Source: Rhizobium leguminosarum (GTDB lineage: Bacteria > Pseudomonadota > Alphaproteobacteria > Rhizobiales > Rhizobiaceae). From it: 64,000 bases of DNA. Location: positions 1,488,001-1,552,000 of the forward strand of contig NZ_CP016286.1 in assembly GCF_001679785.1 (NCBI RefSeq), in the 5' to 3' direction. Made by a program: the position numbers and the translations under genes. The notes beneath the pieces are model-generated. The model was not told the origin of the DNA. It ran no database searches and saw only the letters and a list, made by a program, of their open reading frames with translations. Below, piece after piece: positions 1-64,000 of the stretch (the first letter of the stretch is position 1; the number at the start of each line of letters is the position of its first letter).

Positions 1-526
1 GCAACGAGGTCAGGATGACTTCGACTTCGAAAGCCTCCCATCCCGTCGGCAATCCCCCGAAATCAGACGGTCCTCCGCTTGTCTTACCATCCGGATAGAC
101 TTCAAGCCCAACCTTGATCGCTACCTCTGCGCCAACACGAAGCTCGCCGAGGGCCTTGATGTGCGGGTGTCGTTGAACCGTTTCGCCCGCGTCCTTGCCA
201 TCCTGGGCCCCTTCGCCCAACCTATTAAAGGCAGTGTCGAAAGCGTCGCGCTGGTTTGCTGGGCGAAATACGCCTACGACCTCAACATTAGCTTCCAGTC
301 GACGGATCATCGGATGCTTTTCAAACAAATCTAGAAGAAAAGCCTTCGCAGCCTCTGACGCAACCTCCGCGTACAGATCGCCAAATCCTTCGTTGAACGA
401 CAGACGGATCGTGCGAAGAGCTCCCGGAAACTCGCGCTGAAAGAATTCGATGGTCGCTTCCCACTCTCGACTTGGAAGCGAAACGGTGGGGCTGCCGAAA
501 TTTGCGGCGGTTCGTCGGGAGGTCAT
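1..526 (-). CDS. Hypothetical protein, C-terminus beyond window
   Basis: A minus-strand frame runs open from an ATG at 526 to the left edge (175 codons), so the C-terminus is not in the window. Its start lies one base after the TGA of the interrupted lipase gene, which suggests the two were co-transcribed and translationally coupled. The visible part has no signal peptide or membrane segment. It is a mixed soluble sequence, with an aromatic/acidic stretch near residue 20 and a beta-like, Val-rich stretch near residue 130. I do not recognise the family. If the IS66 insertion upstream is polar, this gene may be poorly expressed. Confidence 0.6.
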   Translation of the reverse strand, partial: MTSRRTAANFGSPTVSLPSREWEATIEFFQREFPGALRTIRLSFNEGFGDLYAEVASEAAKAFLLDLFEKHPMIRRLEANVEVVGVFRPANQRDAFDTAFNRLGEGAQDGKDAGETVQRHPHIKALGELRVGAEVAIKVGLEVYPDGKTSGGPSDFGGLPTGWEAFEVEVILTSL

Positions 527-527
527 T

Positions 528-968
528 TCAGGTCCCTTCAGGGCCGACGACTGCAAACACGTCCGAAGCAGGCTTAGTGTCTTCTCCGTCAACAACTACC
601 CGATAAGACCCAGGCTTCAATATGACCTTACACTCATGCTGCTCACCATTTAGACGCATTGTCGCCTTCTCTGCAAAGCTTGAATCATCCTCAAGGTAGA
701 ACCTAGCGACAAGAGTTTGTCGATATGCGGTTGGATGGGCGACGATCTTAACCTCTTCAGCGGCGTCATAGATATCGGATACATCTAGCCCTATGCGATC
801 CTGGCGCTGTGTGTCTCTGTACTTGGCGGTATCAATCACCGCGGCCGTTAGAAGCCCCCGGAGATGTTCCAGGGCGCCGGTCACTCCTGGAAGCGCTGAG
901 TGAGTATCGGAGATATATGTTGCCGCACTAGGATGCACATCGAACGGGAGCGCGGAAACCTGCGGAAC
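528..968 (-). pseudogene. 3' fragment of IS66-interrupted lipase/acyltransferase gene
   Basis: This is the C-terminal part (about 144 codons) of the gene whose 5' part is at 3530-4509. Reading across one copy of the 8-bp target duplication with the IS66 removed gives the continuous junction DQTVPQ-VSALPFDV. That is the expected arrangement around the catalytic Asp and the D-x-TVP motif of LCAT-like and class-3 lipases. The fragment continues with a beta-rich C-terminal domain ending in VFAVVGPEGT. It has no start of its own, since the frame upstream runs into the insertion sequence. Confidence 0.85.
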
Positions 969-1008
969 GTAAGCGCACAATTCCCCGCACCTGTTCACTG
1001 AACGGCGA

Positions 1009-1488
1009 ATGAGGGAGTCTGTGTCCACAAGGGAGACTGTGGACACAATGACATTGGATAACTTGAAGGGCTCAGGGGGTCTTCGGGCAGTGAAGGTTCT
1101 TCCCAACGGGAAGCGGCGTTTCGATCCGGTCGAGAAAGACCGGCTGATCGACGCCGCAATGAAGCCCGGCGTATCGGTTGCCCGTCTGGCACTGGCGCAC
1201 GGCGTCAACGCCAATCAGTTACGCAACTGGGTGAAGCTTCGCCGAGATCGGCAGGCCCAGGGTAGTTTGACGGCTGCTGCAGGGCAGGAAACGTCGGCCT
1301 TTGTTCCTGTGGTTGCAGCGTCGCCGATTGCGCGGCAGCCCGACATGCCGGCCCGGCCATCATCGGCAGGAATGCGGCTGATGGCGTCTTTGCCAAATGG
1401 TGTGCGGCTTGAGCTTGAGGATGTGGATGAGCGGGCTCTTTCGGCGATGATCGAAATTCTGGGGCGGTGCAATGTTCCGGCTGGCTGA
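1009..1488 (+). CDS. tnpA: IS66 accessory protein TnpA (Orf1)
   Basis: This is the first IS66 gene, 159 aa if started at 1009; an ATG at 1048 would give 146 aa. The N-terminal half is a helix-turn-helix of the IS3 OrfA/IS66 Orf1 type, with RRFDPVEKDRLIDAA followed by a recognition helix around NANQLRNWVKLRR. It is thought to bind the element's ends or modulate transposition, but its role in the family is poorly defined. The 3' end overlaps tnpB by 17 nt, which suggests translational coupling. There is a Pro/Ala-rich linker in the second half and no disruption. Confidence 0.85.
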   Translation: MRESVSTRETVDTMTLDNLKGSGGLRAVKVLPNGKRRFDPVEKDRLIDAAMKPGVSVARLALAHGVNANQLRNWVKLRRDRQAQGSLTAAAGQETSAFVPVVAASPIARQPDMPARPSSAGMRLMASLPNGVRLELEDVDERALSAMIEILGRCNVPAG

Positions 1489-1825
1489 CGATCTTCGCGT
1501 CTATCTTCACCGGGACCCGATCGACTTTCGTGCGGGGATCAACAGCCTGGCGATCCTGGTCGAGCAGTCGATGGGCCTGAGCCCGTTCGAGCGTGCTGTC
1601 TTTGTCTTTTGCAACCGCCGGCGCACCCGGATGAAGCTCCTGTTCTTCGAGCGGTCAGGGTTCGTGCTTGTATTGAAAGCCTTGTCCGAAGACCGGTTTC
1701 GCTGGCCCCGCCGCGAGGCGCCGGTCGTGACGCTCGATACCGAACAGTTGCGCTGGCTGCTTGACGGCATCGATCTCGACGCGATGGTGCGCCATCCTGT
1801 TCGGCAATATGAGTTTGTCGGCTGA
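1472..1825 (+). CDS. tnpB: IS66 accessory protein TnpB (Orf2)
   Basis: A 117-aa protein of the IS66 Orf2 family. The family signature is visible: an N-terminal VYLHRDPIDFRAGINSL segment, then the R-x-x-x-KLLFFERSGF stretch, then a C-terminal WLLDGIDL motif. Its length is the family norm (about 115 aa). It overlaps the end of tnpA and is separated from tnpC by 41 nt. It is needed for IS66 transposition in characterised members, although its biochemical function is unknown. The frame is intact. Confidence 0.93.
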   Translation: MFRLADDLRVYLHRDPIDFRAGINSLAILVEQSMGLSPFERAVFVFCNRRRTRMKLLFFERSGFVLVLKALSEDRFRWPRREAPVVTLDTEQLRWLLDGIDLDAMVRHPVRQYEFVG

Positions 1826-1866
1826 AGGCTGTTGACGGAGCGGGGCGGCTCAGATTCAAAGCTACG

Positions 1867-3474
1867 ATGACACGAGCCGGCACCCCGACCGTTGCGGAAC
1901 TGATGGCGCTTCTGGCGGCGAATGCTGCCGAGAACGTCGCGCTGCGGGCTGAGAGAGACGCCCTTGAGCAGCGTGTCTTCAAGCTCGAGGAAGAACTGGC
2001 GCTTGCACAACTGCATCGTTTTGCGCCGCGCAGCGAAAAGCATATGGATCGCGTCTTCAATGAAGCCGAGAACGCCGCTCTCGAGGCCGATGCTGATGAG
2101 GGCTTGGCCGACTGTGACGAGACCGACGCCACTGAGCTTCCCGACACGGGATTGCCAGAGGTGGAAAAGCCCGAAGGCCGCAAGCGCGGGCGTAAACCTC
2201 TTCCGGCAAATTTGCCCCGCCAACGCGTTGAATATGACCTTGCCGACGATCAGAAGACCTGTCCGTGCTGCCGCCATCCGTTGCATCGCATGGGCGAACT
2301 CGTCACCGAGCAGCTGCATATCGAGGTGAAGGCCACGGTGCTGCAGAATGCCCGGGCCAAGTATGCTTGCCGCAACTGCGAGCGCACCGATATCAGCACT
2401 CCCGTTATCATCGCGCCGATGCCCGCACAGCCCTTGCCGGGGAGCATTGCCACGGCCTCGACGCTGGCCTTTGCTCTTGTTCATAAATATGTCGACGGCA
2501 CACCGCTCTATCGCCTGGCACAGGCCTTCGAGCGCGCTGGCGTCCCTGTCAGCCGTGGCGCTCTTGGCCATTGGGTGATCGGGTCCAGCGAAAAGCACCT
2601 CGTTCGCATCTACGATGCACTGAAGCAGCGGCTCTTGTCGCAGAACGTCATTCACGGTGACGAGACCACGGTGCAGGTGCTGAAGGAAAAGGACAGGAAA
2701 GCAACTGACGAGTCCTACATCTGGGCCTATCGCAGCGGGCAGGATAGTGTCGAACCGGTTGTGCTGCTCGAATATCAGCCCGGTCGTGGGCAGGTGCATC
2801 CGCAGACTTTCCTTGGTGACTATCGCGGCATCCTGATGAGCGACGGCTATCAGGGCTGGCGCACCCTGAAGGGCGCAACGCATGTCGGGTGTATGGCTCA
2901 CGCCAGGCGACGCTTCGTCAACGCCTTCAAGGCCGGGAAGAAACAAAGCGGGCCGCCCGCGCAGGCATTGAAGTTCTTCGACCAGCTCTATCGGATTGAA
3001 AGGCAGGTGCGGGACGAAAAGCCGGATGACGGCGAAACGCAGGCCGATTGCATCCGGCGCTTGCGCCAGAAGCATAGCGTTCCAGTCCTTGATGCCCTGA
3101 AGGAGTGGCTCGACAGGATGGCCCCCAAGGTCGTGCCCGACACCAAGCTCGGCGATGCGATCTCCTATACGCGAAACCAGTGGCAATATCTGACCCGCTA
3201 CACCGAAGACGGCAGGATGCCGATCGACAACAATTTATTGGAACGCGATATCAGAGTTTTTGCCACTGGAAGGAAGAGCTGGCTATTTTGCGACACTGTC
3301 GACGGGGCCAAGGCAAGCGCTGTCATCTACAGCCTTATGCTGACCTGTCGCGCCTGTGGCGTCGAGCCATTCACCTGGTTGCGACACGTCTTTACCGAAT
3401 CGCCGCAGCGTCCGGACGGCGCCAATATCGACGATCTGCTCCCATTTAACTTCGCCAAATCCACTGCCGCATAA
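1867..3474 (+). CDS. tnpC: IS66-family transposase TnpC
   Basis: A 535-aa DDE transposase, typical length for the family. An N-terminal leucine-rich coiled coil (about residues 15-55) is followed by a zinc-binding CPCCRHPLH stretch near 140 with a second CRNCE pair. The catalytic core follows, with the first Asp in HGDETTVQV, the second in MSDGYQGW, and the glutamate region in MPIDNNLLERDIRVF. The C-terminal IS66 domain (TWLRHVFTESPQ) is present. No frameshift or stop is seen, so the element appears autonomous. Confidence 0.95.
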   Translation: MTRAGTPTVAELMALLAANAAENVALRAERDALEQRVFKLEEELALAQLHRFAPRSEKHMDRVFNEAENAALEADADEGLADCDETDATELPDTGLPEVEKPEGRKRGRKPLPANLPRQRVEYDLADDQKTCPCCRHPLHRMGELVTEQLHIEVKATVLQNARAKYACRNCERTDISTPVIIAPMPAQPLPGSIATASTLAFALVHKYVDGTPLYRLAQAFERAGVPVSRGALGHWVIGSSEKHLVRIYDALKQRLLSQNVIHGDETTVQVLKEKDRKATDESYIWAYRSGQDSVEPVVLLEYQPGRGQVHPQTFLGDYRGILMSDGYQGWRTLKGATHVGCMAHARRRFVNAFKAGKKQSGPPAQALKFFDQLYRIERQVRDEKPDDGETQADCIRRLRQKHSVPVLDALKEWLDRMAPKVVPDTKLGDAISYTRNQWQYLTRYTEDGRMPIDNNLLERDIRVFATGRKSWLFCDTVDGAKASAVIYSLMLTCRACGVEPFTWLRHVFTESPQRPDGANIDDLLPFNFAKSTAA

Positions 3475-3529
3475 GCCGCTGCGGGCGTCACAATCCACTG
3501 CGTCAACGCGCAGCGAAATGAGCGCTTAC

Positions 3530-4509
3530 TGCGGAACCGTTTGGTCACCACCATCGTCTTCGCCCCCTATTGAGCGCAACATTTGTAGTGGCCCGGCCCC
3601 AGCCCACATCGCAGACTGCGACGTCGGCTGGTCAATGCCGATGACAGGAACGATCCGCGTTCGATCATTGAGGTTCGCGACCGCAGCAACATTCGCGCTA
3701 GCTGCTTCTTCTATCTCACTGTGAAAGGCGCGAGCTTGCGCCGCTCGATCAGCTTCCAAAAATGGCAAGTCGACCTCTGTTGTTCGCCTTAGAGCCCCGT
3801 CTCCGAGATCGATCACCGGATACGTTGGCAGGAGTTGGTAGAGCGATTGGAAAGAGCGAAACGCGTGCGATCCATCCACTTCGAACCCAGCGAATTTCTT
3901 CTTCGTGCCGTTACAGATGCTGTCGAGTGCATTCAATGATCCGCGGTAGGGCGTCCCAAGGGTGATCAAGGAACGAACGCACTTCCAACCCTCAAGGCAT
4001 TCGATGTAGTACCTTGCAACCAGCCCGCCCATGGAGTGGGCAATGAAAACTATTTTGGCTGCCTCATTGCCGCTCAACTCGCGCCACAGCTTCAGTTTCT
4101 CGTGGCAGAACCGCTCCAACCTACGAGCAGAAACACGGTTGTCGCGCCGCCAGTCATAGGGAAACTCAAAATAGTTCTCGCCTCGCGTTAGAGGTAGATT
4201 TCCAGTGAGGTAGCTCGATGTATTAGAATAGCCATCGATCTTGAGCAGTCCAGGAACGATCGTTACGTTTGAAACGAGCCCAATCGCCTCAATGCCGTCA
4301 CCCAGATCGTCATCGCCGTTGTCAGCCGATCGCAGCTGCATTTGGTCCAGGGATTTTTCCCAAAACATTCTCCAGAAATCACGCGCAGCGGTACCCCAAA
4401 GGACTTCGCCGTCTTTCGCTAAAACTGACCCGGTGATACCTGGAAGCAAAACCACAAGATCGGAATACCTTGCCATCTGAAAAACCTTCGACTCAATCCA
4501 ATTCACCAT
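3530..4509 (-). pseudogene. 5' fragment of IS66-interrupted lipase/acyltransferase gene
   Basis: This holds the start and about 327 codons of an alpha/beta hydrolase resembling lecithin:cholesterol acyltransferase or phosphatidylcholine-sterol lipases. An early LVVLLPGITGS forms the oxyanion strand. The FPYDWR motif is near residue 115, and the nucleophile elbow is AHSMGGLVARYY with serine in GHSxG-like context. The frame stops being homologous at GGDQTVPQ, where the IS66 target duplication begins. Removing the element restores a single frame of about 470 aa ending at 528. The ATG at 4509 or the internal ATG 11 codons later (MARYSDL) could be the start. Because the catalytic Asp/His region is split off, the product is presumably inactive. 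Confidence 0.88.
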
Positions 4510-4638
4510 TCTGCAGTTGTATTTTCGCAGATGTCAACGCCAAGGAATGCCTCGTGTCCCTTGGAACGATCCCACAAATCTTGGGTCAGGCAATCGATTC
4601 AGTCTCCGCCCCTATGCGTGGTCTATCTCAAAGACGCG

Positions 4639-5071
4639 CTACACAAAAAGAGGCACCAGCGTGATCTGTTCCGTAACAAAACCGCCGTCGCCTCCATCCG
4701 AGAGCGGACGGTATGGCCACCTCAGTCCATCCCAATAGCGCCGCCACCGATCTTGTGCTGCATGAACGGTCCTTCTCGGGACCTCAATGAACGTTGCTAT
4801 AGCTTGAAATTTCTCGTGTAGAATTGAGAGACGCGACGCCTTTCAATTACCTACCCGCTTTGCCAGCGGCCGTCTCAATCCAGCCACCAATATTTTCTCT
4901 CCCTCGCTGTGCGGCAAAGTCGTACGCCAGGCAATGTTCGGACAGCTTCGTGACCGTATTTGTCGTCGGCGCTTTGAACCAGAGATCTGCCTTCGGGATA
5001 GGGTTGGCGTAATCTTCATACTTCACCCACTTTGTAACCTGCAGCTCCGCGAGGTAGATGTTGCGCGAGCA
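4639..5071 (-). pseudogene. Possible decayed minus-strand coding remnant
   Basis: Two adjacent stop-bounded minus-strand frames look coding-like but lack starts. The first (about 5071 to 4847) reads ...VKYEDYANPIPKADLWFKAP and ends GGWIETAAGKAGR. The second (about 4842 to 4639), in another frame, contains AAQDRWRRYWDGLRWPY. Neither has an ATG, GTG or TTG with a plausible ribosome site at its beginning, and stops interrupt any joint frame. I infer remnants of one or two degraded genes, family unknown. The evidence is amino-acid composition only, and chance open frames are possible. Confidence 0.25.
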
Positions 5072-5153
5072 TCAACTTCACTCACTCCTGGAAGAGGTTC
5101 GATCTTGAAGGTTTTGACCAAGAAAGATTGATACTGCTACATTATTGCGGGCA

Positions 5154-5426
5154 TCAATAGACCGCCAGATCCCGTACCGGCTCCTCAACATCATCGAAGA
5201 GGATGAGGTCGTAACCGCGATCGGCAGCGTACGCAAAAGAACGCCATAGATCCTTGAACCGTCGGTTGCCGAAATTGAGCGCCGCGTCTTCATCAACGTG
5301 GAATATCCAGCCGGTATCTCCAAATGGCCCGCCCACTGTAAGCCACTCTTTTTGATCATGAGACATTAGAAACCGCTTGGTAGCCGCGGACAAGTGTGAG
5401 GTGCTCAAGCAAAGAAGTTTGCGCAA
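5154..5426 (-). CDS. DUF5983-like small protein
   Basis: A 90-aa frame with a TTG start at 5426; an internal ATG 20 codons in is an alternative. The pattern fits the DUF5983 family as I remember it: an N-terminal LCLSTSHLS (a [ST]-TAHL-like motif), a central GWIFHVD strand, then DRGYDLILFDDVEEPV followed by a short LAVY end. Proteins of this family occur on plasmids and genomic islands and have no established function. It stands alone between degraded sequence and a 350-bp gap. The lack of an ATG and the neighbouring remnants leave open that its 5' end is also damaged. Confidence 0.5.
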   Translation of the reverse strand: MRKLLCLSTSHLSAATKRFLMSHDQKEWLTVGGPFGDTGWIFHVDEDAALNFGNRRFKDLWRSFAYAADRGYDLILFDDVEEPVRDLAVY

Positions 5427-5774
5427 GTCGAAAATCCAAATGCATCGAGATCAATGGTGCGTAGGCAGCTTGACGAAGTCAACGTTTGCCTTTGCATCGG
5501 CAATTTTGAGCTCTGTATTAGATGCAGATACCCAAATCAGAGAGTAAAATAAGGTCGTGTGCTATCGCCATCACAGCGGGCGAAAGACTTCCGCCGATGC
5601 TTGGTGAAAGGGGGTGCCCATGGCTAATCCGGCCACCGCAGTTCAAGTGAGCAATTCCTTGATGAGCGGACGATCTTAAGCGCTGACGCCAGAAGGCTTG
5701 GCGGAGAAATAGTCGTTTGCGTCTGAACGCCGATCGACACAGTATTGAAGCTACCTAAGCAGAGCGCCTGACAG
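5427..5774. other. Intergenic gap, no supported gene
   Basis: This is 348 bp between the DUF5983-like gene and the next plus-strand gene. Short open stretches exist on the minus strand (one reads AIAHDLILLSDLG) but none has a start with a ribosome site. I see no convincing terminator or repeat. It presumably holds the promoter of the gene at 5775. Confidence 0.4.
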
Positions 5775-6284
5775 ATGGATTGCACTGACCCCCAAAATTG
5801 CACTTACACCGAGAAGGAAAAGGAGCACTGGTCGAAACCGATACGGGCACAAGCATTGGAGTTGGCAATATCTGCCGTTAGCGAGGCTTGGGCGATCCTT
5901 GATGTAGAATTACAAAAAGACGGCTTCGACGACCGAATTCCGCCGTTTGAAGGCGGCTCGCGCTACGCTTACTATTGCGATCTGGATACTCAAACACTTG
6001 AGGATTCGGATTCCGTCTACTTCAACTCGCCGGACAGAAAACGGAAAATCGACGACCGGGATCTACGATATTTCGAGACTTGCTTTAAGGTCCACGACTA
6101 TTTTTCTCCTCGCATTCGTGCGTTGGCTTTCAGGACTTTGGCCAAAGACCTTGTGAGCGTGGCTTCTGTCAAGCGCGAGGAGGATCTGCAGGATGCCCTG
6201 AGCCGGATTGCCTTGAACAGTGACGGCTCAGTCAATGTATTTTTCACCTACGAAAATTACCGTCCATATTTTCCCTTGGATTGA
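5775..6284 (+). CDS. Hypothetical protein, 169 aa
   Basis: A complete 169-aa reading frame starting at ATG 5775. The product is soluble and acidic, with two cysteines near the N-terminus (DCTDPQNCTY), a helical segment around residues 25-50 (AQALELAISAVSEAWAILD), and an aromatic C-terminal tail ending YRPYFPLD. It has no signal peptide or transmembrane segment. I do not recognise the family. Codon use and the uninterrupted length make it a likely real gene. It is convergent with the next gene. In this island context it could be an immunity or accessory protein, but nothing in the sequence shows that. Confidence 0.65.
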   Translation: MDCTDPQNCTYTEKEKEHWSKPIRAQALELAISAVSEAWAILDVELQKDGFDDRIPPFEGGSRYAYYCDLDTQTLEDSDSVYFNSPDRKRKIDDRDLRYFETCFKVHDYFSPRIRALAFRTLAKDLVSVASVKREEDLQDALSRIALNSDGSVNVFFTYENYRPYFPLD

Positions 6285-6341
6285 TTGAAACCTGGAGGGC
6301 GCTCAACTCGATCATCGCTGAAAATCCGCAATGCGACTGTC

Positions 6342-6953
6342 TCAGTGCCGTGCCCCCTCCCCGCCCTTCATCTCTTCTGAGATAGACCAATGTAGCTCTA
6401 GTGGGAGAGCATCAGAAACTGCGAGCACCTCAATATTCGGCGAGAGTATTAGCGGATATTCCGCCTTTTCAAAACCATCCAATTCGAACCATTCATCCGC
6501 CATTTCCCAGTGAACAGGGGGGCGCTCCTCTGTGATCTGGGAAAGAAAAGCCTTCGCCTCGGTCTCTGTCTCGAACTTCATGATCCCGACGGTCCTAACC
6601 TCGAGATCCGCCCAATAGAATGATCCTGTCTTGCTTCGGAACTGACTTGATGAGCGCGGAAGCACTTTGGACTTCGAAGCGTCGGACGACGACCACATCA
6701 ATTGTTCGACGTCATCGATATTTATGGTTTTACAGGTGTCGTCCTGTGCAGGTCCTCGGATTTCCATAGCCGTTGCAAAGCTGATCTCAGGAAGTGCGGG
6801 CGTTCCGAACGAAGCGTCGGAAAACCAACGGCCGTCCCGAGCATCGATGGATTTCGAAAGAATCTGCTCCAGCTTTCCCTGCGCCTCGGTCAAGGAGTCA
6901 GCCTGGATATAGACTGTTGCGGCCATTTGCAGGCCAACCGAGAAGTATCGCAT
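6342..6953 (-). CDS. Hypothetical protein, paralogue of the gene at 8073
   Basis: About 203 aa when started at the ATG at 6953 (MRYFSVGLQ). That start is preferred because it aligns with the start of the small protein at 8073 (MPFFNLVRA). An upstream ATG at 7007 would add 18 residues. The N-terminal 60 residues share with that protein the pattern of an Asp/Glu-Ser-x-x-x-Ala helix, then an ID...G.W.S...F pair, then P.I. The C-terminal half (KFETETEAKAFLSQI, a Trp-rich WEMADEWFELDGF) has no counterpart there. No domain of known function is recognised. The protein appears cytoplasmic. Confidence 0.6.
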   Translation of the reverse strand: MRYFSVGLQMAATVYIQADSLTEAQGKLEQILSKSIDARDGRWFSDASFGTPALPEISFATAMEIRGPAQDDTCKTINIDDVEQLMWSSSDASKSKVLPRSSSQFRSKTGSFYWADLEVRTVGIMKFETETEAKAFLSQITEERPPVHWEMADEWFELDGFEKAEYPLILSPNIEVLAVSDALPLELHWSISEEMKGGEGARH

Positions 6954-7199
6954 ATGAAAACTCAGTTGCACTATCGAAAGGGTCATTCGAAAACCAGACA
7001 CTGTCAATCTTCCCTGATCGTCGCCATTGAAGCGGGACCAGATGATCTCGCGAAAACCTAGCTTCCGTTCACGGATTGGATCCCACTATCAATTGCGGAG
7101 CGAAGGAAACAACCTAGCCTCTTCGGAACACGCGCATTCCGATTGACTTCCATGGGCCGATTGTTCAACTACAACTCGTGTTTTGGTTGAGGGGCTCAA

Positions 7200-7700
7200 A
7201 TGCGATTCGTGGGAAATATCATCTGGTTTGTCTTCGGGGGCGCTGTACTTTCCCTCATGTGGTTACTCGGAGCCATACTCTTCGCGTTAACGATCGTGGG
7301 CTTGCCGCTTTCGCGTGGAGCTATTGAGATGGCCAAGCTGTCAGCGTTTCCTTTTGGCAAGGAAGTCGTTCACGTTCGTGAGCTGGACGGGAAAGGCGTC
7401 ACTGCCGTGACCGCGCTGACTGGAACGATTGGTTTCGTCGTAAATGTCATCTGGGCCTGCACCTTCGGTATCGGCTTGTTCGTCGGTCACTTGGTTGCTG
7501 GCGTGATCAACTGCATTTTCATCATCACCATCCCGTTCGGACTTCAATCATTCAAGCTCGCCGGTCTCAGCTTCTGGCCAGTCGGCCGCCGGGTGGTATC
7601 CGTCGAGATGGCGCGGATCGCGCGAGAGCACAACGCCCAGGAAAAGTTCAACAAGATCCGTGCAAAGAGTGGCGCCACAAGCGTTGTGGCCGCAAAATGA
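7200..7700 (+). CDS. yccF: YccF-domain inner membrane protein
   Basis: A 166-aa protein with two copies of the YccF (DUF307) motif. The first, near residue 5, is NIIWFVFGGAVLSLMWLLGA with the glycine/proline turn VGLPLSRGA. The second, around 80-110, is VNVIWACTFGIGLF with the matching TIPFGLQSFKLAGLSFWPVG. Two to four hydrophobic helices place it in the cytoplasmic membrane. The function of YccF proteins is not established. The stop overlaps the start of the next gene by 4 bp (ATGA), indicating an operon with the small exported protein. Confidence 0.85.
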   Translation: MRFVGNIIWFVFGGAVLSLMWLLGAILFALTIVGLPLSRGAIEMAKLSAFPFGKEVVHVRELDGKGVTAVTALTGTIGFVVNVIWACTFGIGLFVGHLVAGVINCIFIITIPFGLQSFKLAGLSFWPVGRRVVSVEMARIAREHNAQEKFNKIRAKSGATSVVAAK

Positions 7701-8050
7701 GCCGGTCTCTGCCGCTCGAAAACAATATGAAGTGGGGCCTCGTTTTTGGCGCAGTGCTTGCCTTCAGCGGTGCGGCGCACGCGGACTCCATTCCACGCTA
7801 CGATCCCCCAAGCTACTGTTCTAAGGTATCAGAGGTGAGTGGCGGATCGCGCACCATCTACAACGGGTGCCTTTCGATGGAACAGGAAGCCTACGATACG
7901 CTCAAGTCGTCGTGGAGTCAGATCGCAGAAAGCGCGAAGCGCTACTGTGACGAGGTCGCGCGATCGAGTGACTCCTCGTACAGCATCCTCAAGGGTTGCA
8001 TCGACATGGAAGCGAAAGCATCGTCTTCGGAGCCGGAGTTCAGGTATTGA
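7697..8050 (+). CDS. Small exported protein with duplicated Cys motif
   Basis: 117 aa, starting inside the stop of the yccF-like gene (ATGA overlap). A second ATG at 7727 gives a cleaner signal peptide (MKWGLVFGAVLAFSGAAHA, cleavage after AHA), so the mature periplasmic part is about 88 aa. The mature region contains two related halves: YCSKVSEVSGGSRTIYNGCL-SMEQEA and YCDEVARSSDSSYSILKGCI-DMEAKA. Each half has Cys-x14-to-16-Gly-Cys and then M-E-x-x-A. The four cysteines probably form one disulfide per half. No function is known to me. Co-transcription with yccF suggests an envelope role. Confidence 0.75.
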   Translation: MSRSLPLENNMKWGLVFGAVLAFSGAAHADSIPRYDPPSYCSKVSEVSGGSRTIYNGCLSMEQEAYDTLKSSWSQIAESAKRYCDEVARSSDSSYSILKGCIDMEAKASSSEPEFRY

Positions 8051-8072
8051 ACAGGAGCTTACGATCTTTCAC

Positions 8073-8333
8073 ATGCCATTCTTCAACCTCGTTAGGGCCC
8101 GAATGTTGATCGACGCCGAATCCAGGGACCATGCCCTGGAAAAATTCTTATCCGCACACAAATCGGGCATTGACCCAACTGGCCTCTGGATCAGCGAAGA
8201 TATGTTTAGTCCGGATGACTTCCCGAATATCGACCTTGTCGCCGATGAAACACTGAGATCTGTGAAGGTCAAGGCAGTCATTCGCGAGGGGAGGTGTCAT
8301 TGTCAATTCCGTGGATTTGCCGTGCATGGCTAA
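8073..8333 (+). CDS. Small hypothetical protein, paralogue of 6342-6953
   Basis: 86 aa starting at ATG 8073 with AGGAG about 18 bases upstream, 22 bp after the preceding gene. It reads MPFFNLVRARMLIDAESRDH at the N-terminus, followed by LWISEDMFSPDDFPNIDL. This parallels the minus-strand protein at 6342-6953 (SLTEA..., WFSDASF..., LPEISFA). It ends with a short basic/Cys stretch (GRCHCQFRGFAVHG). The two look like divergent members of one unnamed family of small cytoplasmic proteins. The similarity is judged by eye. Confidence 0.6.
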   Translation: MPFFNLVRARMLIDAESRDHALEKFLSAHKSGIDPTGLWISEDMFSPDDFPNIDLVADETLRSVKVKAVIREGRCHCQFRGFAVHG

Positions 8334-8432
8334 GGACACCCAGGGTTAGTCAGGCACAACCTCCTGACCGTACGGCGCCCACCGGCCGCCTGGCAAAAGC
8401 CCGCCTTCGAGTTCGACTGCTATCCCCGACTG

Positions 8433-8861
8433 TTACGCAAATCGCTCAAGCATTTTACGGAGTAGCTCGTTTTCGGAGAGCAGCGACTTCCGGTAGGCAG
8501 CCTCTTGCGCATTTCCTTGGACGAGCGCGTTGCCTTCGTCCTGTGCGCGAGCGACCACCCTCGCATGTGGAAGCGATGCATTCCGCCGGATCCTAGCCGT
8601 TCCGACCACCTTAGGTGGACCTGGCTTCGACAATTTAATTTGCTTACGCGGTATGCTAGTGGTTCCGGTTACGACGACCGAATTTGCTTCGCTCGTTGAC
8701 GAAGGCTCAGCGGGCGGGCTGTCGGCCGGGATGACTGTCACCGTCTCCCTTTCCATTGACGCCCTTCCTGCGTCCACAATGCGCTCGTCCAGCTGTCGTA
8801 TCCAATCTTGGTATTTCTCACGCCAGGGACTGCCTTCGGGGTGCGAAGCTAACTTTGTCAC
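8433..8861 (-). CDS. Hypothetical protein divergent from tnsA module; 5' side cut by IS3
   Basis: 142 aa if it starts at GTG 8861. Residues 1-35 are helical (SPWREKYQDWIRQLDERIVD), the middle is a Ser/Pro/Thr-rich linker, and the C-terminus is a leucine-zipper-like helix (YRKSLLSENELLRKMLERFA). The IS3 element is inserted one base upstream of the GTG. In the restored pre-insertion sequence a GGAGG lies 3 bases before that GTG, a close but possible ribosome site, and the insertion removed it. It is transcribed away from tnsA and may belong to the Tn7-like element. The function is unknown. Confidence 0.45.
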   Translation of the reverse strand: MTKLASHPEGSPWREKYQDWIRQLDERIVDAGRASMERETVTVIPADSPPAEPSSTSEANSVVVTGTTSIPRKQIKLSKPGPPKVVGTARIRRNASLPHARVVARAQDEGNALVQGNAQEAAYRKSLLSENELLRKMLERFA

Positions 8862-8899
8862 GGCCAAACTGGCCTGCTGCCGGTTTATCGGACACGAGG

Positions 8900-9760
8900 T
8901 TAAGCTAATCCCACCTTTGTTTCAAAGTCATTGGGGCTGAGATAGCCCAGTGTCGAGTGGCGACGCTTCGGGTTGTAGAAGCGCTCGATGTAATCGAACA
9001 CATCGGCTCTGGCGTCATTCCTCGTGCGATAAACCTTCCGTGCCGTTCTCTCCGTTTTCAGTGAGGAGAAGAAGCTCTCCATTGCAGCGTTGTCCCAGAC
9101 ATTTCCAGAGCGGCTCATCGAGCAGGTGATGCCGTGATCTCCCATGAGGCGCTGGAACTGCTCGCTGGTATATTGGCTGCCCTGGTCGGAGTGATGCAGC
9201 AGAGCATCTGGTTTTCCTCGACGCCATATCGCCATGATCAGCGCATCTGTGACGAGTTGGGCTGTCATGTTGGCATTCATCGACCAGCCGACGACACGGC
9301 GTGAGAACAGGTCGATGACGGCTGCGACATACAGCCAGCCTTCCGCGGTCCAGATATAGGTGAAGTCAGCCACCCATTTCTGGTTCGGACGGTCTGCCAC
9401 GAACTGGCGGTCCAGCACGTTAGGCATGATGACGGCACGGTCACCGGCATCCTTTGGCAAGCCACGCCGCCTCGGTCTTGCCCTGAGCGCATTCAAGCGC
9501 ATCAGCCGCTCAATACGATGGAGGCCACAGGATAACCCTTCCTCCAGCACATCGTGCCAGACCCGTCGGGCACCATAGGTGCGGTCGCTGGACTGGAAAC
9601 TCTGCTTGATCCTTTCCAGCAGGACCTCGTCATGGCGTGCATGTTCGCTCGGAGAACGATTGAACCAGGCGTGGAAACCTGAACGAGAAACTCCCAGCGC
9701 TTCACAGAGCCATGCCACCGGCCAGATCGAGCGGTGCTTTGCAACGAACGCGAACTTCAT
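8900..9760 (-). CDS. IS3-family transposase OrfB
   Basis: 286 aa with the IS3 OrfB layout. An N-terminal HTH_21-like region (CEALGVSRSGFHAWFNR) is followed by the rve integrase core. The DDE residues are visible in KWVADFTYIWT, LLHHSDQGSQYTSE and NAAMESFFSSLKTE, and the core ends with the usual YNPKRRHSTLGYLSP tail. Its ATG overlaps the stop of orfA (ATGA). In this family OrfB is normally made as an OrfAB fusion by -1 frameshifting. Nothing is disrupted. Confidence 0.95.
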   Translation of the reverse strand: MKFAFVAKHRSIWPVAWLCEALGVSRSGFHAWFNRSPSEHARHDEVLLERIKQSFQSSDRTYGARRVWHDVLEEGLSCGLHRIERLMRLNALRARPRRRGLPKDAGDRAVIMPNVLDRQFVADRPNQKWVADFTYIWTAEGWLYVAAVIDLFSRRVVGWSMNANMTAQLVTDALIMAIWRRGKPDALLHHSDQGSQYTSEQFQRLMGDHGITCSMSRSGNVWDNAAMESFFSSLKTERTARKVYRTRNDARADVFDYIERFYNPKRRHSTLGYLSPNDFETKVGLA

Positions 9761-10047
9761 ATCGCGTCCCTGGCAAAGTAGGCTGCGGCCTTTTTTAGGA
9801 TATCGCGCTCTGCCTTCAGCTTTGCGACTTCACGACGGAGCCGCTCGATCTCAAGCTGCTCCGGCTTCATTTGCCCTTTTCCAGGAAAGGATTGGCCGGG
9901 ATCGTCGCCGTATTCCCGAACCCATTTGCGCAACACATTCTCGTGGACATCAAGATCACGGGCAGCCTGCGCAACGGCAACCCCACGCTCCCTGACCAGC
10001 TTCACCGCCTCAAGCTTGTACTCGCGGCTGAATATTCGTCTTTGCAT
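9757..10047 (-). CDS. IS3-family OrfA (HTH protein)
   Basis: 96 aa. An N-terminal helix-turn-helix (FSREYKLEAVKLVRERGV, then AQAARDLDVHENVLRKWVRE) is followed by a C-terminal leucine zipper (LEIERLRREVAKLKAERDIL). That is the usual OrfA build for binding the terminal repeats and dimerising with OrfAB. It lies directly upstream of orfB in the minus direction with a 4-bp overlap. An A-rich stretch near the end (AAAAAAGG-like on the minus strand, around 9790) is where a -1 slip would be expected. Confidence 0.93.
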   Translation of the reverse strand: MQRRIFSREYKLEAVKLVRERGVAVAQAARDLDVHENVLRKWVREYGDDPGQSFPGKGQMKPEQLEIERLRREVAKLKAERDILKKAAAYFARDAI

Positions 10048-10151
10048 TCATGCTCTCCGGTTTCAGGAGGAACACCTTAACCTCGTGTCCATGAAACCGG
10101 CAGCAGGCCAGTTTGCCCTCCAAACAATCCAGTTTGTTATGGAGGCCGAGC

Positions 10152-10406
10152 ATGTCCAACTACCACCCCACGCCTGAATCGTCTGCAAATCCCAATGATT
10201 GGACGCCTTCGTTCAAGGCGTTCACAGAGCTGTTCTTCGGGCGCTCGTTCGAGCCTCTGGGCTACGATGCGCCCACCTCCAACAATGTGGTCATCTCCCT
10301 TGCCGAAGCCGCCACCAAGGCGGTTGTCGACGAATATCACGTACCTGACGGCCCCGACGCCGACCCGCCCTTCCCTGATCGTCCGGTCATAACCGTCCAT
10401 CGCTGA
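10152..10406 (+). CDS. Small hypothetical protein upstream of tnsA
   Basis: 84 aa starting at ATG 10152, preceded by GGAGG at 10141 with a 6-base spacer, a good ribosome site. The sequence is polar, with a Pro/Asn/Ser-rich start (NYHPTPESSANPNDWTPSF), a central amphipathic helix (SLAEAATKAVVDEYHV) and an acidic Pro-rich end. It has no similarity that I recognise. It lies 63 bp upstream of tnsA on the same strand, so it is probably the first gene of the transposition operon. It might be a small accessory or regulatory protein of the element, but this rests on position only. Confidence 0.5.
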   Translation: MSNYHPTPESSANPNDWTPSFKAFTELFFGRSFEPLGYDAPTSNNVVISLAEAATKAVVDEYHVPDGPDADPPFPDRPVITVHR

Positions 10407-10469
10407 TTTCAGCGAACCAATCACCCCATCTTTATTGATTGGTGGCACAGCCGTGTCCGGAACAGGAAT

Positions 10470-11351
10470 GTGATGACTACCAAGCGGGTTCTTCGCTACA
10501 TGATCGAATGCGAGCACGGCATCGACAATTACGTCGATGACGAGCCGACAGCATATGACCCTCTCGGGGATTACGCACCTGCAGGTGAGTTCGTAACCGT
10601 TCGCTTCTATGACGACGGTGGGGTCGCGCACGATGCCAAGCTTTGGACAGGGCATAAGGCTTCCACCGGGACGCGACAGCCACCAAAGCGTACGAAAGCG
10701 CACGCTCGCGGTTACATCGTAGACCCCCGGACCAATCGCGCCATCGGCTTCAGCAGCACCTACGAACTGACTTGTATCCTTTTTCTGATGGCAAGCAGTG
10801 CGGTTGTCGAGATCGAGGACCAGCCACCCGCAGTCACATATTTTGATGCCGACGGCAAGAAGCGCAAGCACATCTATGACCTTCGAGCGAGCCTGAAGAA
10901 CGGCCTTAAGATCGTTTACCCGATCAAGCCCGTCGACCAGCTCGAGAAGACCAAAATCAAAGAAGTTGTCGAGCGCACCAAGCCCCATTTGGACGGGTTC
11001 GCTGACAAGGTTGTCCTCCTCACTGATCGTACTTTGACGCGCGATGTCGCTTGGAACAGCAAGAGCATCGTACATGCTCATAAAGTTCGCGATGAGGCCG
11101 ACTGCCAGTACATGCTCGACCTCGTAAGAGACATCCGGGGTGAGTTCAGCGCCTACAAGGTTGCCCGGACCTTCAAGCGTTTTGCCGATGGTTTCAATGC
11201 CATTTTGTGCCTGCTCTATGACGGTGTTCTCGAACTCGTCCAGCCACTGCGTATTTCGGAAGAACGGGACAGTCGTTTCACTAAATCGCGGACAGTGGTT
11301 TCACTAATTCCGGGACAGCATGGTGTGGTCGATTTTCGCCTGCCTGGTTGA
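10470..11351 (+). pseudogene. tnsA: tnsA-like endonuclease gene, 3' end replaced by IS21 insertion
   Basis: This encodes the TnsA-like endonuclease of a Tn7-like transposon, which cuts the 5' ends so that the element moves by cut-and-paste. The restriction-enzyme fold residues are recognisable: Glu99 (SSTYELTCILFL), Asp137 (KHIYDLRASLKNG) and Lys153 (YPIKPVDQ), with DQPPAVTYFDADG between. Start is GTG 10470 or, better, ATG 10473 after CAGGA. The authentic frame ends at 11247, where IS21 is inserted. The last 34 codons to 11351 are IS21 sequence. Without the IS the gene would continue at 13880 and stop at 13932 (276 aa). Only 17 native C-terminal residues are lost, so activity may persist. Confidence 0.82.
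11251..11318. repeat. IS21 left-end sub-repeats (23-bp period)
   Basis: Three successive units end in CGGGACAG, GCGGACAG and CGGGACAG, at 11272, 11295 and 11318. The second and third share GTTTCACTAA. They match the four inverted units at the other end (13780-13870). In IS21 elements such internal repeats bind IstA. Confidence 0.85.
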
Positions 11352-11353
11352 AG

Positions 11354-12130
11354 TCATGAGCGATTGATTTCGCCGTTTTCAGCGCCGGTCAAGTGGGATG
11401 GTGTTTTTTGCCGTCGCATGCTGTCGCCTTCAAGGGCAATGCGGTGCGCATTGTGGATGATCCGATCGAGGATTGCGTCTGCGATGGTCGGTTCTCCGAT
11501 CATGTCATGCCACTGGGCGACAGGAAGCTGCGCGGTGATGAGCGTTGATTTCCGGCGATAGCGTTCCTCGAAGATTTCCAGCAGGTCGAGGCGTTGTTGA
11601 TCTGTGAGCGTGTGCGTTCCCCAGTCGTCGAGGATCAGCAACTGGACGCGGGCGAGTTTGTCGACCAGGCGTGGAAAGCGGCCGTCAAGCCTGGCAAGGC
11701 CCAGATCTTCGAACAGACGCGGCATACGCAGGTAGAGGATGGAATGATCGAGCCGGGCAGCCTGACGGCCGAAGGCGCAGGCGAGCCAGGTTTTTCCCGT
11801 GCCGGTCTGGCCGGTGATGATCATATTCTCATGTGCCTTCAACCACGCCCCTTGCGCAAGCGACAGAGTGTTGCGGCGGTCGAGACCACGATGAGCGGCA
11901 AAGTCGATGTTCTCGATGCAGGCGTCGGGAAAGCGGAGCTTTGAAGCTGCAAGCCGGTTGGTCAGGCGCTTGTCGGATCGCAGAGCCGTTTCCCGATCGA
12001 GCATCAGGCCGAGCCACTCGTCGCGGCTGAGATCGCTGCTGTTGTTCTGAGCGGCAAGTTCGCGATAGGCCGTTGCCATTCCGGCAAGGCCAAGGGCCTG
12101 CATCTGATCGAGGGTTGGATGTGTCAGCAT
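11354..12130 (-). CDS. istB: IS21 helper ATPase IstB
   Basis: 258 aa from ATG 12130 ([19 protein letters not shown], the standard IstB start). A longer upstream frame exists but overlaps istA and is not family-like. This is a DnaC-type AAA+ ATPase that stimulates IstA and helps target choice. The Walker A motif is [17 protein letters not shown], Walker B is LLILDDWG, and the family ending with [18 protein letters not shown] is present. It follows istA with a 16-bp gap in the same operon. Length and motifs are complete. Confidence 0.95.
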
Positions 12131-12146
12131 GGGTCTTTCCTTTCCT

Positions 12147-13700
12147 TCACTGGTAATAGGAGCCGCCGCGGATGTTGGTGTGCGGCGGGGTGGGTTTTGC
12201 CGGGTCTGTCTGGGGTTTGGTTCGATCGAGACCGGATTTGAGAATGGCGGCGACAGAGGAATAGGTGATGGAGTTGATGACCAGCGCCCGCTCGCACGCC
12301 GCTTCCAGGCGATCCGTCTCGTAACGGCGGGCAAGGGACAGAATGCCGAAGGCCGAGCGATATCCTTGTTCGGGATGAGGACGATCGCGCATCATCCGCT
12401 CGACCAGAATGGCGGTGTTCACCCCGATCCTTGCCGCCTGGTTCAAAAGCGATGCCGGCGTCGTGTTGGCATAACGCTGGTGGGATTTGGGCATATGCTC
12501 GTTGACCGTCACATGCCCGGATCGCTGAGAACGCCTGATATGGCTGGCAATCCGCTTGTGATCGAGAAATACCTCGACCACCCGGTGGGTCAGACGCACA
12601 TCAACCTGTCGGCCGATCAAGCGGTGCGGCACAGAGTAGAAGGTCTTGTCGACCTCGACATGGTAATCGGGATGGACCTTCGCCGATTTCCATTCCGCAT
12701 AGTCGAACGGCGTTGCTGGCAGCGGCGCAAGCGCCTTTCTCTCTACCTCCTCGAACAGGTCTCGGCGCGACTTTCCGATGTGGCGCATCGGGCGGTTGTT
12801 CAAGTCGTCAAGCAGAACCGAGATCGCGGCATTCAGATCAGCCAGACTGAAGAAGCGTCGGTTTCTGAGGCGAGCCAATATCCAGCGCTCGACGATCAGC
12901 ACTGCACCTTCGACCTTGGCTTTGTCACGCGGCTTGCGGCTTCTGGTCGGCAGGATGGTCGTATCGTAATGTTCGGCCATAGCAGCGAAGGTGGCGTTGA
13001 GCGTCGGCTCGAACCACAGCGCCTTGGCGACGCCTGCCTTCAGGTTGTCGCACACGATCGCCTTCGTGACGCCGCCGAAGAAGCTCAGCGCGCGTTCCTG
13101 GCCCTCGATCCAGTCCGGCAGTTTCTGGCTGAAGCTGGCACAGGCGAATGTCAACGACGAGGCGGGAAGCATCGCCACAAAGATTTGTGCCGAATGGATG
13201 ACGCCGGTCGAAGGGTCGATGATGGGGATGGTGTGGCCGGCATAATCCGTCTGCATCACCGCGCCCGCCTCATGACGGTTGCGGAACGTCGCGTGAGCGC
13301 GGCGTTCGAAGACGGCAAAACGGTCGCAAAACCATGTGTAGCCGTAGCCGTCGGGATGGCTCGCCCTGTATTCCTGCCAGAGCAGCGTCAGCGTTACACC
13401 CTTGCGCTTCAGCTCGGCGGAAACGGACCGCCAATCCGGCTCGACCAAGTCCTGTGGCGGCCGGCCAACGCGCCGGAAAAGATGTCGCTCCAGCGCGGCA
13501 TCATCGTCCAGGCCCGCAGGCAACGGCCAGACCGAAAGTCCGGTCTCCCTCGCTCGCAACAGATACGTCGCCACAGAGGTTTTGCTGATCTTCAGGCGTT
13601 CCGAAACGGCGCGAACCGAAAGGCCCTGCTCGTGCGTCAGTCGCAGTATCGATCGAATGTCTTTCACTGTCGTTCGTCTCGCTTGCTTCCGTCTTGGCAT
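12147..13700 (-). CDS. istA: IS21-family transposase IstA
   Basis: 517 aa from ATG 13700, which has a GAGAGGGG ribosome site (an ATG ten codons upstream is also in frame). The N-terminal HTH domain ([32 protein letters not shown]) binds the terminal repeats. The DDE core includes [21 protein letters not shown] and the glutamate in [19 protein letters not shown]-terminal IstA domain ([19 protein letters not shown]) follows. No disruption is seen. It is co-directional with istB and antisense to tnsA. Confidence 0.95.
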
Positions 13701-13779
13701 GGCCCCTCTCAACCGATGATGAGGAGGCAATCTGCCAGAACGGCGCTTGCGAAAATCGACCTTAAATCCACGTCCGAGA

Positions 13780-13870
13780 CTGTCCCGGAATTAGCGGAAT
13801 CGCTGTCCCGTATTTACTGAAATCGCTGTCCGCGAATTACCGGAATCGCTGTCCCGAAATTAGTGAAACA
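13780..13870. repeat. IS21 right-end sub-repeats (four units, 23-bp period)
   Basis: Units begin CTGTCC at 13780, 13803, 13826 and 13849, exactly 23 bp apart, each followed by a variant of CGGAATTACCGGAATCG. They are the inverse of the left-end units and presumably form the IstA binding array. The promoter of istA must lie inside or beside them. Confidence 0.88.
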
Positions 13871-13879
13871 CGCAGCCAC

Positions 13880-13932
13880 ACCGCAAACTAATCGACGCGC
13901 CGTATGTGCGCGTCCGGCAGGAAGAGGAGTGA
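13880..13932 (+). pseudogene. tnsA: Displaced 3' end of tnsA
   Basis: These are the last 17 codons of the uninterrupted tnsA (HRKLIDAPYVRVRQEEE then TGA at 13930-13932, the first codon being shared with base 11247). They are now separated from the rest by the IS21 element. The acidic tail ends the protein in the expected place, about 276 aa from the GTG. In Tn7 the TnsA C-terminus contacts TnsC, so loss of this tail might weaken coupling. That last point is inference from Tn7. Confidence 0.8.
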
Positions 13933-14103
13933 GCCCGGTGCGTCAAGTCTCATGCTTGTTGCCGCATCATCTTCGCGCTGGTGCAATCGCCGCCCGCGCC
14001 CCACCTTAAGCGGCCAGCACCTCTCCACTCACATACGCGCGAATTAGCGCCCGTCGACAGCCGTGAGGCTGATCGGAAACGCTTGCCTAAAAGGAACAGT
14101 ACA

Positions 14104-14292
14104 ATGACCGACACACTTTACAACGAGCTGCTCGGGAAACATTCCGGTGATCTGACCGCCCTTGGTACTCGCCAGCGCGTAGAGGTCGACGAGTACGCCT
14201 GCGATCTTGCAACATTTTTCTACGCGAGTGGTACGTGGACATTTCCAGAGAGCACGGACGAGGTCCTTAGCGACAGCTCAAACCTGTCTTAA
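14104..14292 (+). CDS. Small hypothetical protein between tnsA and tnsB
   Basis: 62 aa from ATG 14104, with AAAAGGA about 9 bases upstream. The sequence (MTDTLYNELLGKHSGDL..., VDEYACDLATFFYASGTW) is acidic, with one Cys and an aromatic cluster, and ends with a Ser/Asp-rich tail. I recognise no family. It is co-directional with the Tn7-like genes and lies in the gap between restored tnsA (stop 13932) and tnsB (start 14549). It may be an element-specific accessory gene or a small regulator. The evidence is a good ribosome site and position. Confidence 0.5.
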   Translation: MTDTLYNELLGKHSGDLTALGTRQRVEVDEYACDLATFFYASGTWTFPESTDEVLSDSSNLS

Positions 14293-14548
14293 ACCGCGCT
14301 CCTCGCTAGGTCTCAACCCACAATGACCATCGTTCATCGATCCACGGGTTTGAATTCGGAGGCTGCCGTCTTGGTAACGATCTTCCGCACTCGCAGCATT
14401 TGCCGGTCCTTGGGAATCTGGCCAGCTGCTCCGCCGTAGCACGGCCGCTCACCTCTTCTGCAGACCAGGGCTCTCAGTAGGTCTTGGCTAAATCGGCCCG
14501 AAAGGCCGCGTGAGAATTCTTGCGCCGTTTTAAAAGGAGTTAAGCAAA

Positions 14549-16858
14549 ATGGCTGCTGCACTGAACGCCTACCGCTACCGCGAAGAGAACCAATTCGAAT
14601 ACCGCATCTATTCCTTCTACAAAGGCGACCGCGTCGAAGATCGCGACATCATGTACGAGTGGCAGCGCTCCGCTCAGGATGGTCATTGGTTCCTGCGCGT
14701 CGGCGATCCCGGTCCCGAGGAGTTCTTCTCACATATCGATTTGCACAAGGGATTCCATCGCCCAAAAAACCCGATGGGTTACATCCCGCGTCGCCGCCCT
14801 CAGCATGGCCATTTTGCTTCGACCGACATCTCAAGCCTGCTCAGTCCCCTCAAGCCCGATGAGCAGAAGCACATCCTCTTCTGCGTAGATTGGTGCAAGC
14901 GCTTCGCAAACGCCTACGAACGCGGCGAGGTAAAGCGTACCAAAGCAGATGCGGCACGTTGGGCTATCGAACAGCACGCGCTGATCGTCGCGGCGGCGGA
15001 GAAGCTGCATGAGGATGAAGGCCGAAAACGCCAGACCATGGAAACCATTCCCGCTGCGCCCAAGGGAGGAACACTTCTCGACTGGGTAACGCGCTACGAG
15101 CGTGCGGACTACGATCCCATCGTGTTCTACGACAACACCGGTAAGGGCCGGAGAGAGCATTTTACCGCACCCGAACTGGTGATTATCAATGAGCATGTCG
15201 CGATCAAGGCGTCGTCGGATCGGACAGCAATCACCGAACTCTATGAAATGCTGGAAGCGGCGTTCGATCGAGAGAACGACGTAATCAGGAAACAGAACAA
15301 GGCGTTAGGTGCAAAGGTTCATAAAGAACTTCGAGTTCCGAACATCGATACGTTTCGAGAGCGCTGCAATCAGATCCCAAGAGGACATCTCGAGTTAGCT
15401 TATCTGGGAAAAGAGGCAGCACGGAATAAGAATGCTGCCGTTCGGTTCGGAATCGACACCGATCGACCACTTGAGCGCATCGAACTTGACGAAAGCCAAG
15501 TCGACCTCATGACGATCATGATGCTGGCAGGGTTGTGGAACAAGCTCACGAAAGCAGAGAAAGATGTCGTTTCACGGGTCCGACTTTGGATCACAGCGGC
15601 TATCGACACCGCTACAAGAAGCCTGCTTGGGCTTCGCTTCCATCCAGAAGAGCCGAGCGCTTCGACGGCCGTTGCCACTCTGGGCATGGTCTTTCAAGAC
15701 AAGTCACAGCTCTCCGAGACCCTTGGTTGCGTAACCAGGTGGAAGCAGCAGGGCAATGCAGAGGAAGTGGTCATCGACTCCGCCACTTGGCTGGCGAGCA
15801 TGGCAATGCGCGTAGCGGTGCTTGACGCCGGTGCATGCTTCTTCCAGCCGAAAGCGGGCGACCCTCGCTCGAAAGGTACGATCGAACGGTGGTTCCGCAC
15901 CATCAACCGGGATGCGCTCGCAACCTTTGCCGGACGTACGTGGGGCAGTCCAGATGAGATGGGCGACCTTACTGCGTCAGAGCAGGCCAGCATCGCGTAT
16001 GATCAGTACGCGGAACTCATGTATCGCTTCCTGATCGATGTCTACCACAACACTGCGCACTACGGGCTTCAGGGGGAAACGCCGCTTGCAGCCTGGGAGC
16101 GCCTGAACAAGTTTTACAAGCCTACGCCGCCCATGTCTCAGAACATTCATCGCCACATTTTTGGCGTTAAGGGCACCCGCAAGCTCACGAACGCTGGAAT
16201 TCGGTTCCTTGGCATCCAGTATTGGTCCAAGGCTCTCCATCACCTCTTCCTGAAGAAGGATATCGATGTCGAAATCCGAGTAGGCATTTCAGACCTCGGG
16301 ATGATCTCCGTCCAACATGAGCAGGGCTGGTTGAACGTGCCAGCCCTGCATCAGGAATTCGCGGGCATGAGTGTTTGGAAGTGGATGGCGTTCAACAAAC
16401 GTCTTCGCATCCTGAACCAGAGGACGGCAAAGGTTCACCGTTCGGTTGCCCTCAGGGCCAAGGAATATCTTCGAAATCAAGCTGAGATCGCTCGCGCTGA
16501 AGCGCAGCTCGGAACAGCGGTCGTTAACGACGACGACTTTAAGCGCTGGGAAAAGAGCCTCGCTCACACGGTCGAGATCATCGATGACGAAGAGGAAGAA
16601 GTGCCTGTACTGCACGATGAGTCGAACCTGATCGACCTCTACAGCGACATGTATGCTGGAATGCTGCTGGCCCGCGAGGAGGCCAAGGCGCAAAAGCGGG
16701 CGGCAGAACACGCCAAGACGTCTAAGCGGGGCAATAGCGACCGCTCGAAGCGTCCGTCGGCGAGCGTGGAGGCAGCGCCTGCTACCGATCGCTCCTCATC
16801 ATCGCTTGACCCCGCACCGGCCATCGCCCCCAGCACCTCCAGCCGCTTCGATCGCTAG
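14549..16858 (+). CDS. tnsB: TnsB-like DDE transposase
   Basis: 769 aa with start ATG 14549 after AAAAGGAGTTAAGCAAA, a strong ribosome site. It belongs to the TnsB/MuA/TniA group that joins the 3' ends of the transposon. The rve core carries Asp314 (LDESQVDLM), Asp410 (VIDSATWLAS) and Glu446 (SKGTIERWFRTINRD), a DD35E spacing. N-terminal DNA-binding helices occupy about 1-280. A Mu-type beta-barrel domain follows the core (DIDVEIRVGISDLGMISV). The C-terminal 100 residues are acidic, then basic and Ser-rich (EEEEVPVL..., KRGNSDRSKRPSAS), like tails that contact the AAA+ partner. The frame is intact. Confidence 0.9.
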   Translation: MAAALNAYRYREENQFEYRIYSFYKGDRVEDRDIMYEWQRSAQDGHWFLRVGDPGPEEFFSHIDLHKGFHRPKNPMGYIPRRRPQHGHFASTDISSLLSPLKPDEQKHILFCVDWCKRFANAYERGEVKRTKADAARWAIEQHALIVAAAEKLHEDEGRKRQTMETIPAAPKGGTLLDWVTRYERADYDPIVFYDNTGKGRREHFTAPELVIINEHVAIKASSDRTAITELYEMLEAAFDRENDVIRKQNKALGAKVHKELRVPNIDTFRERCNQIPRGHLELAYLGKEAARNKNAAVRFGIDTDRPLERIELDESQVDLMTIMMLAGLWNKLTKAEKDVVSRVRLWITAAIDTATRSLLGLRFHPEEPSASTAVATLGMVFQDKSQLSETLGCVTRWKQQGNAEEVVIDSATWLASMAMRVAVLDAGACFFQPKAGDPRSKGTIERWFRTINRDALATFAGRTWGSPDEMGDLTASEQASIAYDQYAELMYRFLIDVYHNTAHYGLQGETPLAAWERLNKFYKPTPPMSQNIHRHIFGVKGTRKLTNAGIRFLGIQYWSKALHHLFLKKDIDVEIRVGISDLGMISVQHEQGWLNVPALHQEFAGMSVWKWMAFNKRLRILNQRTAKVHRSVALRAKEYLRNQAEIARAEAQLGTAVVNDDDFKRWEKSLAHTVEIIDDEEEEVPVLHDESNLIDLYSDMYAGMLLAREEAKAQKRAAEHAKTSKRGNSDRSKRPSASVEAAPATDRSSSSLDPAPAIAPSTSSRFDR

Positions 16859-16918
16859 CCATGCCGCGCCCGGAAGACCGGGCTCGGCATCCCTTGTTTT
16901 CAAAAAGAGGTATCGTTT

Positions 16919-17980
16919 ATGACCACTGCAACGACCATGATTAGCCCCTCCATCGCCCGCATTCGCGCACTGCAACCTGCGCATCGTCTCCTGAAGGCGG
17001 ATCGTATCGCACATATGAACGGTCGATATATCGGTCTAAAGCGCGACGAAAGCCTTGCATATGATCTCGATGCCCAGGAAACCAGCATTGCTGTTTCCGA
17101 AATTGGGAAGTTTTCCCGTCCTGACAAGCGCCGGATCATCGCGGTGTTGGGCGAATCCGGCGCGGGCAAAACGACCGCCTTGTTCGAGCACATCAACCAG
17201 CGTCCCGCGATGCTGCCCTACGTTGACGACGACGGTAACGAGTTCGATCCCGTTCTCTCGTTTACCAACCCCTCGCCAAACACTCCGTTGCTTTTCGCAT
17301 TGGAGGGTCTCCACGCACTCAAGTTTCCGATCCGCAAGAAACTGCAAGAAAACGAGGCCTGGCAGGTTTTCCGTGATGCCTTGAAAGCACGGCGGGTTCA
17401 TTGGGTCTTCGTCGACGAAGCGCAGCACGCCATCGACACCGCCAATGTGATCGAGATCACCAAGATCGCAAATGCTTTTAAGAACCTCGTGCAGATGCCC
17501 GACTGGCCGGTGCGCCTGATTTTGGCGGGCGTAGAGCCCCTTGGTTCTTTCCTCACGATAAAGCAGCTCACCAATCGCCATACCGTCGTTCACTTCGAAA
17601 AGATGAAAGACGCCGTCGGCATTGCCACCATCCAGCACGCTGCCAAGACGATCATTACCGAGCATGCCTCCCTTAAAACCGCGCTGCATAATGATCCGGA
17701 ATTCATCCACCGCCTGGCGCATGCTGGCGAGCACGATTTTGGAACGGTCACCCAGATCATTCGCGCGGCAACTGAAATTGCGATCTGGGACGACGACGTC
17801 GTCGTGACCGACGAGCACTTCAAGAAGGCGTACAGCCATTTTTCGGGCTGCGGTCCACTCGATAACATCTTCTCTGTGGCACACTGGAGCGAAATCACCC
17901 CACGGCTGGCCAAACTTCGTGAGGCGGACCGCCTCTGGCAGAAAGAGCATCCCCGTCATGCAAAGGTACTCGGCCTGTGA
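16919..17980 (+). CDS. tnsC: TnsC-like AAA+ transposition ATPase
   Basis: 353 aa of the TnsC/TniB type, which links the target selector (TniQ) to the TnsA-TnsB transposase. Walker A is VLGESGAGKTTALFEH near residue 77 and Walker B is WVFVDEAQHAID near 163. A sensor-1-like segment (VRLILAGVEPLG) and arginine-bearing helices (IIRAATEIAIWDDDVVV) follow. AAAGAGG lies 11 bases before the ATG at 16919. It starts 60 bp after tnsB and overlaps tniQ by 4 bp, so the three form one operon. Length is close to other small TnsC/TniB proteins. Confidence 0.9.
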   Translation: MTTATTMISPSIARIRALQPAHRLLKADRIAHMNGRYIGLKRDESLAYDLDAQETSIAVSEIGKFSRPDKRRIIAVLGESGAGKTTALFEHINQRPAMLPYVDDDGNEFDPVLSFTNPSPNTPLLFALEGLHALKFPIRKKLQENEAWQVFRDALKARRVHWVFVDEAQHAIDTANVIEITKIANAFKNLVQMPDWPVRLILAGVEPLGSFLTIKQLTNRHTVVHFEKMKDAVGIATIQHAAKTIITEHASLKTALHNDPEFIHRLAHAGEHDFGTVTQIIRAATEIAIWDDDVVVTDEHFKKAYSHFSGCGPLDNIFSVAHWSEITPRLAKLREADRLWQKEHPRHAKVLGL

Positions 17981-18870
17981 GTACCATCCGACCAGTAGTG
18001 AAATTCAATCCGGGAGAAACAGTCGGGAGTTTCTGCTCGCGGTTGGCGGCGGCGTACGGGTTGAGGTCGGCATCCTACTTTGCTGAGCTTTTTGAATTTA
18101 GTTTCTGGGGCCTGCTCAATGGCGGGCCCCGGGACATGCAAATTTTCGCCGAGATCACAGGTGTCCCTACGACACGTCTGGATGTCGGGGTCGCTTCGGT
18201 CGGACGCGATGTCATGATCAATGGGCACCGCTTCGCGAGGCGGTTCGTGGATCCCCTCCGCTGCAGACTTTGTCCCCGATGTGTGATCGACGGGATGGGA
18301 CCGCAGCACAACCCCACTCGCTCTTATGCGAAGGTGGAATGGGCGCTCAAGTCGATGCGCTGCTGCCCCATTCATGATCGCGAACTGATGACCTTCAAGG
18401 GGCGGACATGGCAAGACAGCGCAGATTTCGCCTGGGTCGTACGCGAGAACCTTAAGCTGATCGAACGCTCCACATCCCAGCTCCGGTCGTCACCATTCGA
18501 ACCGTACGTGTCGCTGCGCCTCAACGAGGATCTTGTTTCCGACGCGTGGCTCGACGCGCTCCCACTGCAAACAGCGATCCACTTTACAGAAACGCTGGGT
18601 GCGGTAATGCGGCATGGAAGCGAACCTGATCTGGAAACACTGACATCGTCGGAATGGGTGGATGCGGGTCGTGAGGGGATCGCAGTCACCAGCGCTGGGC
18701 TGGCAGCGGTCAAAGAGGTGCTCCACGAAATCGCTTCGCGTCCGATGCCGCGCGGAAGAAAATCGCTGACGATGGTATTCGGCAGACTGGCTGCCGAGGT
18801 CTTGGAGTTTGAAAACGATCCGGGCTATGTGGAGATTATCTCAGTGATGAGGGAATTCGCGCTAGGATAA
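17977..18870 (+). CDS. tniQ: TniQ/TnsD-family target-selection protein
   Basis: 297 aa beginning at GTG 17977 within the tnsC stop. The N-terminal TniQ signature is visible (PGETVGSFCSRLAAAYGLRS). A zinc-binding cluster CRLCPRCVID is followed 30-40 residues later by RCCPIHDREL, the usual CxxC...CxxH pair of TniQ. The C-terminal 120 residues are helical. It is shorter than Tn7 TnsD, so it may recognise a target through a partner rather than a long DNA-binding tail. No second TniQ, TnsE or CRISPR effector is seen in the window, so the target route is unknown. Confidence 0.85.
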   Translation: MSTIRPVVKFNPGETVGSFCSRLAAAYGLRSASYFAELFEFSFWGLLNGGPRDMQIFAEITGVPTTRLDVGVASVGRDVMINGHRFARRFVDPLRCRLCPRCVIDGMGPQHNPTRSYAKVEWALKSMRCCPIHDRELMTFKGRTWQDSADFAWVVRENLKLIERSTSQLRSSPFEPYVSLRLNEDLVSDAWLDALPLQTAIHFTETLGAVMRHGSEPDLETLTSSEWVDAGREGIAVTSAGLAAVKEVLHEIASRPMPRGRKSLTMVFGRLAAEVLEFENDPGYVEIISVMREFALG

Positions 18871-19333
18871 AGGCGTTGAGACGACCGGCAACGGCACCTC
18901 TGCATACCTTTCACTGCACGGGGACAGGTCGTGAAACCGCGCACTTAAACTAGCGCACGCGCTGGCCGCCGTTCGTTGATACTCAGTGCCATCCCTATTT
19001 TCCTGCAATGCAGCATTGGGATTTAACCGGTGGTACTCACAATCCGGCGGGGTGCGTGTCTGCCTGCCTTTGGCCAATCCGGCGGCGGCGTGGAAGCGTC
19101 TCTCGCCGCTTGCAACCCCAACAGAGAGCCAACTGCAAGCCCAGTGAAACTACAGTTGTGACAGCGTCCCAAACGTCCGTCCTACAGGCAGACTTGTTTC
19201 GCGCAACCTCCCCAGAGAGCGGGTGCGCCGATTTGGAAGAATTTGAATTCGAGCAACCTGATCTCGGGCGTCCAGATTTGGCTCTTCCCGCCGACAAGAA
19301 GGCGGACCCAGGTCTACCACCCTCCGTTCCATC
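18871..19333. other. Gap between tniQ and minus-strand cargo pair, no supported gene
   Basis: 463 bp between convergent transcription units. Minus-strand open frames here (one of 86 codons starting with TTG at 19297, containing VWDAVTTVVSLGLQLALCWG) lack ribosome sites and I do not call them. No clear hairpin terminator is visible. The short hydrophobic frame could be a decayed third member of the membrane-protein pair upstream. Confidence 0.35.
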
Positions 19334-19711
19334 CTACGCTTTGTAGCGAGAGCGACCTTCGTTTTTACGAAGCCAGGACGAGAACCACCTGACGCGCTTT
19401 GCGCTCTGCAACGATGGGCGGTCCGTGTCCTTGGCAATCGGATTTGACACAACGGTCTCTTGAGCGCCAGTCGCTGTGCAAAACAGGAGACATCCGTTGA
19501 AAACCGCCAGGACGCCGTCCCAAATCCCATGCAAAATGCCCGCATTAACAGCGCCCGCGAAAGCCACGATCAAGGAAACCGCCGCAGGCACCCACACGGA
19601 CTGAACCCCCAGGACCCTTCTGACTGTGTTCGTGACAACAATTATTATTAAAGAGGCGGTCGCAACCGACGCAAGCGAATCCGATGTGAAAAAAGTTGTT
19701 GCTGAAGCCAT
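19334..19711 (-). CDS. Small membrane protein coupled to protease gene
   Basis: 125 aa. Its ATG (19711-19709) shares one base with the TAA of the protease gene (TAATG), a strong sign of translational coupling. Three hydrophobic segments are visible at about residues 13-32 (VATASLIIIVVTN), 39-58 (VWVPAAVSLIVAFAGAV) and 62-80 (WDGVLAVFNGCLLFC). A basic, Ser/Arg-rich cytoplasmic tail follows. No family is recognised. The stoichiometric pairing with a membrane-anchored protease suggests a partner, substrate, inhibitor or effector pore. The sequence does not say which. Confidence 0.65.
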   Translation of the reverse strand: MASATTFFTSDSLASVATASLIIIVVTNTVRRVLGVQSVWVPAAVSLIVAFAGAVNAGILHGIWDGVLAVFNGCLLFCTATGAQETVVSNPIAKDTDRPSLQSAKRVRWFSSWLRKNEGRSRYKA

Positions 19712-21057
19712 TATCGATCCTCGAATGGAATTACATTGCTAATGCGTTCACTTGGATTTATCGCTGCCAAGCGGTCGTTCAGAAATTCAAACAACGGTTC
19801 CGCCAGGATTACGTAACTGAAGCGCTCAGTGCCGCCGTGGATCAGCCCAAGAAAGCTATTCTTCCCGCCAAGGCCCGCGACCACCCAGGAACCGGAGTCG
19901 CCCTTCTTGGAAAAGCCTTTCGACGTCCGAGGATAAACAAAGAGGCCGAGAATGCGCCTCCTTCGAACCGCGACCGTACACGCTGGAAAACTGTAAAGCG
20001 TGCCATCAATCGTATATTCGGAAACCCGGTTTTCGACGTAACCTTCAACGGGAGACGCTCCGCCGAGTCTGGTCACATATCGACCCTCAGCGTAGAGATC
20101 AGATAGAAACGATTGCTCGACAATGGGCAAAGCCGATCCGAAGTGACCCGCAAAACACCCGTCATGCATATTTATCAATGTCGCGTCCGGAATGTCGGCT
20201 CCGGGGCTCAACGTGGGAAAGATGTCGTGATCGCAGCGGGGCAAAACGTGCTTGCAGGTTAGCGCGTACAATAAATCGGAAACGGTTTTGACACCTCCCG
20301 CAATCGTCCCCATCTCCTCCGGCGTATCGCGGCACGCACGATGAAGCGTTGCGGGAGAATAGGCGCCGAACTCAACGCCAATCCCCAACCATTCTTTCAG
20401 CCTCAGCAGATGACCTTCGATAAGCTCGCGATGTGGCGTGGCAATGGTGACAACCCAATCAAGGTATCCCTGACGTCTTTCCCAGAATGACAACTTTCTT
20501 AAGGACAAACTGTATTCGAGACTTGTCTCTCCTGATCGGGTCGCAAATTCAGATAGCGTCTGCAACGCATCGCCTGCTCGGCCGAACAGTACGGTCTCTC
20601 TTTCTTTCTGATAGCGAAGTCGGATTTCTTGGGCCGACGCCTCGGCGTTTGAGAGCCGCCTTGGTCCCTCGGGTGTTTCGAAAAGCGGTGGTGTTTCCCG
20701 GATCTTGATCTGGCGGTCGGTCAAGAGACTGCGTTCAATGAAGGAGCGGCGGCCGGACTCGGCCGCCAGGGCATCTGCGATTGAAGCCAGAAATAGACCG
20801 CTTGATCTTGAACGAAGCAGCACAATGGCCGACGAAACAAGCGTCAACAGTAGGCTGGGGATTGACGCGAGGAAGAAGGCAAGCTGACCGATTGCCGCGA
20901 AAAAGTAATACAGCCCGATAAATGGCACCACGATGATCCGAAGGATTGCCGTGAGGAGTTGGCCGAGCTGAAACATGATGTAATTACGTCGTTTAAAAAA
21001 TCGAAAATTTAAAATCCGGATCCGGCGAATCAGGACCCAAATGAATGACTTACGCAT
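19711..21057 (-). CDS. Membrane-anchored trypsin-like serine protease
   Basis: 448 aa. Two N-terminal hydrophobic segments (about residues 28-50 and 55-80: LLTAILRIIVVPFIGLYYFF, LASIPSLLLTLVSSAIVLL) anchor it in the membrane. A helical linker of about 150 residues leads to a chymotrypsin-fold domain. The triad is recognisable as His270 in LTCKHVLPR, Asp291 in PDATLINMHD and Ser388 in KGDSGSWVV. Start at 21057 or ATG 20976 is uncertain because no ribosome site is obvious. It is co-transcribed with a small membrane protein and lies next to tniQ on the opposite strand, the position of cargo in Tn7-like elements. I do not know a described family with this architecture. Confidence 0.75.
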   Translation of the reverse strand: MRKSFIWVLIRRIRILNFRFFKRRNYIMFQLGQLLTAILRIIVVPFIGLYYFFAAIGQLAFFLASIPSLLLTLVSSAIVLLRSRSSGLFLASIADALAAESGRRSFIERSLLTDRQIKIRETPPLFETPEGPRRLSNAEASAQEIRLRYQKERETVLFGRAGDALQTLSEFATRSGETSLEYSLSLRKLSFWERRQGYLDWVVTIATPHRELIEGHLLRLKEWLGIGVEFGAYSPATLHRACRDTPEEMGTIAGGVKTVSDLLYALTCKHVLPRCDHDIFPTLSPGADIPDATLINMHDGCFAGHFGSALPIVEQSFLSDLYAEGRYVTRLGGASPVEGYVENRVSEYTIDGTLYSFPACTVAVRRRRILGLFVYPRTSKGFSKKGDSGSWVVAGLGGKNSFLGLIHGGTERFSYVILAEPLFEFLNDRLAAINPSERISNVIPFEDR

Positions 21058-21621
21058 GAATAAACGGCCGACTGCATTAAACCAAGGGTGGAATGAATAT
21101 TTGCTGCTGTCTAGCCGAAAGCCGTGCGATCAAGTTGGAACCACCAGCCCCGCCAGCTTTTATCAGTTCCACTTCTCGATCAATGGCCTCCAACCCGGCA
21201 ACCGGGACGGGGCGGTTTGAAATGGTTTTTCTTCAAAACCAGGAAAATGTCGATCAAGAAATGGTCGTGGAATCAAATCCGGCGCCAGACCCGGTTTGAT
21301 CCGGCAGATCGTTCCTATCGAAATGGCAAAACCCACCTTTTCTGGGATTCTAATCCGATCTTTCCGCCGGTTTTACAAATGACATACCTTCGTCATTCAT
21401 CTCATAATCCGCTCTTTTAAAGTCGCCCCGCTCGAATTTGCGCCTGGACGATCCAGCATATCGACGAGTTCGCCTGCGGACGTGCCTCGTTGAGCGGCTG
21501 GGTGCCAGCCAACAGATTCTTTTTAAAACCCGTGTCTCGGACGACGCGCGCTTGACGACAATGTCCGGGTCAGACTGTTGAGACGGGATTCGATTGAAAC
21601 CCCGCCGTGGGCTCGCCGTTG
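21058..21621. other. Non-coding gap with short repeated words; possible transposon end
   Basis: 564 bp between two minus-strand genes. The word CGATCAA occurs at 21127, 21177 and 21251, and GAAATGG at 21219, 21258 and 21320. An imperfect palindrome ATCAAATCCGG/CCGGTTTGAT spans 21272-21300. The part to about 21420 is less GC-rich than the flanks. Repeated short sites of this type could be TnsB binding sites near an end of the Tn7-like element, but I could not match them to a copy at the other side. No gene with a ribosome site is seen. Confidence 0.35.
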
Positions 21622-23772
21622 CTATTCCTCAAGTGTCGGGATGACTTTCGATGGTCTTTGCAGCTCCGATGCGGCTGCGGTTGCCGCTGCATCGGCGGGA
21701 CCGCCGGAAACATGGACGGTCGGCGTTGCAAACTGGATGCCTTTTTCCGCGAATGTCTTCTTGAGCATGGCAAGGGCCTTTCGGCGAACGCCGAACTGTT
21801 CGCCGGATTTCGTCATGAACTTCAGCCGTATCTGCACCCCATAATCCGCCATCTGCTCGATCCCTTGCATTTTCAAGGGCTCGATGATGTTAGGCCCGAG
21901 TTCGGCATCCTCCAGAAGCTCAACGCCGATGCGTTTGATGGTCTTGCGGACCTCCTCGAGGTCACTGTCGTAGTTCAGGGTGAGCGTAATAATATCGATG
22001 ACCCAGTCGCGGCTGAGGTTTTGCACCGCGCCGAGTTCGCCGAAGGGAACGATGGTGACCGGACCGCGATGATGTCGCAAGCGGATCGATCGCAGCGAGA
22101 AACCTTCGACTGTGCCTTTATATTTCGCCGCCTGGATGTATTCGCCGATGCGAAAGGCATCGTCGAACAGATAAAAGACGCCAGAGATGATGTCCTTGAC
22201 GAGTGTTTGCGCACCGAAGCCGACCGCTATGCCGACGACGCCAGCGCCCGCCAGCAGTGGTCCGATCTGGATGCCAACGGCATCCAGGATCATCAGGAAG
22301 CCAACGGCGCCGATCGCCAGGAACAGCACATTGCGAAGAATGGGAAGGAGCGTATTCAACCGCTGACGCCGACGCGCTTCGGGGCCATCCTGATGTCCCC
22401 CCTGCTCGCTTCGCGACGCCACCGCCATCTGGCTGTCGATCAGCGTGCTTGCGAGCTTCCAGATTACGTCGGTCACCAGCAGCACGATAACAATGCGGAT
22501 TCCGGCGCGGATCAAGCGTGTGGTCACGGTTTCGGCAGCGGCGAGATCGCTGAGATTGACATTCCACGCGCGGGCAATGAGCAGCGCGGCGACCACAATG
22601 AGGCCGTTCCGCAGCGTTTGCATGATGACAACAGACCATCCGACGATAGCCGGATCCTCGACCGCCTGCTCGTCGCCGGATTGTATAATGCGACGAATGA
22701 TATCATGAGCCACCGAAACGGTAAGCGGCAGAAGCGTGATGACGACCAATGTCCAGAATGCACCGCGGAGCCCGGATACCCATAACAGCCACGATAGCAG
22801 CATGCTCGCGCTGAAGCCGACACAGACCAGCCGGCTCATGGGCGGCCCGTCGGAACGAAAGTGCCGCAACCAGATCATAACGATCAAAGCGATTGAAACG
22901 ACACCAAACCATGCTGCGGTAAAGAGGTCGACCAAGATGGGTGAAGCCCGGATCGTCTTGATCACTTCAATGGTGGCCCAGCCAGCCGCCAGCACAGCGA
23001 CGATTCCGAGGAGCCAGTAATACCAGAACCAGGCAAGCGAGGTGACAAGCGTCAGAAGCCGCATATGCGGCAGGCGGGCGCCTGGCGCGATGACAATGCG
23101 GCCCACAAGCACGCCAAGGCGCACCATCAGCGCGGCTGATAGCAGAATGAGCGCGATATCGCGAAACACGGCAGGCCATGGAAAGAGGATAAACGCGCCG
23201 AGGCTTCCGATCAGGTAACCGACCAAGGCGAGAAGACCCATTGAAAGCCGGGCGGCGTGGAGCTTGATCCGCTGCCGGACGGTGTCAGCAGGCGCGTTCA
23301 GCACAAAATGGAGCAGCCCTCGCCCTGACCACCAGGCAAGGCGCTGAGCAACGAACCCGCCTGCGACGAAGAGTATGACCGCCAAGATCAGGCCGACAGG
23401 TTCGATACGATCATCCGTTTGGAAGACCCGGATCGCCGACTGGATCTGCCCGGGCAGGGTCGGAAAGGCATCGACGAGTGTGAGCAACCTCTGGCGCAAA
23501 TCCTGTAGTGACGTGGCAATCGACGTCGGTGCCGCCTCTTGCGAGACTGCTACCGGCTGCGCCGGTTCCTGATTGCTTGGGACGATCCGATTGACCAGCG
23601 CTCGTCCGGAGTCATCATTCGGCAATTCGATAATAACCCGGATCGGCGCCGAGGAATTGGTCGGCTCAGCCGCCGATCCGGGGTTTGCGCTCGCCAGCAG
23701 AAGCGTTGAAAGTACCAGCGTCAGGAATGCGCACACTCTGCGGCGGGGATGACGGTCGTCGATGATGCGCAT
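21622..23772 (-). CDS. MscS-family mechanosensitive channel
   Basis: 716 aa, one of the large MscS-like proteins. A signal peptide (residues 1-35, ending NPGSAAE) is followed by a periplasmic region with IELPNDDSGRALVNRI and about nine to eleven hydrophobic segments from 130 to 560. The MscS pore and beta domain follow (GVVGIAVGFGAQTLVKDIISG, then EYIQAAKYKGTVEGFSLRSI and LRHHRGPVTIVPFGELGAV), with a cytoplasmic C-terminal vestibule. It would gate small solutes upon membrane tension and protect against osmotic downshock. It stands alone, with 138 bp to the next gene upstream. Length is greater than E. coli MscS (286 aa) but normal for the YbdG/YnaI/MscK-like rhizobial class. Confidence 0.9.
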   Translation of the reverse strand: MRIIDDRHPRRRVCAFLTLVLSTLLLASANPGSAAEPTNSSAPIRVIIELPNDDSGRALVNRIVPSNQEPAQPVAVSQEAAPTSIATSLQDLRQRLLTLVDAFPTLPGQIQSAIRVFQTDDRIEPVGLILAVILFVAGGFVAQRLAWWSGRGLLHFVLNAPADTVRQRIKLHAARLSMGLLALVGYLIGSLGAFILFPWPAVFRDIALILLSAALMVRLGVLVGRIVIAPGARLPHMRLLTLVTSLAWFWYYWLLGIVAVLAAGWATIEVIKTIRASPILVDLFTAAWFGVVSIALIVMIWLRHFRSDGPPMSRLVCVGFSASMLLSWLLWVSGLRGAFWTLVVITLLPLTVSVAHDIIRRIIQSGDEQAVEDPAIVGWSVVIMQTLRNGLIVVAALLIARAWNVNLSDLAAAETVTTRLIRAGIRIVIVLLVTDVIWKLASTLIDSQMAVASRSEQGGHQDGPEARRRQRLNTLLPILRNVLFLAIGAVGFLMILDAVGIQIGPLLAGAGVVGIAVGFGAQTLVKDIISGVFYLFDDAFRIGEYIQAAKYKGTVEGFSLRSIRLRHHRGPVTIVPFGELGAVQNLSRDWVIDIITLTLNYDSDLEEVRKTIKRIGVELLEDAELGPNIIEPLKMQGIEQMADYGVQIRLKFMTKSGEQFGVRRKALAMLKKTFAEKGIQFATPTVHVSGGPADAAATAAASELQRPSKVIPTLEE

Positions 23773-23910
23773 ATAGCCGTGGTCCCCGCGACGGTGTCGT
23801 CGCTTTTGCCGGGTTGGTCGAAACTTCGGACTTTGTGAAGCGTTGCACGACCAACGTCAATCGACGAACCGGTCTCGGGGCGCAGACTGCGAACCAAAGG
23901 CCAGGCGGCG

Positions 23911-25221
23911 CTAAGACCGCACGCTTCTGAAGGCCTCCCGGATCTCCTGGCTGAAGAGTTCCGGCTCCTCCCAGGCAGCGAAGTGACCGCCCTTGGAGGC
24001 GTGGTTGTAGTAGATAAGTTTCGGATAGGCCTTCGACAGCCAGTGCTTTGGCGGCTTGTAGACCTCTCCGGGAAACACCGTGACGGCGACCGGGACTTTG
24101 ACGGGCGTGAGCTTCGCGCCCGACATGACGTTTTCCCAATAGATGCGGCAATTCGAGGGGCCGGTATTCGTCAGCCAGTACAGTGTGATGTTGTCGAGGA
24201 CGGCATCCTTGCCAAGAGCTTGTTCGGGGTCGCCGCGTGTATACACCCAGTCGGCGATCTTGTCGTAAAGCCAGGCGGCTAGGCCGACCGGAGAATCCGC
24301 AATGCCGTAACCGATCGTTTCCGGCCGCGTGCTCATGATCGCTGCGTAACCGAAGCCGTTGTTGAGGAAGTCCCGGGCCTCGTCGAAGACGACCTTCTCA
24401 TCGGCAGACAAGTTATCCGGAGCCGGCCCTCCATTTTTAAGAGCCTGCGCTGCGTCCGATGGAAACGTCGTGGCACGCTCGACCCGGTTGACGTGGATCG
24501 CGAGCAGCCCTTCGGGCGCCTGGCGACCCAAGGCGTCGCTGATGATCGCGCCCCAGTCACCGCCTTGCGAGGCATAGCGGTCATAGTTCAGACGCTTCAT
24601 CAGCACGTCCCAGGCGGCCGCTATCCGCTGGGGGTTCCAACCTGTTGCAGGAGGTTTGCCGGAAAAGCCGAATCCTGGAATCGAAGGGATCACCAGATGG
24701 AAGGCATCATCAGCCGTGCCGCCATGCGCCGTCGGATCCGTCAGCGGCCCGATGACATCAAGCAGCTCGAAGGCCGAACCTGGCCAGCCGTGGGTCATGA
24801 TCAGCGGCAGCGCGTTTTCATGACGGGAACGGACATGGATGAAATGGATGTCCAGTCCATCGACAGCGGTGAGAAACTGCGGAAATGTATTCAGCCTGCT
24901 CTCCGCCTTCCGCCAGTCGTAAGACGACTGCCAGTAGCGCACCAGCTCCTTCAGCCTGTCGGGCTGGACGCCCTGCGAACGGTCCATGACGGTTTCGCCG
25001 TCGGCCCACCGAGTCTCGGCGAGACGCCGCCTGAGATCTGCGAACGCCGCCTCGGAGACCTCAACCTTGAACGGTCGAACCTCCTCGGACGCGACGCCGA
25101 CAACATCAGCGGCGTTGGACGTGCGAGGAAGGAAAACGGCGGTTACGCCGGCCGCGGCAAAGCCTGACAGCAGTGAGCGGCGCGATACGTCGCGGTGTTT
25201 CAAAACGTTCAGCATTGCCAT
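23911..25221 (-). CDS. Tat-exported epoxide-hydrolase-like alpha/beta hydrolase
   Basis: 436 aa. A twin-arginine signal (SRRSLLSGFAAAGVTAVFL, cleavage near SNA) directs export. It is followed by an epoxide-hydrolase N-terminal (EHN) domain (RPFKVEVSEAAFADLRRRL...RWADGETV). The hydrolase core has the HGWP oxyanion motif (MTHGWPGSAFELLDVIG), the nucleophile Asp in SQGGDWGAIISDALG and the catalytic His in ASKGGHFAAWEEPE. The reaction is presumably hydrolysis of an epoxide to a diol on an unknown substrate. The neighbouring VOC gene 67 bp upstream in the same direction may be co-expressed. Confidence 0.88.
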   Translation of the reverse strand: MAMLNVLKHRDVSRRSLLSGFAAAGVTAVFLPRTSNAADVVGVASEEVRPFKVEVSEAAFADLRRRLAETRWADGETVMDRSQGVQPDRLKELVRYWQSSYDWRKAESRLNTFPQFLTAVDGLDIHFIHVRSRHENALPLIMTHGWPGSAFELLDVIGPLTDPTAHGGTADDAFHLVIPSIPGFGFSGKPPATGWNPQRIAAAWDVLMKRLNYDRYASQGGDWGAIISDALGRQAPEGLLAIHVNRVERATTFPSDAAQALKNGGPAPDNLSADEKVVFDEARDFLNNGFGYAAIMSTRPETIGYGIADSPVGLAAWLYDKIADWVYTRGDPEQALGKDAVLDNITLYWLTNTGPSNCRIYWENVMSGAKLTPVKVPVAVTVFPGEVYKPPKHWLSKAYPKLIYYNHASKGGHFAAWEEPELFSQEIREAFRSVRS

Positions 25222-25288
25222 GATGCCGTGTCCTTTCGTGATATCGAGGAGAGGAAAAGATGCCCTGCCCGCTTCAATGCCGAAAATG

Positions 25289-25726
25289 TCAGGCTTGGTC
25301 CGCTCCGGAACGAAAGATCAGAAGCTTGTTGCCTTCGGGATCGCGAAAATATGCGCAGTAAGGACCCGTGCCGTTCTCGCCACGCGGACCAGGAGCCCCT
25401 TCGTCCGAGCCACCCAATGCAGTTGCATGGGCTTCGTCGACCTTTGAACGGGACGGAGCTTCGAAAGCAATCATTCCACCGTTGCCGACGGTGGCAGGGC
25501 GGCCATCGAACGGCTTGATGATGCCGAATTCGAGCGTGCGATGACCGTAGTAGATGGCTCGGTTGGGCTGGACGAGGACTCGTCCGATCCCGAACACGGC
25601 CAGAAGCTTGTCGTAGAATGCCGAGGCGGCATCCAGATCGTTCGTGCCGACAGTGACGTGGCCCGGGAGGCCGCGGACCTTGTCGGGGGTGGCCGCAACC
25701 TGTCTGCTTTGGGTAATGTCAGTCAT
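25289..25726 (-). CDS. VOC-family (glyoxalase/dioxygenase fold) protein
   Basis: 145 aa with the paired beta-alpha-beta-beta-beta modules of the vicinal oxygen chelate superfamily. HVTVGTNDLDAASAFYDKLL gives a probable metal ligand at His24, and the C-terminal GPYCAYFRDPEGNKLLIFR carries the usual DPEGN turn. The substrate cannot be told from sequence. It lies upstream of the exported hydrolase on the same strand and faces the alpha/beta hydrolase at 26028 across a 301-bp gap with two palindromes. Confidence 0.85.
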   Translation of the reverse strand: MTDITQSRQVAATPDKVRGLPGHVTVGTNDLDAASAFYDKLLAVFGIGRVLVQPNRAIYYGHRTLEFGIIKPFDGRPATVGNGGMIAFEAPSRSKVDEAHATALGGSDEGAPGPRGENGTGPYCAYFRDPEGNKLLIFRSGADQA

Positions 25727-25854
25727 ATCAGTTCTTCCTTATATTGTCGCGGCCGACGCTCTGCCGTCCGCAAGCAAACGCCAACGAGCTGTCTCAAATC
25801 GGCGGTTGGTGGATATTTGGGCGGGTCGACGGCCGGCCGGCACCTCGGGAAAGT

Positions 25855-25869
25855 GAGAGGCACCCTCTC
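25855..25869. promoter_or_regulatory. Palindromic operator-like site 1
   Basis: GAGAGG-CAC-CCTCTC is a perfect 6-bp dyad with a 3-bp centre, embedded in GTGAGAGG. An almost identical copy lies exactly 60 bp to the right. It is in the divergent intergenic region between the VOC gene and the alpha/beta hydrolase, so it probably binds a dimeric regulator of one or both. Which regulator is unknown. Confidence 0.55.
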
Positions 25870-25914
25870 ATTCAGATGTCAGCCTTGGGCAGCCGGATTG
25901 CCGCTGCCGCCGTC

Positions 25915-25929
25915 GAGAGGGTTCCTCTC
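25915..25929. promoter_or_regulatory. Palindromic operator-like site 2
   Basis: GAGAGG-GTT-CCTCTC, the second perfect dyad, followed by ACTTTCTCC. With site 1 it also forms a longer inverted repeat (GGAAAGTGAGAGG...CCTCTCACTTTCTCC). Identical phasing (60 bp, nearly six helical turns) would allow two dimers to bind on the same face and loop the DNA. Confidence 0.55.
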
Positions 25930-26027
25930 ACTTTCTCCGGCTACCGCGGGCTCACGCCATGCTCAATTATTTGTGGAGACAGCCGGCGCTTGGGCTTTGG
26001 CTGACCGCCGTTCAGAAAGGACAGCCT

Positions 26028-26981
26028 ATGTCTAAGGACAAAACCGTAAATGCTGCATCAGCCGCAGCAACTCTCTCTTCCCAGGCGGCTGAAGCCTTCG
26101 TTTCCGCGTCCAGAGAAGCCGCGCATGACGTCGTCGACTTCATCGAGATCGACGAAGTCCTGACGCTGAGGAGGATGGTTGTCCGCGCCTCCTCGCCAAA
26201 AGGCACCGTGCTTTTCCTGCATGGGTTTCCGGAAACACTGACGGTGTGGAAGGAGATCGCGACAACTCTTGCGCACGACTACGACGTCCATGCCTTCGAT
26301 TGGCCGGGCTACCGGCAGTCGTCGCGCCCGGATTTGGACCGGTTTTCCTATGCGCCGAGGGCGTACGCCCGAGTGTTGAAGGCCTATATCGAGCGGGCAG
26401 GCATCGACGGGTCGAAGCTCGTGATCTATGCGACTGATATCGCTGCCCTCCCCGCTCTGCTACTTGCCCTCGAAGAGCCGAAAATCGCCAGACAGATCAT
26501 CGTCGGGGACTTCGCGCCGTTCGACCGGCCGCAATATATGTGGGAGAACCTGCAGAACCTCAAAGCCGAGCCGACCGCCTCGCCTACCCGCACCTACATG
26601 AACAAGACGAGCGACGAGATCCTTCAAAACGTGCACAGGCGCGGCCTCTCATCCGCTGAACAATTCGATCTGCCGATCGAGGTCCAGCAAGACATGAGCC
26701 ATTCGTGGAGCCTCAACGGCGTCACGTCGGTGGACGCCTTTGCCCACTACTACGCGAATTTCACCCGCGACCAGCATCACCTGGAGGCCAACCTCGACCG
26801 GCTGAAAACGCTCGTGAAAGTGATCTGGGGCGAGAAGGACATCTATATCAGCAGCGAGATGGGCATCGAGTTCGCTGGCAAGATCGGTGCAAAAGTCGAT
26901 GTCCTGCCCGGCATTGGTCACTTTCCGCACCTTCAGAACCCGAAACAAACAGTTGAGGAGATCTACGCATCATTCAGATAA
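26028..26981 (+). CDS. Alpha/beta hydrolase, haloalkane dehalogenase/epoxide hydrolase type
   Basis: 317 aa from ATG 26028 (AGAAAGG about 8 bases upstream; an in-frame upstream ATG at 25959 lacks a ribosome site and overlaps the regulatory region). The core shows the HGFPETLTVWKE oxyanion motif and DWPGYRQSSRP. The nucleophile position is in IYATDIAALPALL, with Asp rather than Ser, as in dehalogenases and epoxide hydrolases. The catalytic His is in GIGHFPHLQNP. The Ala/Ser-rich first 35 residues are not a clear signal peptide. It is convergent with a LysR regulator 13 bp downstream and possibly controlled through the two palindromes upstream. Confidence 0.85.
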   Translation: MSKDKTVNAASAAATLSSQAAEAFVSASREAAHDVVDFIEIDEVLTLRRMVVRASSPKGTVLFLHGFPETLTVWKEIATTLAHDYDVHAFDWPGYRQSSRPDLDRFSYAPRAYARVLKAYIERAGIDGSKLVIYATDIAALPALLLALEEPKIARQIIVGDFAPFDRPQYMWENLQNLKAEPTASPTRTYMNKTSDEILQNVHRRGLSSAEQFDLPIEVQQDMSHSWSLNGVTSVDAFAHYYANFTRDQHHLEANLDRLKTLVKVIWGEKDIYISSEMGIEFAGKIGAKVDVLPGIGHFPHLQNPKQTVEEIYASFR

Positions 26982-26994
26982 TGTTTGATTATCT

Positions 26995-27879
26995 TCATGA
27001 GGATGCGCGCAGCCGCGGCAGTGCCCAGTCGACGAAAGCCCGTACCTTCAACGCGAGAAGCCCTTGTCGCGCGTAGACGATATGAATGGGCTGGGGTGGG
27101 CCGTCGAAATCGCCGAGGATGGGAACGAGCGCGCCGGACGCCAGCTCGTCTGGAATCTGATAGTCGAACAGCCGCGCGATCCCCGCCCCGCCGACCGCCG
27201 CCGCAACACAGTTTGCCGCGGTATTCACTTCCAGCCGGTTGCGGGGCACCGCCTCCATCGGTGTACCATCGACGTCGAATCTCCAGAAGAATGTTCGCTT
27301 GTTGAAGATGATCCCGTCGCGATCGATGAGATCGCCGGGACGCTCCGGCATGCCATGCCGCTTGAGATAGGCAGGGCTCGCGCAGGTCAGCAGGCGGAAT
27401 TCCCCGACCTTGGCGGCATGGAGGGCGCTTTCGGCGAGGTCGCCGAGACGGATCGCGATATCCACCTGCTCGGACACGAGATCAACCGTGCGGTCGAGCG
27501 ACAGAAGGTTCAGCGACACCTCCGGGTATTTGTCCATGAAACTCAGCGCAATGGGCAGCACGTAGCGGCTCCCGTATTCGATCGGCATCGTGATCGTCAG
27601 CACGCCTCTGGGCGTCTGGTATTCCCCCGACGCTCGTCGTTCGGCCTCATCGAGATCCGCCATGATCTTTCGAGCGGCGTCAACATAGTCGCGCCCGGCA
27701 TCAGTGAGCTGCAGATTGCGGCTGGTGCGGACGATGAGGTTTGCCCCAAGCTGCCGCTCAAGTTCGGCGACCTTGCGGCTGACGCTGGGCAATGGCGCGT
27801 TGAGCTTCCTGCTGCCGGCCGAGATGCTCCCGGCGTCGACGACCGCCAGCAATATGCGCATCGCTTCGAGACGATCCAT
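26995..27879 (-). CDS. LysR-family transcriptional regulator
   Basis: 294 aa. An N-terminal winged helix-turn-helix (MRILLAVVDAGSISAGSRKL, PLPSVSRKVAELERQLGANL) is followed by the LysR substrate-binding domain, which has RGVLTITMPIEYG at about 90 and a C-terminal VRAFVDWALPRLR. The sequence is close to the DsdC/CrgA-like cluster common near redox and catabolic genes. It is convergent with the alpha/beta hydrolase, so regulation of that gene is plausible but not shown. The ATG at 27879 gives the standard family length. Confidence 0.9.
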   Translation of the reverse strand: MDRLEAMRILLAVVDAGSISAGSRKLNAPLPSVSRKVAELERQLGANLIVRTSRNLQLTDAGRDYVDAARKIMADLDEAERRASGEYQTPRGVLTITMPIEYGSRYVLPIALSFMDKYPEVSLNLLSLDRTVDLVSEQVDIAIRLGDLAESALHAAKVGEFRLLTCASPAYLKRHGMPERPGDLIDRDGIIFNKRTFFWRFDVDGTPMEAVPRNRLEVNTAANCVAAAVGGAGIARLFDYQIPDELASGALVPILGDFDGPPQPIHIVYARQGLLALKVRAFVDWALPRLRASS

Positions 27880-27933
27880 CTGATACCGCCATTAAGATGC
27901 CGCTTCTGTTCAAGCCCAGCCTAAGACTTGGCT

Positions 27934-28626
27934 TTAGTCAAGCAGCTTGCGTATGGCCATGATCCCTTTCGCAGCATCCGACCAGGATTGACGCCAGATC
28001 AACACGCCGACGCTCAGGATGGTCGCAACAGCGAAGGGGATTGGCCCGAGGAACCAGAAGGCGGCTGCGAAGGTGAAGTAATAAGACCGGACGCCGACAC
28101 TGAACGATCGAAGCGCAGGGTTCAAAACCAGGGTCAGGGCATTCGTCCAGCCGCCGATGTCCCTCTCCTCATCGCGGGATGGGCTCGCCCCGATCGCCGC
28201 CAGGCAGTAGTTGATCTGCCGGACCGCCCAGATGAAATCGGATAGGCCCCGCAGCAGCGTCGCCATGATCAGGAGGACCTTGCATTGGAAAAACCACGCC
28301 GGATCCTGGGCCGCAAACATCGCGATCAGGCCACCACCCGATCCATAGTTCGGCTCCATGAACAGCGCGCCGCTGAGCCCGACGATGACGATGAGATTGG
28401 CGGAGCCGAAGAAGGACGCCGAATTGATCGTGTGCCCGAGGATCGCGGCATCGCCGATGAAGTTGTTGTCTCGCGTCAGCACCTCCCGCATCCAGGCGGC
28501 GCGAATGCGCACCATGTCAACGGAAAGGCTGTCGTTCTTCCTCGGCCACCCTGCTGCCATCAAAGGCTCGACGGCCACCCAGACGAGGAGGAAGAAAACG
28601 ATCGCCGCGATGTTCAGAAAATCCAT
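27934..28626 (-). CDS. DUF599 family membrane protein
   Basis: 230 aa with about four transmembrane segments: residues 5-26, 70-90, 105-140 and 185-215. The DUF599 hallmark near residue 30-60 (RKNDSLSVDMVRIRAAWM, DNNFIGDAAILGHTINSASFFGSAN) is clear. The family is widespread in proteobacteria and has no assigned function. The gene is monocistronic, 54 bp from the LysR start, with its own upstream gap of about 110 bp to the pxp operon end. Confidence 0.85.
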   Translation of the reverse strand: MDFLNIAAIVFFLLVWVAVEPLMAAGWPRKNDSLSVDMVRIRAAWMREVLTRDNNFIGDAAILGHTINSASFFGSANLIVIVGLSGALFMEPNYGSGGGLIAMFAAQDPAWFFQCKVLLIMATLLRGLSDFIWAVRQINYCLAAIGASPSRDEERDIGGWTNALTLVLNPALRSFSVGVRSYYFTFAAAFWFLGPIPFAVATILSVGVLIWRQSWSDAAKGIMAIRKLLD

Positions 28627-28737
28627 GGTGCCCCCGAACCGAATGTGGATTTTTTCTGAACAGTACTTCGAGCTAACGGCAGCTCCAAGCGCCTATCGCC
28701 GCCCTACCCTTCAGATCGACATGCCTATGGTCGCGCG

Positions 28738-29685
28738 TCATGGTCCGTCGCGGACTGCCGCGAGGTAACGGGACATCGTCGAAGCCCGAAGCCGAATGTG
28801 TTCAATCGCCTGCTGCGGTGTCACGGCCAGGAAGCCGATATGGTCGCGTGGGCGCAACTGGACGAAGCCGTCCAGATCCGAATCCACCACCGTGGCGATC
28901 TTGGGATATCCTCCGGTCGTCTGGTGGTCGGCCAGCAGAATGGTGGGAACACCGTCTCCGGCGACCTGCACAGAGCCCCGCACGATCGCTTCCGACGGCA
29001 TGTCCAGCGCGACGCTTGGCGCAAGCGACGGACCTTGGAGGCGTACTCCCATGCGGTCATAGGAGTCGCTCAGGCGGAAAGGCGATGAAACGAAATTCGA
29101 CAAGGTTTCTTTCGAGAAGAACCGATCCTGTGGACCGACCACCACACGCAGCGCGGACCGCGGTCTTGCGATGACCGGACATATGATCGGACCATGTCGA
29201 CCGTCTCGCACTTCCGGATCGGCGACGGTGACCGTCTGTCCGGCAGCAAGGCGCCCGCCGCCAAGGCCGGAGAGACTGTGCGTCGACATGCTGCCCAGCC
29301 AGATCTTCGCCTCGATATGACCGGCGAAGGCCAGATACGTCCAGCTTCCCCAGTGTCCCGGACGAATTGCCAGCCGCTCCCCGGCCCTCAAGGTGGCGAC
29401 CATCCATGCGCCGCGCTTGTCGCCGGCATGCTCTACGATGAAGCCTCCTCCCGCGACGGCGAACGTAACCTCCCCCGAGATGCAGTCGAGAACCAGGCCG
29501 CCCATGGAGACTTCGATTGCCGGCTGAAAGGCAGGATTGCCGACGGCGACGTTGGCGGCGGCAAACGAGGTCCTGTCCATCGGACCGGAGGCCGGAACGC
29601 CGTAACGCATCAATCCGTGACGTCCTCCGTCCTGGACCGCGACGTGAGGACCCGCGAAGTTGATTGCAAGGATGGCTTGGCTCAT
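28738..29685 (-). CDS. pxpC: 5-oxoprolinase subunit PxpC (KipA/AHS2)
   Basis: 315 aa from ATG 29685, which overlaps the pxpB stop by 4 bp. The upstream in-frame extension runs over pxpB and is not family-like. It is a biotin-dependent carboxyltransferase-like AHS2 domain starting AGPHVAVQDGGRHGLMRYGV with the PASGPMDRTSF motif, and DHQTTGGYPKIATVV towards the C-terminus. With PxpA and PxpB it forms the ATP-dependent enzyme that opens 5-oxoproline to glutamate. It is the last gene of the operon. Confidence 0.92.
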   Translation of the reverse strand: MSQAILAINFAGPHVAVQDGGRHGLMRYGVPASGPMDRTSFAAANVAVGNPAFQPAIEVSMGGLVLDCISGEVTFAVAGGGFIVEHAGDKRGAWMVATLRAGERLAIRPGHWGSWTYLAFAGHIEAKIWLGSMSTHSLSGLGGGRLAAGQTVTVADPEVRDGRHGPIICPVIARPRSALRVVVGPQDRFFSKETLSNFVSSPFRLSDSYDRMGVRLQGPSLAPSVALDMPSEAIVRGSVQVAGDGVPTILLADHQTTGGYPKIATVVDSDLDGFVQLRPRDHIGFLAVTPQQAIEHIRLRASTMSRYLAAVRDGP

Positions 29686-30389
29686 GCGAGGCACCTCGCG
29701 TCGAATTCGGCCCTCGATATGCGGCGGAAACACACTGCGTCGCCGACGTCGAAAAGGAACGGACGGTCGCTGGACGCGGGGTTGAGGATCTTCGTCGGCG
29801 AGCGGCCGATGATCCACCAGCCGGTCGGCATGGTGAGCGTACTCACCAGGCATTGCGGACCGGCGATCAGCACGCTTCCGGCGGCGATGCCACGAATAGG
29901 CGCCGGCTTCCTCGGCTGCTGAATGGCTTTGGGCACGCCTGCGAGGTAAGCGTATCCTGGAGCGAAGCCGTACATGAAGACGCTGTAGTCGCCGGATAGA
30001 TGGGCGGATATAACGTCTTCCGGCGATAATCCGCTTGCCTCGGCGACGGCGGCAAGATCGGGCGCAAGATCAGCATCGTAGCAGACTTCGACTTCGCGCA
30101 TCGCCCCGATCGTCTGTGGAACCTCAGCCCCCAGAAGTTCGGCAATGGCCGCCTCCGTCGTCCGATGATCGGCCACGAGCGGGTCGAAGCAGATGAGAAT
30201 GCTGGCATAGGCCGGAACGGCTTCGACGAATCCTTCAAAGGGTGCCGCCTTCAAGGCGGCATCCAGCTTGACGACCTGATCGTGGATCCGTTTATCGATG
30301 GTCGCGCCGAATTCGACGAGCACCGCGTGCCCGCCCACCGGGCGGTAGGTCGGAACGCTGCCGGACGCTGCGGATGGGTCCTGTGACAC
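29682..30389 (-). CDS. pxpB: 5-oxoprolinase subunit PxpB (KipI/AHS1)
   Basis: 235 aa with a GTG start at 30389, one base after the stop of the preceding micro-ORF. The AHS1 domain is clear: GGHAVLVEFGATIDKRIHDQ at the start, then SVFMYGFAPGYAYLAGVP and PRKPAPIRGIAAGSVLIAG with the GGWxxIGR-like TGWWIIGRSPTKI. It acts with PxpA and PxpC in 5-oxoproline hydrolysis. It is tightly packed in the operon, so its expression depends on upstream translation. Confidence 0.92.
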   Translation of the reverse strand: MSQDPSAASGSVPTYRPVGGHAVLVEFGATIDKRIHDQVVKLDAALKAAPFEGFVEAVPAYASILICFDPLVADHRTTEAAIAELLGAEVPQTIGAMREVEVCYDADLAPDLAAVAEASGLSPEDVISAHLSGDYSVFMYGFAPGYAYLAGVPKAIQQPRKPAPIRGIAAGSVLIAGPQCLVSTLTMPTGWWIIGRSPTKILNPASSDRPFLFDVGDAVCFRRISRAEFDARCLA

Positions 30390-30390
30390 C

Positions 30391-30501
30391 TCAGTCGGCG
30401 CCTTCGATCAGAATGAAATCCGCATCCGCGGCCCGCGCGCAGGTCCGATAGGCGTCCGGATCGGTGACGGTAACCTGGGCGATAAGATAGCCTTTGGCCA
30501 T
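30391..30501 (-). CDS. 36-aa remnant of a DUF1330-like protein inside pxp operon
   Basis: ATG at 30501 overlaps the pxpA stop (ATGA) and the TGA at 30391 is one base before pxpB. The 36 residues start MAKGYLIAQVTVTDPDAY, the normal DUF1330 N-terminus, and end RAADADFILIEGAD, which matches the normal DUF1330 C-terminus. The central 60 or so residues of the family (about 95 aa) are absent. I infer an in-frame internal deletion that left the translational couplings to both neighbours. The protein is unlikely to fold as DUF1330, so the ORF may now serve only as a coupling leader. Confidence 0.6.
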   Translation of the reverse strand: MAKGYLIAQVTVTDPDAYRTCARAADADFILIEGAD

Positions 30502-31279
30502 CACCTGTTTTCCTGTGTCGGCTGGAGGAATGGCCCCACCTCGATGCCTGCCTTCTGCAATTCCCGGCGCACATGGACGGCCATGGCAAGCGCTCCTGGG
30601 CTGTCCCCATGAACGCAGATCGAGTGCGCATCGAGAGGGATCGGAACGCCGTCGACCGTCGGCATGAGGCCGCGGGACAGGTACCCGATCAATCTCGAAG
30701 CTGCCTCCACGGGATCATCGATCATCGCTCCCGGCAAGTTGCGCGGAACGAGCCGACCCGTGGAGAGGTAGCCGCGATCGGCAAAAATCTCGCTGAAGAC
30801 GGTCATCCCGGCATCGCGGGCCGCATGCTCCAGCTCTGTTCCGGAGATCGCCAGTATGGCCAGTTCCGGTGAGACCGCTCGGGTTGCGCGGATGATGGCG
30901 TCGGCGACCGGCCGTTCGTCGGCCGCCCAATTGGCGAGTGCGCCGTGCGGTTTGACGTAGCGGACCCGGGCGCCCGCCAGAGCCGCAGCTCCCATCAGCG
31001 CGCCTGTCTGCGTCGCCACAAGCTGCTCCACTTCCCGGATGCTCAAGGGGATCAGACGTCGCCCGAAGCCCTCGCGATCTGCAAAACCCGGATGGGCTCC
31101 GGCGACGACACCCCGCTCGCTTGCGAGTGTGAGCGTCTCGACCATCGTCGCTGGATCCCCGGCATGGCCGCCACATGCGATGTTTGCACTGGTGACGACG
31201 TCCAGGATCGCCTTGTCGTCGCCCATGCGCCAGGGTCCAAACGCCTCCCCAGATCAGAATTGAGATCGATTTTCGTCAT
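30501..31279 (-). pseudogene. pxpA: pxpA (LamB/YcsF family) with a one-base frameshift near the start
   Basis: The first gene of the 5-oxoprolinase operon. ATG 31279 begins MTKIDLNSDLG in one frame and the protein continues in another as GPWRMGDDKAILDVV to 30501. Adding one base to the G-run at 31247-31250 (minus-strand GGGG to GGGGG) restores DLNSDLGEAFGPW and a 259-aa family-length protein. Downstream motifs are normal (SANIACGGHAGD, VRYVKPHGALANW, DGVPIPLDAHSICVHGD). Re-initiation at ATG 31226 would omit the conserved DLNSDLGE. It is either a true mutation or a homopolymer error. Confidence 0.8.
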
Positions 31280-31581
31280 GATTTCCGTCAACCCTTCGCG
31301 CCGGTCTTGTCAGCTTCGTCGCTTTCTGGAACGTCGAAGCCGAGGTGGAGCACATCTTCGCTGTGCGCGTCAAGAAAACGACTCCGCTGGTTGCGCGCAA
31401 CGAGCGTGTGTGGTGGTCGCAGGCCCGCGGATTGTCCTTGGAGTTGCGTCCGATGGAAACGCGGCTAAGATCGGGGGTGAAATGGTCGACCGCCCTGTTG
31501 TTGATCGAGCGCGTCGTATTCTTTCAAGAACCGGGGGACGTAGCCACCCGGCAGCATTGGCGTGCAGACCGGGGATGCGGA

Positions 31582-32106
31582 ATGAGTCTTGTCAACAGAG
31601 CTTTGGGAACGTCCGAATTTTCTTTTACCGAAGAGCCTGGCATTTTCACCTGGGAGTTGGCGACCGACAAGGTTTATGCGGATTCGGCGCTGGCAAACCT
31701 CTTTGGGCTTGATCCCGAAGAGACTCTCACGGGGCTGCCGGTCATACGATACCTCGACCGGATTCACCCGGACGACAAGCCGTCTGTCGCCAAGGCGATT
31801 TCAGATTCGGTGATTACTGGAAATCCGTATCGCTGTGACTATCGTGTATTTGATCGAAGCGGGCAAATAGTCGCCGTCGCGGCCTTGGGCCGCTGTTTCA
31901 GGGATGAAGCTGGAAACCCATCGCAATATGCGGGAATCGTATTCCCGACGAATGATCACGGGGAGCAAGACGAATTGTCCGCTCACTGCAATGCGGCACT
32001 GAAAATTGCGCGGTCATCCGGCCTGCGGGCAACGGCCGATGCGCTTGAAGCGATCGTCAAGGAGCTTGCCAAGCCGATGCCTTCAGACGTCGCGCAGGTT
32101 CATTGA
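31582..32106 (+). CDS. Single PAS-domain protein
   Basis: 174 aa from ATG 31582. A longer frame from 31345 exists but its extra 79 residues are not PAS-like. A PAS_3-type fold covers residues 15-120: GIFTWELATDKVYADSALAN, FGLDPEETLTGLPVIRYLDR, IHPDDKPSVAKAI, then a beta strand with YRVFDRSGQIVAVAA. A short helical tail follows. No output domain (kinase, HTH, GGDEF) is present, so it would act by interaction with a partner. It is divergent from the pxp operon and otherwise isolated. Confidence 0.75.
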   Translation: MSLVNRALGTSEFSFTEEPGIFTWELATDKVYADSALANLFGLDPEETLTGLPVIRYLDRIHPDDKPSVAKAISDSVITGNPYRCDYRVFDRSGQIVAVAALGRCFRDEAGNPSQYAGIVFPTNDHGEQDELSAHCNAALKIARSSGLRATADALEAIVKELAKPMPSDVAQVH

Positions 32107-32191
32107 TTCCTTCCAAAGCGTTGGTTGTGGCATCAGACTTTCGGTGATGGCGATATTGCTGCCGTCGGCGACGCGCCGCGCGCACTCTGAA

Positions 32192-33013
32192 TTAGTGACA
32201 AAGGAGAGTGGGCATTTCGAGGTGGGTCAACAGCGACCGTGTCACCCCTCCCAAGAGGAATTCGCGTAGTCTCGAATGGCCGAATGCGCCGGCGACGAGC
32301 AAATCTGCCTTGCGTTCCCGGGCGGCAGCTTGGATGACGCTGGCTGGCGAGTTTCCCTTCGCTTGCACGGCTGCGATATCGACGGCAAGACCAGCCTTTC
32401 GGAGCGCGGTCGCAAGGCGGTCTCGGCTGCGCTCGTCAATCTGCTTATCATCGGTGACGGAAATCAGGACGACACGCGATACCCGTTCCAGCAAGAACCT
32501 GGCACCCGCCAGTGCCCGCGCGACGGTGGCTCCTCCATCCCAGGCGACGGCGACAGCATCGATCCGGCCGGAGAAATTATCCGGGGGAAAAAGCAGGAGC
32601 GGTCTCCCGCTTTCAAACAGCACGCTCTCGATCAGCGGCCTCATCAGCACAGATGCTTCCAAAATGGAAAGATCGTATACGCGCGACAGCTCGGCAAGAG
32701 TTTGTGCGACAAATGGCTCCCTCACATCGAATGGTTGGATCTCGACCTCGACCTCAGCCTTTTTCGCATAATCACGGAGCGTCTGGCCGAGAACGGTTCC
32801 ATTGTCCTTACTCAAGCACTCCGCCTCCGCACGCATTTTGTCTACGTCAAGGAGTGATGGAAATCGCGGCTGAAAGGGTTCGATCCTGACCAGCGGTATA
32901 CTTGCTGTCAAACCGGCCTTCTGGTGAAGGGAAACAGCGACAGCGTTCTGAAGGAGCGAGAAGGAACTTGCGTCTGGATAGGTGGCCAGCGGTAAATGGA
33001 ATTGCGCTTTCAC
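32192..33013 (-). CDS. Universal stress protein (UspA family)
   Basis: 273 aa. The C-terminal half is a canonical Usp domain with the ATP-binding signature G-x2-G-x9-G-[ST] (VAGAFGHSRLREFLLGGVTR). The N-terminal half is a degenerate second Usp domain (YPDASSFSLLQNAVAVSLHQ), the tandem arrangement common in rhizobia. Probable role: nucleotide-binding stress response protein in the cytoplasm. It has no operon partner; the nearest gene lies 304 bp upstream on the other strand. Confidence 0.88.
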   Translation of the reverse strand: MKAQFHLPLATYPDASSFSLLQNAVAVSLHQKAGLTASIPLVRIEPFQPRFPSLLDVDKMRAEAECLSKDNGTVLGQTLRDYAKKAEVEVEIQPFDVREPFVAQTLAELSRVYDLSILEASVLMRPLIESVLFESGRPLLLFPPDNFSGRIDAVAVAWDGGATVARALAGARFLLERVSRVVLISVTDDKQIDERSRDRLATALRKAGLAVDIAAVQAKGNSPASVIQAAARERKADLLVAGAFGHSRLREFLLGGVTRSLLTHLEMPTLLCH

Positions 33014-33317
33014 GGCTGATGTCCTCCGAATGGTTGGAGGTTATCATAGCGCAGAGGTGTCTCCCGCGCTTTGACGAAAATCAAGGTCGCTCCACCGCGA
33101 AAGTGCGAGCGTGATATTGACCGTCCTCATCAGGAAGCAAGCGGAATTCGTTGGGCGAAGCGGCAAAGATCTATGTTAAGCGATGAAATGCGAAGCGCGA
33201 TTGAATATCAGCACTTCGCGGAGCCAACCCCGTCCGGACGCCGCTGAGTAGCAGCTTGCGGGTGAACAGCAATGGCATATACGGCGCAGCTGCCTTCGAT
33301 GAATCGGTTGGCGCGCC
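33014..33317. other. Divergent promoter region, no gene seen
   Basis: 304 bp between the stress protein gene and the plus-strand MgtC-like pseudogene. Several short frames are present, but none has a ribosome site. I see no repeats or strong hairpins. Promoters for both flanking genes must lie here. Confidence 0.4.
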
Positions 33318-34594
33318 TTGACCCGTCGGATGATGACATCATTGGTGACGACAGAAGCATTCCAGCGCCTCAGTCTGGCGCTTGCAATCGGCATTCTTGT
33401 CGGCATTGAGCGCGGCTGGCACGATCGTGAGGCTGCGCCAGGCAAAAGAGTGGCCGGTATCCGCACCTATGGCTTGTCAAGTTTCCTCGGCGGTTTCTGC
33501 GGTTTCCTCCAGCCTGTGACAGGGCCGATTCTGCCGACAGCTATCTTTATATTCTTTTGCATCACGGTTCTCCTCTTCAGCCGCATGCAGGCGGCACGAG
33601 AAGAGGATTACAGCGCCACCGGCACCATTGCGGCCTTGGCGGTCTTTGCGCTGGGCTTTGGCGCGGTTGTGGCGGATATGACGGTAACGGCCGCAAGCGC
33701 TGTGGCAATAACCGCCCTTCTTGCAGCGCGGGAGCCGTTGCATGGATTTCTTCGCCGATTGACCTGGCTTGAACTCAGGGCCGCCCTGATCCTGCTGACG
33801 ATGACCATCGTCATCCTCCCTATCCTTCCCAACGAACCGATTGATCCTTGGCAGACAATCAATCTTTTCGAGCTTTGGATGATGACGATCCTGGTAGGAG
33901 CCGTTTCCTTTGCCGGTTATATACTCATCAAGCTGAGCGGCGCCCCGCGCCGGAATACTGCTGACCGGGACCAGCGGCGGCATCGTTTCCTCGACGGCGC
34001 TGACGCTTTCCTTCGCCCGTCAGTCGAAGCAGATGCCTGCCCTCTCCCCACTCCTCTCAGCGGGAGCAATGCTGGCGGGGAGCCGTTTCTCTCGCCCGCG
34101 TGCTTTTGATTTGCGGGGTCATTGCACCAGCTGTTTTCAGGGATCTTGCTCCATTACTGGCTCCGGCTGCTGCCACCCTCGCCATAGCAGGCGGCTTCGC
34201 CGCATTGCTGCAGCGTCCGGATGACAGCACCGATTTTTCACCCCGAAACCCGCTCGAGGTGATGGTCGTGCTGCGCTTCGCGCTCGTTCTCGCCGTCGTG
34301 ACAGTCCTGACGCGAATGACCTTGATCGTCTTTGGAACTCAGTCGCTGATCGCGCTTGCGTTCATCACAGGACTGGGCGATCTCGATGCGATAACGCTTG
34401 CCGTTGCGAAACTGTCATCCATCCAGGTGCCTGCTGACGCAGCCACTCGCGCCATAGCGGTCGCCGCTTTCGCCAATTTTCTTGCGAAAGCCGTTCTTGC
34501 AGCAAGTATGGGGAGCATCGCCTATGCGGTTCGTTTCGCGATCGCAGGCGGTGTCGCGACCTTGGCCGGAATTGTCGGCTTGGTTTCGACATGA
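33318..34594 (+). pseudogene. MgtC/DUF4010 membrane protein gene with two frameshifts
   Basis: The intact protein would be about 424 aa. An N-terminal MgtC/SapB domain (LSLALAIGILVGIERGWHDR, GIRTYGLSSFLGGFCGF) is followed by a DUF4010 domain with about ten membrane helices. The frame is normal to about 33,950 (GYILIKLSGAP). It then continues in the next frame as GILLTGTSGGIVSSTALTLS, and from about 34,080 in the third frame as AVSLARVLLICGVIAPAVF to the stop at 34594. Each shift is a single-base change of frame. The start is ATG 33318 or the in-frame ATGs four to five codons later. The result is inactive unless these are sequence errors. Confidence 0.8.
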
Positions 34595-34694
34595 GCGCTT
34601 GTTCGCATATCGATCACCGGCTCCAATGACGTGTCCACTCAATCGGTGCCTGGAACGATATTCGTCCGCGCCAGGCAGCCGCCATTAGCGATCG

Positions 34695-35078
34695 TCACTG
34701 CCGTCTCACCTCGTGGATATGACCGGCAAATCCTGCAAGCTGGGCGCCGAGCGGAAGACGCCGAACCAGCCTGGCTGCAATGAAGGTTGCGCCGATCGCC
34801 GCGGCAAGTTTCAGCCAGGGATAGTCGCCGAGCTGGACATGGGCGCTTGCATCAACCGATGTGGCCTTGGCTTTGAGCGCCGCTTCGGCGTCCTCGCGCA
34901 GCACGCCTATGCGGGCGTTTAGCAGCCTGACCTCATGCTGCAGGGCATTCAGGCTCTCGTCGGCCTTTTCACGCGCCGTCTGCTCCGCGGCGTCGGCGAA
35001 TGGCGGATCACCTTCCGCGATCAGTTCGTCGGGGTCAGGCGGAAGGCCGTGGCGGTTGATGGATGATTGCATCGACAT
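34695..35078 (-). CDS. Hypothetical membrane-associated protein
   Basis: 127 aa. An acidic N-terminal region (PPDPDELIAEGDPPFADAAE) is followed by a long amphipathic coiled coil (residues 35-75: EKADESLNALQHEVRLLNAR) and one transmembrane helix near 90-105 (WLKLAAAIGATFIAARLV). A short tail ends the protein. The architecture resembles the DUF883/ElaB group but the sequence match is weak. It is next to another stress-type gene and may be co-transcribed with it (60-bp gap). Confidence 0.6.
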   Translation of the reverse strand: MSMQSSINRHGLPPDPDELIAEGDPPFADAAEQTAREKADESLNALQHEVRLLNARIGVLREDAEAALKAKATSVDASAHVQLGDYPWLKLAAAIGATFIAARLVRRLPLGAQLAGFAGHIHEVRRQ

Positions 35079-35138
35079 GTTCTCGAATAGGTGAGCGAGA
35101 GGAAATGAGGCCCGGCATTGCGGCCGGGCCTCATGATA

Positions 35139-35816
35139 TCAATGGTCGCGTCGGAAACCCTGGCTCTGGTGAGATCCGCCTTGCGATTGGGTTTGTGATT
35201 GCCGATTGGCATCGTTTGATGGTTTAGAGCCGGGGTCTGTGCCAGGCTCGGGGAAGGTATAGGCACGCACCTTGGCACTTCCATGCGCGGTGTCCCGCAT
35301 TGCCACCGGGCGCGCATCGTCGAATGCGCTCTCGGATACAGCGAGGTTTTCCGAGGCTTTGCCGCCCTGCGCCGATCCGGCAAAACCGGTATTGGACGCG
35401 CCTTGTTGCCTGTCCTCCAACGACCAGAGATCTGCCCGCTCATCCATGTCGATGCTGCCTTCATCGTCCAGAATATCGTGGACGGTCTCGTAGAGCGCGT
35501 CATCGACATCATTGACCTGGACGAGGAAGCCGCCTCGCCGCAGCCCTTCTGCGTAGACCGCGCGATCTTCGTCGGGGAAGAAGAAGTCTGCCAGCGCGTC
35601 GAAGAAGCCGCTGCGGTCTTCGCTCATAGCGGCGGCATTTTTTGCGTCCGCCTCATATCCTGGCATCAGCCTTATTCTCGCAACCGGCACACCCGCGTCT
35701 TCAAGACGGGAGACGGCGGATTCGGCGTCCGATCGGCTGTCGAACAATGCAGCAAGGCTGCTGCCGCCTGTCGGGCCTGAAAAGGACGGGTTGGTATCAT
35801 TGTAAATGCTGCCCAT
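35139..35816 (-). CDS. Stress-protein-like protein with ferredoxin-type repeat
   Basis: 225 aa. Residues 18-95 resemble the general stress protein 17M-like domain (SSLAALFDSRSDAESAVSRL, AGVPVARIRLMPGYEADA, RRGGFLVQVNDVDDALYETV). An acidic segment (DDEGSIDMDERADLW) follows, then a low-complexity Gln/Ser-rich tail ending QSQGGSHQSQGFRRDH. It is probably cytoplasmic. Similar proteins are found near osmotic and oxidative stress genes in Rhizobium, but the function is unknown. The start at ATG 35816 has GGAGAG just upstream on the minus strand. Confidence 0.65.
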   Translation of the reverse strand: MGSIYNDTNPSFSGPTGGSSLAALFDSRSDAESAVSRLEDAGVPVARIRLMPGYEADAKNAAAMSEDRSGFFDALADFFFPDEDRAVYAEGLRRGGFLVQVNDVDDALYETVHDILDDEGSIDMDERADLWSLEDRQQGASNTGFAGSAQGGKASENLAVSESAFDDARPVAMRDTAHGSAKVRAYTFPEPGTDPGSKPSNDANRQSQTQSQGGSHQSQGFRRDH

Positions 35817-36069
35817 GGGACTCTCCTCTCGATGTCTGGTCCAGCCGCCAATCCGTTTGGCCGAAGTCTGGTTTCCTGACTTGAAGAACCGGCGGCTGGG
35901 TTGAATGTTCCAAGGGAATGGCGATGCTCCGCCGCATCGCCTGCTGTTTCGTTGCTGCCTGCCATTTCGGCGCGCAGACTCGCAAATTACGCCGCTTGCG
36001 AAATCGCTCAGCGGTTGACGTCAAACCTTCGAGACGCTAGCACGGCTTTGACGTATTGGGGATATTCAT

Positions 36070-36696
36070 ATGGACATGTTTACGGCAGCCGGTATGACGG
36101 CTTTGCTGCAGGTCATTGCTATCGACCTCGTTCTCGCCGGCGACAACGCCGTGGTTATCGGTCTTGCTGCTGCCGGCCTCGAGGCGACGCAGCGCCGCAA
36201 GGCGATTATCGTCGGCATTGTGGCCGCGACCGTTCTGCGCATTCTATTTGCCAGCGTCGCAGTCTACCTGCTGGCGATCGTCGGCCTGCTGCTGGCCGGC
36301 GGCCTGCTGCTGCTCTGGGTCTGCTGGAAGATGTGGCGAGAGCTTCGCGCCGGCCATGGCGAGAATCACGAAGCGGTGGGTGGCGAAGGCGCGCCGAAAA
36401 AGACCTTCTTCCAGGCGGCGACCCAGATCGTCATCGCCGACGTCTCGATGTCGCTCGATAACGTGCTGGCCGTTGCCGGCGCTGCGCGCGAACATCCGAG
36501 CGTGCTGGTCATCGGTCTTGCCCTGTCGATCGCGCTGATGGGTATTGCCGCAAACTTTATCGCCCGCCTGCTCTCCAACCATCGCTGGATCGCCTATGTC
36601 GGCCTGCTGATCATCCTCTATGTCTCGCTCGACATGATCCACCGCGGCGGCGTCGAACTGCTGCCCTACGTGCAAGCGAGCGGGTTCAAGCTTTAA
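36070..36696 (+). CDS. TerC-family membrane protein (YjbE type)
   Basis: 208 aa with seven hydrophobic segments. The two TerC motifs are present: IAIDLVLAGDNAVVIGLAAA (residues about 17-36) and its inverted partner VIADVSMSLDNVLAVAGAA (about 122-140). Both carry the conserved Asp-Asn pair in the membrane. TerC/YjbE proteins export manganese or other metal ions, or support metalation of exported proteins. No ion can be assigned here. It is monocistronic, and the stop codon is immediately followed by the inverted-repeat element. Confidence 0.9.
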   Translation: MDMFTAAGMTALLQVIAIDLVLAGDNAVVIGLAAAGLEATQRRKAIIVGIVAATVLRILFASVAVYLLAIVGLLLAGGLLLLWVCWKMWRELRAGHGENHEAVGGEGAPKKTFFQAATQIVIADVSMSLDNVLAVAGAAREHPSVLVIGLALSIALMGIAANFIARLLSNHRWIAYVGLLIILYVSLDMIHRGGVELLPYVQASGFKL

Positions 36697-36968
36697 GAGC
36701 ATTTCCTGGTCAGATTGAAGCATTCTGTTGGCTCAAACGGAGTCGGATGGTCGACCGGCCGGCGCGCGTCGTAGCCCCACTCTACGGCCAAGCCGGCCGG
36801 TCGATCAGCCGGCCCGTTTCAGCCAACCCGAAGGGCCGGGCATCTTTCCGTCAGGGCAAAGGCGATCGGCTCGGACGTACCAAGGCGCATGCCCGTCGCC
36901 AATCGCCTTTGCCCTGACGAAAACCTGCTCCGGCAGAATGCTTCAAGCTGACCAGGAAAGGCTCTAAA
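36694..36968. repeat. Three-armed inverted-repeat element between convergent genes
   Basis: The outer arms at 36694-36727 and 36934-36968 (TTCCTGGTCAGATTGAAGCA and its inverse) are inverted repeats of about 33 bp with few mismatches. Inside are two further hairpins. The first is nested: TTGGCTCAAACGG (36728) pairs with CCGTTTCAGCCAA (36826) and TCGACCGGCCGGC (36751) with GCCGGCCGGTCGA (36792). The second is a perfect 18-bp pair CGTCAGGGCAAAGGCGAT (36849) and its inverse (36902-36919). Together they would fold as a three-way junction. It fills the whole space between terC and the MBL gene, overlapping both stop codons, and could act as a two-way terminator. Known rhizobial intergenic mosaic elements have similar style. 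Confidence 0.85.
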
Positions 36969-37782
36969 TCCTGACCTCGGTCTCGAAGCTCATCTGGTCA
37001 TACGCCGGCACCACATGGTCCGGCGTCTCAGCCATCACCACGTCGTAATCGAGCGGCGTGTGCATATGGGTGAGGATCGCCTGTTTCGGCTTCAGCCGGC
37101 CGATCCAGTCGAGCGACTGTTCCAGCGACAGATGGCTCGGGTGATAGGTATATTGCAGCGCGTCGATGATCAGCATGTCGAGATTCTGAAGCTTCGCGAC
37201 GGTCTGCGGCGGGAAATCGCTGATATCACTGCAATAAGCCACATCGCCGATGCGAAATCCGAGCGAGTGGATATCCCCATGCTGCTGGATGTGCGGATGG
37301 AAGGCGATCGTCCCGCCGGGACCATGAATTTCGACGGGCGCGTCGAGATTTTCGATGACGACCGGCAGCACGATCGGCGGATAATTGCTGCCCGGCGGCG
37401 TTTCCAGGCAATAGCCGAAGGCTTCCCGCAGCCTGTCCATCGTAAATTGGTCGGCAAAGATCGGCACCCGGCGGCGGCTATTGTGGAAATAGCCGCGCAG
37501 ATCGTCGATGCCATGAATATGATCCGCATGCGGATGGCTGTAGAGCACGGCATCGACATGGTCGGCCCCTGCCCTGATCATCTGCTCGCGAAAATCCGGC
37601 CCGGTGTCGATGACGACGGTCGTCACCCCGCCATCGGGTGCGAATTGTTGCACCATGAAGGCAGCGCGCGTGCGCCGGTTCTTCGGATTGTCGGGATTGC
37701 AGGCGCCCCAGTCGCCGGTGATGCGCGGCACGCCCGGTGACGACGAACAGCCCAGAATGGTGAAACGCCGCCGGTAGAGCAC
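36964..37782 (-). CDS. MBL-fold metal-dependent hydrolase (PhnP-like)
   Basis: 272 aa from GTG 37782, four bases after the tatD stop. A longer upstream frame overlaps tatD and is a shadow. The metallo-beta-lactamase fold has HPHADHIHGIDDLR as the HxHxDH metal site, with further ligands in the C-terminal half (SDISDFPP and ILTHMHTPLDYD). The start RFTILGCSSSPGVPRITGDW matches phosphoribosyl cyclic phosphodiesterase-like proteins. It is routinely found next to tatD and metG in rhizobia. The substrate is unknown, probably a phosphodiester. Confidence 0.88.
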   Translation of the reverse strand: MLYRRRFTILGCSSSPGVPRITGDWGACNPDNPKNRRTRAAFMVQQFAPDGGVTTVVIDTGPDFREQMIRAGADHVDAVLYSHPHADHIHGIDDLRGYFHNSRRRVPIFADQFTMDRLREAFGYCLETPPGSNYPPIVLPVVIENLDAPVEIHGPGGTIAFHPHIQQHGDIHSLGFRIGDVAYCSDISDFPPQTVAKLQNLDMLIIDALQYTYHPSHLSLEQSLDWIGRLKPKQAILTHMHTPLDYDVVMAETPDHVVPAYDQMSFETEVRI

Positions 37783-37786
37783 GCCG

Positions 37787-38569
37787 CTAGATCCTCGGCA
37801 TCTTCGAGAACAGGCGGAAAGCGTTCTCCGTCGTGATCCGCGCGACCTCTTCAGTGGCAAGGCCGATCGTATCGGCGAGCACCTCGGCCGTGTTGACGAC
37901 GTAGGACGGTTCGTTGCGCTTGCCGCGCCAGCGCTTCGGTGCCAGATAGGGCGCGTCTGTTTCCACAAGCAGCCGATCAAGCGGGATCGCCTTGGCGATC
38001 GCGCGCAGCTCGTCCGACTTCGGGAAGGTCAGGATGCCTGAGAAGGAGATATAGCCGCCGAGTGCGACGCCGGTCTTGGCAAGTTCTGGCCCTGCGGAGA
38101 AGCAGTGCAGGATGAAGGGAAATGCCCCCTTCCCGCTTTCCTCCGTCAGGATATCGGCCATGTCCTCGTCGGCGCTGCGGCTGTGGATGACGAGCGGCAG
38201 CTGCGTCTCGCGCGCCGCCGCGATATGGCGGCGGAAGCCTGTCTGCTGGTCCTCGGGCTTTTGCGTGTCGTAGAAATAGTCGAGACCGGCCTCGCCGATC
38301 GCCACCACCTTCTCATGGGCATTGGCGAGACGCACCAGCTCTTCCGTCTGGATATCCAGCTCTTCGTCGGCATTGTTCGGATGCGTGCCGACCGAGCAGA
38401 ACACCGAAGGATATTTCTCAGTGATGGCAAGCAGCGTCTCGAGCTTGCGTACCCGCGTCGAGATCGTCACCATTTGCGCGACGCCAGCCTGATGCGCGCG
38501 CGCGACGATCTCGTCCCGCTCCGCCTCGAAGTCGGCGAAATCAAGATGGCAATGCGTGTCGATCAGCAC
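37787..38569 (-). CDS. tatD: TatD-family DNase/hydrolase
   Basis: 260 aa from GTG 38569, preceded by the metG stop with a 4-base gap. Metal ligands of the TIM-barrel family are visible: DTHCHLDFADF (HxH) at the start, then GEAGLDYFYD, VIHSRSADEDM, LHCFSAGPE and VETDAPYLAPKR. TatD enzymes are metal-dependent nucleases and D-aminoacyl-tRNA deacylase-like hydrolases. The metG-tatD-MBL order is conserved in Rhizobiales. The frame is complete. Confidence 0.93.
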   Translation of the reverse strand: MLIDTHCHLDFADFEAERDEIVARAHQAGVAQMVTISTRVRKLETLLAITEKYPSVFCSVGTHPNNADEELDIQTEELVRLANAHEKVVAIGEAGLDYFYDTQKPEDQQTGFRRHIAAARETQLPLVIHSRSADEDMADILTEESGKGAFPFILHCFSAGPELAKTGVALGGYISFSGILTFPKSDELRAIAKAIPLDRLLVETDAPYLAPKRWRGKRNEPSYVVNTAEVLADTIGLATEEVARITTENAFRLFSKMPRI

Positions 38570-38573
38570 GGCC

Positions 38574-40124
38574 TCAAGCCTCCGGAGCCACGTAGCGCGG
38601 GAAGACCGGCGTCGGCGCTTCGAGTGCCGTTCCGGCAACGAGACGGCCGGCTTGCCCAAGAGCGGCGAAGTCGCGCTTGTCGTCGGGTGCTGCGACTAGA
38701 TTGAGCAGCTTGGCCGATGATTCCGGCATGAAGGGCTGCAGCAGAATGGCGATCTGGCGCACGACTTCGGCGGTGACATAGAGCACCGTGCCCATGCGCT
38801 CCGGATCGGTCTTCTTCAGCGCCCACGGCGCCTGGCCGGCGAAATAACGGTCGGTCTCGGAGACGACCGAGATGATCGAGGCGAGCGCCCGGTGGATCTG
38901 CTGCTTGCCCATATCCTCGCGGGTCGAGGCATGCAGCGCGTCGACCTCAGCCAGCATCGCCTTGTCCTCGTCGCTGAGCGCCCCGCATTCCGGGATCTTG
39001 CCGTCGCAATTCTTGACGATCATCGACAGCGAGCGGCTGGCGAGATTGCCGATACCGTTGGCCAGGTCCGAGTTGATGCGGGTGCCGATCGCCTCTTCGC
39101 TATAGCTGCCGTCCTGGCCGAAGGACACTTCGCGCAGGAAGAAGTAGCGCACCTGGTCGAGGCCGAAATGGTTCACCAGGTTGACGGGATCGACGACGTT
39201 GCCAAGCGACTTCGACATCTTCTCGCCCTTGTTGAGCAGGAAGCCATGGGCAAAAACCCGCTTCGGCAGAGGCAGCTTCGCCGACATCAGGAAGGCCGGC
39301 CAGTAGACGGCGTGAAAGCGGATGATGTCCTTGCCGATGATGTGCACGTCAGCCGGCCAGTATTTCGCCCGCGGACCGTTCCTGTCCTCGATATAGCCTG
39401 TTGCTGTGATGTAGTTGGTCAGCGCGTCGACCCAGACATACATGACGTGGGCCGGATCGTTCGGCACCTTGATGCCCCAGTCGAAGGTCGTGCGCGAGAC
39501 CGAGAGGTCCTTAAGGCCCGACTTGACGAAGGAGATCACCTCGTTGCGGCGCTCGGCCGGGCCGATGAAATCAGGGTTTGCCTCGTAATGCGCAAGCAGC
39601 TTCTCCTGGTATTCGGAGAGCTTGAAGAAATAGCTTGCCTCTTCCACCCATTCGACCGGCGTGCCCTGCGGCCCGTAGCGCACGCCGTCGGCGCGCAGCT
39701 CCGTCTCGTTTTCCTGGTAGTAGGCTTCGTCGCGCACCGAATACCAGCCGGCATAGCTGTCCTTGTAGATGTCGCCATTCTCGGCCATCAGCTTCCAGAT
39801 GTTACGCGACGTCTCGTGATGACGCTCCTGCGTGGTGCGGATAAAGTCATCGTTCGAGGCGTTGAGCAGCGTCGCCATCGCCTCGAATTCGCCGGAGTTG
39901 CGGTCGGCGAGTGCCTGCGCGGTGATACCCTCGGCGCGCGCCGTCTGCTGCATCTTCTGGCCGTGTTCGTCGGTGCCTGTGAGGAAAAACACATCCTTGC
40001 CGTCCAGGCGCTGGTAGCGCGCCATCGCATCGGTCGCGATCAGCTCATAGGCATGGCCGATATGCGGCTTGCCGTTAGGGTAGGAAATCGCGGTGGTGAT
40101 GTAGAAGGGTGTCTTGTCTGTCAT
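38574..40124 (-). CDS. metG: Methionyl-tRNA synthetase
   Basis: 516 aa from ATG 40124 ([20 protein letters not shown]); an ATG three codons upstream is also possible. This class I synthetase charges tRNA-Met. The HIGH-type motif is HIGHAYE, the KMSKS motif is [14 protein letters not shown], and [14 protein letters not shown] lies between. It is the short MetG form without the C-terminal tRNA-binding domain and without the full four-Cys zinc knuckle. It is followed by tatD and the MBL gene with gaps of only 4 bases. Confidence 0.97.
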
Positions 40125-40358
40125 GGCGGCCAATGTCCGGCTAACTCTATAAAAATGGTCAGCCGCTCTTAGCGCATGTCACCGTCAAGCGAAACCTCAA
40201 CTTTCCAGTTGTCGATGATTTACGGCACGATAGCGCCGTGAACTTGACTCGGCTTCTCGGCCAATCTACCCGTCTTGGGAAAGAGGTCGGGACAAGAACG
40301 AAGTGCGAGTTTTCATCTACCGGAATGGCCGTGGCCGCGCGCCGTCGGGGGCGCCTGC

Positions 40359-41147
40359 TTGACATTCGAGCCGCTCTATTCGCTTTCGGGCCTCTTCGTC
40401 GGCGCGCTTGTCGGCATCACCGGTGTTGGCGGCGGTTCGCTGATGACGCCGCTGCTGGTACTGCTCTTCGGCGTCCATCCCGCCACTGCCGTCGGCACCG
40501 ATCTTCTCTATGGGGCAATCACCAAGACCGCCGGCACGGCCGTTCACGGTATGCACGGGCGGGTCAACTGGAAGATCGTCGGCAGTCTCGCAGCCGGCAG
40601 CCTGCCGGCAGCCCTGCTGATGCTCTGGCTGCTGGCCGGCGTCGATCGCAAAAGCATCGGCGTGACCAACACGATCACCACCGCACTCGGCTGGCTTCTC
40701 GTCATGACCGCAATCATGCTGGTCTTCCGTGGCCCGATCCTCGAATTGGCGCGGCGTGCCATCGGCGATCGCACGCCGCCAAAGCCGACGACCATCCTCG
40801 CCCTCACCGTCATTCTTGGGTTCGTTCTCGGCGTCCTCGTCACCTTGACCTCGGTCGGCGCCGGCGCGCTGGGAGTGACGATCCTGCTGGTCCTCTATCC
40901 CAGGCTCGATGTGCGCGAGATCGTCGGTTCCGATATCGTCCATGCGGTACCGCTCACCTTGATCGGCGGCACGGGCTATTGGCTGATCGGCGAGATCGAC
41001 TGGCCGATGCTGCTTGCCTTGTTGATCGGCTCTATCCCCGGCATCATCATCGGCAGCCTTCTGGCGCCGAAGCTGCACGAACGCACCATCCGCATCGTCC
41101 TTGCCGCCACGCTTGCCGTGGTCGCAGGCAAGCTGCTGATCAGCTGA
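40359..41147 (+). CDS. TauE/SafE-family membrane exporter
   Basis: 262 aa if started at TTG 40359, which follows GGGGG with a suitable gap and gives the family start LTFEPLYSLSGLFVGALVGI. An ATG at 40275 would add 28 non-conserved residues. Seven to eight hydrophobic segments and the two half-motifs GVGGGSLMTPLLVLLFG and SVGAGALGVTILLVLYP identify the TauE/SafE (DUF81) family, which transports sulfonates, sulfite or related anions. The substrate is not determined. It is oriented opposite to metG and holB and appears inserted between them with corA. Confidence 0.88.
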   Translation: MTFEPLYSLSGLFVGALVGITGVGGGSLMTPLLVLLFGVHPATAVGTDLLYGAITKTAGTAVHGMHGRVNWKIVGSLAAGSLPAALLMLWLLAGVDRKSIGVTNTITTALGWLLVMTAIMLVFRGPILELARRAIGDRTPPKPTTILALTVILGFVLGVLVTLTSVGAGALGVTILLVLYPRLDVREIVGSDIVHAVPLTLIGGTGYWLIGEIDWPMLLALLIGSIPGIIIGSLLAPKLHERTIRIVLAATLAVVAGKLLIS

Positions 41148-41372
41148 TCAGATCATCGGAGGGCGATCATTTGGCTAGCCTTGCTGAGCCGCTTGACTTC
41201 ATGTCCGGCCAGGAGCATTCGGGCACCGATGACACTCATAAAACTGTCATCGAACCAAAGGAAAACGAGATGAACCCCGACGGTCGAAGTTCGACGTCAT
41301 CACGATCGCTGCTTCCGTAACCCGTCTCCTGGTCGAGGCTCCGGAGAGGCCGGCGATCTATCAGGAGAGCAT

Positions 41373-42368
41373 ATGCTGCGCACCTACTGGCACCACGCCG
41401 ATCACCTTGCACTCGAGCCGCCCATTCCCGGTCCGGAAGCTGCCACTCCTACTCCGGTCTGGCACGACCTGCTCAATCCAATCCCGGAGGAAGACAGGTC
41501 TGTCGAGCGCCAACTGGGCATTGCCATTCCGACGCGCGAGGAGATGGAGGACATCGAGCTGTCCGCCCGCCTTTACCAGGAGAGCGGCGCTGAGTTCATG
41601 ACGATGACCGCACTGACCGGCCTCGACGGCGACGATCCCGTCAAGACGCCGGTGACCTTCATTCTGAAGGGATCGAGCCTCGTAACCGTGCGGTATGCAG
41701 AGCCAAAGCCGTTCGACGTTTTCCAGTCGCGGGCGCAGCGCACCAATGGCGGCGGCGTTCCCTGCGCCAATGGCGAGATGCTGATGACCGGCCTGATCGA
41801 GGCGCTGATAGACCGCCTGGCCGACGCCCTCGAGCGGCTCGGCAACGAGATCGATGCGGTCTCACGCGAGGTCTTCCGCAGCAAGGTCTCGAACGTCACG
41901 AAGAAGACGCAGGACCTGCGGTCGCTGATCGAACAGATCGGCCAGAAGGCCGATTTCCTCACGGCGATCCGTGAGAGCCTGATCAGCATATCCCGGCTCG
42001 TCGCCTATCATGCGGCGCTGGAGAGCCCGGAGCGCAAACCTGCCAAGGAAGTTCGGCAGCGTATCAAGCTGCTGCAGCGGGATGCGACCTCGCTTGCAGA
42101 CCATGCCAACTTCCTGTCGGGGAAGATCAACTTCCTGCTCGATGCGACGCTCGGACTCATCAATCTGGAGCAGAACCAGATCATCAAGATCTTCTCGGTG
42201 GCGGCCGTGGTGTTTCTGCCGCCGACCTTGGTTGCCTCGATCTACGGCATGAACTTCGACGTCATGCCGGAGTTGAAGTGGTATCTCGGCTATCCCTTCG
42301 CAGTCCTCCTGATGGTGCTGTCCGCCGTCATGCCCTACCTCTATTTCAAGAGGCGGGGATGGCTCTGA
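41373..42368 (+). CDS. corA: CorA-family magnesium/divalent cation channel
   Basis: 331 aa with an ATG at 41373 after GGAGAG. A large cytoplasmic N-terminal funnel (residues 1-265) has a long helix with coiled-coil character (LADALERLGNEIDAVSREVF, VSNVTKKTQDLRSLIEQIGQ). Two C-terminal membrane helices follow. The first ends in the signature YGMNFD, the Gly-Met-Asn selectivity motif. It forms a pentameric channel for Mg2+ or Co2+. It lies in a plus-strand segment between holB and metG next to an IS. Confidence 0.93.
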   Translation: MLRTYWHHADHLALEPPIPGPEAATPTPVWHDLLNPIPEEDRSVERQLGIAIPTREEMEDIELSARLYQESGAEFMTMTALTGLDGDDPVKTPVTFILKGSSLVTVRYAEPKPFDVFQSRAQRTNGGGVPCANGEMLMTGLIEALIDRLADALERLGNEIDAVSREVFRSKVSNVTKKTQDLRSLIEQIGQKADFLTAIRESLISISRLVAYHAALESPERKPAKEVRQRIKLLQRDATSLADHANFLSGKINFLLDATLGLINLEQNQIIKIFSVAAVVFLPPTLVASIYGMNFDVMPELKWYLGYPFAVLLMVLSAVMPYLYFKRRGWL

Positions 42369-42564
42369 CAGCGGTCAAGCCACCACAAGGTCATGCAAAT
42401 GCGGCGGACGGACCCAGCTAGACCAGTGCCCGTCCACAAACGGTAAACCACTGAAATTATTGGAGGAATTGCGATATTGCGGCGGGCAAAGCCCGGCGGT
42501 TTCAGGTATACTTTAGATCAAGCCATTGATTCTAAAGACAAACCCGCAACCGCCGGAGCCGACA

Positions 42565-43974
42565 ATGCGCCAAGAACGCACCGTCCAAGCCAATATATTC
42601 GATCTTTTCGCCGAACACGAGATCGGCCGCGAGCTGAAAGCCATGTCGCAATGGCTGGATGAGCATCGTGATCTGCTCGGGCTGGTAGCGCAGGACCTGC
42701 GCCGCCACGGCGTCAAGGAGACCGGCCGCGAGGGCCTGCCGGCGGAGGCCGTGCTGCGTTGCGCCCTGCTCAAACAACACCGTCAGTTGAGTTATGAGGA
42801 GTTGGCCTTTCATCTGGAAGATTCCGCCTCGTTCCGGGCCTTTGCCCGGCTGCCGTGGGGGTGGAACCCGAAGAAGTCGGTCTTGCACAAGACGATCAGC
42901 GCGATCCGGGCCGGGACCTTTGAAGCGATCAATCGCGTGCTGTTGACGAGCGCCCGGCAGGACAAGGTGGAACGCGGCAAGGTCGTGCGCATCGACAGCA
43001 CCGTCACTTCGGCGCTGATGCACGAACCGAGCGACAGTAGTCTTTTGTGGGACTGCGTGCGGGTGATGGTGCGGCTGTTGCAGCAGGCGGCTTCCTTGGG
43101 CAGCGCCATCTCATGGCACGATCACTGCCGCGCGGCGAAGAAGCGATCCCGGGCGATCCAATTTACCCGCGGTCGTCCGAAACGAGTTCAGCACTATCGC
43201 GCGCTGCTCAGGATCACGCGCACCACCTTGAGCTATCTCGAACAGGCGGCGGCGCAACTGCCCTTGGCGGCGGGCCCGGCGGTCGAACTCTGGCAGGCCC
43301 AACTCCGCCACTATAAGCCGCTGATCGAACGGATCATCGCCCAGACCGAGCGGCGGGTCCTGGCCGGCGAGGCGGTGCCGGCTGGCGACAAGCTGGTCAG
43401 TTTGTTCGAGCCGCATGCCGACATCATCGTCAAAGGCAGCCGCGACGTCGAGTATGGCCATAAGATCAATTTGACCACCGGCACAAGCGGGCTGATCCTC
43501 GACCTCGTCGTCGAAACCGGCAACCCGGCCGACAGCGAGCGCTTGCTGCCGATGCTGGAACGCCACATCGGCATCTGGGGCGAGGCGCCGCGTCAGGCGG
43601 CGGCCGACAGCGAGCGCTTGCTGCCGATGCTGGAACGCCACATCGGCATCTGGGGCGAGGCGCCGCGTCAGGCGGCGGCCGACGGCGGCTATGCCAGCCG
43701 CGATAATTTGAGCCGAGCCAAAGCCTGGGGCATCTGCGACATGGCCTTCCACAAGAAGTGCGGCCTCAGGATCGAAGACATGGTCAAGAGCCGCTGGGTC
43801 TATCGCAAGCTGCGCAACTTCCGCGCCGGCATCGAGGCCGGCATCTCCTGCCTCAAACGCGCCTACGGCTTGGGGCGCTGCACCTGGCGTGGGCTCGACC
43901 ACTTCAAGGCTTATGTCTGGTCCTCGGTGGTCGCATACAATCTCGCCCTCTTCGCCCGCCTCAGGCCGACCTGA
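42565..43974 (+). CDS. DDE transposase with 25-residue internal duplication
   Basis: 469 aa from ATG 42565 (MRQERTVQANIFDLFAEHEI). Family features are LKQHRQLSYEELAFHLEDSA, the first catalytic Asp in VVRIDSTVTSAL, the second in AADGGYASRDNL, and the glutamate near GIEAGISCLKRAYGLGR. Residues between the first and second Asp contain a 25-aa segment repeated in tandem (ADSERLLPMLERHIGIWGEA... twice), caused by a perfect 75-bp duplication at 43531-43680. The duplicated block lies just before the second Asp, so the active-site geometry may be disturbed. I recall similar rhizobial transposases annotated as ISNCY. Confidence 0.88.
   Translation: MRQERTVQANIFDLFAEHEIGRELKAMSQWLDEHRDLLGLVAQDLRRHGVKETGREGLPAEAVLRCALLKQHRQLSYEELAFHLEDSASFRAFARLPWGWNPKKSVLHKTISAIRAGTFEAINRVLLTSARQDKVERGKVVRIDSTVTSALMHEPSDSSLLWDCVRVMVRLLQQAASLGSAISWHDHCRAAKKRSRAIQFTRGRPKRVQHYRALLRITRTTLSYLEQAAAQLPLAAGPAVELWQAQLRHYKPLIERIIAQTERRVLAGEAVPAGDKLVSLFEPHADIIVKGSRDVEYGHKINLTTGTSGLILDLVVETGNPADSERLLPMLERHIGIWGEAPRQAAADSERLLPMLERHIGIWGEAPRQAAADGGYASRDNLSRAKAWGICDMAFHKKCGLRIEDMVKSRWVYRKLRNFRAGIEAGISCLKRAYGLGRCTWRGLDHFKAYVWSSVVAYNLALFARLRPT
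43531..43680 (+). repeat. Perfect 75-bp tandem duplication in transposase gene
   Basis: Positions 43531-43605 and 43606-43680 are identical, starting GACAGCGAGCGCTTGCTGCC. The length is divisible by three, so the frame is kept. There are only two copies, with no spacer variation, so this is not a CRISPR. It most likely arose by slipped replication. Confidence 0.97.
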
Positions 43975-44165
43975 CATCCCATGTCGCCAGCCAAAACCGG
44001 ACCGGCGTGACGCCGGCAGTTGCCAATGCGCGCATGTCCACCAGAAATCCTGGCCGCCGCAATTAGCACCCATGAGCCACACCGCATGGCTTCAAAGCGG
44101 CCACCAAGCGGAACCCAAGTGCGCTGCAAGCTCAAGAAAACCAGCGTTTATGGACGGAAACTAGG

Positions 44166-45191
44166 CTAAAGGCCCGGCTGCTTGATATCGGCGAGAATGT
44201 TGATGATCGTCTGCTTGCGGTCGAGATTGTAGCCATCCGAAATGGTGAGCCGCTCGGTGATCTCGGAATAGAGCCGTGCCAGCCGCTCCGCCGCGGCGAT
44301 TTGCCCCTCGCCGGCCGCCGCGCGCGCACGGTTCATGATGTCGTTGCCGACATGGCTGACGAAGAAATCGAAGATCGTGTCGCTTTCCCGGCCCGAAAGC
44401 GCGTCGGCCAGCCGAAGCATCGCCTTGCGGGCTGTCGGCCCCTCGGCGGAAAGCATCTCGTCGTAGGCGGCAATGATCTCGCCGCCGCCGTAGTTCAACA
44501 GTTTCAGCGCCTCGCTGACGCTGCCCTTGGCGGCCGAAAGCAGCGCCCCGCCCTCACCTGATATGCCGAGATGGGCAAGGGCAGCGACGAGCGCGTCATC
44601 GGCAAGCGGCGCCAGCTTCAGCGGCAGGCAACGCGAGCGGATCGTCGGCAGCAGCCGTCCCGGCGCATGCGACAGCACCAGGAACAGCGCCCGCTTCGGC
44701 GGTTCTTCCAGGATCTTCAGGATGGCGTTGGCCGCATTGCGGTTCATGTCGTCGGCCGGATCGATGATGACGATCCGCCAGTTGCCGGTGCCAGACGTTT
44801 GCGAGAAGAACTTGCCGGCGCGGCGCACCTCGTCGACCGTGATCGCCGATTTCACCTTGCCGGTCTTCTCGTCCACCGGCCGGGCAAGATGCAGCAGATT
44901 GTGCGAGGCGCCGGAGATGATCTGCCGGCTGACGGAAGAGGCTGGATCTGGATCGCCGATCGTCTCCCGCGCTGTCTCGGGATCGGGATGCGAGAGCACG
45001 TGATTGGCGAAACGGAAGGCGAGTGTGGCCTTGCCGATGCCCTCCGGCCCCTCGATCAGGATGGCGTGATGGCCCTTGCCGGATCGGTAGGACTGCGCAA
45101 GGAACGCCTCCGCATCCTCGTGGCCGAACAGCCTGGTATTTTCCGCCGGCCAGATGGCGCCGTCGAGCAGTCCTGGCCTCTCCTCACTCAT
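44166..45191 (-). CDS. holB: DNA polymerase III subunit delta'
   Basis: 341 aa from ATG 45191 (MSEERPGLLDGAIWP). Part of the clamp loader that places the beta clamp on DNA. The AAA+ core has GPEGIGKATLAFRFANHV as the P-loop region, IVIIDPADDMNRNAANAILK as the Walker B/sensor region, and the family EEPPKRALFLVLSH with SRC (LLPTIRSRCLPL). The C-terminal helical domain is present. Its start lies just before the tmk stop, continuing the dac-tmk-holB operon. The stop codon sits against the IS boundary, so the original 3' neighbour, probably metG, is displaced. Confidence 0.95.
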   Translation of the reverse strand: MSEERPGLLDGAIWPAENTRLFGHEDAEAFLAQSYRSGKGHHAILIEGPEGIGKATLAFRFANHVLSHPDPETARETIGDPDPASSVSRQIISGASHNLLHLARPVDEKTGKVKSAITVDEVRRAGKFFSQTSGTGNWRIVIIDPADDMNRNAANAILKILEEPPKRALFLVLSHAPGRLLPTIRSRCLPLKLAPLADDALVAALAHLGISGEGGALLSAAKGSVSEALKLLNYGGGEIIAAYDEMLSAEGPTARKAMLRLADALSGRESDTIFDFFVSHVGNDIMNRARAAAGEGQIAAAERLARLYSEITERLTISDGYNLDRKQTIINILADIKQPGL

Positions 45192-45199
45192 GATAGGCC

Positions 45200-45910
45200 T
45201 CACTCATGGTGAGCGGCTTCCGGCATTCGCGCACGACCTGCCGGCGACAGCAGCTGTTTCACGATCGCCAGGATCTCGGCGGCGATCGCCTCTTCCGTCT
45301 GCATGGCGTTGACCACGTGGCAGCGCTCCGGCTCGCGGGCGGCGATATCGAGAAAGGCCTCGCGCCGTTTCTCGTGCGTTTCCAGCCGCTCCTTCTCGAA
45401 ACGATCGGGACCGTCGGCCGCGGCCCGCTTCTGCGCCCGCTCCAGCCCGATTTTGGCGGGGATGTCGAGGATCACTGTGCAATCCGGCATCACGCCATTG
45501 ATGGCGATGCGCTGCAGCGTCTCGATGAAGTCGGGCTCGAGATTGCCGGTGATGCCTTGATAGACGCGGGAGGAATCCATGAAGCGGTCGCAGAGCACGA
45601 CCTTGCCTGCGGCCAAGGCCGGCCGGATCACCTCTTCGACATGGTCGTTGCGCGCCGCGGCAAAAAGGATCGCCTCCATCCGCGTGCCGAAGGCTTCGGC
45701 AGCCCCCGACAGCAGCACGTGGCGCACGGCCTCCGCGCCCGGCGATCCGCCCGGTTCGCGCGTCATCAGCACGTCATGACCTTCGCCCTTCAGCGCCTCG
45801 GCGAGGCGGCGGATCTGCGTGGATTTCCCAGCGCCTTCCCCGCCTTCAAACGTAACGAACAATCCCGTACCGGATGACAATGACAACTTCCCGCATTCCA
45901 GGCGCCGCAC
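45200..45910 (-). CDS. tmk: Thymidylate kinase
   Basis: 236 aa. It phosphorylates dTMP to dTDP. The P-loop is [19 protein letters not shown], the DRx motif is [16 protein letters not shown], and the LID region ([18 protein letters not shown]) carries the basic residues. The first 14 residues before FVTFEGG are longer than usual and an internal start (for example GTG or TTG) is possible. It lies between the dac peptidase (101-bp gap) and holB. Confidence 0.95.
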
Positions 45911-46011
45911 GCGCCCCGCTCCTTCTATCTATCCGAAGATATCGGGGAGGAAAACCTTTCGCCGCGGCGACATATTCACCTTTCCCGGCAAATTGTACCA
46001 GAAATCGGGCG

Positions 46012-47205
46012 TCAGACGGGCGCGGGCTGGTCCCAGAGCCAGGAGAAGAACAGCGATTCGCCGAGTTCCAGCATGGCATCGACCGCGCGGCTGCTGAGCG
46101 AGCCCTCGCCGACTGCCTGCACCGTATAGAGCGGCACCTCCCTGAGCAGCCGGCTGCCTGCGAAAATCCTGAGCGTGCCTGCCTGGCTATCCGGCTTGAC
46201 CGGCGCCGTCAGCGGCCAGCGATAGATGATGCGCGCCGACAGCCGGTCGGGATTGCTGATCGGAATATAGACGCTGACCGGCGCCTTGGCGACGAGATCG
46301 ACGGTGCGCGCCGTGCCGCCATAGACGCTGGCGGCGCCGATCACTTCCTTCTCGCCGAAGATCTGCCGGTTCTCGAAGGCCGTCAGCCCCCATTCGAGTA
46401 CGCGCTTGGCCTCCTCCGTCCGCTCCTTGTCGGAAGCGATGCCGGCAAGCGCCAGAAACAGCCGCCTGCCGTCGCGCTGAACCGAAGCGACAATCGAATA
46501 CCCCTCGCCCTCGGTAAAGCCGGTCGCAAGTCCGTCGGCGCCGAGGTCGAGCCCAAGCAGCGGGTTGCGGTTGCGCTGGAAAATCTTGTTCCACTCGAAA
46601 TCCGGCTGCGCGAAATAGGGGTAAAGGTTCGGATAAGATTGCTGAAGGGCGGCGGCGAGCGTCACCATCTCGCGTGCCGTCACCTTGCTCTTGCCATCGG
46701 GAAGGCCGGTGGAATTGCCGAACTCCGCCTTCTCCATGCCGAGCTCGCGGGCACGCCGCGTCATCGACCCGGCAAATTGCTGCTCGCTTCCGGCCATGCC
46801 CTCGGCGAGGATGATGCAGCTGTCATTGGCGCCCTGGATGGCGACGCCCTTGATCAGGTCCTCGACGCGCACGCGTGATTTCAGGCTGGCAAACATCGTT
46901 GCCGTCCGCGACGGCGCGCCGCCTGTCCGCCAGGCATATTCGGAAACGGGATATTCGGTGTCGAGCGTGATCTGGCCCTTGGTCAGCGCCTCGAAAACCA
47001 GATCCATCGTCATCAGCTTGGCGAGCGAGGCCGGCGAAAAACCTTGATCCTCGTTTTTGGCGAGAAGCACCGTGCCGGTGGCGGCCTCTATCATATAGGC
47101 CTGCGCCGCCTTGGTGGCGAAACCGGCGCCACCGCCATCGGCTGCAAATGCGCCGGTGGTGAGCGACGTGAGGCATGCAAGCAGGCGAAGCATGGGCTTC
47201 AGCAT
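46012..47205 (-). CDS. D-alanyl-D-alanine carboxypeptidase (penicillin-binding protein 5/6 family)
   Basis: 397 aa from ATG 47205 (MLKPMLRLLACLTSLTTGAF, signal peptide cleaved after FAA). A peptidase S11 domain trims pentapeptides in the periplasm. The active serine motif SxxK is in FSPASLAKLMTMD. The second box usually reads SxN but here is G-A-N (IQGANDSCIILAEGMAG). The KTG box reads A-T-G (GADGLATGFTEGEGYS). The PBP5 C-terminal domain follows (VDLVAKAPVSVYIPISNPD) with an amphipathic end. The family is clear, but the changed boxes raise the question of altered or lost activity. Confidence 0.88.
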   Translation of the reverse strand: MLKPMLRLLACLTSLTTGAFAADGGGAGFATKAAQAYMIEAATGTVLLAKNEDQGFSPASLAKLMTMDLVFEALTKGQITLDTEYPVSEYAWRTGGAPSRTATMFASLKSRVRVEDLIKGVAIQGANDSCIILAEGMAGSEQQFAGSMTRRARELGMEKAEFGNSTGLPDGKSKVTAREMVTLAAALQQSYPNLYPYFAQPDFEWNKIFQRNRNPLLGLDLGADGLATGFTEGEGYSIVASVQRDGRRLFLALAGIASDKERTEEAKRVLEWGLTAFENRQIFGEKEVIGAASVYGGTARTVDLVAKAPVSVYIPISNPDRLSARIIYRWPLTAPVKPDSQAGTLRIFAGSRLLREVPLYTVQAVGEGSLSSRAVDAMLELGESLFFSWLWDQPAPV

Positions 47206-47276
47206 CGCAATTTCCATTGATCGAGCGGCGTATGTCGGGAGGTTAGAACGCGAGGAAATCCGATGCAATTGCCAGT

Positions 47277-48383
47277 TCAGCGCGCGGCGAACTTTGACTG
47301 CTGGCGCTTGGCCGAGGCAAGGATGGACTCTTGGGTCAGCCCGTCATTGCGCACCATGACCGCGTCGAAGGCGAGATCGACGGTCACCGTCTTCACCTCT
47401 TCGTTCTGGTAGCCGAGCGCCAGCGAATTCTGGGGCCGCTCGTAGGGCATCGGACCGATCTCCGGCAGCACGACCATCTGGTCCATCGCCTGAGCGCCAT
47501 TGTTGAAGGACGGCGCTGTTGGCGCGACCAGAACATGGCCAGCCGGTGCCTGAGCGGGCGCTGCGGCGCCTGCCGCATTGTTGCGGGCGCTCGGCGTCGA
47601 GCCGGCATAAGAGGTGGCCGACCTCGGCACCGGCACGTTGGCCGGCGTCTCGTAGTCTTCCGAACTCTGTAGCTGGTCGCGGGTGATCTTGCGGCTGTTG
47701 GAGGCGACCATCACGCCGGTTGCGATCTGGCCTTCCGGATTGACACCGGGAATGCGGCTGCCCTTCGGCGCGTAGGAGGCCATCAGATAGGGCATGTCGT
47801 GGCCGTCCATGCGGGCGCGGCCGACATATTGCACGCGCACCTTGCCGGTGCCGCTGTGCTGCAGATCCAGCATGTCGGCCGTCTTATTGGAAAGGTCGAT
47901 GATGCGGCCTGCGTGATAGGGACCGCGATCGTTGACGCGCACGATGACGGAGGAACCGGATTCGAGATTGGTGACTCGCGCATAGCTCGGCAGGGGGAAG
48001 GTCGGATGTGCAGCGGAAAGATGCATCTGGTCGTAGACTTCGCCATTCGCCGTCAGGCGCCCATGAAAGGCCGAGCCATACCAGGAGGCGACGCCGACCT
48101 TGTTATAGGCGAAATCTTCCTTCGGATAATACCACTTGCCTTTCACCTCGTAAGGGTTGCCGACGATGTAGCGGCCGCCGCCCTTCGGGATATTGTTGCC
48201 GGTGGCGACCCGCGGGCTCGCCTTCACGCCATATTCGGATTCGGAGAAATATTCTTTGCCGTGGGATTTTTTCTTCGGCACCGCCTGCGTCGTGCCGCAA
48301 GCCGCAACCGTCGCACACATTGCCGAGATCGCCAGCCACCGTGCTGTCGTTGCGAAAGACGCCGCCCCGTAATCCAGTTTCAT
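47277..48383 (-). CDS. rlpA: RlpA-like septal lipoprotein (lytic transglycosylase family)
   Basis: 368 aa from ATG 48383. A lipobox-type signal (MCATVAACG) suggests a lipoprotein. The double-psi beta-barrel domain is clear: GVASWYGSAFHGRLTANGEV with the catalytic-type Asp/His positions in SYARVTNLESGSSVIVRVND-RGPYH and RIIDLSNKTADMLDL. RlpA cleaves denuded glycan strands at the septum in Pseudomonas. A proline/alanine-rich linker precedes the C-terminus, and I see no SPOR domain. It lies 71 bp upstream of the dac gene, the usual rhizobial order. Confidence 0.9.
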   Translation of the reverse strand: MKLDYGAASFATTARWLAISAMCATVAACGTTQAVPKKKSHGKEYFSESEYGVKASPRVATGNNIPKGGGRYIVGNPYEVKGKWYYPKEDFAYNKVGVASWYGSAFHGRLTANGEVYDQMHLSAAHPTFPLPSYARVTNLESGSSVIVRVNDRGPYHAGRIIDLSNKTADMLDLQHSGTGKVRVQYVGRARMDGHDMPYLMASYAPKGSRIPGVNPEGQIATGVMVASNSRKITRDQLQSSEDYETPANVPVPRSATSYAGSTPSARNNAAGAAAPAQAPAGHVLVAPTAPSFNNGAQAMDQMVVLPEIGPMPYERPQNSLALGYQNEEVKTVTVDLAFDAVMVRNDGLTQESILASAKRQQSKFAAR

Positions 48384-48786
48384 ATGCCCCACGCCGCTCA
48401 AAGATCGTTATGGTTAAGGAACCCTGCCCATCTTGGGGCAATAGCGCCTTATTCCCGCCCGCCTAACGAGGCTTTAATCTTGCTAAGTTCGTGGCAAATT
48501 TACGAACGATTTCGCAGCGATAGCGACAATTCTAATGGTTATGGTTTATAAATCACTAACGGAAGCCCTTTCCGCCTGCCCTTCCGCCGCCGCAATGAGG
48601 CCCGAAATGATCGTGCCGATGCGGGGCATATGGTGAACATCCGGACGCTTCCGGACACCCCCAAAGCGCCATATTGAAACACGGCCGGCGCGTATTTGAT
48701 ACGCCTCAGCGGGGCGGCTCTCCCTTCTGTATGGGAACGAATTGTCCGCCGCAGGCTTTGAAGGTTTAGACCTTTGGAGGATAACC
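48384..48786. other. Divergent intergenic region, no gene seen
   Basis: 403 bp between rlpA and the small plus-strand gene at 48787. The stretch near 48480-48560 is less GC-rich, with several A/T runs, and likely contains the rlpA promoter. No ribosome-site-backed ORF or clear repeat was found. Confidence 0.4.
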
Positions 48787-48990
48787 ATGAACGATGAAAC
48801 CCTGACGCGGCTCGATACCATCAGCCAGCAGTTGCACGCTCGATCTCGCGCTCTTTCCCAGCCGGATAAAGACAACGACATCGCAATCCTGATGTCGGCC
48901 CTCGCCGTGACGATGGAGGCGGTTCGATCTCTCGGCGAGGATATGAACCAGCTCAACGGTCCGAAGGGCCTTGGATCGGACGGAAGCTAA
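48787..48990 (+). CDS. Small hypothetical helical protein
   Basis: 67 aa from ATG 48787 with TTGGAGG eight bases upstream, a strong ribosome site. The sequence is almost wholly helical (ETLTRLDTISQQLHARSRAL, DIAILMSALAVTMEAVRSLG) and has no signal peptide. It is probably a small dimeric cytoplasmic protein. I do not recognise the family. Confidence 0.65.
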   Translation: MNDETLTRLDTISQQLHARSRALSQPDKDNDIAILMSALAVTMEAVRSLGEDMNQLNGPKGLGSDGS

Positions 48991-49377
48991 GTCCGTTGAA
49001 TCTCCAGTTGTATGCCACCTTCTCATTGCAGTGCCGGCCGAGCTTCTATCATTGAGAGGTCAGCGGTTTTGCTTACGGCGGCGACCCCGGTCGAAATGCG
49101 CATAGTCTGCGCGAGAGATGCGCGTGGCATTTCGATAGCGGCCGAGTGGTGCAGATCTTCGTCGGACCAATTCCCCGTCAACCTCCGTTCTGCACCAGGA
49201 ACTTAGTTTCATCGTGCTCATAACGCAGGCGCAGCAAGCTCAGCCTCCAGCGTCTGATTATCCTCGAACGATATCCATGGCCAAGGCAACTGCCCCTAAG
49301 TGCAATAGCGCGGATATTCGAATGCGTTAGGTTGCTTTCTGACGCCAAAATCTCTGTGACAGTTAGGGAGGCATGAG
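48991..49377. other. Gap upstream of sulfatase operon, no gene seen
   Basis: 387 bp. Short frames occur on both strands without ribosome sites. The last 15 bases, GTTAGGGAGGCATGAG, give the sulfatase ribosome site. No repeat or hairpin was found that I would call. Confidence 0.4.
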
Positions 49378-51015
49378 ATGAGCGATAAAACGGGAAGGAC
49401 GGATCTCAATAGTACCCGGCGCCAGATCCTGCTGGGCGGCGGCTCGGCAATCGCCTTGGCGGCATTCTGTCCGATCGCCAGCATTCCGGCGCTTGCCCAG
49501 GCAGGAGCAAAGAAGCCGAACATTCTTGTGATCTTCGGCGATGACATTGGCTGGTGGAACACCAGCGCTTACAATCGCGGTCAGATGGGATACCAGACGC
49601 CAAATATCGACCGTATCGCCGACGAAGGTGCGATGTTCACCGATCTCTACGCGCAGCAATCCTGCACGGCGGGGCGAGCGGCCTTTATTACCGGCCAAAG
49701 CTGTTTTCGCACGGGGCTGCTCAAAGTCGGCCTTCCCGGAGCCAAGGAAGGCCTGTCTGAGAAGGATCCGACGATCGCCGAACTGCTCAAGCCGCAAGGT
49801 TATGTTACCGGCCAGTTCGGCAAGAACCATCTCGGCGATCGAAACGAGTTTCTGCCAACCGTCCACGGCTTCGATGAATTCTTCGGCAACCTCTATCACC
49901 TCAATGCCGAAGAAGAACCGGAGAACCCCGATTACCCGAAGGATCCACAGTTTCGCGCAAAATTCGGACCGCGTGGGGTGCTGAAATGCAAAGCGAGCGA
50001 GACAGACGATCCGACCGAGGATCCGCGTTTCGGAAGAGTGGGCAAGCAGACGATTGAGGATACGGGACCGCTCACCAGAAAACGCATGGAAACCGTTGAC
50101 GAGGAATTCCTAGGTGCTGCCAAGGACTTCATCGACCGCAGCGCCAAAGCCGAAAAGCCGTTCTTTTGCTGGTTCAACGCGACTCGGATGCATATCTATA
50201 CGCATCTTAAGGCGGAGTCGAAAGGCAAAACGGGCTTGGGGATCGTTGCCGACGGCATGGCTGAATTCGACGCTATGGTTGGCCAGCTGCTCGACCAGCT
50301 CGACGAACTTGGCATCGCCGAAAACACCATCGTTGTCTGGACGACCGATAACGGTGCAGAGGTGTTTTCCTGGCCTGATGGCGGCACAACGCCTTTCCAT
50401 GGCGAAAAGAATACCAATTGGGAAGGTGGTTACCGTGTGCCCGGGATGGTGCGCTGGCCGGGCGTTGTCAAACCGGGAACCGAGATCAACGAGATTGTTT
50501 CCCACGAGGATTGGCTGCCGACCTTGGTTGCGGCAGCCGGCGAGCCTGACATCGCAGCCAAGCTTCTGACCGGCTATGAAGCGGCCGGCAAGACATTCAA
50601 CGTGCATCTTGACGGCTACAACCAACGCCAACTGTTTGACGGGACAGGGCCTGGGGCGCGCAAGGAGTATTTTTACTGGACTGACGAGGGGAACCTGGCG
50701 GGATTACGCTACGACCGGTGGAAGCTAGTGTTCATGGAACAACGAGCAGAAGGGTTGGACGTGTGGCAGGATCCTCTGATCACACTGCGATTTCCGAAAT
50801 TAATCGACCTGCGCGCCGATCCGTTCGAAATTGCCCAGCATGCAGCGGGAGACTATGCAAGATGGCGCGTCGAACATGCCTTCGCGCTGGTTCCGGCCCA
50901 GGCATACGTGGCCAAACATCTTCAAACCTATGTAAAATATCCGCCCCGCCAGTCGCCGGGCAGCTTCTCGCTGGACCATGTGCTGGAGAAACTCCAGCGG
51001 GGTGGCGGACAGTGA
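49378..51015 (+). CDS. Arylsulfatase, Tat-exported
   Basis: 545 aa from ATG 49378 after AGGGAGG. A twin-arginine signal (STRRQILLGGGSAIALAAF, cleavage near ALAQA) sends it to the periplasm. The sulfatase fold starts NILVIFGDDIGWWNTSAYNR with metal-binding aspartates. The formylglycine site is Cys96 in QQSCTAGRAAFITGQS, matching C-x-[PA]-x-R. Downstream are KNHLGDRNEFLPTVHGFDEF and VWTTDNGAEVFSWPDGG with further metal ligands. It hydrolyses sulfate esters. The activating enzyme (FGE) is two genes downstream, which supports operon function. Confidence 0.93.
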   Translation: MSDKTGRTDLNSTRRQILLGGGSAIALAAFCPIASIPALAQAGAKKPNILVIFGDDIGWWNTSAYNRGQMGYQTPNIDRIADEGAMFTDLYAQQSCTAGRAAFITGQSCFRTGLLKVGLPGAKEGLSEKDPTIAELLKPQGYVTGQFGKNHLGDRNEFLPTVHGFDEFFGNLYHLNAEEEPENPDYPKDPQFRAKFGPRGVLKCKASETDDPTEDPRFGRVGKQTIEDTGPLTRKRMETVDEEFLGAAKDFIDRSAKAEKPFFCWFNATRMHIYTHLKAESKGKTGLGIVADGMAEFDAMVGQLLDQLDELGIAENTIVVWTTDNGAEVFSWPDGGTTPFHGEKNTNWEGGYRVPGMVRWPGVVKPGTEINEIVSHEDWLPTLVAAAGEPDIAAKLLTGYEAAGKTFNVHLDGYNQRQLFDGTGPGARKEYFYWTDEGNLAGLRYDRWKLVFMEQRAEGLDVWQDPLITLRFPKLIDLRADPFEIAQHAAGDYARWRVEHAFALVPAQAYVAKHLQTYVKYPPRQSPGSFSLDHVLEKLQRGGGQ

Positions 51016-51070
51016 TCAGACGTTGACGAAGGCAAGGATGTCGCCGTGAATTTTCGGCGGCATCCCGACT

Positions 51071-51613
51071 ATGATCGGAAAAAGATCGATGATTGCGAAT
51101 GAGAACGGGCAAGCGACGACTATCCTCCAGCGAGCCAAGCACGAGATAAAGGAGTACGCCTTCCTCTGCGTCTATCTCTATGTCTGTTTCGCGGCAATCC
51201 TCCTCTACAAAATGGCCGTCCTCGGTGGTCAGGGTGTGGAATTTCTTGTGTTCGGCATACCCGCGATCAAGGCCCTCATTCTTGGAAAGTTCATCCTGCT
51301 CGGTCATACGATCGGCCTCGGAGAGCGGTCCGGTAGTTCGAGACTTCTCAGCGTCGTCGCCTATAAGGCGGCACTCTATCTGTCGCTGATCCTCGTCATG
51401 TCGCTTGCTGAAGAGTGCGTCGTTGGCTTCCTTCATGGCCGGGCACTCTCGGTTGTGATCGCCGACATAGCCAGTCGGCTGCCCGAACTCCTGGCTATGA
51501 GCGCAATCATGCTGTTGATCTTGATCCCTTATCTGGCATCGAGGGAACTGGGAGTGGCACTCGGCAAAGGAAGGCTTTGGAGTCTGTTCTTCGCACATCG
51601 CGAGGTGCAGTAA
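51071..51613 (+). CDS. Membrane protein between sulfatase and FGE
   Basis: 180 aa, with starts possible at ATG 51071 or 51089. About four hydrophobic segments: residues 30-48 (FLCVYLYVCFAAILLY), 58-80, 95-120 (AALYLSLILVMSLAEECVVG) and 140-160 (LLAMSAIMLLILIPYLAS). The family is not recognised. It is located 55 bp after the sulfatase and 92 bp before the FGE gene on the same strand, so it may be part of sulfatase handling, for example substrate entry or maturation at the membrane. This is inferred from position. Confidence 0.65.
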   Translation: MIGKRSMIANENGQATTILQRAKHEIKEYAFLCVYLYVCFAAILLYKMAVLGGQGVEFLVFGIPAIKALILGKFILLGHTIGLGERSGSSRLLSVVAYKAALYLSLILVMSLAEECVVGFLHGRALSVVIADIASRLPELLAMSAIMLLILIPYLASRELGVALGKGRLWSLFFAHREVQ

Positions 51614-51705
51614 TTTTACGCGAAGGCCGGCAAAGACGAGTTCTCTTCCAGACGTTGATGACGGCAACCAGCCGGGGTCAATTGAGTGAAGGTCTTTGCG
51701 AATAA

Positions 51706-52686
51706 ATGATCAGTGAAGGTCGGATGCAAGGCAAAGCCATGTTGGAACCACCGATTGTGAAAGCGCGTGCGAGCGGTCGTATGTTATGGATCCCCGGCGG
51801 CGATTTCCTGATGGGCTCGGATCGCCACTATGGGGAGGAAGCCCCGGCGCACAGGGTTCGTGTCGATGGGTTCTGGGTGGACACATGCCCCGTGACGAAC
51901 CGGGCGTTTTCCGCCTTTGTCGAGTCGACCGGCTATGTCACCGCGGCGGAGCGGCCGGCCAACCCGGCAGACTATCCCGGTGCGATCACGGAAATGCTGG
52001 CACCATCATCGGTCGTTTTCGTCAAGCCAAAGCCGCCCGTTGACCTGACGAACCACTACAACTGGTGGAAATATGTGCGCGGAGCAAACTGGCGGCATCC
52101 GCGAGGGCCGGCAAGCACGATCAAGGGGTTATTGGAGCACCCGGTCGTCCATGTCACCTTCGAGGACGCACAAGCCTATGCGGCCTGGGCCGGCAAGGAA
52201 TTGCCAACCGAAGCAGAATGGGAGTTTGCCGCACGCGGAGGGCTTGAGGCGGCGGACTACGTATGGGGAGAGGAAATGTTGCCGGGCGGTCGGCATATGG
52301 CCAACACTTGGCAAGGCGAGTTTCCCGTCCAGAACAGTCGCGAGGACGGTTACGAGGGGACATCTCCCGTGGGGAGCTTTCCGGCCAACGGCTATGGTCT
52401 GTTCGATATGGTCGGCAATGTCTGGGAATGGACGACCGACTGGTATCAAGAGCATGGCATGATCGACAGCCCGTGCTGCACGATCTCGAATCCTGTCGGC
52501 GCTGAACTCTCGAGCAGCTATGATCCGCGCCAACCGCAGATCCGCATTCCACGCAAAGTCATGAAGGGCGGCTCGCATCTTTGCGCGCCCAATTATTGCC
52601 GCCGTTACCGGCCGGCCGCACGCATGGCGCAACCCGTCGATACAGCAACTTGCCATCTAGGCTTCCGATGTATTGTCCGCTCATAA
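51706..52686 (+). CDS. Formylglycine-generating enzyme (sulfatase-modifying factor)
   Basis: 326 aa. FGE oxidises the sulfatase active-site Cys to formylglycine. The FGE-sulfatase domain begins MLWIPGGDFLMGSDRHYGEE and includes WEFAARGGLEAADYVWG and DMVGNVWEWTTDWYQ. The two active cysteines are in KGGSHLCAPNYCRRYRPAAR, which corresponds to the copper-binding Cys pair of human and bacterial FGE. The start is ATG 51706, though internal ATGs are possible. It is cytoplasmic, which fits modification before Tat export of the sulfatase upstream. Confidence 0.94.
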   Translation: MISEGRMQGKAMLEPPIVKARASGRMLWIPGGDFLMGSDRHYGEEAPAHRVRVDGFWVDTCPVTNRAFSAFVESTGYVTAAERPANPADYPGAITEMLAPSSVVFVKPKPPVDLTNHYNWWKYVRGANWRHPRGPASTIKGLLEHPVVHVTFEDAQAYAAWAGKELPTEAEWEFAARGGLEAADYVWGEEMLPGGRHMANTWQGEFPVQNSREDGYEGTSPVGSFPANGYGLFDMVGNVWEWTTDWYQEHGMIDSPCCTISNPVGAELSSSYDPRQPQIRIPRKVMKGGSHLCAPNYCRRYRPAARMAQPVDTATCHLGFRCIVRS

Positions 52687-52879
52687 TGCAAACAGCGCCC
52701 CGCTGATTTCGCTGGCTGAGGGATTCAAATCGGAGATAGACAGCTTCATCGGCTACAAACGGCTGTGCTGGCCAAATAGGGACGCTTGGCGCCTCTGCCG
52801 CAATTTTCAGAAAGCTTGCGCCGGGAACGATGCGCGCGAAGCGTTCATATTCAACATGATCGGAAGCGGTGGGCCGCGC

Positions 52880-53206
52880 CTACGCTGCCGGTGGGCGATA
52901 CCGAACCGACTTCGCCTTTTCCAAGGCTTCGATCGTATCCTCGACGCTGAGGAGGACGGTGGTCTCCATAGAGCTGAGCGCGCCTCCTGCGCCGATCGCA
53001 AGTGCGACAGCCGCCATCGACACGTTGTCAGGCGCCTCCCACAGATTCCAACCATCATGCTCGCCGAAGGCGTACCAGAACCCATGCAGCTTTCCGCCCA
53101 CGGATTCAATGTAACTACGTGCCGCCTCTCGGCGATCCTCGGGCTTTTCGATCATCCGCGCCCAGGTCTCGGGCGTATAGCTGAAGCGTGTGAGATACAT
53201 GGCCAT
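52880..53206 (-). CDS. GYD-domain protein
   Basis: 108 aa from ATG 53206 (MAMYLTRFSYTPETWARMIE), preceded by GGAGGAA. This is a small ferredoxin-like GYD domain with the signature KLHGFWYAFGEHDGWNLWEA and a second half MAAVALAIGAGGALSSMETT. GYD proteins are of unknown function, and some are found near stress or metal genes. It is convergent with the FGE gene and separated from it by about 190 bp. Confidence 0.85.
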   Translation of the reverse strand: MAMYLTRFSYTPETWARMIEKPEDRREAARSYIESVGGKLHGFWYAFGEHDGWNLWEAPDNVSMAAVALAIGAGGALSSMETTVLLSVEDTIEALEKAKSVRYRPPAA

Positions 53207-53475
53207 GGTTTGTTCCTCCACCGGAACACGCAGTTAACGCCCAAGCAAAGGAGAACGCGAGTCATTTCCAGGGAGCGAAACGGGCCCCCTCGGTGTTCAC
53301 GCTCGAATTTGTTCGCACGTCATGCCAGGATGCCTGCAAATGCTGCAGAGAACGTTGACGCTGCTATCAAAGCTGCTAAAAAGCCAGCCATCGAGTGATT
53401 GGGTAGCAAATCGGCAGCAACGGCCGGTTCGCAGAAATCGACAAAATGTAGATTTCTCGACCTTTTCAATCAGAT

Positions 53476-53565
53476 GGAAGAGTGTCCGAGTGGTTTAAGG
53501 AACCGGTCTTGAAAACCGGCGTGCGGGAAACCGTACCGTGGGTTCGAATCCCACCTCTTCCGCCA
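53476..53565 (+). tRNA. tRNA-Ser (anticodon TGA)
   Basis: 90 nt including the encoded CCA. The acceptor arm pairs GGAAGAG with CTCTTCC. The anticodon stem CCGGT/ACCGG encloses CTTGAAA, giving anticodon TGA at 53510-53512. A long variable arm (GTGCGGGAAACCGTAC region) and the T-arm GTGGGTTCGAATCCCAC identify a type II serine tRNA. No duplicated 3' end was found in the window, so no insertion at this tRNA is shown. Confidence 0.97.
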
Positions 53566-53971
53566 TATGCCGATTTTTCCGAAAATTCGCACGAGATCCA
53601 TCCGTCATCGCAATCGTCATGAAGGTCGGCCTTCCCTGAGGGCAATAGATGAGTTTCACGCCCCCTCCTTTGCGTTGACGATCAGATGATATACAGGCAG
53701 CAACAGGACGCGACCGCCATTAACTTAAGAATGGGGTCGGGCGGCAGATTGACGTCACGTCGCTGCCACGAGATCACGTGGCCGTCCTCTGGTCGGCGTG
53801 CGCGCAGCTTGACCCTGCATGAGAGCAGCAGTCGCCTATCTCGACTGATTTGATATTATTGGGGCTGCAACGGCAAGGGAAATGACTTTGTCAGCAGCGC
53901 CCTAGGTCTTCGGGTTTCCGAGTTGGTATGCCCGGTGTCTTAAGCGGCCCAACAAGCGCGAGGCTCCTTTT
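53566..53971. other. Gap after tRNA-Ser, no gene seen
   Basis: 406 bp between tRNA-Ser and the BKACE gene. No coding frame with a ribosome site was seen and no clear tRNA terminator hairpin is recognised. The sequence from 53640 looks like ordinary intergenic DNA, with the promoter of the next gene near its end. Confidence 0.4.
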
Positions 53972-54697
53972 ATGATCGTTCAAGCTTGCATCAACGGCGC
54001 GCGGTCGAGCGATTTCCATCCCCTTCTTCCCCTAACGATCGATGCTATGGTGCGTGATGCCACGGCTTCGGTCGCTGCCGGCGCTGCGGAGCTCCATGTT
54101 CATTCGCGAGGAACCGATGGCAAGGAGAGCCTTGCCGCCGTCGACGACACTGTCGGCGCGATCCGCCGTGTCTGTCCGGGAACGCTGATCGGCGTGTCCA
54201 CCGGCGCCTGGATCGAAGGTGATCGGGAGAAAACGCGGGAAGCCATCCGCCGCTGGCGTGTCCTGCCGGATTATGCCTCGGTGAACCTTTCCGATGACGA
54301 TGCGCCCGGTGTCATGCAGCTCCTGCAGCAGAAGGGGGTCGGCATTGAAGTCGGACTGGCATCGGTCGCCGATGCGGAGCGCTACATCGGCCTCGATGAT
54401 CATGAACGGGTCTTTCGCGTGCTCATTGAGCTCGATGACGAACAGGATTTGCAGCGCGCATTCGATATCGCGGACGGCATCATCAAGGCGCTCAGGGATA
54501 GCCGGGTCAATCGGCCCATTCTTCTGCACGGTTTCGACTACACCGTCTGGCCCTTCGTCAGGTTGGCGCGCGAGCGGCGCTACTCCACCCGTATCGGCCT
54601 GGAAGATGGCAAGCACCTCCCTGATGGGACGATTGCCAACGACAATGCCGCGCTGGTCACTGCGGCCGTTGCGATCTTCCGTGGCCACTCGATCTGA
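53972..54697 (+). CDS. BKACE-family (DUF849) beta-keto acid cleavage enzyme
   Basis: 241 aa. This zinc-dependent TIM-barrel family condenses a beta-keto acid with acetyl-CoA. Visible motifs are IVQACINGARSSDFHP near the start, the metal pair in AAELHVHSRGTDGKESL (HxH), GTLIGVSTGAWIEGD, and RIGLEDGKHLPDGTIANDNA for the substrate Glu-Asp region. It is shorter than the usual 270-300 aa DUF849 proteins, as seen in the subgroup lacking some loops. The substrate is unknown. It is monocistronic. Confidence 0.85.
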   Translation: MIVQACINGARSSDFHPLLPLTIDAMVRDATASVAAGAAELHVHSRGTDGKESLAAVDDTVGAIRRVCPGTLIGVSTGAWIEGDREKTREAIRRWRVLPDYASVNLSDDDAPGVMQLLQQKGVGIEVGLASVADAERYIGLDDHERVFRVLIELDDEQDLQRAFDIADGIIKALRDSRVNRPILLHGFDYTVWPFVRLARERRYSTRIGLEDGKHLPDGTIANDNAALVTAAVAIFRGHSI

Positions 54698-54972
54698 TCC
54701 CGATGTGTCGGCGGTCAGGCGGCAGTTCGGAATCTCTTCGGCGCCACGGCCGGCATCGTCAAGGCGCAGAATGTTTCGAAATACGGGCTCGGCGATGCGG
54801 CCAAGTGCACGAAGACATGGAAGCGCGCCGAGCGCGCGGTTCAATCATTCTCATTCCATGATGCCAATGCAGCCTCATGAAGCCGGCTGCCCTGGTCGCA
54901 ATCTTGACCGTCGCTCCTATCGGCAAATAAGCCGGACGCGGCCGACCTCAGTCGGTGATTGCCGAATAGCCA

Positions 54973-55062
54973 TCACGAGAAGTACGCGTATATCAGGACG
55001 CCAATAGAGCCCCAGAAGACAAGCGGCGCCAGGATCATCCCCGCAACGATCATTTTAGTCAC
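54973..55062 (-). CDS. 29-aa single-pass membrane protein
   Basis: GTG 55062 (or ATG three codons on) to TGA 54973. The product MTKMIVAGMILAPLVFWGSI-GVLIYAYFS is one hydrophobic helix with a two-residue basic start. It resembles the many tiny rhizobial membrane proteins of unknown role. The ribosome site is weak, so the evidence is mainly its clean hydrophobic helix and closed frame. Confidence 0.45.
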   Translation of the reverse strand: MTKMIVAGMILAPLVFWGSIGVLIYAYFS

Positions 55063-55178
55063 AGCAAAACTCCGACACCTCCACGCATGCCGAAGCAACC
55101 TATTGCATCGATGGGAAGTTGCTATGGGCACGAAGTCCGGGATGGATCGGACCTTGGTCTGAGCTGCGCTGGCGCGGG

Positions 55179-56318
55179 CTAACCGAAAACGTTCAGCCGC
55201 TCGATGAAGCGCCCCTTCTGAGCGTGGCGTTCACGGATCGAATGCAGGCGGCGGGTGAAATCGGCAGTGCCGCCATTTTGTTCTGCGATCGTCTTCAGGT
55301 CGGTGAGCAGGCTGGCGGCCTTGTCGTAGCCGGAAGCGTTGCGGCGCTCGATCTCGGTCTCGATCTCGCGCCAGACCGAATCGCCCCGCTGGATGATCGC
55401 GTTGAGCCGTGTGCGGCGGGCGCGGGCCTCTTCTGCCTCCTGCTTTTTTCGTTCCGCCGCCAGTCGCTCATTTTCCTTGCGCTCGCGGATGTGGCAAATC
55501 GCACCGGCACGGGCTTGCAGTTCCGCAACCGTGTACGCGGCGGCCGGCTTGGCTGCGGAGGACGCGGCGGAGAAGCTCCGGACGTTTTTCTGCAGCTCGC
55601 TTGCCACATGCGGATCGCCCTCGATCAGACGGGTAAGCATCATCGTCTTCTCATTGTCGGGCAAAGCGGCGACAAAGCTTTGGACGGCATCCGATGCCAT
55701 CGAGCCGGCCAACGTCGTCTCGGCCGGGCGTTCGGCGGCCGCTGCAACGAGGTCGGCATCGAGACCGAAGAATTGCGCGAAGGCTTCAAGTGCATCTGTC
55801 ATCGGACCTAGCCCCGGCAGTGGCGCCACCTCCTCCGGCCCGAGCGACTCCGCCTGAACAGCCATCAGCCACAGCAGATAAAAAAGCCTGAGATCACCGC
55901 CCAGCACGTCCGCGCGCAACGGCATCAGCGCCGCGAGCCAGCCCGGCCCCTCTTCCCAATCATCCTCGGATTCCACTTCCTCGCATATGATATCGAGGAT
56001 CAGGTTTTCACCTGAGGTGGTAAGTTCGGCGCCATCGACCGCGCTGAGAAATCCGTCGAGCCGTCGCTGGTCGATGAGCCGCTTTGGAAAGCGGATCATC
56101 AGGCGCCTCGTCCCCCAATTGGCGAGGTAGAGGTGCAGGTCGAACCAGCGCTCCATGAGGTCGGCCGGATCACCCTTGAAGTCGCCCCATTCGTAGGAGT
56201 TGGTGAAGCTCGTGGAGGTGATCCGCGCCCGGGTCGATAGCTCCCGGAGGGACCGGCGATCCGCGTCGTTGAGGCGGCGGTCGATCGCTTGGAATTCGTA
56301 ATATTGATATTCACTCAT
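55179..56318 (-). CDS. Conserved hypothetical protein, 379 aa
   Basis: 379 aa. The first 180 residues are a globular domain with SEYQYYEFQAIDRRLNDADR, TSTSFTNSYEWGDFKGDPAD and FDLHLYLANWGTRRLMIRFP. An acidic segment follows, then a long charged coiled coil (residues 285-345: EVQARAGAICHIRERKENER, RLAAERKKQEAEEARARRTR). It is annotated as hypothetical in related genomes as far as I recall. The long helices suggest a scaffold or nucleic-acid associated role, but none is shown. It starts 67 bp after the next upstream gene in the same direction. Confidence 0.75.
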   Translation of the reverse strand: MSEYQYYEFQAIDRRLNDADRRSLRELSTRARITSTSFTNSYEWGDFKGDPADLMERWFDLHLYLANWGTRRLMIRFPKRLIDQRRLDGFLSAVDGAELTTSGENLILDIICEEVESEDDWEEGPGWLAALMPLRADVLGGDLRLFYLLWLMAVQAESLGPEEVAPLPGLGPMTDALEAFAQFFGLDADLVAAAAERPAETTLAGSMASDAVQSFVAALPDNEKTMMLTRLIEGDPHVASELQKNVRSFSAASSAAKPAAAYTVAELQARAGAICHIRERKENERLAAERKKQEAEEARARRTRLNAIIQRGDSVWREIETEIERRNASGYDKAASLLTDLKTIAEQNGGTADFTRRLHSIRERHAQKGRFIERLNVFG

Positions 56319-56385
56319 GGCCGTGGTGGTCGAGATTTCATCATGGACGAAGGCGGTTCCAGTCTGCGGCGCCGTTCTGTCTTGA

Positions 56386-56793
56386 TCAGACCGGATGCAG
56401 TACGCCGTCAGTTTCTAGGATTCGCAGCGCCTCGGCAAGCGTCACCCCGGAATGGAGCCGCCACCATTTGCCCGTGTGCCGCATCCAATAGATATCGAAC
56501 CGGTCTGGTCCCATGCGGTCGATGCGGGCGAAGGGGGCATCGAACTCTTCGCCGCGATTGTCCTCAAAGCCGGATCTGTAGCGCTGCATGAACCGATACC
56601 GATTTCCCGCCCATGAGCCCCTGATATCGATGACATAGTTCCACTCGGTCGGCCGGATTTCGGGCAGGAAGCGCGGCTTCAGAATATCGCGAATGAAGGC
56701 CTCGCAGGCTGCAATAATCGCCTGCTTCTCAAGATTGTCGGCCGGAGCCGGCTTCTCGATTCGCGTCCCGATCCATTGTCTCTTGCCGGCCAT
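56386..56793 (-). CDS. DUF3024-like protein
   Basis: 135 aa. The pattern WNYVIDIRGSWAGNRYRFMQ, FDAPFARIDRMGPDRFDIYW and MRHTGKWWRLHSGVTLAEAL-RILETDGVLHP matches the DUF3024 family as I remember it. It is a small soluble protein of unknown function, possibly DNA- or RNA-associated because of its basic and aromatic face. It lies upstream of the 379-aa gene and is likely co-transcribed. Confidence 0.7.
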   Translation of the reverse strand: MAGKRQWIGTRIEKPAPADNLEKQAIIAACEAFIRDILKPRFLPEIRPTEWNYVIDIRGSWAGNRYRFMQRYRSGFEDNRGEEFDAPFARIDRMGPDRFDIYWMRHTGKWWRLHSGVTLAEALRILETDGVLHPV

Positions 56794-56882
56794 ATGCTCA
56801 GCCCATTTTCATTGCTACCGAACTTTACCCTGCGAATTAGGCTGGATAATAGAATAACAAACCACTGAAAAAGCGAGCAGCG

Positions 56883-57275
56883 ATGATGAAATTAGGCTGG
56901 CAACCACGGAAATGGCTCGAGAAAAAGAGCAAGCGCGGTAACCGCGGCTACCCCATGGGTACGATCGCCTATTATGGGCCTGACAACCGCCGCGCCAGCA
57001 AGGCCGCCGTCAGCATTATGCCGGCGCTGCATGCGGATCCGGTCGATCTGCGCCGATGGTTTGCCGAAACCGGCGACCTCAGGACGGACGAGACCGTTAT
57101 CGCCGAGATCGCTGCATTCCTGCGCGAGAATGAAGTGAAATCGGTGGTGATGGCGGATGGAATCCTCGGGTGCCCCCACGAGGAGGGAATCGACTATCCT
57201 GTTGGCGAGGCGTGCCCGGAGTGCTCATATTGGAAGGGGCGAAACCGCTGGACCGGCAAGCTCGAGTCCAGTTGA
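56883..57275 (+). CDS. Conserved hypothetical protein with C-terminal zinc site
   Basis: 130 aa. A C-terminal CPHEEGIDYPVGEACPECSY motif (C..H...C..C) could bind one zinc ion. The rest is helical with a basic N-terminus (RKWLEKKSKRGNRGY). It is divergent from the DUF3024-like gene and the stop is 43 bp before the convergent MFS gene end. A small nucleic-acid or protein-binding role is possible. I do not know the family name. Confidence 0.7.
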   Translation: MMKLGWQPRKWLEKKSKRGNRGYPMGTIAYYGPDNRRASKAAVSIMPALHADPVDLRRWFAETGDLRTDETVIAEIAAFLRENEVKSVVMADGILGCPHEEGIDYPVGEACPECSYWKGRNRWTGKLESS

Positions 57276-57317
57276 ATTCCCGGCGGCTTGTGCTCGCATG
57301 CCCATACCGGGCACCGA

Positions 57318-58745
57318 TCATGCGCCTTCGGAATTGGTTCGGCGTCGATAAATCCCGGCCGCGATGGCGAGTGCGGCGATAACCAGTGCTGCCGCGACCG
57401 CGAAGGTCGTCCGCATACCTGAGGCAACGGCCTCGGGATGCGCCGCTGTGATATCGGGTGTTCCCGAAGAGAACGCGAAGACGGCGCCCATCACGGATGC
57501 GCCGGTAATCAGCCCGAGATTGCGCGACAGGTTGAGCATGCCCGAGATGACGCCGCGCTGGTCCGGTCGGACGTCCGCCATGACGGCAGTGTTGTTGGCC
57601 GCCTGGAACAGCTGATAGCCGGGTGTCAGCATGGCAATGGCGGCGATGTAGCCTGATATCCCGGGAAGCACGGCCATGGCGACGGAGGCTGCCGCCATGG
57701 CGAGGAGCCCTGCGACGACGACGAATGGGCCGTCCAGACGGTCGACCAGGCGACCGGCCGGGACCCCGCTCAAGATGGAGATGACGGGGCCGATCGACAT
57801 GACGATGCCGACGAGCGCTTGATTGAGTCCGAGCGCATGGGAAAGGTAGAACGGCGCCACCACCAGCGTCGCCATCATCACAGTCGACACCAGCGCGTTC
57901 ATCACGAGGCTGGCGGTGAGCACGCGATTGCGGAATACCGTCAACTGGATCAGCGGTGATGCCGCTCTCGCCTCGGCGAAGACGAACAAACCGGTGCCGA
58001 AGACGGCGGCCGAGAGCAGAGCGATGTTCATCGGCCCAAAGCGACCGTGCCCGATCGTCATCGCCAGCGCATAGGCCGAAAGCGTCAGCGCAAGCAACAG
58101 TGTGCCCGCCATGTCGAAGCCCTTCCGATCCGTCTTCCCCTTGCTGATATCGGCGGGCAGATGGCGATAGGCGAGAAAGAAGGTCAGAACGCCGAGCGGC
58201 ACGTTGACGAGAAAGATTGCCGGCCATCCGAGCCCGGCGATCAGCAGGCCGCCGAGCGAGGGCCCAAGAGCGGTGCCGATCGCTGACATCGTTCCGAGCA
58301 GCCCCATGGCGCTCCCGGTTCTTTCTTTCGGCACCGTTTCGCCGACAAAGGCCATGGTCAGAGCCATCATGATGGCCGCACCCAGGCCCTGCACAGCGCG
58401 CGCGGCAATCATCAGCCATAACGTCGGCGCGACGCCGCAGAGGACCGAGGCCAGCGTGAAGAGCAGGATGCCGATGAGCAGCAGCCGGCGGCGGCCGGTG
58501 ATGTCGCCGAGCCGTCCGACGCTGACGATCAGGGTGGTGATGGCAAGGAGATAGGCGAGAACGATCCACTGCACGTCCTGGAAGGCCGCATCGAACGCCT
58601 GCGCCAGGCTCGGCAGGCCGACATTGGCGATGCTGGTGCCGAGTGACGGCAGCAACATCGAGAGGGAAAGACTGGCAAGCGCCCATCGTACGGAGGGTGC
58701 CTGTTCGGCGATGGCCTCGCTTCGCTCTGCAATGATCGATTTCAC
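57318..58745 (-). CDS. MFS drug exporter, DHA2 (14-helix) type
   Basis: 475 aa with about fourteen hydrophobic segments. The DHA2 hallmarks near the start (SLGTSIANVGLPSLAQAFDA, QWIVLAYLLAITTLIVSVGR, LGDITGRRRLLLIGI) and ARAVQGLGAAIMMALTMAF are clear. It is a proton-driven exporter, probably of drugs or toxic metabolites. A divergent LysR gene 135 bp away is a likely regulator. Confidence 0.92.
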   Translation of the reverse strand: MKSIIAERSEAIAEQAPSVRWALASLSLSMLLPSLGTSIANVGLPSLAQAFDAAFQDVQWIVLAYLLAITTLIVSVGRLGDITGRRRLLLIGILLFTLASVLCGVAPTLWLMIAARAVQGLGAAIMMALTMAFVGETVPKERTGSAMGLLGTMSAIGTALGPSLGGLLIAGLGWPAIFLVNVPLGVLTFFLAYRHLPADISKGKTDRKGFDMAGTLLLALTLSAYALAMTIGHGRFGPMNIALLSAAVFGTGLFVFAEARAASPLIQLTVFRNRVLTASLVMNALVSTVMMATLVVAPFYLSHALGLNQALVGIVMSIGPVISILSGVPAGRLVDRLDGPFVVVAGLLAMAAASVAMAVLPGISGYIAAIAMLTPGYQLFQAANNTAVMADVRPDQRGVISGMLNLSRNLGLITGASVMGAVFAFSSGTPDITAAHPEAVASGMRTTFAVAAALVIAALAIAAGIYRRRTNSEGA

Positions 58746-58880
58746 CCCGTGAACTCCGTTTTCCCCGAATGGAACCGGTGAAAACCTAGTCCTCTGCTTG
58801 ATATGGCGGAAGGCGCATTGTTTGCACTTAATTCATGCGTCTGACGCCACATCACGATGAAAGTGTGTTATACCTGACGC

Positions 58881-59777
58881 ATGTCGACGCCCGATCTCAA
58901 CCTTCTTGTCACCCTCGATGTGCTGCTTGCCGAAGGCAGCGTTGCGCGTGCGGCGCAAAGGCTGCGGCTCAGCCCGTCGGCGATGAGCCGGGCCTTGGCG
59001 CGATTGCGCGAAACGACGGGCGATCCGCTGCTGGTGCGCGCCGGCCGTGGCCTCGTCCCCACGCCCCGCGCGCTCGAACTGCGCGAGCGGGTCGGCCGGA
59101 TTGTCGAGGACGCGCAGGCGATCCTGCGTCCTGCAGAGGCGCTCGATCTTGGACAACTGGTCCGGACGTTCACGCTGCGCACCAGCGAAGGCTTTGCCGA
59201 GAGCTTCGGACCTGATCTCATCGCCCGCCTCGGCCGGCAAGCGCCCGGCGTGCGGCTGCGCTTCGTGCAGAAGCCGGACAAGGACAGCGCCCCGCTTCGC
59301 GACGGGACCGTCGATCTGGAAACCGGCGTCGTCGGCGGGACGACGGGTCCGGAGGTGCGGGCGCAGGCCTTGTTCCGCGATTGTTTCATCGGCGTCGTGC
59401 GCTTGGGGCATCCGCTTTGCGAGCGCGAGATAACGCCCTCCCTTTATGCCGCCGGCCAGCACATCTACGTCTCGCGGCGCGGCCTCGACAAGGGACAGAT
59501 CGATGACGCCTTGAATGCGCTCGGGCTGGAGCGGCAGATCGCCACCATCGTCAGCGGCTTTTCCACGGCGTTGGCGCTCGCCCGGAACTCCGATCTGATC
59601 GCCAGCGTGCCCGAACGCCACACCGAAGCCTTGCGCGCGGGAATGCACAGTTTTCCCCTCCCCGTCCCGACGCCTGAGATCACGGTGTCATTGCTCTGGC
59701 ACCCCAGGATGGATGCCGATCCGGCGCATCGCTGGCTGCGCGGCTGCGTTCGGGACGCCTGCGCGCGAGCTGATTGA
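58881..59777 (+). CDS. LysR-family regulator, divergent to MFS exporter
   Basis: 298 aa from ATG 58881. An N-terminal HTH (NLLVTLDVLLAEGSVARAAQ, LRLSPSAMSRALARLRETTG) is followed by the effector-binding domain, with LVRTFTLRTSEGFAESFGPD and a C-terminal TPEITVSLLWHPRMDADPAH of the NodD/SyrM-like branch. It is divergent from the MFS gene. The intergenic region (58746-58880) has a T-N11-A-type arrangement possible around 58820-58870, not verified. Confidence 0.9.
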   Translation: MSTPDLNLLVTLDVLLAEGSVARAAQRLRLSPSAMSRALARLRETTGDPLLVRAGRGLVPTPRALELRERVGRIVEDAQAILRPAEALDLGQLVRTFTLRTSEGFAESFGPDLIARLGRQAPGVRLRFVQKPDKDSAPLRDGTVDLETGVVGGTTGPEVRAQALFRDCFIGVVRLGHPLCEREITPSLYAAGQHIYVSRRGLDKGQIDDALNALGLERQIATIVSGFSTALALARNSDLIASVPERHTEALRAGMHSFPLPVPTPEITVSLLWHPRMDADPAHRWLRGCVRDACARAD

Positions 59778-59864
59778 AGGGACGCGTAGGCTGAAGATCC
59801 TGACCAATCGTTGACTATTCCAAGCCAACATGATTTCCCGTCCGGATCACCAAGCGGGGACATT

Positions 59865-60086
59865 ATGACCGACATCATTGTAAAGGACAGCAACGGAAGC
59901 CAGCTTCACGACGGCGATTCCGTGACGCTCATCAAGGACCTCAAGGTCAAGGGAACCTCGGAGACGCTGAAGCGCGGAACGCTGGTCAAGGGCATTCGTC
60001 TGACCGACAATCCGGGCGAGATCGAGTGCAGCACCAAGCAGGTCAAAGGCCTCGTGTTGAAAACCGAGTTTTTGAAGAAGGCATAG
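59865..60086 (+). CDS. PhnA-like small protein
   Basis: 73 aa from ATG 59865. It matches the C-terminal PhnA domain: VKDSNGSQLHDGDSVTLIKD, LKVKGTSETLKRGTLVKGIR and KGLVLKTEFLKKA. The N-terminal zinc ribbon of full PhnA/YjdM is absent. The function is unknown, although PhnA proteins are named from the phosphonate operon of E. coli. It is monocistronic, between the LysR gene and the transglutaminases. Confidence 0.88.
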   Translation: MTDIIVKDSNGSQLHDGDSVTLIKDLKVKGTSETLKRGTLVKGIRLTDNPGEIECSTKQVKGLVLKTEFLKKA

Positions 60087-60140
60087 GATCCGCCTCGCTC
60101 GCGATGCTGGTTGTCGACGCATCGTAAGGCCGCCCGCCGA

Positions 60141-60968
60141 TCAATCGGCCTTCACCGCCTCCTGCGGCACTTCCTCGGTGATCACCTCGAAACGGGAGAG
60201 CGTTGCCGGACCGAAGGCTGTCGACATGGCGACGTCGGTGGCGTCGCGGCCGGTTCCCATCAGGATTCGGCCGATGCGCGGCGTGTTGTGGCGGGCGTCG
60301 ACCGTATGCCAGTGGCCGCCGAGAAAGACCTCGAACCAGGCGCTGAAATCCATCGGATTGGGATCGATCGGAACGCCGATATCGCCGAGATAGCCGGTGC
60401 AATATCTGGCCGGGATATTCATGCATCGGCAAAGCGCGATGGCGAGATGGGCAAAGTCGCGGCAAACGCCCGCCTTGTCGGTGAAGCCGCCATGCGCTGT
60501 CCTGAGGACGTCGGCCTTCAGGTAATCGAAAGTGATGTGGTCATGGACGAAATCGCAGATCGCCTGGACGCGCGCCCAGCCGAGCGGCGTCGACGAGAAC
60601 GTCGCCCAAGCGAAATCTGCAAGCCTGTCGGTGTCGCAATAACGGCTTCCGAGCAGGAAGACCAGCACATCGTCCGGCAGGTCATTGATCGCGTGCTGGA
60701 CGGCATCGTCGGGAACGATGTCGGGTTGGCCGCTGTCGTAGATTTCGAATTCCGTGGAGATCGTCGTCAGCCCCGGCGGAGCGACGATCCGGCTGCAGGC
60801 ATTGCCGAACACATCGGTATAGCCCCAGGCCTCGATCGGCCGGTCGAATGTCAGGATCTGATCACTGAGAAGATCGGCGCGACGGGAGGGATGAATGTTG
60901 AGGACGAGCAGCATCGGCGTCGGCTGCGTGCATTCATAGCCCAGATGAAACCCGGCGCGTATCTTCAT
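60141..60968 (-). CDS. Transglutaminase-like protein (group 1)
   Basis: 275 aa from ATG 60968 (MKIRAGFHLGYECTQPTPML). It is a transglutaminase/protease superfamily protein with an N-terminal strand region. The triad is recognisable: Cys in DKAGVCRDFAHLAIALCRCM, His in GHWHTVDARHNTPRIG with the following Asp/Asn, and YCTGYLGDIGVPIDPNPMDF between. It is probably a cytoplasmic or periplasmic amidase or crosslinker. A second family member is 130 bp upstream on the same strand, the usual paired arrangement in proteobacteria. Confidence 0.88.
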   Translation of the reverse strand: MKIRAGFHLGYECTQPTPMLLVLNIHPSRRADLLSDQILTFDRPIEAWGYTDVFGNACSRIVAPPGLTTISTEFEIYDSGQPDIVPDDAVQHAINDLPDDVLVFLLGSRYCDTDRLADFAWATFSSTPLGWARVQAICDFVHDHITFDYLKADVLRTAHGGFTDKAGVCRDFAHLAIALCRCMNIPARYCTGYLGDIGVPIDPNPMDFSAWFEVFLGGHWHTVDARHNTPRIGRILMGTGRDATDVAMSTAFGPATLSRFEVITEEVPQEAVKAD

Positions 60969-61098
60969 TGTCGCTTCCTTGTCGCGTCTCCGCATCGGTG
61001 GAGGTGAGTATTGAACGTTGATCGCGCTACCCGGTTCCGTGGTCGCGGAACTGTCGCTGCGTGGGGGCCGGCTCGGAGTATTCAAGATTACTTCGGAG

Positions 61099-61971
61099 TT
61101 ACCTCGTGGTGACGTTGACCTGCACCGTCATGCTGTCGAAATCCTTCCCGTCCCCGTCATAGCTGCCGCTCAACGGGACTGCCTGGCGCGGATCGCGGGC
61201 AACCGCGACACGAATGAGATCGCGGTTGCCGACGATGCCATTGGTCGGATCGAACTCCGTCCAGCCGGCGCCTGGAAGATAGATCTGGCACCACGCATGC
61301 GTCGAACCGCCGCCGAGCACGGTGGAACCGTCCCGGTCGGGAACATAGACATAGCCTGTGACGAATCGCGCCGCGAGGCCGAGGATGCGTGCTGCCTCCA
61401 TCATCAGAAGCGCAAAATCCCGGCAGGTGCCGGAGCGAAGCTGCAAGGTCTGCACCGGCGTCTGCGTTCCATGTTCATGGCGCCGCGCATAGACGAAGCT
61501 TTCGCGGATGGCGTAACAGAGCGTCATCAGCAGATGCCCGGTCTCCGTCGGACGCCCCTGGCGCACGAACTGTCGCGCCCAGCGTCCGACCTCGTCGTTC
61601 GGGTCGGGATAATGGCGCTGCATCGCCGGGGTCAGATCAGCGATCTCGTCCTTGTCGTAAGAGAATGGATAGGTCAAGGCAGCCTCGTCGACCTTCAGAT
61701 CCAGGGCGACCTGCGGCGTATGATCGAGCGTGATCCAGGTTTCGAAACGAAGTTCGGACGCCGGCCTCGAAAAATCGACGAGCGCCACGCAATTGCCGAA
61801 AACATCGTGGATCCAGCGCACATGACTTTCCTCAGGATAGATCGTCAGCGACGCTTCGATCAGTCGCTGGTCGAAACTGTCGCGCGGCCGGAACATCAAG
61901 CGATGCTCACCGAAATCGACGTCCCTGACGTAACGGTAGGACGTGATGTGGCGGACGGAGAAAATCGTCAT
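61099..61971 (-). CDS. Transglutaminase-like protein (group 2)
   Basis: 290 aa from ATG 61971 (MTIFSVRHITSYRYVRDVDF). The N-terminal beta-sandwich domain (HRLMFRPRDSFDQRLIEASL) is followed by the core: Cys in RSGTCRDFALLMMEAARILG, His in GSTHAWCQIYLPGAGWTEFD and the Asp in the same segment. This matches the bacterial TGM-like family often paired with the gene above. The two are probably co-transcribed. Confidence 0.9.
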   Translation of the reverse strand: MTIFSVRHITSYRYVRDVDFGEHRLMFRPRDSFDQRLIEASLTIYPEESHVRWIHDVFGNCVALVDFSRPASELRFETWITLDHTPQVALDLKVDEAALTYPFSYDKDEIADLTPAMQRHYPDPNDEVGRWARQFVRQGRPTETGHLLMTLCYAIRESFVYARRHEHGTQTPVQTLQLRSGTCRDFALLMMEAARILGLAARFVTGYVYVPDRDGSTVLGGGSTHAWCQIYLPGAGWTEFDPTNGIVGNRDLIRVAVARDPRQAVPLSGSYDGDGKDFDSMTVQVNVTTR

Positions 61972-62150
61972 AAGCCACCGTCGAATCTGTTCACTTTTCT
62001 GCTCCAAGGCGGAAACGCCGCCTCTCTTCTGCGGAAGCGCCCTGCCGGCTTTCCCGCTCATCCCGATTTCTTGTCATATAAGCACGTTCGAAAGATTGCT
62101 ATTGTATCTTGACCGATCGACGGCAGGGCCGTCCAACCTAAGAGGATAAC

Positions 62151-62267
62151 ATGCATATCATCTGGGACGTTCTGACGCTTCTGCTGACAATCGGCTCGCT
62201 CTATGGCGGTCGCGAATACCGGATTATTCGCGCTCGTGCCCGCGCTCAGAACTGGGGCAACTTCTGA
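62151..62267 (+). CDS. 38-aa membrane protein
   Basis: ATG 62151 after AAGAGGATAAC (ribosome site AGAGGA). The product begins MHIIWDVLTLLLTIGSLYGG and continues REYRIIRARARAQNWGNF: one hydrophobic helix followed by a basic tail. It is a tiny single-pass membrane protein of unknown function. It is divergent from the transglutaminase genes. Confidence 0.55.
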   Translation: MHIIWDVLTLLLTIGSLYGGREYRIIRARARAQNWGNF

Positions 62268-62418
62268 TTCGATCCGGATATCTATGATTTGATTGCGAAT
62301 CATGGCCGCGTCGGTCGTTGCCGGTCACCGTTACGTCGAATGACGTAAAGTGATGCGCTTAAGAAAATGCTTTATTATTTGAGACGGAGTCTATCCGTCC
62401 ATTCTCCCTGTTAATCCT

Positions 62419-62449
62419 AAGCCCGCCTCACCCCAGGCGGGCTTTTTTT
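62419..62449 (+). terminator. Rho-independent terminator
   Basis: AAGCCCGCC-TCACCCCA-GGCGGGCTT followed by a run of T: a perfect 9-bp stem, an 8-base loop and about seven T. It lies 152 bp after the 38-aa gene on the plus strand. The transcript that it ends may be a separate small RNA (62270-62450 region) or the long 3' end of that gene. Confidence 0.88.
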
Positions 62450-62464
62450 ATTCCATCGCCTGCA

Positions 62465-62620
62465 TCACTTCTTGGCGCCGGCCGAAAGCACCCGATGTGT
62501 CGCATTGTCCATGGCGTGGCTCGCTTCCTGTCCATCCTTCTTCAGCCCGTATGCGGTATTGCCGCAGCCGGAAAGTGTCATCAGGCAGATACAGGCGATA
62601 GCGATTGCAGCTTTTGGCAT
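62465..62620 (-). CDS. Entericidin-like lipoprotein
   Basis: 51 aa from ATG 62620 (MPKAAIAIACICLMTLSGCG). The lipobox LSGC with +2 Gly predicts lipidation. The mature part (NTAYGLKKDGQEASHAMDNA) has the charge pattern and short helix of the entericidin EcnA/B family, small toxic or antitoxic envelope lipoproteins. It is usually induced by stress or starvation, which is not shown here. It is convergent with the terminator-ended transcript. Confidence 0.75.
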   Translation of the reverse strand: MPKAAIAIACICLMTLSGCGNTAYGLKKDGQEASHAMDNATHRVLSAGAKK

Positions 62621-62650
62621 CAAGTGTTTCCCCGAATGAAAAGGTGATTC

Positions 62651-62763
62651 AGAGCATGATGCCGAAAAGTGTGAGCCGGTTTTCGGACGACATCATGCTC
62701 TAACTCTTAATTTAGAACAGGATTCAGATTTTAGGCCGCCGGGGCCTAAATCATCCTGTTCTA
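62651..62763. repeat. Two adjacent rhizobial intergenic palindromes
   Basis: The first (62651-62701) is AGAGCATGATGCCGAAAAGT paired with its inverse ending GACATCATGCTCT, a well-known rhizobial intergenic repeat type. The second (62713-62763) pairs TAGAACAGGAT with ATCCTGTTCTA around an inner TTTAGGCC/GGCCTAAA stem. Both lie between the lipoprotein gene and the tiny ORF at 62881. Confidence 0.85.
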
Positions 62764-62880
62764 GGGAAGATGACGCATTCTTCGCCAAAATCAATCCGCG
62801 GGCGCTGAGCGCGAACTCGCGACATGGAACTCCGTGACGCCACACGCGTTTACGGGAGCCATCCAATTGGGGTTGACGAC

Positions 62881-62961
62881 ATGGACTACCAGATTGCCTT
62901 CGCCGCGACGGTCGCAACAGCGTCCTTCCTCGTCTTCATGCTGATCGTCCACCGGACCTGA
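62881..62961 (+). CDS. 26-aa hydrophobic peptide ORF
   Basis: ATG 62881 to TGA 62961: MDYQIAFAATVATASFLVFM followed by LIVHRT, a single hydrophobic helix of membrane-protein type. The ribosome site (GGGGTTGAC just upstream) is moderate. It is part of a cluster of tiny membrane ORFs. It may be genuine, with low confidence because of size. Confidence 0.4.
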   Translation: MDYQIAFAATVATASFLVFMLIVHRT

Positions 62962-63299
62962 TTTGCCCCGCGGCAAATGGATTGGCCCTAAAGGCGCGCG
63001 ATCACTGGAACCGGTACTGACCGCGTTCCGCGGCCTCATTGTTTGCGATGCCGAGAGATAACAGCACCAGTTTCCGCCTCGATAGCAAGGCGGAAAATGG
63101 AAGGTCTGAAGCGCATATATCGCAGATGATCCGACAACAACACGGGAAAGGTGCAAAACAAAGATTTCAACGTCCGAAAGTATTTTTGCGTTTTTCGATG
63201 TATTTAATTTTAATTAATTGCCAAGCTTAACTATCCGTTAACAATATCGTTGCGCTCCGTCCGATTCGGCTTATGCTTTACGCAAAAGGGGAGAGGAAG
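62962..63299. other. AT-rich promoter region, no gene seen
   Basis: 338 bp. The last 120 bases are clearly AT-rich (63175-63250, with TTTAATTTTAATTAATTG), and GGGGAGAGGAAG gives the ribosome site of the next ORF. A small hairpin TTTGCC-CCGC-GGCAAA is at 62962-62977. Confidence 0.4.
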
Positions 63300-63416
63300 A
63301 TGTTTAGCAAAAGCCTGATCATGCCTTTCGGATTCGCAGTGCTCGCCATTGCCGGCCTATTGTTCCAGATTATCGCCCACGCGTTGAACTCTCCGGTCAC
63401 CTTGCTGCAGCCGTGA
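63300..63416 (+). CDS. 38-aa single-pass membrane protein
   Basis: ATG 63300 after GGGGAGAGGAAG, a strong ribosome site. The product starts MFSKSLIMPFGFAVLAIAGL and ends NSPVTLLQP: one transmembrane helix with short flanks. The upstream AT-rich region looks like a promoter. The function is unknown. Confidence 0.6.
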   Translation: MFSKSLIMPFGFAVLAIAGLLFQIIAHALNSPVTLLQP

Positions 63417-63519
63417 GTCACATAAGTTGCTGAACCCGCAAGCAATCTCAGTAACTGGGAGTGGAACTTCCTTTCATTTCGTGCATTCTGTGACTCGTTT
63501 TGCCAGGAGGGAAATAACC

Positions 63520-63774
63520 ATGGAAGACGCAGGCGTGGGTTGGATTGCAGCCATCATTATCGGCGGTGTCGCCGGATGGCTGGCGGAAAAGGCCATGCGC
63601 AGCAGCATGAGCCTGCTCATGAACATATTGCTCGGCATCATCGGCGCTATTGTCGCCAACTGGGTCCTGGGTCTGTTGAACATCCAGCCGCTCGCCGGTT
63701 GGCTGGGTTATCTGATCACCGGGTTCGTCGGTGCCTGCATCTTGATCGCGATCGGGCGTGTCATCCGTCGCTGA
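63520..63774 (+). CDS. GlsB/YeaQ/YmgE-family stress membrane protein
   Basis: 84 aa from ATG 63520 with CAGGAGGG ten bases upstream. Family motifs are visible: AAIIIGGVAGWLAEKAM, the LLMNILLGIIGAIVANWVLG helix, and GWLGYLITGFVGACILIAIG. These transglycosylase-associated proteins are general stress (for example sigma-factor-controlled) membrane proteins. Three hydrophobic helices. It is probably a single-gene unit ended by the hairpin at 63828. Confidence 0.92.
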   Translation: MEDAGVGWIAAIIIGGVAGWLAEKAMRSSMSLLMNILLGIIGAIVANWVLGLLNIQPLAGWLGYLITGFVGACILIAIGRVIRR

Positions 63775-63827
63775 CTCGCTCGCGATAGCTGGCCTCAGGC
63801 GCCTTGCCGGTGGTCGGAAATATTAAA

Positions 63828-63856
63828 AGCCGGGCGTTCATGACGTCCGGCTTTTC
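63828..63856 (+). terminator. Hairpin terminator after GlsB gene
   Basis: AAAGCCGGGCGT-TCATG-ACGTCCGGCTTT followed by TCC: a stem of about 12 bp with one mismatch. It lies between the convergent GlsB and DUF883 genes. The A-run and T-run on the two sides would let it act in both directions. Confidence 0.75.
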
Positions 63857-63874
63857 CTTACCCCGAATTCCCGT

Positions 63875-64000
63875 TCAGCGACGGCTGAGCAGGCCGAACA
63901 CGTAGGCAATGCCTGCCGTCACGGCGAGTGCCACGAGCGGCTCTTCGCGCACCTTGTCGCGCAGCCGTTCCGTCATCAGCGAAGCCTCATCGGTCACCGC
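63875..64000 (-). CDS. DUF883 (ElaB/YqjD) protein, N-terminus beyond window
   Basis: The last 41 codons of a minus-strand gene, with TGA at 63875-63877. The visible part reads ...LMTERLRDKVREEPLVALAV and ends TAGIAYVFGLLSRR. A DUF883-type C-terminal membrane helix preceded by RxxVREEPLxALAVTAGIAY is diagnostic. Full members are about 100 aa and tether ribosomes to the inner membrane in stationary phase in E. coli. The start is off the right edge. Confidence 0.85.
   Translation of the reverse strand, partial: AVTDEASLMTERLRDKVREEPLVALAVTAGIAYVFGLLSRR

Follow-up and report, generated by a model that had tools for sequence, protein, structure and literature searches.

The Tns gene module

The analysed stretch of DNA (hereafter, the window) comprises 64,000 bp of the Rhizobium leguminosarum chromosome (contig C1) and carries tnsA, tnsB, tnsC and tniQ, all on the plus strand. 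The TnsA-like ORF (10470–11351) contains E99, D137 and K153, the residues named for a TnsA-fold endonuclease in the original prediction, which are confirmed here together with a Pfam TnsA_N match (E 6e-5, 23.9 bits) lying under the cut-off of 26.5; the segment 10152–10407 does not belong to TnsA. The 5′ part of tnsA, holding these three residues, spans 10470–11247 (plus strand) and shows 97% DNA identity to a Rhizobium sophorae locus (L037), whose TnsB is 98% identical to that of the window. At this point the gene is interrupted by an IS21-family element of 2,625 bp (11248–13872, minus strand; istB ORF 11354–12334, istA ORF 12147–13730), flanked by the 7-bp duplication CAGCCAC at 11241–11247 and 13873–13879. 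A detached 3′ remnant of tnsA (13880–13932, plus strand) matches the tail of L037 TnsA, and comparison with this locus indicates that the last ~17 tnsA codons have been replaced by IS21-family sequence. Owing to this insertion the window copy may be defective, and it is probably damaged. The four-gene set originally described is present, but the IS21-family element and the truncation of tnsA had been overlooked.

The tnsB gene (14549–16858, plus strand) encodes a DDE transposase with D314, D410 and E446 invariant among 13 aligned TnsB sequences. The product of tnsC (16919–17980, plus strand) is a TniB-like AAA+ protein (TniB, E 7.5e-10), and the gene overlaps by 4 bp with tniQ (17977–18870, plus strand), which encodes a short form of 297 aa (PF06527, E 3e-13); the predicted DDE TnsB, AAA+ TnsC and short TniQ are thus all supported. 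A sequence search of the PDB placed TnsB nearest to I-F3/PseTnsAB and TnsC nearest to VchTnsC, matches too distant for a clade to be assigned. An AlphaFold model of TniQ built from 5 sequences was unusable (mean pLDDT 38). Between the tnsA remnant and tnsB lies a 62-aa ORF with no assigned function (14104–14292, plus strand), kept in R. sophorae (G359, 85%) and at locus L038 of genome G418 (55%), whose TnsB is 85% identical to that of the window.

Limits and cargo of the element

The original prediction had placed the module at 10152–18870; the element actually reaches 21377 on the right and C1:1478757 on the left. As delimited by its ends and the flanking duplication, the whole transposon occupies C1:1478757–1509377 (30,621 bp), with its last 21,377 bp inside the window (1–21377, plus strand) and its left end ~9.2 kb to the left of it. 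The termini are TGT...ACA, and the 5-bp duplication AATGA flanks both sides, the left copy at C1:1478752–1478756 and the right one at 21378–21382 (plus strand). The right end (21277–21377, plus strand; ...CGGTTTTACA) can be aligned with L038 at 14716–14817, and the left end opens with TGTAGAACCGG..., which matches the right end in inverted form; ATCCG-type repeats, candidates for the TnsB-binding repeats of Tn7-like ends, are visible in the right end. Host chromosome kept in relatives follows (21383–23772, plus strand), with an MscS-type channel gene on the minus strand (21622–23772). With TnsA, TnsB, TnsC and TniQ together, TGT...ACA ends and a 5-bp duplication, the element is Tn7-like, which bears out both the Tn7-like assignment and the single short TniQ of the original prediction; to judge by its sequence, transposition is probably cut-and-paste.

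Inside the transposon are an IS66-family transposase gene (1867–3474, plus strand) and, upstream of tnsA, an IS3-family element (8862–10118, minus strand, approximate limits from inverted repeats). The cargo includes a 448-aa ORF (19711–21057, minus strand) that has no Pfam match and no counterpart among the other element regions retrieved; its GDSG motif suggests a serine protease. Left of the window the cargo comprises an IetA/IetS-like defence pair and a CHAT-domain gene. No Cas domain was found among the element ORFs scanned, which form part of the total. A 243-aa ORF upstream of tnsA in L037/L038, a candidate second target selector with a weak relative in genome G336, was not found in the window element by relative search.

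A dif site at the left end

Bacteria separate joined chromosomes and plasmids at a short site, dif. The 22-mer CGCATAAGATAGATTATGGAAC at C1:1478709–1478730 ends 26 bp before the left end of the transposon; with up to 2 mismatches allowed, it occurs once in the 8.57-Mb genome. It lies at 1.479 Mb of the 5.035-Mb contig, nearly opposite hemE (4.036 Mb), which we take to be an origin marker. On sequence grounds it is a predicted dif, with an XerC half, a 6-bp spacer and an XerD half, present in one chromosomal copy, at the terminus. Its XerD half faces the element and the site itself is left intact. The same layout, an XerC half, a six-base spacer and an XerD half, is given in PMC10132070, where Rhizobium dif sites with TTATGGAAC are also listed.

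The right-flank DNA had matches in 148 of 148 Rhizobium genomes, in many of them only at other loci with ~70% identity. In 13 of the 29 relative loci compared the homology starts at 21373, the remaining loci starting further in, and all 13 have dif (CGCATAAGATAGATTATGGAAC or a one-base variant) no more than 20 bp before this junction; the 4 or 5 bases before 21378 match the relatives through chance agreement of the transposon end with host sequence. In these 13 relatives the insertion spot is empty. The ends, the 5-bp duplication and the empty sites, through which the original prediction proposed to check the element, were all found. Its remark that there is no obvious att site holds for the window, but an att site, dif, exists outside; both this remark and the view that the target selection mode is unclear held only owing to the position of the left end and dif, ~9.2 kb beyond the window.

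That dif adjoins one end in all measured copies might suggest a resolution site carried within the transposon rather than a target. This is extremely unlikely, since the 5-bp duplication separates dif from the end, relatives that lack the element carry dif at this very position beside the same flanking DNA, and both dif sequences and gaps vary among copies with near-identical ends (the window and G359; G145 and G263). Being outside the duplication, dif is the target rather than cargo.

Recurrence in genomes and plasmids of Rhizobiaceae

Across 17 measured records, comprising the window chromosome, other Rhizobiaceae genomes and plasmids of Rhizobium, Agrobacterium, Neorhizobium and Pararhizobium, the gap from dif to related ends is 25–36 bp (median 29), with the XerD half toward the element. 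The motif TTATGGAAC is present in 17 of 17, partly by construction, as both the searches and the gap measurement used it. Exact 5-bp duplications flank eight copies, namely that of the window (G000) and those of G336, G145, G175, CP020900, CP076854, CP147998 and CP048524; in CP099401 four of the five bases agree. In the copies for which tns or tniQ sequence is present along with the two ends (G000, G336, G145 and G175), these genes lie at the end distal to dif.

At the cut-offs used, TnsB matches occurred in 38 of 297 family genomes and 14 of 148 genus genomes. Scanning of 26 genomes with TnsB relatives revealed dif on the tns contig in two, G336 and G145, with a TGTAAAA end 31 and 26 bp from dif, respectively, on the same side and in the same orientation as in the window. 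The G336 copy has ends alike in 29 of 30 bases, the duplication GAATG, a different dif and tns genes inside; that of G145, from another genus, contains tns genes with tnsB split and a diverged right end with GCTGT. A TniQ piece lies within the G175 copy (duplication TCGTT, gap 33 bp). In G359 the left end of the window element (32/32) stands at another dif, on a contig different from its tns contig. The ends of G145 and G263 have 30 of 32 bases in common, and G157 has an end of the G175 kind by eye, 36 bp from dif; its right end was not found.

G359, G263, G175 and G157 were obtained through a pattern search looking on the XerD side only. The pattern of dif, 15–40 bp and TGTANAA occurred in 5 of 394 family genomes and 8 of 148 genus genomes, a slightly altered version in 1 of 397 order genomes, namely that of the window itself, and a shifted-distance control in 2 of 394. 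These counts alone are near the chance estimate (~4–6), and weight is placed on end similarity, duplications and genes. Five genus pattern matches (G333, G334, G372, G394 and G436), from genomes lacking TnsC and by eye unlike the four end types, were left out of the 17; G263 and G175, in which TnsC is likewise missing, were retained on the strength of end similarity or duplication.

PLSDB was searched with left-end DNA of four types, dif and the gap being excluded from the query. Matches at the end, or up to 4 bases from it, numbered 3 for type I, 5 for type II, 1 for type III and 4 for type IV; a second type III record (H58) matched only internally and was not fetched. Ten of the 13 left-end records were examined, three of the four S. 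medicae type IV records (H60–H62) being left out, and dif was near the left end in 9 of 10, the exception being CP149876. In eight of the nine the gap is 25–31 bp; in S. medicae, where the first end bases are altered, it is about 32 bp. Right-end DNA added three records, two of them with dif, so that dif was found in 11 of the 13 plasmid records examined overall. Several dif-bearing large plasmids are predicted to be conjugative.

In the two right-end records with dif, Neorhizobium CP147998 (11,256 bp, CGTGA, gap 31 bp) and Rhizobium CP076854 (2,181 bp, AATTC, gap 28 bp), the site stands at the opposite end of the element, its left one. Exact duplications also flank the copies in CP020900 (11,424 bp, ACTGG) and CP048524 (2,292 bp, CTTTC). 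CP048524 and CP048575 represent one and the same insertion, and that of CP115843 is at the corresponding dif, one base off. The only tns sequence in these plasmid stretches is a tniQ fragment in CP099401; in CP121653 a tnsC/tniQ remnant lies 60 kb further on. The short copies probably moved in trans.

It should be noted that, of the 16 tns loci fetched, only 3 have tns genes, left end and dif together on one contig, and that many dif-linked copies are devoid of tns genes within the stretches retrieved. In G418/L038 the right end has no dif next to it, the contig shows neither a left end nor dif between 82 and 222 kb, and a repeat search of L038 did not yield the left end. No left end was found for CP118611, CP087975 and G157C3, and the G366 contig stops 9.5 kb above tnsA. 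For a right-end copy in R. tropici, 49.8 kb contained no left end and no dif, and the left end in CP149876 has no dif, a Tn3-family gene ending about 140 bp before it. The G418 and R. tropici copies, with no visible dif, would fit an association that is a one-off of the window copy; G336, G145, G175, CP121653 and the plasmid records contradict this, leaving it an almost negligible probability.

A TnsC tree with 16 rows places the dif-linked rows in two supported groups (G000, G359 and G336 with G418; G145 with CP087975). A third group, with seven members (G301, G289, G017, G320, G178, G407 and G215), lacks a true dif on the stretches retrieved, G289 showing one weak match. The dif label requires 3 changes, a value as low being reached in 129 of 500 shuffles; the clustering is not significant and hence a single origin is not shown. 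Within the third group, G301, G289 and G017 form a sister clade with related TnsA, TnsB, TnsC and TniQ (TnsB about 32–33%) and common host DNA 11–15 kb beyond tniQ, with a putative thrS; their TniQ measures 547–619 aa, as against 297 aa in the window.

Target choice

The target selection mode, left unclear by the original prediction, is largely answered: on the sequence evidence, insertion of this Tn7-like family is very probably directed to dif. The Tns proteins of these elements would carry out insertion 25–36 bp from dif, on its XerD side and with the left end toward it, duplicating 5 bp and sparing dif. TnsA and TnsB would cut and join, TnsC would regulate, and the one TniQ would choose the target. 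A different view takes the surroundings of dif as a tolerant zone that collects any mobile DNA, and annotated IS30 and ISNCY transposases do occur next to several of these dif sites, on the XerC side. Such a zone is hard to reconcile with the 25–36 bp spacing, one side and one orientation at many dif sites and replicons, as seen in XerD-side pattern searches of genomes and in the plasmid records, and we consider it very unlikely.

For dif-directed insertion, what TniQ recognizes has two plausible answers. By eye, the stretches that separate dif from the end do not resemble one another, so what is recognized should be dif or a dif-bound factor. TnsD of Tn7 reads glmS, and TniQ might similarly read dif DNA (the XerD half-site) itself, Xer proteins not being needed. 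The constancy of TTATGGAAC in the measured cases, in part built into the search, agrees with direct reading, as does the G145 TniQ frame, which extends to about 500 aa and would offer room for a DNA-binding part of its own. It is harder to square with a TniQ of only 297–298 aa in the window, G359 and CP121653, with the 23–37% identity of the G336, G145 and G175 TniQ to that of the window despite the same target, and with Faure 2023 (PMC10293859), which treats a small TniQ as the hallmark of an additional target selector. Direct reading is accordingly a possibility that we entertain with some reserve.

We favour a TniQ that meets bound XerC/XerD. The proposal draws on Tn6022, whose short TniQ is predicted, in PMC10293859, to bridge to TnsF, a protein with an XerH-like tyrosine-recombinase fold, at the comM target. 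By analogy, TniQ here would bring TnsC to dif through the XerC/XerD bound there, and the host recombinases would act as target selector via the short TniQ, an idea we hold with middling confidence. No TnsF was identified; the only sizeable ORF near tniQ is the 448-aa one on the opposite strand.

Should Xer proteins be the selector, one rule would cover the chromosome, as a safe home, and conjugative plasmids, as transport, because both carry dif; with dif on the chromosome and on large plasmids, a single TniQ would answer the problem that Tn7 solves with two pathways. XerH-like selectors such as TnsF could then stem from the capture of such a host partner. Insertion directed to dif would add a class of attachment site for Tn7-like elements and connect their targeting with the resolution of chromosome and plasmid dimers. 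A transposase set that inserts at a fixed distance and spares dif could in addition be developed into a neutral landing-site tool for Rhizobiaceae.

Comparison with known systems

The searchable full-text literature, which excludes most subscription papers, yielded no account of dif as the target of a Tn7-like element; judged by this literature alone, the element does not fall into a described, target-assigned Tn7-like clade. Tn7 combines separate TnsA, DDE TnsB, TnsC and TniQ/TnsD proteins with TGT...ACA ends, a 5-bp duplication and insertion that leaves a conserved site intact. Tn7 and Tn7-like elements resemble the present family in gene set, ends, 5-bp duplication and insertion beside an intact conserved site, whereas here the target is dif, TniQ is single and the tns genes occupy the target-distal end.

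Tn6022 shares the short TniQ, but the target here is dif, where host tyrosine recombinases bind. As described in PMC11406308, the Tn5053/Tn402 res-site hunters likewise have one TniQ and target a recombination site of a resident replicon; Tn5053 targets res sites of Tn3-family elements, has a site-specific recombinase for cointegrates and lacks TnsA, which is present in the window element. The IS1202 family (ISAjo2 and others), as described in PMC10132070, targets dif/pdif in one orientation, with TGT...ACA ends and a 5-bp duplication. Its members are 1.5-kb insertion sequences with one transposase, inserted 5 bp from the XerC side, whereas TnsABC–TniQ and a distance of 25–36 bp on the XerD side characterize the present family. 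The present family is very probably a dif hunter, comparable to the Tn5053 res-site hunters and to the insertion sequences of the IS1202 family, but equipped with a full TnsABC–TniQ set and inserted on the XerD side of dif.

Element copies and other mobile DNA at dif

Two short copies of the element, 2.2-2.3 kb in size, lie beside dif, the XerC/XerD site, at 15001-17292 of the CP048524 stretch (L198) and at 47621-49801 of the CP076854 stretch (L204). Each has both ends and an exact 5-bp duplication and carries no tns genes, and both are probably non-autonomous derivatives. On plasmid CP121653 (L158, L185) and in genome contig G175:C120, an additional end lies 28-60 kb past the dif-adjacent end; these extra ends may represent tandem arrays built by repeated insertion next to dif.

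In plasmid stretches L194, L195, L197, L198 and L199, the dif sites next to the element have annotated IS30 and/or ISNCY transposases on their XerC side, immediately to the left of the element. Several kinds of mobile DNA seem to be attracted to dif, each keeping to its own side.

Cargo genes and related tns loci

In the window, an IS21-family element lies within tnsA (11248-13872, minus strand) with the duplication CAGCCAC, and this minus-oriented insertion possibly exerts a polar effect on tnsB-tniQ expression. The cargo of the window's Tn7-like transposon includes an IetA/IetS-like defence pair, located left of the window (L083:13053-16671; PADLOC E 2e-69 and 8e-32). In the Rhizobium sophorae tns locus (L037), TIR, SLOG and MazG-type genes lie upstream of tnsA. 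A PIN-domain gene (L037:6171-6752, plus relatives) is a recurrent neighbour of many tns operons in the family, and is absent from the search results for the window's transposon copy.

Ensifer adhaerens CP118611 (L159) carries a related tns operon with two consecutive TniQ genes; the insertion target of this element was not found. Three sister-clade loci (G301, G289, G017) have downstream host DNA in common, including a putative thrS gene, and this DNA could constitute a separate attachment region.
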